DNA of 27,566 nucleotides from Bacillota bacterium (GTDB lineage Bacteria; Bacillota_C; Negativicutes; JAEYSJ01), in NCBI GenBank assembly GCA_023434855.1, contig JAEYSJ010000155.1, forward strand, positions 1-27,566. The letters run 5' to 3'. Below are positions 1 to 27,566 of the stretch, piece by piece. The notes under the pieces were generated by a model, which saw only the letters and a program-made list of their open reading frames with translations, was not told the DNA's origin and searched no databases. Within the stretch, counting starts at the first letter, position 1, and each line of letters opens with the position of its first letter. Both the position numbers and the translations under genes were made by a program.

Positions 1-1
1 C

Positions 2-904
2 TTGTTTTGCGAGTTTGGTGGCACAGAATTTAGATTAAACCAAATAATCAATTCAGATTCGAATTATGACATTGAAGTCCAGTATAAGCGGCAAGATGGC
101 AAAGTATTAAACTTAATCATCAACGCCAGCCATTTCAATATGGACGAAGATGCCAACAGCATGGGCTATATCATCACGCTAAAAGATATTACGGAAAAAC
201 GCTTGTTTACAAAAGAACTATCACGTTTGGATCGATTAAATCTTATTGGGGAAATGGCTGCCGGTATCGGTCACGAAGTTCGCAATCCAATGACAACAGT
301 GCGTGGTTATTTGCAAATGTTTCAGCTTAAGAAAAAGTATGCTGATGATCATGAACAATTCCATATTATGATAGAAGAACTGGATAGGGCCAATTCGATT
401 ATTACCGAATTCTTATCACTTGCAAAAAATAAGCGAGTTGAACTAAAACCAGGTAATTTAAACGGAACTATCCATGCGTTATTCCCTTTGTTGCAAGCTG
501 ACGCCATGCGTTTGGGATATAAAATTCAAACAGATATAGGAGATATTCCTGTTATCTGTTATGACGATAAAGAAATACGGCAACTTATATTGAATTTGGT
601 GAGAAACGCCATGGAAGCTATGAAATTAGGCGGAGCAGTGTCCATTAAAACATACGCAGATAACGATGAAATAATATTAGCTGTGCAAGATACCGGAACT
701 GGCATACCAAAACATATAATGGATAAATTAGGTACTCCCTTCATGACAACCAAAGATGGTGGAACTGGTTTGGGATTATCAGTTTGCTATCGGATCGCCG
801 AAAGGCATGGCGCAAAAATTGATGTCAAAACTTCTTCAGAGGGAACGACATTTTTTATTAAATTTAAGGCTATGATAGCAATCTGTACGACTCATTACGT
901 CTGA
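2..904 (+). CDS. PAS sensor histidine kinase, 5' end missing
   Basis: C-terminal part of a sensor histidine kinase; the reading frame is open to the left edge, so the true start lies outside the window. Residues 1-60 read as the end of a PAS domain, closing with the usual ITLKDITEK. The phosphoacceptor helix carries GHEVRNPMTTVRGYLQMF, with the histidine codon at 272-274. The ATPase domain has an N box (LILNLVRNAMEAM), a G1 box (DTGTGIP) and a G2 box (GGTGLGLSVCYRIAERHG). It would autophosphorylate on His and pass phosphate to a response regulator not visible here. This H-box style resembles the Bacillus KinA/KinB and ResE-like kinases and differs from the AHDFR type in the three kinases further right, so it belongs to another pathway. 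The family is certain; signal and partner are unknown. Confidence 0.93.
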   Translation: MFCEFGGTEFRLNQIINSDSNYDIEVQYKRQDGKVLNLIINASHFNMDEDANSMGYIITLKDITEKRLFTKELSRLDRLNLIGEMAAGIGHEVRNPMTTVRGYLQMFQLKKKYADDHEQFHIMIEELDRANSIITEFLSLAKNKRVELKPGNLNGTIHALFPLLQADAMRLGYKIQTDIGDIPVICYDDKEIRQLILNLVRNAMEAMKLGGAVSIKTYADNDEIILAVQDTGTGIPKHIMDKLGTPFMTTKDGGTGLGLSVCYRIAERHGAKIDVKTSSEGTTFFIKFKAMIAICTTHYV

Positions 905-931
905 TAATTATCCGTTCCTTATATTAAAAAG

Positions 932-981
932 AAATGAACCATTTAGGGCATTAATTGGGATGTGTTCTATATGGTTCATTT
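932..981. repeat. 11-bp inverted repeat after the kinase gene
   Basis: AAATGAACCAT (932-942) is matched exactly by ATGGTTCATTT (971-981) across a 28-base loop. It sits 28 bases after the kinase stop. There is no strong T run, so it is at best a weak terminator; an operator is an alternative. Confidence 0.4.
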
Positions 982-1006
982 GCTTTTGGAATCTTACTTG
1001 TCTTAA

Positions 1007-1086
1007 TATACAAAACCTGCGTGAATTGGGCGCGTAAAGCCTTGGCATGCTTGTGCTTAATTATGTAGACTATGCCGGAATGTGTG
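1007..1086 (+). promoter_or_regulatory. Possible degenerate c-di-GMP-I (GEMM-like) riboswitch in the kai leader
   Basis: The order of parts matches the GEMM-I aptamer. A closing helix pairs 1007-1012 with 1081-1086 (with U-G pairs). AAACC follows, then a GTGA tetraloop (1021-1024), then a GGGCGCGTAAAGCC block close to the consensus GGACGCAAAGCC. A hairpin pairs GGCAT (1044-1048) with ATGCC (1072-1076), followed by CGG. The 3' arm CTATGCCGG resembles CTATGACCAGG in the clear riboswitch at the right end of the window. P2 is weakly paired and there is a two-base insertion in the core, so it may be a variant, a decayed copy or chance. It lies about 125 bases before the KaiC start. Confidence 0.33.
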
Positions 1087-1212
1087 AAAATACTTTTCAA
1101 TGCATTTACAACATTCACAAAAAGCGTGGAGGAGTCGCACAATTTTTCTCGAAATTAAACATATTAATACATTTTTCCCTTATTACACTAATTCGTACGG
1201 ACGGTGATTTTT

Positions 1213-2913
1213 ATGACAGATTTATCAAGTACTTCTTTCCAGCAGCAATTACCTAAATGTCCTACCGGAATCCAAGGTTTAGACGAAATTACCAATGGCG
1301 GCCTGCCTAAAGGCCGCACTGCACTAGTATGTGGTTCAGCCGGATGTGGTAAGACCCTGCTGGCGATGCAATTTTTAGTGAACGGTGCCAAGTTATACAA
1401 TGAGCCGGGTGTCTTTATGTCCTTTGAAGAAAATGAAAGAGAGCTTGCCGAAAATGTTGCTTCCCTCGGCATCAACTTAGAAGGCTTGGTAACTGAGAAC
1501 AAAATATGCCTGGACCATGTGTATTTCGACAAAAGTGAAATCGCTGAAACCGGCGAGTATGACCTGGAAGGATTGTTTGTCCGCCTGGAATATGCCATTA
1601 AAACCATTGGTGCCAAGCGGGTCGTGCTTGATACCATTGAGGCCATTTTTTCGGGGCTGGCCAATGAGACTATTATCCGTGCCGAGCTTCGCCGGTTGTT
1701 CCGCTGGCTCAAGGACAAAGGTGTCACCGCTATTGTCACCGGCGAAAAGGGAACCGGGAGCTTTACCCGCCACGGCATTGAAGAATACGTTTCCGACTGT
1801 GTCATCCAGTTGGACCATAAAGTATTTGATCAGATTTCTACCCGCTGGCTCAGGATTATTAAGTACCGGGGCAGCGCTCACGGAACGAATGAGTACCCCT
1901 TTCTTATCGACGAGGAGGGCATCTGCATTATGCCGATCACTTCTGTCGGTCTGGAAGCACATGCCATAACAGAACAGATATCTTCCGGCATTGAGCGTCT
2001 TGATACCATGCTTGGCGGCAAGGGATTTTACAAAGGCAGTAGCATCCTTATCTCCGGTACAGCTGGAACAGGTAAATCGACGTTGGCCGCCTATGCGGCT
2101 GATGCCGCCTGCCGCCGGGGCGACCGCTGCCTATACTTTGCGTTCGAAGAATCCGCGCACCAGATTATCCGCAATATGAGGAGCGTCGGTCTTGATATGA
2201 AACAATGGCAGGAGCAGGGATTGCTGCGCTTTACGGCCGCCCGTCCCACCCTGTTAGGACTCGAAATGCACCTTGTCAGGATATACAAACAGGTGCATGA
2301 ATTTAAGCCACAGCTGGTGATTCTTGATCCTATTTCCAATTTAAGTTCAGCCGGGGAAACCTCTGAGGTTAAAATTATGCTGACACGGCTGCTGGATTTC
2401 CTGAAATTGCAGGGAATTACTGCAATTTTTACTAATTTATCTTCGTCGAAACATCTGGAGGAGACGGAGATGCAGACTTCCTCGCTGATCGACACCTGGA
2501 TTGCCTTGCGGGATATCGAAAGCAACGGCGAACGGAACCGGGGACTGTATGTCCTCAAATCACGCGGCATGGCCCACTCCAACCAAATCCGCGAATTCAT
2601 CCTGTCAGACCGTGGTATAGAGCTTGCTAACGTTTATTTGGGAGCAGACGGCATTTTCACAGGCTCGGCTCGCTATGCTCAGGAAGAGAAAGATAAGGCC
2701 GCACGGTTGCTGCGCCAGCAGGAAATTGAACGCAAACAGCGCGAAGTCGAAAGGAAACGCGCCAAGCTGGAAGCGGAAATTGCCGCTCTGAAGCTGGCCT
2801 TTGAAGCCGACCAGGAAGAACTGGAAAAACTTATGGCTGAAGAATGCCTGCAACTCAACGTACTTGCCGGCAACCGGAAAGAAATGTCCATGTTACGAAA
2901 AGGTGATAAATAG
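1213..2913 (+). CDS. kaiC: KaiC-like double-domain RecA-type ATPase/kinase
   Basis: Tandem KaiC domains, about 566 residues. Domain 1 has Walker A GSAGCGKT (41-48), the catalytic Glu pair 72-73 and a Walker B ending in VVLDTIEAIF. Domain 2 has Walker A GTAGTGKS (282-289), Glu pair 312-313 and Walker B VILDPISNL. At the position of the cyanobacterial phosphosites Ser431-Thr432 this protein has Ser423-Ser424, and the Thr426 equivalent is Thr418, so autophosphorylation is plausible. The last 75 residues are a charged coiled coil in place of the KaiA-binding tail. ATG 1213 is preferred over GTG 1204 because GGTGA sits about 6 bases upstream of the ATG. Two KaiB genes follow after 18 bases. KaiC proteins form hexamers and act as ATP-driven signalling hubs; whether this one keeps time or only senses energy or stress state cannot be read from sequence. 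Confidence 0.95.
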   Translation: MTDLSSTSFQQQLPKCPTGIQGLDEITNGGLPKGRTALVCGSAGCGKTLLAMQFLVNGAKLYNEPGVFMSFEENERELAENVASLGINLEGLVTENKICLDHVYFDKSEIAETGEYDLEGLFVRLEYAIKTIGAKRVVLDTIEAIFSGLANETIIRAELRRLFRWLKDKGVTAIVTGEKGTGSFTRHGIEEYVSDCVIQLDHKVFDQISTRWLRIIKYRGSAHGTNEYPFLIDEEGICIMPITSVGLEAHAITEQISSGIERLDTMLGGKGFYKGSSILISGTAGTGKSTLAAYAADAACRRGDRCLYFAFEESAHQIIRNMRSVGLDMKQWQEQGLLRFTAARPTLLGLEMHLVRIYKQVHEFKPQLVILDPISNLSSAGETSEVKIMLTRLLDFLKLQGITAIFTNLSSSKHLEETEMQTSSLIDTWIALRDIESNGERNRGLYVLKSRGMAHSNQIREFILSDRGIELANVYLGADGIFTGSARYAQEEKDKAARLLRQQEIERKQREVERKRAKLEAEIAALKLAFEADQEELEKLMAEECLQLNVLAGNRKEMSMLRKGDK

Positions 2914-2931
2914 TTTTTGGGGAGGACGACT

Positions 2932-3246
2932 ATGAGTATAGATGAAAATTTAACCAGCCAAGACCTAGAATCGGAGACATGGCTGCTCAGGCTGTACATC
3001 GCCGGACAGACGCCAAAATCGGTTCGGGCGATTGCCAACTTGCGGGAAATCTGCCAAACATACCTGGAAGGTAAATATAGTATTGAAGTAGTTGACCTGA
3101 TGGAAAACCCGGAAATCGGCCGGGAGGATCAAATCCTGGCGATTCCGACCCTTGTACGTAAACTTCCACCTCCTATCACCAAGATTATTGGGGATTTATC
3201 AGATGTTGAGCGGGTACTCGTAGGGCTAAGCGTTATCCGAACTTGA
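2932..3246 (+). CDS. kaiB: KaiB-like thioredoxin-fold protein, copy 1
   Basis: About 104 residues of clear KaiB type: [16 protein letters not shown] near the N terminus, [20 protein letters not shown] in the middle, then LPPP and [10 protein letters not shown] near the C terminus. In KaiB these regions support the switch to the fold that binds the KaiC CI ring. The ATG at 2932 has GGGGAGG six bases upstream, so the in-frame TTG at 2917, which would lie in the ribosome site, is not used. It keeps the classical PPP and GDLSD motifs, making it the more KaiB-like of the pair. It would bind the KaiC just upstream and modulate its ATPase or the access of kinases. Translation is tightly packed with its neighbours. 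Confidence 0.93.
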
Positions 3247-3258
3247 GGAGTGGTCGTA

Positions 3259-3576
3259 ATGACACCAAGGATTAAGTCGAATAAGCAAGATGGAGTAGCC
3301 AACGTTCCGCACAAGAGCTATGACCTTTGGTTGTATATCGCCGGCGCTTCACCGCGGTCTCAGAGAGCGGTTGCCAACATAAGAAAACTGTGCGAAAACT
3401 CGCTATACGGAACTTGCAACCTCAAAGTAGTCGACATCTTGCAGCAGCCGCAATTGGCTAAAGAGGACCAGATCATTGCTGTCCCCACCCTAATAAAGAA
3501 ATCGCCGAAACCTGTACGCCTGTTCATCGGAGATATGTCTAATAAAGATGACATACTTTTAGCACTGGAGGGCTAG
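3259..3576 (+). CDS. KaiB-like thioredoxin-fold protein, copy 2 (divergent)
   Basis: About 105 residues, starting 12 bases after the first KaiB; TGAGGAG lies 8 bases before ATG 3259. It keeps LWLYIAGASPRSQRAVANIR, the VVDILQQPQLAKEDQII segment and PTL. The proline block reads SPKP in place of LPPP, and the C-terminal motif reads GDMSNKDDILLAL in place of GDLSDxExVL. About 20 N-terminal residues precede the fold. The tandem copies look like an old duplication with divergence of the part that refolds in KaiB, so the second copy may bind a different partner (kinase input domain or KaiC CII) or act as a non-switching version. It ends 4 bases before the kinase start, so the two are probably translationally coupled. 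Confidence 0.9.
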   Translation: MTPRIKSNKQDGVANVPHKSYDLWLYIAGASPRSQRAVANIRKLCENSLYGTCNLKVVDILQQPQLAKEDQIIAVPTLIKKSPKPVRLFIGDMSNKDDILLALEG

Positions 3577-3580
3577 TGTG

Positions 3581-5659
3581 ATGACGACATCGGATACCAA
3601 ATTGAAAAAATATGAAGAATTGGTCGCCGATAATAATGAACTTCGCTGGCGGCTAAAAGAAGCGAATAGTATTATTAATGCCATCCGGGATGGAGCGGTA
3701 GACGCTCTATTGCTGCCAGGAGATAAGGGTGACCAGGTTTATGTTCTGCAGGGCGCCGACCTTGTTTACCGGCAAATCGTTCAGGAAATGCAGGAGGGGT
3801 ATATTACCGTCAGTTTGAGTGGGACGATTCTCTTTAGTAACCAGAACTTCGCCAGAATAATCCGGCAGCCCCTGGAGGAAGTCACGGGAATGACCCTCTG
3901 GGAGCTCTTAACGCTATCCGACCAAGAGACTATCCGGAGGAATTTGGCAGAAGGCAAATACCGCTTCAAACTTGAGGTAAACCTTTCGACGGCCAATAAT
4001 ATAGTTGTTCCGGTACTACTTTCTGTTGCCGAGTGTTACCTTGAAGACACTTGGTTTATTTGCATTGTGGTAACTGATCTTACTGAGCAAAAAAAGAGTG
4101 AACAGCGCCTCATGCGTCAGATTTTCGACCAGGCAGCCGAAGCCATCATTGTCTGCGATGAGCGCGGTCGTATCCTGCGTGTCAATCGGACTGGAAGCAG
4201 ATTTTTTGGAATGAACCTGTTACAGACTTTATTTGACCAGACAATCCCCCTGTTTCACGCGTCGGATGGCAGGCGTTTCCGGGCGGAAGAATCATTAGGT
4301 AGTGAAACTGCAACCGGCGTGGAAGTTACATATCTAGACCCTGTAGGCAAGATACTTACTTTTATAATTGAAGTTGGCCGTCTAAACGGTGAAGAAACAT
4401 CGGGAATTAAGGGATTCCTGATCACACTGTCTAATATTTCAGAGCGTAAGGCGGCTGAGGCGGCTCAGCGGTCCGCCAACGAACAGTTGAAAGCAAGCGA
4501 GGCTCAGTTTAGAAGCCTTTTTGATCATATGATTAATGGCTGTGCTTATTACAAAGTGATATTTGATGAGAACGGAATGGCTTATGATCTATGCTGCCAA
4601 CATGTAAACCCAGCATACGCGGAGTTTCTGGGTTATCCGGCCAGGGAATTGACAGGCAGACGCGTATCGGAAATCTTTCCCTTGCTAAATAGCAAAGAAC
4701 GCAGCGACTGGCGGCAAACTTATATAGAAGTTGCTTTATCCGGCCGGTCAGTAAACTTTATTCAGTATTTCGACCATCATAATAAATGGTATTCCATTAC
4801 TGCATATAGCCCTGAAAAAGGGGCCGTTGTCGTTATCTACTCCGATATTACCGAAAATAAACTGGCCGAGGAAGAAATCCGCCGGTATGCAAAGCACCTT
4901 GCGGAAGCTAACTCCGAACTGGCAGCAACTAATCAGGAACTTAAGTCATTTTCGAACATTGTGGCTCATGATTTTCGCACCCCCATGGTCAATTTAAAAG
5001 GTTTCTCCAAAGAACTGAGTCATTCTCTCGCCGACCTGCAGGAGATTCTTTGTGGCCAAAAAATGCCGGATAAGATCAATAAAGCAGTGGACAGGCTTCT
5101 TATGAAAGAGGTGCCTGACTCACTGCAGTTTATTAATTCCGCGGTAGATAGACTGGATAGAATGGTTACCGCCCTCCTTAAATTAGCCCGCCTAGGTCGA
5201 CGCGAGATGAACTATCAGCAGGTCGCTATGAACGATCTAGTCAACACCGTTGTGCGCTCCTTCGCTCATCAGACTGAGCAAAAGGGTATTCGTTTGGAAG
5301 TTGGCTTGTTGCCGCATATCGAGACCGACTTTTTGGCCATGGAACAGATTATTGGGAACTTGCTGGATAACGCCATAAAATATTTAAAGCCTGGTGAGCC
5401 GGGAGAAATAAGCATAGCGTGCACAGATAACGGCACTGAATACTTATTTAGCATTCAGGATAACGGGCGCGGAATCGCGGCCGAGGACCAGGAAAAGGTA
5501 TTTGAAATTTTTGGCCGGGCAGGTAAACAGGATGTACCTGGAGACGGTATGGGCTTAGCATGTGTCAGGACGCTGGTAAGGCTTCTGGGCGGCAAGGTGT
5601 GGTTTGAATCGGAGCCTGGGGTGGGGACGAAGATGAGCTTTACCATACCTAAAAGATAA
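3581..5659 (+). CDS. Soluble triple-PAS sensor histidine kinase
   Basis: About 692 residues with no membrane segment, so cytoplasmic. After a short coiled N terminus containing NSIINAIRDGAVDAL come three PAS regions (about 60-170, 175-295 and 305-425), a short coiled coil, the HisKA helix with phosphoacceptor His463 in IVAHDFRTPMVNLKGF, and an ATPase domain with NLLDNAIKY, DNGRGI and GDGMGLACVRTLVRLLGG. The H-box style is that of phytochrome-like kinases (Cph1 type), which usually pair with Rcp1-like receivers, and such a receiver is the next gene. ATG 3581 or GTG 3578 can serve the GGAGGG at 3567-3572; the ATG has the better 8-base spacing. Being 4 bases after the second KaiB, it is the most likely direct kinase partner of the Kai proteins, though it lacks the KaiB-like input domain of SasA. 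Confidence 0.93.
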   Translation: MTTSDTKLKKYEELVADNNELRWRLKEANSIINAIRDGAVDALLLPGDKGDQVYVLQGADLVYRQIVQEMQEGYITVSLSGTILFSNQNFARIIRQPLEEVTGMTLWELLTLSDQETIRRNLAEGKYRFKLEVNLSTANNIVVPVLLSVAECYLEDTWFICIVVTDLTEQKKSEQRLMRQIFDQAAEAIIVCDERGRILRVNRTGSRFFGMNLLQTLFDQTIPLFHASDGRRFRAEESLGSETATGVEVTYLDPVGKILTFIIEVGRLNGEETSGIKGFLITLSNISERKAAEAAQRSANEQLKASEAQFRSLFDHMINGCAYYKVIFDENGMAYDLCCQHVNPAYAEFLGYPARELTGRRVSEIFPLLNSKERSDWRQTYIEVALSGRSVNFIQYFDHHNKWYSITAYSPEKGAVVVIYSDITENKLAEEEIRRYAKHLAEANSELAATNQELKSFSNIVAHDFRTPMVNLKGFSKELSHSLADLQEILCGQKMPDKINKAVDRLLMKEVPDSLQFINSAVDRLDRMVTALLKLARLGRREMNYQQVAMNDLVNTVVRSFAHQTEQKGIRLEVGLLPHIETDFLAMEQIIGNLLDNAIKYLKPGEPGEISIACTDNGTEYLFSIQDNGRGIAAEDQEKVFEIFGRAGKQDVPGDGMGLACVRTLVRLLGGKVWFESEPGVGTKMSFTIPKR

Positions 5660-5696
5660 TATGACAATTAATATCGTTTTTGAGAGGGGTTAAATT

Positions 5697-6125
5697 ATGC
5701 AACCAATTAAAATATTACTTGTAGAAGATGATCCCGGTCATGCCCGCTTGATTGAAAAGAACTTGCGCCGCTCAGGGATCATGAATGAAATCATAGCTTT
5801 CGATAATGGACAAAGTGTTCTTGATTACGTGAATACTGCTTGCTTCGAACAGGAATCGAACGAAGACTTGCTAATACTGTTAGATTTGAATTTGCCTATT
5901 CTTGACGGGTATCAAGTACTGGAACGAATCAAAGCCAATGAGCAGACAAAAACAATTCCTGTTGTTATTTTAACAACTACGGATATTCCACAGGATATCA
6001 ATCGCTGTTATGCATTAGGCTGCAATATTTTCATTACAAAGCCCATTCAGTATGAAGATTTTTGCGCAGCTATTCAAAATTTAGGTTTAATGCTATCTAT
6101 TGTGAAAGTCCCTTCGACAAAGTGA
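5697..6125 (+). CDS. Rcp1-like single-domain response regulator
   Basis: A 142-residue stand-alone receiver. Acidic pocket Glu10-Asp11-Asp12 (LLVEDDPGHARLIEKNL), phosphoacceptor Asp63 in LLDLNLPILDGYQVL, conserved Thr in VVILTTTD and Lys in FITKPI. There is no DNA-binding or enzyme output domain. The DDPGHARLIEKNLR start and the LP-xLDGYQVL pattern are typical of Rcp1, the partner of cyanobacterial phytochrome kinases. GAGAGGGG lies 7-14 bases before the ATG. Set between three kinases of the same transmitter type, it is the natural common phosphate acceptor and would act through protein contacts or as a phosphate shuttle. Its final target is not visible in the window. Confidence 0.95.
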   Translation: MQPIKILLVEDDPGHARLIEKNLRRSGIMNEIIAFDNGQSVLDYVNTACFEQESNEDLLILLDLNLPILDGYQVLERIKANEQTKTIPVVILTTTDIPQDINRCYALGCNIFITKPIQYEDFCAAIQNLGLMLSIVKVPSTK

Positions 6126-6200
6126 GTTAGTAGCTAGTAAGATTTGTCCTACATCTAGGGTGAAAGCGAGTAAAGTTATCCGGAAGGGAAGTGCCTGGCT

Positions 6201-8144
6201 TTGAAACAAAAAGTAACTAAGTTAATACCTGCAACCCTTACCGGCATTCTTGCCAGGGGTAAGCGGTCAGAGACAGCCAGATTAGCGATTTTATCACAAG
6301 CCGCAAGCAGGCTGCTTGTAAGCGACTTTCCCGAACAACTTGTCCAACCTCTGGCTGAGCAGGTAATGGCGGAACTAAATTGTCAGTTCTTTTTTAATTT
6401 TATTCCTTACCCGGAGAAAGGCTGTCTGCGACTCAATGCCTACGCCGGGATTCCGGCTGCAGCCGCCCGGGAAATTTTGCTGCTGGATTATGGTGTTGCG
6501 GTATGTGGTACCGTAGCCCAACGGGGAAAGCGAATCGTAAAGGAATGTATCCAGAGCCTGGATGATCCTATTGTGGCGCTCGTTAAATCCTTTGGAGTGC
6601 GGGCTTATGCGTGTCATCCGCTTCTTTCCCCCAAAGGTAACATTCTCGGAACACTTTCTTTTGGAACCATAGAGCGGGACAGTTTCCATGATGACGAACT
6701 GGCCTTGATGCAGACGCTGTCAAACCAGCTAGCGGTCGCTTTCCAGCGCATACAGGCGGAGAGAGAGCTGCGGAAACTCAACGCAGAATTGGAACAAGAG
6801 ATTATGCAAGGGTACGCTGCCCAACAACAGATTCGTGAGCAGGCCGAGTTGCTGGGAAATGCGAATGACTACATTATGGTACGGGACATGGACAGCCGGG
6901 TGGTCTATTGGAACCTGGGAGCGGAGAAGGGCTATGGCTTTATGGCGACAGAAGCAGTGGGCCGAATTACCCATGAACTGCTTAAGACCGAGTTTCCTGA
7001 TCCTTTGGCTGTGATTAATGAGAAATTACTCGAATGGGGGCACTGGGAGGGTGAACTATTGCACACCCGTAAGGACGGGGTGCGGGTTATTGTGGAAAGC
7101 CACTGGACTCTCAAGCGGGACGAGGCAGGCAAGCCTGTATCAATTATGGAGATCAACAATGACATCACTGCGAAAAAGCAAGCGGCTGAGCAATTGCAGG
7201 ATGCGAACAGGCGGTTGGAGCAATTCAACATTCAACTCGAGTCTATGGTGGCGGAGAGGACAGCACAACTTCAGGAGATTAACGCAAAACTGCAGTTGGA
7301 GATAGCAGAGCGGCAGGCAGCACAGGAAAAGCTGGCAACTAAGAATCAAGAGCTTGCGGCGAGCGAGCGACGGCTGCAGCGGTCCGTTGACGAATTATCA
7401 GAGATCAACAAGGAATTAACCTCTTTCACCAACAGTATTGCCCATGATTTCCGCAGCCCAATGGTTAACTTACAGGGATTTACATCAGAACTTGGCCGGT
7501 CTCTTACAGAACTAACGCAGGTGCTTGACGGGGTTGAATCTCTCCTTCCGATTGAAGTTCAGACGAAAGTGGCTGAATTGCTCAATGAGGATGTTACGGA
7601 TGCGCGGCAGTTTATCAATTTGTCGGTTAACCGGCTGGATAGGCTGGCAAAATCATTGCTTGAATTATCCCTGATTGGCCGTCGCGAAATGACTTTTACA
7701 GAAGTTGATCTGGGTAAACTTGTAAACAGACTCATAAAATCCCACCACCGTCAAATTGCCGGACAGAAGCTTCGGATAGCGGTTGGTGCGTTGCCAAAGA
7801 TCCAAACCAACTATCCGGCTATGGAACAGATAATTGACAACTTATTGGATAACGCCATAAAATATACAGAACCTAGCCGGCCAGGAAAAATCGAAGTTAC
7901 CTGCCTTGAAAAAGAATATGACTACATGGTGAGTATTAAGGATAATGGGCGTGGCATTGCTTCCGTGGACCATGAGAAGATTTTTGAGATTTTCCGACGG
8001 TCAGGGAAATACGACCAGCCAGGGGACGGCTTGGGTCTGGCCTATGTACGGGCTTTGATCAGAAAGCTGGGCGGTAAGATATGGCTTGAATCAGAGCTTG
8101 GAACGGGTACTCAAATGATGTTTACGGTGCCCAAAATTCAATAG
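6201..8144 (+). CDS. Cytoplasmic GAF-PAS sensor histidine kinase
   Basis: About 647 residues. An N-terminal GAF domain (roughly 22-180, with the ACHPLLSPKGNILGTLSFG end) is followed by a PAS domain (about 210-330), a long coiled coil rich in Glu/Gln (about 330-405), HisKA with His415 in IAHDFRSPMVNLQGF, and an ATPase domain with NLLDNAIKY, DNGRGI and GDGLGLAYVRALIRKLGG. The start is taken as TTG 6201; GGAAGGGA lies 11 bases upstream and the next in-frame ATG (6366) would cut into the GAF domain. It has no membrane segment. GAF and PAS domains bind small ligands, haem or other cofactors; no phytochrome-type chromophore Cys context is obvious. The transmitter is closely related to those of the kinases on either side, suggesting that it feeds the same receiver. 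Confidence 0.92.
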   Translation: MKQKVTKLIPATLTGILARGKRSETARLAILSQAASRLLVSDFPEQLVQPLAEQVMAELNCQFFFNFIPYPEKGCLRLNAYAGIPAAAAREILLLDYGVAVCGTVAQRGKRIVKECIQSLDDPIVALVKSFGVRAYACHPLLSPKGNILGTLSFGTIERDSFHDDELALMQTLSNQLAVAFQRIQAERELRKLNAELEQEIMQGYAAQQQIREQAELLGNANDYIMVRDMDSRVVYWNLGAEKGYGFMATEAVGRITHELLKTEFPDPLAVINEKLLEWGHWEGELLHTRKDGVRVIVESHWTLKRDEAGKPVSIMEINNDITAKKQAAEQLQDANRRLEQFNIQLESMVAERTAQLQEINAKLQLEIAERQAAQEKLATKNQELAASERRLQRSVDELSEINKELTSFTNSIAHDFRSPMVNLQGFTSELGRSLTELTQVLDGVESLLPIEVQTKVAELLNEDVTDARQFINLSVNRLDRLAKSLLELSLIGRREMTFTEVDLGKLVNRLIKSHHRQIAGQKLRIAVGALPKIQTNYPAMEQIIDNLLDNAIKYTEPSRPGKIEVTCLEKEYDYMVSIKDNGRGIASVDHEKIFEIFRRSGKYDQPGDGLGLAYVRALIRKLGGKIWLESELGTGTQMMFTVPKIQ

Positions 8145-8210
8145 ATTTAGATTAAACAATAGTCGTATTTTATACATTTTATTTTTATTCCAATTTTTTG
8201 GAGTGATGAC

Positions 8211-10349
8211 ATGACAAATTTGTTAAATAATACGTACAAAGGTTGGATATCTATTCTATTAGGAGCTTGCTTCTTATTTGCGGCAGGCTATCTGGGTACA
8301 AAAAACTTCTTGATTTTTCATTCCTTTGCTGAAACGTTCACTATCATCGTCAGTTATAGCATTGCCTTCATAGTTCTTAATACATATGAAAGTATAAATA
8401 ACAATTTTATTCCTATTATCGGGGTTGCTTACTTTTGTGCTGGTTTTTTCGATGTAATACACACACTAAGTTACGAAGGATTAAATATAATCCCCAATGC
8501 CGGTGCAGGGCTGGCACCCCAAATGTGGATTATTGCCAGATATCTGGACAGTATTGGGATGCTGCTTGCCGGAATATCGTTTCATAAGACTTTTAAATTA
8601 CCTTATGTGCTGATTACTTATGTTTGTGTCTCAATAATAGCATTATTATCTGTATTTTATTGGCATGTATTTCCGCTGACATTTATCCCCGGTCAGGGAC
8701 TCACTCCCTTTAAAGTGTACAGTGAGTATGCTATCTGCCTTATTCTTATTGCCAGCCTTATACTATTGATATGGCACAAAAGCCGGTTTCAGCCGCGAGT
8801 GTACCGGCCGCTGCTGATTTTTTTCCTTGTTTCCATTTTTACTGAGCTTTCATTAACTTTCTACAAAACCAATGGTGGGTGGGAGAACGTAATTGGCCAT
8901 TTGTTAAAAATGACGGCTTACTTCTTCTTATACCGGGCGGTTGTAGTAACCACTTTACAAGAGCCATATGACAGAATAAGCGGCCAAGCGAAAGAATTAC
9001 ATGAAACTAACGCGACACTGGAAGAAGAAATTACGGAACGGCAGGCGGCTCAGGAAGCACTTTGTCAATTGAACGCCGAACTTGAAAATAAAGTTTTGGA
9101 ACGTACGAGCCAGTTGCAAGAGATTAATGCAACACTGGAAGAAGAAATAATGGAACGGCAGGCGGCGGAAGCGACGCTAAATGAGACCAACGCAGCCCTC
9201 AAGGCGAGTGACGCCCGTTATCGCAGCCTTTTTGACAACATGCAGAATGTTTTTTCTTTACGAAAAGTTATTGTAGATGAGGATGGCCGACCGGTCGACC
9301 TTTTATACCTTGAGGTCAACCCGGCGTTCGAGGTGCTTTACGGCCTGAAACCGTCTGACGTTGTGGGCAAACTGTTCACTCAAGTCTTTCCGCACTATCA
9401 TGAGGAGCCCTTTGACTGGATCAAAGAAATAGGGGAAGTGGCACTTACAAGTGAACCGAAGGCTTTTGTAAAACATGTTGCTTTTTTGAACGGTTGGTTT
9501 CATTTTGCTCTGTATAGCCCCGAACCGGGATTGGTTGCTATGATTACGATTGATATTACAGCAAGAATGAAGGCCGAGGAAGCCCAAAAGAGGTATGCAG
9601 AGGAGATAGCGGCAACAAACCAGGAACTCCAGAATTTTACGAATATCGTCGCCCATGATTTTCGGTCACCCATGGTTAATCTCAAAGGGTTTTCGAAAGA
9701 ACTTGGAAACGCACTGAAGGACCTCAAAAAGGCCATAAATGATGATGCGGAATGTGATCGCGAAAAGGCGAACGAAATATTGGATAATGAGGTACCGGAA
9801 TCGCTGGATTATATTCGAACGTCTGTAGACAGATTAGACAGAATGGTAAATGCCCTGTTGAAGCTGGCCCGAGTCGGCAGGAGGGAAATGGTCTATAAAC
9901 CGGTAGAATGCGGTGAACTAATAACCGGTATCTTCCGTTCTTTCGAACATCAGATTCAAAAACAGGGAATCCGGGTTGAGGTCGGTCCAATGCCGATAAT
10001 CGAAACTGATTCCCTGGCCCTGGAACAGATTATCAGTAATTTGGTTGATAACGCTATTAAATACCTTGATCCCGGTCGACCAGGGAAAATTGAGATAATG
10101 ACTGCAGATGACGGCGATAAATATCTATTCACAGTTGGCGACAATGGGCGAGGAATTGCTCAGGAAGACTGCGCGAAGATCTTTGACCTGTTTAGCCGCG
10201 TAGGCAAGCAGGATAAGCCGGGTGAAGGGCTGGGGCTAGCCTACGTCCGAACCTTAGTCCGCCAATTAGGTGGGAGAATTTGGTGTGAATCGGAGTTAGG
10301 TGTTGGGACGAAGATGAAATTTACGATTTATAAACAGTCTTGTCAATAA
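8211..10349 (+). CDS. Membrane MASE3-PAS sensor histidine kinase
   Basis: About 712 residues. The first 255 residues form seven or so membrane helices with features of the MASE3 sensor domain: GFFDVIHTLSYEG, then PQMWIIARYLDS. Two similar coiled-coil segments containing EEEI(T/M)ERQAA repeats follow (about 265-330), then a PAS domain (about 335-455), HisKA with His482 in IVAHDFRSPMVNLKGF, and the ATPase domain (NLVDNAIKY, DNGRGI, GEGLGLAYVRTLVRQLGG). A GGAGTGA site lies just before ATG 8211. It is the membrane branch of the three-kinase set; MASE3 ligands are not known to me. It is the last gene before a terminator at 10383, and so ends the Kai operon. Confidence 0.92.
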   Translation: MTNLLNNTYKGWISILLGACFLFAAGYLGTKNFLIFHSFAETFTIIVSYSIAFIVLNTYESINNNFIPIIGVAYFCAGFFDVIHTLSYEGLNIIPNAGAGLAPQMWIIARYLDSIGMLLAGISFHKTFKLPYVLITYVCVSIIALLSVFYWHVFPLTFIPGQGLTPFKVYSEYAICLILIASLILLIWHKSRFQPRVYRPLLIFFLVSIFTELSLTFYKTNGGWENVIGHLLKMTAYFFLYRAVVVTTLQEPYDRISGQAKELHETNATLEEEITERQAAQEALCQLNAELENKVLERTSQLQEINATLEEEIMERQAAEATLNETNAALKASDARYRSLFDNMQNVFSLRKVIVDEDGRPVDLLYLEVNPAFEVLYGLKPSDVVGKLFTQVFPHYHEEPFDWIKEIGEVALTSEPKAFVKHVAFLNGWFHFALYSPEPGLVAMITIDITARMKAEEAQKRYAEEIAATNQELQNFTNIVAHDFRSPMVNLKGFSKELGNALKDLKKAINDDAECDREKANEILDNEVPESLDYIRTSVDRLDRMVNALLKLARVGRREMVYKPVECGELITGIFRSFEHQIQKQGIRVEVGPMPIIETDSLALEQIISNLVDNAIKYLDPGRPGKIEIMTADDGDKYLFTVGDNGRGIAQEDCAKIFDLFSRVGKQDKPGEGLGLAYVRTLVRQLGGRIWCESELGVGTKMKFTIYKQSCQ

Positions 10350-10382
10350 TTTATGTGTTACCTTTAAAAATATATTAGTCAG

Positions 10383-10412
10383 AAAAAAGAGGCGCATAGC
10401 CTCTATTTTTTA
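10383..10412 (+). terminator. Terminator of the Kai-kinase operon
   Basis: Stem AGAGGC (10388-10393) with GCCTCT (10399-10404), 5-base loop, then a T-rich run. An A run precedes the stem. It lies 34 bases after the MASE3 kinase stop. Confidence 0.8.
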
Positions 10413-10545
10413 TTGCCAGAGGAAACCTGGACTTGGCGAATGAAAGTTGAAAAAAATTTATGGCGGTAATGTGTAAAATTAAATGTAATTTCCACCATTT
10501 CTCAAGACAAAAATAAAAATTTAATCACAAAATGGAGGGGTCTAG

Positions 10546-11115
10546 ATGTCAGCAGAAATTATTTGCGGTAAATTGAAAGAAGCTTGGGAAAGTATCATTC
10601 AGTGCTGGCAGTATAAAATTGCTGTCAGCCTTTTTTCGAACATTATAACATTTCTATTTGGCGAGATAGATGTTGGTTTCATTGCACTCTGGTCATTAGT
10701 ATTTCTTGATTTGTTTTCCCGCTGGGCCTGCGTTACGAAAAAACATATTGAAGATAGTCAACTACAATGTGGCTGGATTGCCGGCTTCCTAAATGCTTGG
10801 GAAACAGGTGTGCTCAATTCGCGTGAAATGCGGTTTTCCTTTGTGCCCAAAATCGGCGTATATCTGGGGTTGCTGATTGCCGCACACTTGCTGACTCTTA
10901 TTATTCAGCCTAAAGTTTTGTTGGGAGTTGAGTGGTCGCAAGTTCCGGCCAATGTTGTTACTATGTACCTGGCAATTACCGAGTTTATGAGTATTAATGA
11001 AAATTTTGTGGAAATGGGCTATGGTTTTTTGGCTCCCTTATCGCGTTTCTTTTGTAAAAAACGCGACTCACTGGTGGGGAATGATAATCAGGATACAGGA
11101 GATAAACGACAGTGA
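10546..11115 (+). CDS. Holin-family-like small membrane protein
   Basis: About 189 residues, with hydrophobic helices near 30-65 (KIAVSLFSNIITFLFG, then VGFIALWSLVFLDLFSRW), 100-125 (KIGVYLGLLIAAHLLTLII) and 135-150. The arrangement, a DLFSRW segment followed by a charged linker, a conserved NSREM.F.FVPKIGVYLG segment, another helix and a late ITEFMSINEN, matches the phage-holin 4 (TcdE/CidA-like toxin-secretion holin) group as I know it. GGAGGGG ends five bases before the ATG. No endolysin, tail or other phage gene is nearby, so it is an orphan and may serve protein release or cell-wall turnover rather than phage lysis. The tail is polar and charged (KKRDSLVGNDNQDTGDKRQ), as expected of a cytoplasmic end. 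Confidence 0.6.
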   Translation: MSAEIICGKLKEAWESIIQCWQYKIAVSLFSNIITFLFGEIDVGFIALWSLVFLDLFSRWACVTKKHIEDSQLQCGWIAGFLNAWETGVLNSREMRFSFVPKIGVYLGLLIAAHLLTLIIQPKVLLGVEWSQVPANVVTMYLAITEFMSINENFVEMGYGFLAPLSRFFCKKRDSLVGNDNQDTGDKRQ

Positions 11116-11137
11116 AGATCATGTTCGCCGCCGCATC

Positions 11138-12778
11138 CTATTCCTTTTCGAGCAGTGCCTCATACACCAGCGAAATAACGCTTCCATATTTTCCTGTTTC
11201 AAAATTGCTCGTAAAAAACCGGTCCACATCTCCTGGCATACTTGGTGCATGAACACGATTAGTTAAGAGAATGATCGCCATATCATGCTTAGGGTCAATA
11301 CAGCTATCAATTCCTGTCCAGCCCGTATGACCAATTACCTGATCACTGGCATAGGGGCCAAACTCGAAAATAGTATCCTTATTTCCGCCCTTATTCCAGC
11401 CCAGGCCGATTTCTTTATCATGATCGGTCGGTTTCGTAAAGTAGGTCACGGTAGATTGATCACACAGTTTGTAGCCGCCATAACCACCACCATTCAAGAT
11501 GACTTGCGCTAAAACGGCCAAATCCTGCGCCCGGGAAAAGAGTCCGGCGTGACCTGAGACCCCACCTAAAGAATAATAAGCTTTTTCATCATGTACTTCG
11601 CCTTGTAGTGTATAATCGCGAATGTTAGGAAAATACACTTGGTGATCACGGGTATTGCCGTTTCTTTCCGTTGCGGCAAACTGTTCTTTCTTAAACCCTT
11701 TTTGCAGGGGATTAAACAGCGTATGAGTAAGTCCCATAGGACGGTAAATATTTTTTTCCACATAGTCATCCAACCGTTGCCCGGTAATATGTTCGATAAT
11801 AGCACCAAGCAAAATATAGTCAGTATCACTATACACCGTTTGTGTCCCAATAGGATAAACAAGCGGTGCTTTTTCTATTAACTTAAGCGTGGCTGCACGG
11901 TCTAGTGAATAAAATTCGCCCGATTTATGCGAATCAAAAAACTTAATTTCGGGGGCAAAACCAGCACTATGCGCCATAATATCCCGTATCTTGATCTCAT
12001 CTCGTCCTTCACCGGTGAAACCAGGCAAATAAGCGGACACTCGCTCCTCGGGGTTGACTTTTCCCTCACTTGTCAGCTTCATCATGGCAAATACAGTGGC
12101 ATATATCTTGGTATTAGAAGCGAGATCAAAGAGCGTATCCGGTGTCATCGGCTGGCACTTTGCTAAAAGCATATCACCCTCATATTTTTTTTGCCAGCCA
12201 TAAGCCGTGTTTTTGACAATTTTGCCATCTTTGACAATGAGAAGTACTGCACCAGGAAAGCCCTTTGCGACATCCTCCTGTATCAGCGCATCCACCTTGG
12301 CAAGTTTTTTTTCGGAAAAACCAACCTCTGCCGGACTACCAATGGTCAGTTCGGGATACAAAATTTTCACATTGATGTACGCTCCTGCAGGCGAAATCTG
12401 CAATACTTTCAGCGCATTATCCCCATCCACGGTGTATTCGCCGATATCTATCTTCATTTTTCCCTGCGGAACTGTTAAAGCCTCCTGAATTGACACTTGT
12501 TTGCCATTAATATATACTTCTGCATGGAGAGCGCCATGATTCTCGACAAGCATGGTTCCTCGTCCACGATAAGCTTTGAATACCCGGCGGCTTTGTGCAT
12601 AAATACGCGTAGTAGGATCATCCTCGGGGAACTTGCTGTCAATCTGGGATTCCTGATACGTATTTTCCACCCGCGTAACCTGCACTATTGATAGATCTGC
12701 TGCTTGCGCGGAAATGAAAAAAGCAAAATATGACACAAACGGCAACGTAAAGAAGATTTTTCTTAATGGTATTTCCAC
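11138..12778 (-). CDS. Secreted serine hydrolase, PBP4B/class C beta-lactamase family
   Basis: About 546 residues with an N-terminal signal peptide (hydrophobic stretch 8-24, ending AQA). Residues 30-145 form a separate beta-rich domain. The catalytic domain has the SxxK motif SNTK (Ser221, Lys224), a YSDTDY motif in the YxN position and HTGWTG for the third motif. This is the beta-lactamase-like penicillin-binding/esterase family, closest in layout to PBP4B (YfeW-like). The substrate, a D-Ala peptide or an ester, cannot be fixed from sequence. The start is GTG 12778, with GGAGG 7 bases upstream. It is convergent with the holin-like gene (22 bases between stops) and divergent from the MoaE-like gene. 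Confidence 0.88.
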   Translation of the reverse strand: MEIPLRKIFFTLPFVSYFAFFISAQAADLSIVQVTRVENTYQESQIDSKFPEDDPTTRIYAQSRRVFKAYRGRGTMLVENHGALHAEVYINGKQVSIQEALTVPQGKMKIDIGEYTVDGDNALKVLQISPAGAYINVKILYPELTIGSPAEVGFSEKKLAKVDALIQEDVAKGFPGAVLLIVKDGKIVKNTAYGWQKKYEGDMLLAKCQPMTPDTLFDLASNTKIYATVFAMMKLTSEGKVNPEERVSAYLPGFTGEGRDEIKIRDIMAHSAGFAPEIKFFDSHKSGEFYSLDRAATLKLIEKAPLVYPIGTQTVYSDTDYILLGAIIEHITGQRLDDYVEKNIYRPMGLTHTLFNPLQKGFKKEQFAATERNGNTRDHQVYFPNIRDYTLQGEVHDEKAYYSLGGVSGHAGLFSRAQDLAVLAQVILNGGGYGGYKLCDQSTVTYFTKPTDHDKEIGLGWNKGGNKDTIFEFGPYASDQVIGHTGWTGIDSCIDPKHDMAIILLTNRVHAPSMPGDVDRFFTSNFETGKYGSVISLVYEALLEKE

Positions 12779-12808
12779 GATAATTCCTCCTTGTTTGCTG
12801 CATCCCCT

Positions 12809-12814
12809 ATTATA
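12809..12814 (-). promoter_or_regulatory. Likely -10 element of the serine hydrolase gene
   Basis: On the minus strand a perfect TATAAT lies 31 bases before the GTG start and about 20 before the ribosome site. No good -35 hexamer is seen at the right distance (CAGGTT), so it may depend on an activator or a different upstream contact. Confidence 0.4.
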
Positions 12815-12975
12815 CAGGATACAATATCAGAAACCTGAAAGTCAAAGAATGATTAAAGGAAACCCTCTTACGAGTGATTTTAATGGTACTTTTCGTATAA
12901 AGGATTTTACAATTTGTATGTATAAAAAGATTAGAATAACGAATCTGGATACTAATATAAGGAGAGTGTTATCGT

Positions 12976-13386
12976 ATGACAAACGGAAAAATGAAAAAAG
13001 TATCACCATCCATTGATGAGTGGCTCAAAGAAGCAAAAGCGGATCCAGCAGCTTTACAGGAAGGCATGTTTTTGGTTCATAATGGCATTGTTCGCCAGAC
13101 ACCTAAAGCCCAGGTTCGTCAAGGACGTGGTGACGGCTCGCTGGTAAAGGGAATGGAATTCGCGTATGATGCCGCAAAAGTTGATGCAGTCATTGCTGAA
13201 ACCTATAAAATGGAGGGCATCTTCTATATTAAGGTTTGGCTAAATGAAGGCCAGCTTACTCTGGGCGATGATATAATGTATGTATTGATCGGCGGTGATA
13301 TCAGGCCGCATGTTATTGATGCCTTACAATTCCTGGTTAGCAAGATCAAAAACGAATGTGTTACAGAAATCGAACTAAAGCAGTAA
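12976..13386 (+). CDS. MoaE-like protein (molybdopterin synthase large-subunit family)
   Basis: About 136 residues. The pattern FLVHNGIVRQTPKA, then YDAAKVDAVIAETYKMEGI, VWLNEGQLTLGDDIMYVLIGGDIRPHVIDALQFLV and KIKNECVTEIE follows the MoaE fold: the G-x-VR start, the H-R-G-x-L-x-x-G-E-like strand and the final helix. In true MoaE the active site has lysines near a W-K-x-E motif at the C terminus. Here the end is NECVTEIELKQ and no such motif is present, so catalysis is uncertain. GGAGAG lies 9 bases upstream of the ATG. No moaD, moaA or molybdoenzyme gene is in the window. It may be a shortened clostridial MoaE homologue with another role. Confidence 0.65.
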   Translation: MTNGKMKKVSPSIDEWLKEAKADPAALQEGMFLVHNGIVRQTPKAQVRQGRGDGSLVKGMEFAYDAAKVDAVIAETYKMEGIFYIKVWLNEGQLTLGDDIMYVLIGGDIRPHVIDALQFLVSKIKNECVTEIELKQ

Positions 13387-13473
13387 ATGAAACCGGAGAG
13401 TCGGGGGATGTTCAGCAGATCCAAGCCATGGATTCAAAGCGACTAATAATGTGAAATTGTAGGTATAAAAATG

Positions 13474-13510
13474 AGCCGGTGGGGGTGATTAGAAATCACC
13501 CCCACCGGCT
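13474..13510. repeat. Stem-loop repeat, copy 1
   Basis: A perfect 17-bp stem (13474-13490 with 13494-13510) and a 3-base loop. It starts AGCCGGTGGGGGTGATT and is followed by TCATTTGATATAT. It stands 87 bases after the MoaE-like gene and could stop its transcription, but no T run follows. Similar stem-loops with like flanks occur near 22813 and 24873. Confidence 0.8.
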
Positions 13511-13677
13511 TCATTTGATATATGTGTTAATTCACACTTTAAAATAGCGGCATTAAGCTTTCTATTGTCTCATAGTGTAGCTCGCAGTGTAAAAGAGAGT
13601 GAACGGTAAACGGAAAATCCCTGGAAGATTTGACCCCATCACACGGCAGGAAAAAAATATACCTAGCAGTAGAGGGA

Positions 13678-13700
13678 TAATTCGCAACAATAGCGAATTA
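13678..13700. promoter_or_regulatory. 8-bp dyad upstream of the diguanylate cyclase
   Basis: TAATTCGC (13678-13685) and GCGAATTA (13693-13700) form a perfect inverted repeat with a 7-base spacer, ending 59 bases before the cyclase start. This fits a dimeric repressor operator or a small hairpin. The rest of the 13387-13759 gap shows the stem-loop repeat and nothing else that I can name. Confidence 0.35.
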
Positions 13701-13759
13701 CAAATAAATTGGTTAATAATGGAAGGATTGTGCTATTTTTACCATTGGGGTGTATAAAT

Positions 13760-15175
13760 ATGGCTTGGCTTAAAAATTTGAAGATAGCACATAAGCTTGT
13801 GTTGTTTTTTCTGTTTGTGTTTTTGCTGTTTACAGGATTGGGACTGTTTAATTATCAAGTAAGTGGTAATGTCTCTAAAAGTATGCAAAAGATGTATGAG
13901 TTAAGAATGCTATCAATATCTTTACTTAATGAATGTGCAATCAAGCATAAAGATACAGAGTCTTTAGCCCTTCAGGCGCTTATGACACCTAATAACAAGG
14001 CTAAAATTATTAATCTTACGGCAGTTATAGAAGAAAATTATCAAGATATCGAAGAATTGCTTAAAAAATACGAAAAAGGTGATTTGGATGAGGTTGAACA
14101 AGCCTTGCTTGTCCAGCTTATGCAAGAACAAACAGAATACCATGACAGTCTTAGGGCTGCTAATGATTTGATTTTACAAAACAGGCGGAAAGAAGCGTAC
14201 GAGTCTTATGTGGGGAATTCCTCCGTACACGCAAATAATATAAGTGTCCTACTCAGGGTAATGACCGATCACAATAAAAAAATGGCTGAAGAACAATATC
14301 TGGAAGCCAACAGACTGGCAAATATGTCTTTAATAATAATATATTTAATTCCTTTTATCGGGGCTTTTTTTATTTTGCTGTTAGCGTATTTTATCAATAA
14401 AAATTTAACAGGGCCGCTGCAAACCTTACTGAACCAAATAATAAAAGTGGCTGAGGGCAATTTTGATAACCTTAAAAAGAGGATCAAGGTTGACTCCGCC
14501 GATGAAATAGGATTATTGGCACAAAGCTTTAACAATATGTCGCAAACCATAGATAAATACATGAGAGAGCTCACGGAAAAAAATGAAATAATTAAAGCCC
14601 AAGCCAATCAAGATTCCTTAACAGGTCTGCCAAACAGGAGGATGTTGGAGAGCACATTGAACAACCTTCTGCGTGAAACCAATTTTATGCAGAGTAAACT
14701 TGCCATATTCTATATTGATTTGGATAATTTTAAAACTGTCAACGATACAATGGGACATCTCTGGGGCGATAGGGTTCTTAAACAGGTGGCAAAGCGTCTC
14801 GAGAAAGGTAGTCTCAAGTGTGATCTTATTGCCAGATTGGGGGGAGACGAGTTTGCTGTCGTAGCCGCTAACCTTAAAAACAGGCAAGAAGCGGAATTTA
14901 TTGCGCAAAGTATTATTGAAGCTCTTGAGCAACCGTTATTCAGCGGGAAAAATCAAGTTTATATCACTATAAGTATCGGTATTAGTTTGTTTCCGGATCA
15001 TGGTGAAAACAGTACTACATTATTTAATGCGGCTGATACCGCTTTATATCAAGCAAAAAGAAGCGGAAAAGAAAATTTCCAGTTTTACACTGACGAATTG
15101 CGTGGTAAAGTATTAAACCGCAGTCAAATGGAAGAAGACCGTGCAATAGAATCAGATAACCTGGGAAATATTTAG
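13760..15175 (+). CDS. Membrane diguanylate cyclase with four-helix-bundle sensor, HAMP and GGDEF
   Basis: About 471 residues. Membrane helix 1 (about 12-34), an extracytoplasmic helical region of about 160 residues resembling the 4HB_MCP sensor, membrane helix 2 (about 195-215), HAMP, then a GGDEF domain: DSLTGLPNRRMLES, FYIDLDNFKTVNDTMGH, and an intact signature ARLGGDEF. It should make c-di-GMP from two GTP. The usual inhibitory site RxxD just before the signature reads LKCD, so product inhibition through this site is probably lost. ATG 13760 is chosen because GGGGTG lies 8 bases upstream and it opens directly into MAWLKNLKIAHK; an upstream TTG at 13709 adds an unlikely tail. The next gene encodes a binding lipoprotein that may bring a ligand to the sensor. 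Confidence 0.93.
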   Translation: MAWLKNLKIAHKLVLFFLFVFLLFTGLGLFNYQVSGNVSKSMQKMYELRMLSISLLNECAIKHKDTESLALQALMTPNNKAKIINLTAVIEENYQDIEELLKKYEKGDLDEVEQALLVQLMQEQTEYHDSLRAANDLILQNRRKEAYESYVGNSSVHANNISVLLRVMTDHNKKMAEEQYLEANRLANMSLIIIYLIPFIGAFFILLLAYFINKNLTGPLQTLLNQIIKVAEGNFDNLKKRIKVDSADEIGLLAQSFNNMSQTIDKYMRELTEKNEIIKAQANQDSLTGLPNRRMLESTLNNLLRETNFMQSKLAIFYIDLDNFKTVNDTMGHLWGDRVLKQVAKRLEKGSLKCDLIARLGGDEFAVVAANLKNRQEAEFIAQSIIEALEQPLFSGKNQVYITISIGISLFPDHGENSTTLFNAADTALYQAKRSGKENFQFYTDELRGKVLNRSQMEEDRAIESDNLGNI

Positions 15176-15196
15176 TTGGAGGCAAACATAAACAGG

Positions 15197-16255
15197 ATGA
15201 AGAAATTGCTGTCACTGTTAACTTTACTACTATTATTGCCGGGGTGTATTAAGCTGTTGCCGGGCCCGCAAACCGGCAATAGCCACACCCTGAACGTAAG
15301 CGTGCTGTTCTCCGAAGGAGGCCGGGGAGACCACGGTTATAATGATATGGCCCATCTTGGTGTTGAACAGGTCAAAGCGGATTTTGGCAGTGCTGTTACT
15401 ATTAAATATTTTGATTTTACTGCTAATTATGACTTTTTGCTGCGTTTGCAGGGTCAAAGCAGTATGGATGTTGTAATTATCATCGGCGGCTATAACTATA
15501 TTGACAGTATAATAAAAATAGCGAAAGAGTTTCCTAAAACAAGATTTGTTGTAGTTGACGGCTATATTTCCGGTTTAACAGAGCATGACAATATTACCTG
15601 TATCAACTTCAAAGTTCAGGAAGGCTCCTTTTTAGTCGGTGCAATGGCGGCTTTAAAGAGCACGTCCGGTAAGATTGGCTTTATTGGCGGCATAAAACGT
15701 CCGGAAATCGAAAGGTTTGAAACAGGTTTCACTGCCGGGGCAAAATATATTAAGCCTGAGATAAAAATCATAGCTGACTATATAGGGAATACTTTAGCTT
15801 CCTTCAAAAACTTTGAAAAGGGCGAGGAATTGGCGGAGGAGCAATATAAAAATGGTGTTGACGTGATATTTCATGCAGCAGGTGCTTCAGGCTTTGGCGT
15901 TATTTCTGTTGCAGAGAAACAAAAGAAATGGGTCATTGGTGTTGATACAGACCAAGCTTTGCTTTTGCCCACCGACCAGAGACCGTATATCCTGACAAGT
16001 ATGATTAAAAAAGTGGATACTGCCGTTTACAATGCCATAGCGGCTTCGATAAACAAAGAAATCAAAGGTGGCTATATCACATATGGCCTAGCGGAAAATA
16101 GCGTGGGTTATGCCGAAAATCAATACAACGCGGTAGAAATCAAAGAAAGTAAAGAGACCGTGGAAAAAATTAAAGCAAAGATAATTGCTAAGGAAATTAT
16201 TATTCCTGATAGGACCGGTTCCCCGTTTGTTACGCAGGGTAGCTTAGTGGAGTGA
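15197..16255 (+). CDS. BMP-family substrate-binding lipoprotein
   Basis: About 352 residues. A lipoprotein signal MKKLLSLLTLLLLLPGC places Cys17 in an LPGC lipobox. The mature protein has the BMP/PnrA pattern: VSVLFSEGGRGDHGYNDMAH, DVVIIIGGYNYID, RFVVVDG, KIGFIGGIKRPEIERFETGF, DVIFHAAGASGFGV and KKWVIGVDTDQ. Family members bind nucleosides or similar small molecules and usually serve ABC importers. No ATPase or permease gene is present here. It follows the diguanylate cyclase stop by 21 bases on the same strand. ATG 15197 is preferred; GGAGG at 15178-15182 is a little distant (14 bases), and TTG 15176 would overlap the ribosome site. It may act as the ligand receptor of the cyclase. Confidence 0.9.
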   Translation: MKKLLSLLTLLLLLPGCIKLLPGPQTGNSHTLNVSVLFSEGGRGDHGYNDMAHLGVEQVKADFGSAVTIKYFDFTANYDFLLRLQGQSSMDVVIIIGGYNYIDSIIKIAKEFPKTRFVVVDGYISGLTEHDNITCINFKVQEGSFLVGAMAALKSTSGKIGFIGGIKRPEIERFETGFTAGAKYIKPEIKIIADYIGNTLASFKNFEKGEELAEEQYKNGVDVIFHAAGASGFGVISVAEKQKKWVIGVDTDQALLLPTDQRPYILTSMIKKVDTAVYNAIAASINKEIKGGYITYGLAENSVGYAENQYNAVEIKESKETVEKIKAKIIAKEIIIPDRTGSPFVTQGSLVE

Positions 16256-16260
16256 AGGTA

Positions 16261-16308
16261 AAAAATAACCATCGAATATTCCTTAAGGGAATTTCGGTGG
16301 TTATTTTT
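16261..16308. terminator. Bidirectional terminator between convergent genes
   Basis: AAAAATAACCA (16261-16271) pairs with TGGTTATTTTT (16298-16308), and the arms continue inward with CGAA/TTCG. A and T runs on either side make it work for both the lipoprotein gene (+) and the deacetylase gene (-). Confidence 0.85.
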
Positions 16309-16310
16309 TA

Positions 16311-17003
16311 CTATGGCCGCATTTCATAATATTGTAATAATTCACCGACGGTGACTATGTCATACCCCATTTGCCGGAGACGGTCAATGATAATTCCCAC
16401 GGCCTCTGGTGTAGAAGTTGCGCAATCACCTTCATGAAGCAAGATTATCGCACCCGGTTCTATTTTAGATAAAACTCCATCAACAATTTGCGCTGCATTT
16501 TTATTATCCCAGTCCCGGGGATCGATGGACCAAAGGATTGTAGTATAACCCCGCTTATAGAGATCTCCAACGATACGGTCATTATATCCTCCACCGGGTG
16601 GACGGATAAACGACGGCTTCGAAGCTACCGCAGAAAATGCTTTTTCCGCCTTATCAATCTCACTGTTAAATTCCTCTTTACTCAATTTTGAAAGAAAGCG
16701 GTGATTGTAACTATGGCTTGCAATTTCGTGGCCGCTGGCAATAATCGCCATTGCTAAATCCGGATTTTTTTCGACACTGGAACCTAACAGGAAAAAAGTT
16801 GCATGGACATTCTTATTATTAAGTACTGCCAGTAGGGTCATAGTTGTTCGTGGATGTGGTCCATCATCAAAGGTCAGGGACACTACTTTATGAGTGGTGG
16901 GCACCTTCTTTACTGCTTTATCGGAATGTAGCAACGTGCCATTAATTACTACTGTTATAGTAAGAAGCCCCAGGAAAAATATTCCCAGAAATCTTCCGCC
17001 CAT
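16311..17003 (-). CDS. NodB-family polysaccharide deacetylase, intact motifs
   Basis: At least 230 residues with an N-terminal membrane anchor (GIFFLGLLTITVVI). NodB motifs are complete: SLTFDDGPHPRTT, the metal histidines in HEIASHSYNH, RPPGGGYN, WSIDPRDWD and ILLHEGD. It should remove acetyl groups from peptidoglycan or a related N-acetyl-hexosamine polymer, outside the membrane. The start is unclear. ATG 17003 is given, but a perfect AGGAGGTGA (17051-17059) lies about 50 bases further upstream, and at the right distance from it the frame offers only ATC (17045) or ATT (17042). The frame is open back to 17165. It is the last gene of a minus-strand group with the degenerate NodB protein and the WG-repeat protein. 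Confidence 0.88.
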   Translation of the reverse strand: MGGRFLGIFFLGLLTITVVINGTLLHSDKAVKKVPTTHKVVSLTFDDGPHPRTTMTLLAVLNNKNVHATFFLLGSSVEKNPDLAMAIIASGHEIASHSYNHRFLSKLSKEEFNSEIDKAEKAFSAVASKPSFIRPPGGGYNDRIVGDLYKRGYTTILWSIDPRDWDNKNAAQIVDGVLSKIEPGAIILLHEGDCATSTPEAVGIIIDRLRQMGYDIVTVGELLQYYEMRP

Positions 17004-17106
17004 TAAATGGCATTTTACAATGGAACTTAAGTTGCGTACAATGATATCGGTCACCTCCTGGTAACAGCTTAGTCTATCCTGTCCCCAAACTGGGGAGTGT
17101 CCGAAT

Positions 17107-17847
17107 TTAGTATCTTGCCAGGCCTTTTTCGCTATGTTTCTGCAAAAGCTCGCCGACTGTAACAACTTGATAGCCGCTTGATTTGATGCTTTCCAGCAAT
17201 GCCGGCAGTGATCTGCTCGTTATGATAGCCCTGTCGGAGGCGTGCATTAGGATTATTGCTCCAGGTTTTAGCGCACTACCGACCTGGCTTATTAAACAAT
17301 CAGGCGAAACAGTTTCCAGATCCTTTGAATCCACATTCCAGGAAATGGTCTTATAGCCTAACTGGTCAGCAATTTTTAGTGATTCGCGGCTAAAATTACT
17401 ATCGCCGGGACGAATCAATGAGGGTTCAATGCCGGTGAACTTTTTTAGTACTGTATGGCTTTTATCTAAATCAGTAAACATTTGTTCCGGACTAAACTTC
17501 GCGCTGTCTTTAGAATCAGCCCACTTATAGCCAATTTCGTGTCCTTCCGCCAGGATTCGTTGGATTGGCTCAGGATGCCGGCTTACATACATTCCTGTTA
17601 TAAAAAAGGATGCTTTTGTGTTATGTGCCTTTAAGGCATCCAGAATAGCAGATATTACTCTATCGCCGTTGTCTAAATCAAAAGTCAGGGCAATAACCTT
17701 GTCGTGTGTATATGTGCCGGCAATAGCAAAAGAGGGCTCTGATTTAATAGTTGATATTTGTGACATTAGCACGTAGATCACCGCTAGCCCTAATGCACTA
17801 ATAAGCAAAAATCTAGGTTTTAAGTACGGCCCAAAATTAATTAACAT
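17107..17847 (-). CDS. PdaB-like NodB-fold protein with degenerate active site
   Basis: About 246 residues, membrane anchor at 12-29. The fold is NodB: VIALTFDLDNGDRV, ASFFITGMYVSRHPE, GHEIGY, GYKTISWNVDSKDLE and GAIILMHASD. The metal-binding motif HxxxH after GHEIG is missing (KWADSKDS), motif 1 has Asp57 and Asp59 split by Leu, and motif 3 reads IRPGDSNF in place of RPPxG. Thus it most resembles the sporulation-linked PdaB/YlxY side of the family but is probably not an active deacetylase. AAGGAG sits 7 bases before the ATG. It stands directly upstream of the intact deacetylase, with about 100 bases between the stop and the later ATG. A structural or binding role is an inference. Confidence 0.82.
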   Translation of the reverse strand: MLINFGPYLKPRFLLISALGLAVIYVLMSQISTIKSEPSFAIAGTYTHDKVIALTFDLDNGDRVISAILDALKAHNTKASFFITGMYVSRHPEPIQRILAEGHEIGYKWADSKDSAKFSPEQMFTDLDKSHTVLKKFTGIEPSLIRPGDSNFSRESLKIADQLGYKTISWNVDSKDLETVSPDCLISQVGSALKPGAIILMHASDRAIITSRSLPALLESIKSSGYQVVTVGELLQKHSEKGLARY

Positions 17848-17905
17848 TAAGATACTCCTTTACAGTCAAACTGCCTGACAGCCAATATACTGCCGGTGCC
17901 CACCG

Positions 17906-18997
17906 TCAGGGGATAATAACTTGCATTAGCCAGTCCACTGCTTGATCTATTCTCTCAGAATAGACATTACTATAGTGTTGGGCATTATTAGGTTCTTGCA
18001 CGGCCGCTAGTCCTTCGCTAAAGTCTCCGGCCAGGGAATAGCAGGTTGTAATGACGATATTGCCTTTTTGGTCAATATAAGAATAGTGATCATCAATAAT
18101 TACTTTGGCGAGTCCTTCCCGAAAATCTCCTGCCCATTCAAACTGTGGCTGAATGATTATTCTACCTTCCCGATCAATAAAGCCGTGTTTTCCACTGAGA
18201 ACTATTTTCGCAAGGCCATCGTGAAAGTCCCACGCCCAGTCGTAGATCGGCTTAATTACTACATTCCCCGATTTATCTAAATATCCGTAATGCTCTCTGA
18301 TTTTTACGACAGCCAGCCCTTCTGAAAAACGCCAAGCCCAGTCATATACAGGTTTAATGACAATATTGCCTTTCTTGTCAATACTACCGTATTTGTTGTT
18401 AATGGTAACTTGGGCGAGCCCCTCGCTAAATCCTCTTGCGTAATTGAAGCCGGGAGTAATAGCTATTTCTCCACCGCGATTGACAAAGCCATATTTAGAA
18501 TTGATGAATACCGGCGCAAGGCCATCGGAAAAGTCCCATGCCCAGTCATAATTTGGCTGAACGGCCAATGATCCGTCTTGTTTAATAAATCCGGATTTAC
18601 CATTTATTTTTATCACCGCAAGATCCTCCGAAAAATCTCGGGCCCATTCGTATTTAGGTTCAATAACCATCGAACCGTATTTATCAATAAAACCATACTT
18701 GCCATCTGCATTTATCATTGCAAGACCGCCGGAAAACCGGGATGCATACCTATATTGAGGATCAACTGCGATATTACCTGATCGATCAATATAGCCATAT
18801 TTATCGCCAATTTGGATAACTGCAAGATTTTCATAAAAGTTTTCGGCCCACTCGAACTGCAGTGGGATTATCTGCTGACCATGTTTATCAATAAAGCCCC
18901 ATTTACCATTTTCATAGTGGTTTATATTTAGGCTATATAATAGCGCAATGACGATAATTACAATTAGAAGGATTGCATATTTGCCCCATTTTTTCAT
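17906..18997 (-). CDS. Membrane-anchored WG-repeat protein, nine repeats
   Basis: About 363 residues. An N-terminal anchor (KYAILLIVIIVIALLYSL) is followed by nine WG-type repeats of about 34 residues, each with a K(W/Y)GFIDKxG start, then I.P.(Y/F).WA..F.EGLA. The ninth is divergent (HYSYIDQKG). WG-repeat proteins form beta-propeller-like structures and are thought to bind ligands or partner proteins; no enzymatic role is implied. The start is ATG 18997 with GGAGGAG 8 bases upstream; earlier in-frame codons back to 19066 lack such a site. The protein would be held on the outer face of the membrane, next to the two NodB proteins encoded downstream on the same strand (58 bases to the next start). 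Confidence 0.88.
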   Translation of the reverse strand: MKKWGKYAILLIVIIVIALLYSLNINHYENGKWGFIDKHGQQIIPLQFEWAENFYENLAVIQIGDKYGYIDRSGNIAVDPQYRYASRFSGGLAMINADGKYGFIDKYGSMVIEPKYEWARDFSEDLAVIKINGKSGFIKQDGSLAVQPNYDWAWDFSDGLAPVFINSKYGFVNRGGEIAITPGFNYARGFSEGLAQVTINNKYGSIDKKGNIVIKPVYDWAWRFSEGLAVVKIREHYGYLDKSGNVVIKPIYDWAWDFHDGLAKIVLSGKHGFIDREGRIIIQPQFEWAGDFREGLAKVIIDDHYSYIDQKGNIVITTCYSLAGDFSEGLAAVQEPNNAQHYSNVYSERIDQAVDWLMQVIIP

Positions 18998-19144
18998 CCC
19001 ACTAACTCCTCCATTTGCAATACAAATGCTTATACGGTCAGGATGCGGGCCAGCCTGGGTTATCATAAATATAGGCCTAAGTAATACTCGATATGAACAT
19101 ATGCTGATCGTCAGGGTTATATGAATAAATCCCTATAGCGGAGC

Positions 19145-19436
19145 CTGCTTATAAACGCTCATCTGCGGCGCCGCACGAACTGCGTGAGGTAATCCACATA
19201 TAAACAATGTGCGTTGATAAATCTGTCTCAATCAGAACGTGCCTGGGATTTCGAGCAGTTCAGAAAGTATAACTTTTCGGGTTTATCTAGATACATTTCT
19301 TATTTCAACTACACCGAAACGTAATTTACTTTCTTCCTGCTTACAGACCTTTCGGTCTTCCAGGTCCTCAACGTACCCCCTGTACGCCTCCGGCCTCGAA
19401 ATCCCAGGCGCCTAGCATCTGAACATTTCTAAGCAG
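19145..19436 (-). ncRNA. 292-base structured non-coding element with nested inverted repeats
   Basis: The ends pair over 17 bases: 19145-19161 with 19420-19436. Both start CTGCTTA when read inward, and there is one mismatch and two positions that become G-U pairs only if the RNA is read from the minus strand. Inside, 19241-19255 (GCCTGGGATTTCGAG) pairs perfectly with 19395-19409. Two short hairpins lie in the inner part: AGACC-tttc-GGTCT (19345-19358) and CGTAC-ccct-rich loop-GTACG (19372-19386). No convincing reading frame crosses it. It could be a structured RNA or a MITE-like repeat element; the sequence alone does not decide. It fills much of the 18998-19671 gap. Confidence 0.5.
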
Positions 19437-19482
19437 TCTCTAAGATTTAGGGGCTTTTAAGCGGACTCTAGGGCATACAGAA

Positions 19483-19505
19483 AAACGGCAGGGTGACTGC
19501 CGTTT
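19483..19505. terminator. Terminator-like hairpin
   Basis: AAACGGCAG (19483-19491) pairs with CTGCCGTTT (19497-19505) over a 5-base loop. On the minus strand it is followed by five T; on the plus strand the T run is short. It lies between the structured element and VanW and insulates one from the other. Confidence 0.65.
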
Positions 19506-19671
19506 CAGTATTTCAGAATTATTTTATTTCTTAAAATATTACACGCTTATTGGTGAAAATTCCGGTAATCAACCGATTTCATTAGCATATACTTTCGTGA
19601 AGCGAAATTATAGTTTATTATTGGGAAATTGTCTATCGGTAGTTTAATGCTATTGCAAAAGGATGGGTTTA

Positions 19672-20622
19672 ATGATTAAACGTGTGCCGGTAATTTTACT
19701 ATTAATTGCATTTTGTATCTTTCTTTCCTTTTATTATCCTGTATTAGCTGATTTGCCTGACGATATAGTCTGGGGCTACTATAGTTTAATCGATGATCTT
19801 CCAGTTAGTCAAATGTCTGCGGAAGTAGACGCAAATGATGTCTACGATGAATTTCAAGGTATGGATGCGGCATATGTAGGTCCTCTTCCCTGGGAAAAGG
19901 ATACTAAATTTCAAAATGCGGTAAACAAGTTGGGGTCACCTGTACTAATGGCCGCCTATAGAGCTACCCTTAAGGAGCCGCTGCCCGGGGAAGAATATAA
20001 TATTTCCTTAGCGGCACGAAAACTGGCAGGAACCGTGGTTCAGCCTGGTCAAATATTTTCGCAGAATAAAACTTTGGGTCCTTATACGCAAAGACGTGGT
20101 TTTCGACCCGGACCAACATATAAGGGTACTGATCTGGTAACTACAATCGGCGGTGGAGTGTGTAAGATTGCTTCCGTTTTGTATAATTTGGCGACATTTA
20201 GCGACTTGGAAGTAGTACAAAGATTTCCGCATTCCATGACGGTTCCTTATGTTCCTCCGGGACAGGATGCTACCGTTTATTATGGTGTCAAAGACTTTCG
20301 GTTTAAAAACACTTCAAGCGGTCCGATATTAATTTGGTCGCAAGAAATCGATAACGCGCTATATATCGCCTTTTATGGAAATCGTTCTTCTCCCAAGGTT
20401 ACCTGGCATCATCAAGTTCTGAAAAGAAATAAATATTGGAAGGAATATAAAAGAAATTCTTCTCTTTCACCTGGAGAAGAAAAAGTTGTTTTGCCAGGCC
20501 AAGATGGATTTGTCGTAAGATCCTGGGTTACCGTAGAAACGGACAACGGAGAGACGATTGTAAGGAAAAAAGGGGTTAGCTACTATAGTCCGGGGCCTGA
20601 AATTATCGAACGGGCCAGGTGA
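19672..20622 (+). CDS. VanW family protein
   Basis: About 316 residues. N-terminal signal or anchor (VILLLIAFCIFLSFYYP). The VanW core is clear: NISLAARKLAGTVVQPGQIFSQNKTLGPYTQRRGF, GTDLVTTIGGGVCKIASVLYNLA, RFPHSMTVPYVPPGQDATV and DFRFKNTSSGPILIW. A beta-rich C-terminal part follows, resembling the G5-type ends seen in some VanW proteins. The family is found outside the membrane in Firmicutes and is named after a vancomycin cluster, but its biochemical function is unknown. ATG 19672 is preferred over ATG 19663 because AAAAGG (19657-19662) directly abuts the earlier codon. The gene is convergent with the decarboxylase-family gene, only 3 bases apart. Confidence 0.9.
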   Translation: MIKRVPVILLLIAFCIFLSFYYPVLADLPDDIVWGYYSLIDDLPVSQMSAEVDANDVYDEFQGMDAAYVGPLPWEKDTKFQNAVNKLGSPVLMAAYRATLKEPLPGEEYNISLAARKLAGTVVQPGQIFSQNKTLGPYTQRRGFRPGPTYKGTDLVTTIGGGVCKIASVLYNLATFSDLEVVQRFPHSMTVPYVPPGQDATVYYGVKDFRFKNTSSGPILIWSQEIDNALYIAFYGNRSSPKVTWHHQVLKRNKYWKEYKRNSSLSPGEEKVVLPGQDGFVVRSWVTVETDNGETIVRKKGVSYYSPGPEIIERAR

Positions 20623-20625
20623 ACT

Positions 20626-22089
20626 TTAAGCAATAACCGCGATATTTGTGAGATTAGGGTCGTATGTTCCCTGAAAGAGGGCCCCGATATTACGCATAGC
20701 AATAAGATAATCTAAAATAGCGCTTGTTATCCTTTCTCCCGGACAGATTATCGGGATGCCAGGTGGGCAACAAGCCACTACCTCGCCGCTAATTCTGCCC
20801 ACCGACTCCTCAAGCGGGATATTGACTGTAGGAGAAAAATAGGCGTCCCGTGGCGTGGCTACCAGGTCCGGAATATCAGGCATAATATTAATTTTTGTAA
20901 GATCGCTACTGTCGATCGGTGGTTGTTGCGAGACATGGTTAACAACATTTTGCAGAGCATTAATAAAAATATCAATATCCTGTCGCGTATTACCATGGGT
21001 TAAAAGAAGCAGTATGTTAAATAAATCGGACATTTCAACCTGGATATGGTGATTTTGTCTGATAAATTGTTCGACCCAAAAGCCGGTAACGCGTAAAGGC
21101 TTTACTGAAATAGTAATTTTCGTCAGGTCGAGGTCGTGAATGCCGGGTTTTCCCGCTACTTCCGCACCAAATGATCGATAATTCTTTGTTTCATTAATTT
21201 GTTGTCTTGTATAATTTGCGAGATTAAGTGTGTTTTCAAGTAGGTATTCTCCTTGATCTTCCATTAATGCGCGCGCGGCATCTAAAGAAGATAGCAACAG
21301 ATAGGACGTACTTGTACTCTGTAAAAGTTTGAGATTCGCCTCCAGTCTATGCCTATCAATTAAACTGCTTTTCAAATGCAGCATCGACGCCTGGGTTAAA
21401 GCCGTAAGCAATTTATGAGAACCGTGAACTGAGGCATCCGCTCCACACTGCAGGGAACCATCGGGTAATCTGCTATGAAATTGGAGATGGGGGCCGTGGG
21501 CTTCATCGACAATTAACGGCAGACGTCGTTCATGGGCAATCTTTGCGATGCTGGAAATATCTGAAGTAATTCCATGGTATGTAGGACTTACCAATAAAAT
21601 TGCTTTGACGTCATGCTTATCAAGAGAATCCCGTATTGTATCCGGATTAATTCCAAGCGGTATCCCATAATCATCATCGTATTCCGGCATGTAAAAAACG
21701 GGGACAGCTCCGCTTAAGATTACTCCGCTTAAGATTGAGCGATGGATATTGCGGGGTACTAATATTTTATCCCCGGCATTACACACTGTTAATACGAGTG
21801 CCTGTAAGCCGCAGGAACTGCCGTTAACTAAAAAATAAGTATAATTCGCGCCAAACGCTCTTGCAGCGAGCCGTTGAGCGCTGTCTATTACGCCGTGAGG
21901 ACGGTGTAAATCATCCATGCCCGGCACATTTGTGACGTCGGCTAAAAATATTTTGTTTCCCAGTAAATCGCCGATAGACTGATGTACTATAGAGCTGCCT
22001 TTATGACCAGGCATGTGAAATCTTATTGTCTTATTGTCAATGTAATTTTTTAAAGCGTTAACAATGGGTATGTTGCCAATGTTATACAC
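20626..22089 (-). CDS. Orn/Lys/Arg decarboxylase-family PLP enzyme
   Basis: About 487 residues, the length of the Gram-positive short form (Bacillus SpeA/YaaO type). Motifs: RFHMPGHKG at the N terminus, DVTNVPGMDDLHRPHG, FLVNGSSCGLQA, SPTYHGITSDI, the cofactor-binding segment IVDEAHGPHLQFH and the PLP-lysine motif SHKLLTALTQASMLH. The C-terminal domain has PRDAYFSP and the PPGIPIICPGERIT segment. It would remove CO2 from arginine, lysine or ornithine for polyamine formation or acid tolerance; the substrate cannot be told. GTG 22089 is chosen because GGGGGAG lies about 7 bases upstream; ATG 22116 adds nine residues but has no comparable site. Confidence 0.9.
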   Translation of the reverse strand: MYNIGNIPIVNALKNYIDNKTIRFHMPGHKGSSIVHQSIGDLLGNKIFLADVTNVPGMDDLHRPHGVIDSAQRLAARAFGANYTYFLVNGSSCGLQALVLTVCNAGDKILVPRNIHRSILSGVILSGAVPVFYMPEYDDDYGIPLGINPDTIRDSLDKHDVKAILLVSPTYHGITSDISSIAKIAHERRLPLIVDEAHGPHLQFHSRLPDGSLQCGADASVHGSHKLLTALTQASMLHLKSSLIDRHRLEANLKLLQSTSTSYLLLSSLDAARALMEDQGEYLLENTLNLANYTRQQINETKNYRSFGAEVAGKPGIHDLDLTKITISVKPLRVTGFWVEQFIRQNHHIQVEMSDLFNILLLLTHGNTRQDIDIFINALQNVVNHVSQQPPIDSSDLTKINIMPDIPDLVATPRDAYFSPTVNIPLEESVGRISGEVVACCPPGIPIICPGERITSAILDYLIAMRNIGALFQGTYDPNLTNIAVIA

Positions 22090-22203
22090 CAAATCACTCC
22101 CCCAATAATACTTCATAGTTATTTTATGCCTAAGTAAAGTTTGTGGTCACAGTTATCCGGGGAATTATCGGTGCAGGCATATTTGCCCTTCACTATATGA
22201 AAA

Positions 22204-22220
22204 CCCGGCAGTAAGCCGGG
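22204..22220 (-). terminator. Terminator of the EamA gene
   Basis: CCCGGC (22204-22209) pairs with GCCGGG (22215-22220), 5-base loop; on the minus strand a short T run (TTTTC) follows. It lies 44 bases after the transporter stop and before the decarboxylase start. Confidence 0.7.
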
Positions 22221-22263
22221 CTTTCTTTCGCGTTTTTTAATTAATGCGGAAGCTTTAAGTGCT

Positions 22264-22683
22264 CTACTCCGCACATACGAGAAGCAAACCAACAGTTATC
22301 AACAAAGATCCTATGATCTGCCAGGATGTTGCCGTATTACCCAGGCAAAGGTAATTTATTAAAATAGTAACCAATGGAGCGCATGACATGACGATAGTAA
22401 CTACATTAACGTTACCGTACTTTAAAGCGACAAAGTAGGCTAGATCACCAAGTAGTGTTGCCAGGAGCGCTTCTACGGCAATAAAAAACCACAGCATTGC
22501 CGGCACTTTGCCAAGTTCGGTATAGCTTGCTGTGCTGATAACCCAGCCAAGGACGAATGCGGCCGCAATAAGCGTCCGCAAGGTTAAGGCAGTTACCGGA
22601 CTGACCCCGCTGAGGCCTATTTTCCCGAATATAGGAGCCAATCCCCAACAGACCATCCCCAGAAATGCGTAAAACAAAACCAT
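22264..22683 (-). CDS. Half-size EamA/DMT transporter
   Basis: About 139 residues with roughly five hydrophobic helices: VLFYAFLGMVCWGLAPIFGK, VTALTLRTLIAAAFVLGWV, LWFFIAVEALLATLLGDLAYF, VVTIVMSCAPLVTILINYL and WQIIGSLLITVGLLLV. This is one EamA repeat; full-length DMT carriers have two, so this one should work as a dimer, as in small multidrug resistance-like proteins. GGAGG lies 8 bases before ATG 22683. The substrate is unknown. It lies upstream of the decarboxylase on the same strand but with a terminator between them. Confidence 0.85.
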   Translation of the reverse strand: MVLFYAFLGMVCWGLAPIFGKIGLSGVSPVTALTLRTLIAAAFVLGWVISTASYTELGKVPAMLWFFIAVEALLATLLGDLAYFVALKYGNVNVVTIVMSCAPLVTILINYLCLGNTATSWQIIGSLLITVGLLLVCAE

Positions 22684-22812
22684 CTAACCATCCTCCAAAT
22701 GGAACTCGATGGTTAACTTTATGCGGTAATACAATGATAAATGCGGGAAATATTTTGCGGTGGGTTGACGTATATCTTAAGGATTAAAATTGAATTATTG
22801 ATATGAAAATGA

Positions 22813-22842
22813 AGCTGGTTGGGGTAATCACCTTGACCGGCT
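22813..22842. repeat. Stem-loop repeat, copy 2
   Basis: AGCTGGTTGGGGT pairs with ACCTTGACCGGCT across a 4-base loop. All 13 positions pair if G-U is allowed on the plus strand. It is followed by CATTTGGTATAT, nearly identical to the flank of copy 1. It lies between two divergent genes, where a terminator has no evident job. Confidence 0.7.
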
Positions 22843-22882
22843 CATTTGGTATATAAAGTTCCACAAGAGCGAGGCGGTACAG

Positions 22883-22935
22883 AAGATGTAGTACTATGTA
22901 ATACATCTTTATGAAAAATTGTAAAAACTTTCATA
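22883..22935. promoter_or_regulatory. Two adjacent dyads upstream of the MFS gene
   Basis: AAGATGTA (22883-22890) with TACATCTT (22902-22909) across 11 bases, and TATGAAA (22910-22916) with TTTCATA (22929-22935) across 12 bases. They stand back to back about 130-180 bases before the transporter start. Such sites often hold a dimeric repressor of an efflux gene, but no regulator gene is next to it here. Confidence 0.4.
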
Positions 22936-23063
22936 TGAATTGGCTGGATTTGGGATCTTAATATTGGCTGAAGACAAATATCATCAGGTCGTTTAGAATA
23001 AATCCAGGGAATTAGTTGCTGACAATGATTGTAAATGAAAACAAAGTTTTTGGGGGGAGTATT

Positions 23064-24245
23064 TTGGAACAAAAAAAAGGTGATTTAAAAGATAATACTT
23101 TGATTTTGATATTGGGTTTTGCAGGGCTTATTTCTGCAGCAGATAACTGGATTGTTTCACCTATTTTGCCAGCAATTGCGACAGAATTCTGTAATCCAAT
23201 TTCTCAAGTTGGGAATGTATTAACAGCCTATATGATACCTTATGGAACCATGCAGCCAGTTTATGGGTTTCTCAGTGATCGTTGGGGTAAAAAAAAGGTA
23301 TTGCAGGGGATTATCTGCGGACTTGCTTTAGGTACTATTGGCTGTGCATTTGCTGTTTCTTTATGGATGTTATGCATCTGGAGGGCAATTACAGGCTTTT
23401 TTGCCGCCGGTATTATTGCGGTGTCGCTAGCTTTGATTGGTGATACTATACTACCCTTAGAGCGTCAAAGTCATGTGGGAAAATTCATGGGGATTGTTTT
23501 TCTTGGACAAGGTTTGAGTGTTGGTGTGGGAGGAGTTTTTGCAAAATACGTCAGTTGGCGGGTAGTGTTTCTTTTTTTAGCTGCAGCAGCTATATGCACG
23601 GTCTTCTTTTTGCAGAAACTACCAATAGATCTGCCACATCCCTCTCACTGTAATTTTCTCTCTGAAACCAAACGTGTAATATTGACTCCAATGGGGAGAA
23701 TAATTTTTCCGTTGGCACTATTTGCAGGCTTCTTATTACTTGGCCTATACAGTTACATAGGTGCTTTTCTCTATGAAATTACACATCTGGATTATTTCCA
23801 GGTTGGGATAGTGGTAATGTTTTACGGCTTTGCTTGCCTGCTCGCTGGTTCACAAGTTGGTCAACTGGTCCGGGAGATTGGCCAACAAAAGACGATTATA
23901 GTAGGTGCCTGTTTCGCTTTAACTACCGCCTTACTATTAACGATTTTTACATATTGGCAAATAGGATGGCTGGCTACGGTTTGTTTGGGATTTGGATATA
24001 TTTTTATTCAATCCACCTTAGCTACAATTGCTTTTGATGTAGCAACTGAAAACAAAGGACTCCCTTCAGCATTAATCGGATTAGGTCTTTTTGGTGGTGG
24101 TGGCTTAGGTACTGCATTTAGCAGTTGGGTACTTTCGCGGGGGGGATATCAAACGCTTTGGCTGGTTTTTTGTGCCGGAATTGTGCTCTTTATTTTTATT
24201 ACAGCTATGCTGGGTTTCAATCGCCAAAACCAAAATTCGCAGTAA
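23064..24245 (+). CDS. MFS transporter, drug-efflux type
   Basis: About 393 residues with about 12 hydrophobic helices. The major-facilitator motif A between helices 2 and 3 reads GFLSDRWGKKKVLQG. ALIGDTILPLERQSHVGKFMG and GQGLSVGVGGVFAKYVSWRVVF are like those of drug:H+ antiporters of the 12-helix group. TTG 23064 has GGGGGGAG 4-5 bases upstream; ATG 23025 is a possible alternative giving a 13-residue longer N terminus but with no good ribosome site. The substrate is unknown; an exporter is most likely. A terminator follows at 24303. Two dyads upstream suggest repression. Confidence 0.88.
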   Translation: MEQKKGDLKDNTLILILGFAGLISAADNWIVSPILPAIATEFCNPISQVGNVLTAYMIPYGTMQPVYGFLSDRWGKKKVLQGIICGLALGTIGCAFAVSLWMLCIWRAITGFFAAGIIAVSLALIGDTILPLERQSHVGKFMGIVFLGQGLSVGVGGVFAKYVSWRVVFLFLAAAAICTVFFLQKLPIDLPHPSHCNFLSETKRVILTPMGRIIFPLALFAGFLLLGLYSYIGAFLYEITHLDYFQVGIVVMFYGFACLLAGSQVGQLVREIGQQKTIIVGACFALTTALLLTIFTYWQIGWLATVCLGFGYIFIQSTLATIAFDVATENKGLPSALIGLGLFGGGGLGTAFSSWVLSRGGYQTLWLVFCAGIVLFIFITAMLGFNRQNQNSQ

Positions 24246-24302
24246 TTCCATATTTTCAGCCTAGCGGGTTTTTGAAAAATTGAATAAGTGTATGTTATAT
24301 TG

Positions 24303-24327
24303 CCTAGACGTTGTCTAGGTATTTTTT
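24303..24327 (+). terminator. Terminator of the MFS gene
   Basis: CCTAGAC (24303-24309) pairs with GTCTAGG (24313-24319), 3-base loop, followed by TATTTTTTT. Confidence 0.85.
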
Positions 24328-24533
24328 TGTTCCCCTGTTTAAAACTTCTTTTCAGCTGAATATTATAAGTGCGGAACTTTATTACTGCCATTTTACAGGT
24401 ATAGTCAACTGCGTTTAGGTAGGCGGCCGTTTTCTTGGCAAAAACAGTAGCAACTAAAAGAATTGTACCATTTGGATTTGTCTTATCCATGTAATAGTTA
24501 TCGAATATGCTTAAAAATAAGGAGTTGTATAAA

Positions 24534-24785
24534 ATGAAATCAACTGGAATTGTGCGTAAATTGGACAACCTTGGCAGAATAGTAATTCCCAGTGAATTGC
24601 GCCGGACATTAGATATTGGCGATCAAGATCCGCTGGAAATATACATGGATAATGAACGGATAATCCTAAAAAAGTATGTGCCTCCCAGTGTGTGCATATT
24701 CTGTGGTAGTGCGGATGAAACAACTAATTATAACGGTAAGAATGTTTGTAAAGAGTGCCTGGTGATGATTAAATCACAAAAGTAA
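24534..24785 (+). CDS. AbrB/SpoVT-type transition-state regulator with zinc-binding tail
   Basis: About 83 residues. The N-terminal swapped-hairpin DNA-binding domain reads MKSTGIVRKLDNLGRIVIP, then ELRRTLDIGDQDPLEIY and ERIILKKY, very close to Bacillus AbrB. In place of the Bacillus C-terminal domain there are two Cys pairs, CIFC and CKEC, 20 or so residues apart, as expected for a small zinc ribbon; this form is common in Clostridia-type AbrB. GGAG lies 9 bases before ATG 24534; the in-frame ATG 24507 lies upstream of that site. It would bind many AT-rich promoters as a transition-state repressor. It forms a monocistronic unit with terminators on both sides. Confidence 0.92.
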   Translation: MKSTGIVRKLDNLGRIVIPSELRRTLDIGDQDPLEIYMDNERIILKKYVPPSVCIFCGSADETTNYNGKNVCKECLVMIKSQK

Positions 24786-24815
24786 TCTAATGATTGCTTA
24801 ATTATTTTCTATAAC

Positions 24816-24840
24816 AAAAACCAGTTTTGGCTGGTTTTTT
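24816..24840 (+). terminator. Terminator of the AbrB-type gene
   Basis: AAAAACCAG (24816-24824) pairs with CTGGTTTTT (24831-24839), loop TTTTGG, then more T. Confidence 0.85.
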
Positions 24841-24872
24841 ATTTTACCTGTATTGTCAAATGTAAAAAAATC

Positions 24873-24906
24873 AGCGGGTATGGTGATTGGAGTCACCTTG
24901 CCCGCT
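24873..24906. repeat. Stem-loop repeat, copy 3
   Basis: AGCGGG (24873-24878) with CCCGCT (24901-24906), and inner GGTGA (24882-24886) with TCACC (24893-24897), separated by a small internal loop. Preceded by an A run as in the other copies, and followed by a TTGTTAATT that recalls TGTGTTAATT after copy 1. Confidence 0.6.
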
Positions 24907-24943
24907 TATTATCTTTTGTTAATTAGAACTTGTAATCATATGA

Positions 24944-25099
24944 GGAATTTATGCCCGCAGAGTCATTCGCTCTTCAACTGCTATTAAGCTGACAAAAGGA
25001 TTCGGGCATGGATGCTCCCCATGGTTACTTGCATTCCGAACTTGGGAACTACCCTATGATAATGAAGTAATTAATGATAAAATGGAACAAGAAAATTAG
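24944..25099 (+). other. Open frame without a start codon, possible gene remnant
   Basis: A 51-codon frame with a protein-like composition, containing KLTKGFGHGC, SPWLLAFRTW and ELPYDNEVIND, and ending in TAG. No ATG, GTG or TTG lies near its 5' end. A ribosome site (GAGGAATTT) and ATG 24951 occur in a different frame that stops after 13 codons. A frameshifted remnant would explain this. I do not recognise the family. Much of the 24786-25158 gap is made up of this and the stem-loop. Confidence 0.2.
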
Positions 25100-25158
25100 A
25101 AGAATAGAGTAGCAGTGCAAGCAAAAAGACTTTTTTATGACATTGGAAGGTGAAAAGT

Positions 25159-25860
25159 ATGATTCCAATTCGGGACAATATTCGGTCTCAGTCGACCCCC
25201 ATTGTTATGTATGGACTTATACTATTGAATATTGTTATCTTTTTCAAAGAACTTTCCGGAGACAATTATGCTCTCACCAGTATAATTGATGCTTTCGGGC
25301 TCAGACCCGCCGATTTTATACAGGGAATTTTTAAAAGCCCTGACAATTGGCACCTATATGTTCCACTTGTTACGAACCTGTTTTTGCATGGCGGATGGAT
25401 GCATATTATTGGGAATATGTGGTATCTAAAAATATTTGGCGATAACATTGAGGATAGAATAGGGCATGGCGAATTTTTGTTTTTTTATATTTTTTGTGGT
25501 GTTGTGGCGAACATAACGCAGATAACCATTGACCCCACTGCCAATATCCCGGTAATAGGTGCAAGTGGTGCAATTTCCGGGGTGCTTGGAGCTTATCTGG
25601 TATGTTTCACTTGGGCAAAGATCAGCACGCTTATACCAATTTTCTTTTTCTTTACCGTGATTGATATCCCTGCGCTGGTATTTTTAGGGTTGTGGTTTTA
25701 TTTGCAACTGCTCAGTGGGACAGCGTCTCCAACAAGCGTGGGGTCAAATATTGCCTGGTGGGCGCATATTGGTGGTTTTCTGGCTGGCATGATATTAATC
25801 GTTCTTTTACCAAAGCGTCGTTATTGGAGCACAGGAAAGGTCTATCGTTTCATGGACTAA
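25159..25860 (+). CDS. Rhomboid family intramembrane serine protease
   Basis: About 233 residues with six or seven membrane helices. The rhomboid signature is complete: HGGWMHIIGNMWYLKIFGD (loop 1 and helix 2), the nucleophile Ser136 in GASGAISGVLGAYL and the base His203 in WWAHIGGFLAG. It would cut membrane proteins within or near their transmembrane helices; the substrate is unknown. GGAAGG(TG) lies about 8 bases before ATG 25159, so the GTG at 25150 is less likely. It is a separate unit, ending 63 bases from the convergent VOC gene. Confidence 0.93.
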   Translation: MIPIRDNIRSQSTPIVMYGLILLNIVIFFKELSGDNYALTSIIDAFGLRPADFIQGIFKSPDNWHLYVPLVTNLFLHGGWMHIIGNMWYLKIFGDNIEDRIGHGEFLFFYIFCGVVANITQITIDPTANIPVIGASGAISGVLGAYLVCFTWAKISTLIPIFFFFTVIDIPALVFLGLWFYLQLLSGTASPTSVGSNIAWWAHIGGFLAGMILIVLLPKRRYWSTGKVYRFMD

Positions 25861-25923
25861 TTAATCATCTATGCTACGGTGTTGGTGGTTGCAGCAAAAC
25901 TCTCATTAGGAAGCAGGACCACA

Positions 25924-26298
25924 CTACATCGTGTGCAAGCCGATCCGGTTGCCTTCACTGTCTTCAAAATAAGCACAGAAACCATATTCGCCGATACTCG
26001 TCTTGGGAACCAAAATTTTACCTTTGTTCAGAGCTACCTTGTTCAGCGTGCCAGTGATGTCGGCCACAGAAAAATAAACAAGTGTGCCAGCATAGGATGG
26101 CACAAAGGTTTCCTCCTTCACCAGCGCTCCTCCGATTCCGGGAACGCCTATTTCCATAGAAAACATAGCCATTTGCCTTGGGCCCATGTCGATAATAGGC
26201 AGTTTTTGGTCTAATACCGCTTCGTAGAATGCTTTGCCTCTTTCCATATCCACTACAGGAATTTCGAACCAAATTACCGGATTTATTTTATCAGCCAT
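25924..26298 (-). CDS. VOC (glyoxalase/bleomycin-resistance fold) protein
   Basis: About 124 residues, one VOC module pair: NPVIWFEIPVVDMERGKAFYEAVLD at the N terminus, and TLVYFSVADITGTLNKVALNKGKI, YFEDSEGNRIGLH at the C terminus. The late Glu-x-Gly and His are usual in metal-binding members. The function is not predictable within this superfamily; it could be a small dioxygenase-like or ligand-binding protein. AGGAGAG lies 9 bases before ATG 26298. Confidence 0.88.
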   Translation of the reverse strand: MADKINPVIWFEIPVVDMERGKAFYEAVLDQKLPIIDMGPRQMAMFSMEIGVPGIGGALVKEETFVPSYAGTLVYFSVADITGTLNKVALNKGKILVPKTSIGEYGFCAYFEDSEGNRIGLHTM

Positions 26299-26613
26299 TT
26301 TTCTTCACTCTCCTATTCTTATTATTCATTTCGTTAATACAGTTAGCACAGTTCTAAAACGATGCTACGCAATCTACCGTCATATCTAGTATAACCGGGA
26401 TTCTACCTATAAGCCATCTTTTGCTAATCCTGGGTTAGAACATATGTGATTTGTGCCAAACGGAATGAAGAAACTTAATATCGTATAGGGAATTGCCAAA
26501 AAAAGCTTCATTTTTTAGAATAAGAAAGTTTCAGGGTGACAAAAATATGGAAGGTATCGGCTGCTTTTCAGCGAATAATATATAAATTCGGTAAAAAGGG
26601 GATGGCTGATTAA
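26299..26613. other. Divergent intergenic region, no firm feature
   Basis: 315 bases between the VOC gene and the 71-residue gene. The only structure seen is AATGAAG (26464-26470) with CTTCATT (26506-26512), followed by four more T. The 35-base loop makes a terminator doubtful. Confidence 0.3.
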
Positions 26614-26829
26614 ATGGCTACTGTAGTTGGGCAAGGGGAAGTTGTTTGGATAAATTATGACAGTAAAGAGGCAATTGTAAAACACGATACTGATTATTTG
26701 TTGCAAGATCAAACAATGACAATCTTTCATTTGGGTGATTCCTTAGTAAGTATAAAGGAAATATTAGAGAAAATAGGTAGAGAGGATATAATTGAAGAAT
26801 TAGTTGAACAAGGTATCTTAGACTTATAA
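26614..26829 (+). CDS. Unrecognised 71-residue acidic protein
   Basis: A short frame starting MATVVGQGEVVWINYDSK and ending IIEELVEQGILDL. AAAGGGGAT lies about 11 bases upstream of the ATG and a good terminator starts at the stop codon, which together argue for a real monocistronic gene. The first half is beta-like (VVWINY.SKEAIVKHD), the second an amphipathic helix (SIKEILEKIGREDIIEELVEQG). No membrane segment, no Cys. I do not know its family. An alternative is a small regulatory or adaptor protein; nothing in the context fixes a role. Confidence 0.7.
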   Translation: MATVVGQGEVVWINYDSKEAIVKHDTDYLLQDQTMTIFHLGDSLVSIKEILEKIGREDIIEELVEQGILDL

Positions 26830-26850
26830 GCCCATCGCGGGCTTTTTTTA
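26828..26850 (+). terminator. Terminator of the 71-residue gene
   Basis: AAGCCC (26828-26833) pairs with GGGCTT (26839-26844), 5-base loop, then a run of seven T. It overlaps the last bases of the stop codon. Confidence 0.85.
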
Positions 26851-26962
26851 TTTTATGAAGTATAACGCGGGATACGTTTAATAACATTCTTTACGCAAGA
26901 TGCAAGAGGAATTTGTGTGTAAATGTGGGAATATTCTAAGAATTATATTTCTCAGAAGGAAT

Positions 26963-26990
26963 TTTGCATATTTGTGTAGAAAATTATAAA
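26963..26990 (+). promoter_or_regulatory. Candidate promoter of the riboswitch transcript
   Basis: TTTGCA (26963-26968) and TATAAA (26985-26990), 16-base spacer, ending 47 bases before the riboswitch closing helix. A modest match. Confidence 0.3.
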
Positions 26991-27037
26991 CAGTATTCTT
27001 TCGTTTCCCTATGGAAATTTTAGGTAAGTTAATATTG

Positions 27038-27114
27038 ACGGCAAACTATCGAAAGGCGAGGGCGCGAAACATGGGTCTGAAGATTTTGTATCTATGACCA
27101 GGAGGAGTTGCTGT
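27038..27114 (+). promoter_or_regulatory. c-di-GMP-I (GEMM-I) riboswitch overlapping a start codon
   Basis: P1 pairs ACGGCAA (27038-27044) with TTGCTGT (27108-27114). Then come the conserved GCAAAC, a GAAA tetraloop (27051-27054), GGGCGCGAAAC close to the consensus GGACGCAAAGC, and P3: GGTC (27074-27077) with GACC (27096-27099) and AGAT (27081-27084) with ATCT (27090-27093), with a tetraloop-receptor-like internal loop, then CCAGG. The ribosome site GGAGG (27101-27105) lies inside the aptamer and the P1 3' strand covers the first two bases of the GTG start at 27113. Stabilising P1 by c-di-GMP should therefore block translation: an off switch is inferred. Confidence 0.82.
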
Positions 27115-27566
27115 GGCCAATAAATCAGTTGAGATGAGACAGGTAATTAAAACTATAGACGACACCATCCGCAATAGCAAGGAAATTCTCTCACTTGCCG
27201 CGGAACTGGTACATTTAGGTCCATGGAATTATAATCGTGACACGGGCCTTTTTGAATTCAGCGACGAGTTTTATGCCATCTATGGTACGAACGCGGCGCA
27301 GGAAGGACTTGCTATGTCTCCGGATGACTACATACGGGAATTTGTTCATCCGGATGATGCCCCGATGGTTAAAGCCGTAATTGGAAGGGTGGCTTTGATC
27401 AAAGAACGCTGGTATTCAATACAGTTTGAACATCGCATCATTCGCCGGGATGGTGAAATACGCACAATTGTTGTACGGGCACGTACCCTCAGGGATGCTG
27501 ATGGCAAAATCCTTAGACAATATGGGGCCAACCAGGACATTACTGAACAGAAGGCTATGGAGGAAG
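27113..27566 (+). CDS. PAS-domain signalling protein, 3' end missing
   Basis: The frame is open from GTG 27113 to the right edge (151 codons). After a helical N terminus (VEMRQVIKTIDDTIRNSKEI) comes a PAS_3-type domain at about 30-145: LGPWNYNRDTGLFEFSDEFY, FVHPDDAPMVK, FEHRIIRRDGEIRTI, closing with QYGANQDITEQKAMEE. GGAGG sits 7 bases before the GTG. The output domain lies outside the window; a kinase, GGDEF/EAL or other output is possible. Since the leader is a c-di-GMP riboswitch, a c-di-GMP enzyme or a c-di-GMP-controlled sensor is likely. Confidence 0.88.
   Translation, partial: MANKSVEMRQVIKTIDDTIRNSKEILSLAAELVHLGPWNYNRDTGLFEFSDEFYAIYGTNAAQEGLAMSPDDYIREFVHPDDAPMVKAVIGRVALIKERWYSIQFEHRIIRRDGEIRTIVVRARTLRDADGKILRQYGANQDITEQKAMEE

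Follow-up and report, generated by a model that had tools for sequence, protein, structure and literature searches.

Results

The window, by which we mean the whole 27,566-nucleotide stretch of DNA that was analyzed, quite probably holds a KaiA-less timer operon of the KaiC_RS type with a lineage-specific two-component extension. The new element of this analysis is the module at the front of the first kinase HK1, a segment plus a PAS domain, which on its distribution among the sequences compared appears to be nearly a signature of KaiB.

Operon organization

The first-pass annotation had described seven same-strand genes with gaps of 4–75 bases, and the gene calls and Pfam agree: seven plus-strand genes lie where it placed them (Table 1), the gaps from kaiC to HK3 are 18, 12, 4, 37, 75, and 66 bases, and the Pfam E-values for KaiC, KaiB, MASE3, and the receiver are far beyond chance. 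The common strand and short gaps also support its reading of the genes as one operon-like block, with internal promoters possible in view of promoter-like sites inside the HK2 gene (7834–7863, scoring 11/12) and at the receiver/HK2 junction (6114–6143, scoring 9/12); promoter-like sites in the window number 32 vs. 21.8 in shuffles. That a terminator occurs only at the end stands in part, as a consensus scan found no plus-strand terminator-like site in the six gaps and one 3' of the last gene, but such sites in the window number 16 vs. 13.0 in shuffles, which makes the terminator evidence weak. The GC content of the receiver gene is lower (0.375 vs. 0.433–0.498), and an Rfam search of the window gave no matches at gathering scores.

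Table 1. Features of the window discussed in the text, in order of position.
Feature	Position	Strand	Basis
Upstream histidine kinase, cut by window start, PAS + KinA-like (presumed label) transmitter	2..904	+	Pfam HisKA/HATPase_c; homology
KaiC, 566 aa, KaiC_RS/KaiC2 type	1213..2913	+	Pfam KaiC E 8.9e-113; best PDB 8dba
KaiC phosphosite motif TSSLID (Ser423/Ser424)	2476..2493	+	alignment to KaiC_RS serines
KaiC C-terminal tail, coiled coil by homology	2668..2910	+	alignment to KaiC_RS tail, to residue 545
KaiB-a, first KaiB	2932..3246	+	Pfam KaiB E 2.5e-25; tree
KaiB-b, second divergent KaiB clade	3259..3576	+	Pfam KaiB E 1.6e-26; tree
HK1, KaiB-linked PAS effector, PAS-PAS-PAS-HisKA-HATPase	3581..5659	+	Pfam, alignment, profile match
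KaiB-linked segment (..NAIRDGAVDAL..) + first PAS of HK1, diagnostic module	3632..4120	+	alignment A1
Single-domain receiver, Rcp1/TcrA-like, without output domain	5697..6125	+	Pfam Response_reg E 5.5e-20
HK2, GAF-PAS kinase, TTG start, HK1-type transmitter	6201..8144	+	Pfam, transmitter comparison
HK3, MASE3 membrane sensor-PAS kinase, HK1-type transmitter	8211..10349	+	Pfam MASE3 E 1.4e-72
Terminator-like hairpin 3' of last gene, scored on both strands	10388..10404	+	consensus match only

KaiC and the two KaiB proteins

By homology the window KaiC belongs to the Rhodobacter sphaeroides type, with two predicted phosphoserines and a predicted C-terminal coil. Its best PDB match is 8dba (E 2.5e-200), to which residues 13–545 align, into the coil. 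The features of the KaiC_RS/KaiC2 clade are present, namely two ATPase domains (P-loops at residues 41–48 and 282–289), Ser-Ser sites, and a longer C-terminal tail, the clade criterion for the tail being about 50 additional residues that form a coil; FEE motifs, a feature of the KaiC ATPase domains, lie at residues 71–73 and 311–313. Ser423 and Ser424 align with two serines that are Glu in PDB entry 8fwi, and the clade definition including the Ser-Ser sites is given in PMC10076222. The clade is further characterized by a dodecameric assembly, phosphorylation without KaiA, and an hourglass driven by ATP/ADP. The nearest named KaiC relative is that of Anaerospora (72% identity), which fits the label "likely anaerobe, Negativicutes." A viral-contig scan with KaiC returned six stretches matching the pattern, none of which encoded a KaiC relative.

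Both KaiBs pass the curated Pfam KaiB cut-off. KaiB-a groups in the tree with R. sphaeroides KaiB, and KaiB-b belongs to a clade (support 0.927) that contains each of the 38 second KaiBs included and is separate from the KaiBs of R. sphaeroides and Thermosynechococcus. At three loci (L093, L112, and L117) the sole KaiB detected next to KaiC is of the KaiB-b type; the same holds for L122, a locus cut by its contig end.

A KaiB-linked module with variable outputs

HK1 starts 4 bases behind KaiB-b, has its H-box (AHDFR) at residues 462–466, and shows the arrangement by which we recognize a KaiB-linked PAS effector, an N-terminal segment plus PAS directly behind kaiB. Its match to the module profile A1 (E 1.1e-67) is not independent, since A1 includes HK1; HK2 and HK3 gave no matches to this profile at E 10. 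An AlphaFold single-chain model of the module (mean pLDDT 80) is good for the PAS domain and of low confidence for the N-terminal helix and hairpin, the first 50 residues scoring 55–64.

Across 395 genomes, 25 of 25 full-length module matches come after a KaiB. The module stands beside kaiC in all 11 plasmid records, 9 of which represent one species, R. sphaeroides, and within the Negativicutes it is confined to the same 5 genomes that carry KaiC (5/380 and 5/379). Exceptions to strict linkage occur: one kinase of S. termitida bears the module far from any KaiB, three loci (L119, L124, and L125) give weak matches of 39–48 bits in which the segment is retained and the PAS is different, and the KaiBC loci L128, L129, and Aquisphaera L170 are without the module.

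The outputs behind the module vary, comprising histidine kinases, sigma-54 activators, and a LuxR-type regulator. KaiB is fused to the whole module and a kinase in P0125, and in two Negativicutes (G305 and G081) to the module's PAS and GGDEF-EAL (cyclic-di-GMP), an architecture that rules these two out as KaiB-kinases; one such KaiB-PAS-GGDEF-EAL protein belongs to S. termitida. Two other apparent fusions were set aside: KaiB-b-PAS-sigma-54 at L100 is doubtful, with unknown bases read as X at the end of the KaiB part, and KaiC-KaiB in P0126 is probably a frameshift, its middle, judged by eye, resembling out-of-frame sequence. The comparisons suggest that KaiB hands the timer state to one dedicated sensor module, the output end of which would have been swapped many times in evolution.

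Like the KaiB-linked PAS module, a fourth kinase was overlooked in the first-pass annotation; its gene precedes kaiC on the same strand, and its N-terminus is outside the window. It matches the kaiC-linked kinase of Anaerospora (L019:2619-4169) at 68% over 290 residues and a lone kinase in G305 at 72% over 292 residues. The transmitter type of three Negativicutes kaiC-linked kinases is that of this upstream kinase, unlike HK1, so that two KaiB-linked kinases may compete. Treating the upstream kinase alone as the conserved partner and HK1 as an extra is too simple, since HK1 bears the module behind KaiB-b, and of the kinases closest to the upstream one, that of Anaerospora is linked to kaiC whereas that of S. 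termitida stands alone.

The receiver and the shared transmitter type

The receiver (motifs VEDD, LLDLN, and TKP) has 3heb as its best PDB match (E 4.9e-42), with Rcp1 at E 8.3e-20, and is 50–51% identical to rhizobial receivers, TcrA included. The HK1–3 transmitters are 49–52% identical to one another and 36–43% identical to the kinases encoded directly upstream of those rhizobial receivers on three plasmids, one of the three pairs being annotated TcsA-TcrA (Sinorhizobium). The receiver and the transmitters of the nearby kinases are both of this pair type, which makes a shared receiver credible, and the earlier proposal that three kinases share one output-less receiver is thus plausible on the likeness of their sequences. 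None of 9 compared module-bearing relatives has the HK1 transmitter type.

The receiver on Azospirillum plasmid L160, left out of the rhizobial pair comparison, is 54% identical to that of the window. In S. termitida, the receiver most similar to that of the window (36%) was rejected as part of the same pair, the nearby kinase being only 26% identical to the HK1–3 transmitters, and a family-level search with the HK3 transmitter, covering a single genome, reached 31% at best. Pfam found no KaiB-like domain in HK1–3, which are therefore not classed as SasA-type.

Conservation and closest known systems

The kaiC-kaiB-kaiB-PAS effector core is widespread and common to distant bacteria, with its order kept across phyla: among the loci that could be read in two other phyla, 19/24 and 12/13 have a pair of KaiBs, and 22/24 and 13/13 (3 weakly) have a PAS effector. 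The receiver, HK2, and HK3 are found beside KaiC in 0 of 5 Negativicutes relatives. The neighborhood comparison called for by the first-pass annotation therefore bears out the core but not these three genes, and its view of the whole layout as a conserved undescribed system does not hold, as the extension is missing beside KaiC in all five relatives and the core is in print: kaiC-kaiB-PAS kinase is published for R. palustris and R. sphaeroides in PMC4794148, with general context in PMC3164672.

The R. sphaeroides KaiBC_RS hourglass (PMC10076222 and PMC4794148) is among the closest systems. Strain KD131 shares a KaiC with Ser-Ser sites and coil, the order kaiC, kaiB, kinase, and a kinase, RSKD131_RS21470, bearing the full module (E 1.1e-28), but has one KaiB, a kinase annotated as HWE type, and no receiver or further kinases behind it. 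Anaerospora hongkongensis L019 (kaiC-kaiB-kaiB-PAS-PAS-kinase) is similar in KaiC (72%), KaiB-a (70%), and KaiB-b (55%), with a module-bearing kinase directly behind the KaiBs; that kinase has the transmitter type of the window's upstream gene, however, and no receiver, HK2, or HK3 is nearby. Sinorhizobium medicae TcsA-TcrA(-FsrR), "acid-responsive" by record annotation alone, resembles the extension in its receiver (50%), its kinase transmitter (39–42%), and the adjoining of the two genes, but has another sensor part and no KaiC or KaiB annotated in 6 kb flanks. The cyanobacterial KaiC-binding kinase SasA has a KaiB-like N-terminal domain; the role proposed for HK1, reading the Kai complex and driving phosphotransfer, would be similar, although HK1 lacks such a domain and P0125 is nearer to SasA in build. 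Two Verrucomicrobia loci (L121 and L123) carry a comparable multi-kinase extension on one strand behind the same core, in the order kaiC-kaiB-kaiB-kinase-haem oxygenase-bacteriophytochrome-receiver-kinases, but with phytochrome light input and other kinases.

Discussion

We lean, if only slightly, toward a model in which non-cyanobacterial KaiBC timers of this type signal by way of a single dedicated module, an N-terminal segment plus PAS that reads KaiB. This module would serve as a socket to which different outputs have been attached in evolution: sigma-54 activators, a LuxR-type regulator, histidine kinases with transmitters of several types, and, through KaiB-PAS fusion, cyclic-di-GMP enzymes. 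The window's socket would hold a kinase of the TcsA type, which came with its receiver and later multiplied into a three-sensor array. The overall route would run from KaiC state to KaiB to PAS effector to a variable output. KaiC_RS reads the ATP/ADP state through its own phosphorylation cycle, as shown in PMC10076222, and by homology the window KaiC would do the same. In one state it may bind KaiB-a and possibly KaiB-b; KaiB-bound KaiC, or released KaiB, would then act on the N-terminal module of HK1 and set kinase activity, as linkage and fusions suggest. HK1 would pass phosphate to the receiver, given the matching TcsA/TcrA-type pair, HK2 (soluble signal) and HK3 (membrane signal) may feed or drain the same receiver, and the receiver would reach a target outside the operon by protein contact or phosphorelay. 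Such a device would more likely be an hourglass or energy-state timer than a self-sustained clock.

The idea of the first-pass annotation that PAS/GAF, membrane, and KaiC signals are integrated at a single receiver, in a system shaped by selection, has a chance that we put a little short of even: the common transmitter and receiver type favors it, as does the recurrence of several kinases and a lone receiver behind the core in the two Verrucomicrobia loci, but the layout is not conserved among the five Negativicutes relatives, and joint action of HK2 or HK3 with KaiC is conjectural. It is unlikely that the kaiC-kaiB-kaiB-HK1 timer and an independent receiver-HK2-HK3 system are mere neighbors, their transmitter likeness reflecting only common origin. 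The missing extension in the relatives means that HK2 and HK3 may be unrelated to KaiC, and the lower GC of the receiver gene, the promoter-like sites, and the lack of the module in HK2 and HK3 point the same way; against this, HK1 shares with HK2 and HK3 a transmitter type seen in none of the nine module-bearing relatives compared, and the gaps of 37–75 bases are without a terminator-like site. Slightly less probable still is that the Kai proteins sense stress or energy but keep no time, with KaiB-b a thioredoxin-like adaptor not binding KaiC. The separate KaiB-b clade speaks for this, but KaiC retains its pairs of P-loops and FEE motifs together with the phosphoserine sites and the tail, and at the loci given above KaiB-b-type proteins are the sole KaiB detected next to KaiC.

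To our knowledge, how KaiA-less KaiBC timers signal to the cell is an open question. The module found behind KaiB from the Negativicutes to R. sphaeroides offers one testable interface, and the R. sphaeroides KaiB and KaiC structures, already solved, favor its study there. The natural KaiB-PAS-GGDEF-EAL fusions would give the timer a direct link to a second messenger. If the socket model is true, the exchange of outputs would allow prediction of what each bacterium times, be it transcription, a phosphorelay, or cyclic-di-GMP.

Operon layout and type of KaiC

The operon is real, with its seven genes in the order, on the strand and with the gaps first described. A fourth kinase gene, left out of the first-pass annotation, lies upstream on the same strand, separated from kaiC by approximately 300 bases with promoter-like sites. 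The GC content of the receiver gene (0.375 vs. 0.433–0.498 in the other six genes) is lower, which hints at a different origin.

Features of the window and of loci (L) in other genomes
Feature	Position	Remark
Upstream kinase	2-904	Truncated by window start
Promoter-like sites	1042-1071, 1114-1143	Consensus matches only
KaiC	1213-2913
KaiB-a	2932-3246
KaiB-b	3259-3576
HK1, PAS-PAS-PAS kinase	3581-5659
Module in HK1	3632-4120	N-terminal segment and first PAS
Receiver	5697-6125
HK2, GAF-PAS kinase	6201-8144
HK3, MASE3-PAS kinase	8211-10349
Phage_holin_4_1 family protein	10546-11115	Behind operon
MoaE-like protein	12976-13386	Weak (E 2.4e-6)
4HB_MCP-HAMP-GGDEF diguanylate cyclase gene, then directly Bmp-type binding protein gene	13709-16255
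Two polysaccharide deacetylase frames	16311-17847	Tandem, overlapping
Protein with nine WG-repeat matches	17906-19066
KaiB-PAS-GGDEF-EAL fusion	L016:4903-6903	Directly upstream of kaiC
KaiB-PAS-GGDEF-EAL fusion	L017:4779-6824	Directly upstream of kaiC
Two consecutive module-bearing genes (kinase, sigma-54 activator)	L095:4324-7737	Third short KaiB frame between
Long one-strand kaiC operon	L121:2-13692	Verrucomicrobia
Long one-strand kaiC operon	L123:3926-17585	Verrucomicrobia

The closest solved structures of the window KaiC are 8dba (E 2.5e-200) and 8fwi (E 3.9e-199), both of the R. sphaeroides KaiC of PMC10076222 (where 8dba is named); beyond these and a third entry from the same group, 8db3, the next KaiC entry reaches only E 4.2e-115. 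The alignment to R. sphaeroides KaiC extends into the C-terminal tail, and Ser423 and Ser424 align with the two serines replaced by Glu in 8fwi. According to PMC10076222, members of the clade mostly have Ser-Ser sites, their tail is extended by about 50 residues, they phosphorylate independently of KaiA, and they form an hourglass driven by ATP/ADP; from the alignment we infer that the window KaiC would behave similarly.

Conservation of the kaiC neighborhood

KaiC relatives were found at nine loci in the genome-contig scan, the best in Anaerospora hongkongensis (72%; genome G001). Within the class of this genome, five of 380 genomes carry KaiC at E ≤ 1e-60; in three of them the order is kaiC-kaiB-kaiB-PAS kinase, and in the other two a KaiB-PAS-GGDEF-EAL fusion precedes kaiC. 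The first-pass annotation had proposed a three-kinase, one-receiver operon as a candidate undescribed multi-input system and a neighborhood comparison across Negativicutes as one check; receiver, HK2 and HK3 occur within 19.5 kb around KaiC in none of the five relatives. What recurs is the core, kaiC-kaiB-kaiB-PAS effector. Judged by sequence, this core is of a known kind and the extension is a variant not conserved among the relatives compared. Published examples include kaiC-kaiB-PAS/HK operons in R. palustris and R. sphaeroides (PMC4794148, PMC6627678) and kaiC-kaiB genes directly followed by one for a kinase or a GGDEF/EAL protein (PMC3164672); KaiB and KaiC reach beyond cyanobacteria, and KaiA is confined to them (PMC5520375).

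The three operon kinases share 49–52% identity over 259–423 residues, vs. 21–26% for the upstream kinase against the same region. Among plasmid proteins, the closest relatives of the receiver (identity up to 54%) are encoded beside a kinase in all three annotated regions that were read. For Mesorhizobium, Shinella and S. medicae (whose record uses the names TcsA, TcrA and FsrR), the kinase lies directly upstream of the receiver, with transmitters 36–43% identical to those of HK1–3 and receivers at 50–51%. All three window kinases could share the receiver, the best evidence being this pairing of receiver-like rhizobial proteins with kinases of the HK1–3 type.

In two other phyla, KaiC was found at E 1e-120 in 24/395 genomes (25 loci; the phylum to which a Deltaproteobacteria bin belongs) and in 14/288 (15 loci; that of a Pedosphaera bin, Verrucomicrobia). 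We read 24 of the former loci (including L004; a KaiC fragment at a contig edge in genome G463 was omitted) and 13 of the latter (including L005; L118 and L122 are truncated by contig ends). Two KaiB genes follow KaiC in 19/24 and 12/13, counting L125, where the second is broken, and L100, where it reads through a stretch of unknown bases into the gene that follows. With a profile from three sequences (window HK1, Anaerospora and L005), a module-bearing gene was found behind KaiB in 22/24 (absent at L128 and L129) and in 13/13. Three of these 13 (L119, L124 and L125) match weakly (39–48 bits); since they keep the N-terminal segment before a different PAS, the KaiB-specific part may be the segment rather than the PAS.

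Two Verrucomicrobia loci, L121 (order from Pfam) and L123 (judged from similar order and sequence starts), continue from kaiC-kaiB-kaiB-module kinase into haem oxygenase, bacteriophytochrome, a lone receiver and three further kinases, and may carry their own red-light input.

A module linked to KaiB

The gene behind KaiB opens with a segment of consensus EAEETLxAIRxGEVDALVVSGxxGDQVFTL, followed by a PAS domain (alignment A1, 21 sequences). The first 180 residues of HK1 matched five of 379 Negativicutes genomes at E 1e-10, the same five that carry KaiC; five of the six matches lie in or behind KaiB, the exception being a kinase of Sporomusa termitida that stands alone. Profile A1 gave 30 matches at E 1e-20 in the 395 genomes of the Deltaproteobacteria-bin phylum, where unlinked members could escape because at most nine candidates were scored per genome and the genes underlying A1 are themselves KaiB-linked. 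Full-module matches (25/30, E 2.3e-46 or better) all have a KaiB frame ahead on the same strand within about 540 bases, L133 (the locus of L100) being in one frame with KaiB; the other five are partial, from model position 35–41 onward, with no KaiB within their 1.5 kb flanks. A profile-free tblastn of the HK1 module in 72,556 plasmid records (E 1e-8) returned 11, each of which is also one of the 14 records that carry KaiC and has the module within 1 kb of kaiC, a test covering only three genera as nine are from Cereibacter (Rhodobacter) sphaeroides. The full module stands directly behind KaiB in five of six plasmid KaiC loci read (KD131, Pararhizobium, Rhizobium, Sinorhizobium and Falsirhodobacter) and not in the sixth, Aquisphaera (KaiC 36%). 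Some of 46 module proteins from a large database may stand unlinked to KaiB.

KaiB fusions and KaiB types

A search of 5.8 billion proteins, restricted to the fused KaiB domain and to hits of comparable overall length, yielded six hits among 65 candidates. Four are KaiB-PAS-GGDEF-EAL and one, P0125, is KaiB-module-kinase (metagenomic, 2.6 kb contig); the sixth, KaiC-KaiB, resembles a frameshift and was rejected. The contigs that carry the GGDEF-EAL fusion in G305 (Sporomusa termitida) and genome G081 are 5.2 and 1.3 Mb long. A tree built from 88 KaiB sequences (omitting L128, L129 and fragments of at most 70 residues, including the second KaiB of L125) places all 38 second KaiBs, together with four KaiBs found alone in their locus, in one clade (support 0.927). 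The R. sphaeroides and Thermosynechococcus KaiBs and two fused KaiBs fall outside it, with KaiB-a. The two types differ in motifs, KaiB-b often carrying DIYQQP and LPLPLRRFIGDM; both labels are coined here and do not equal Synechocystis KaiB1–3.

Exchange of outputs behind the module

Pfam scans of 25 of the 44 module-bearing proteins, favoring those without an ATPase-profile match (the counts are therefore not frequencies), gave HisKA with or without a receiver in nine (window, L104, L105, L107, L112, L114, L119, L121 and L126; at L114 no ATPase domain is in frame with HisKA), HisKA_3 in eight, a sigma-54 activator with Fis-type HTH in five, GGDEF-EAL in two and a LuxR-type HTH in one. Database proteins P0128, P0130, P0133 and P0136 match the N-terminal half of HK1 (280–315 residues) at 43–54% and P0129 its module at 55%, all with other transmitters, so output exchange is also seen among close relatives of the window protein; P0130, P0136 and P0129 probably share contigs with KaiC proteins 78–81% identical to that of the window. 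Neither a PAS module tied to KaiB whose outputs are exchanged nor the KaiB-PAS-GGDEF-EAL fusion appears in titles or abstract openings of the open-licence papers that literature searches returned, which is weak evidence of absence. The cross-genome comparison that the operon prompted is more interesting than the operon layout itself.
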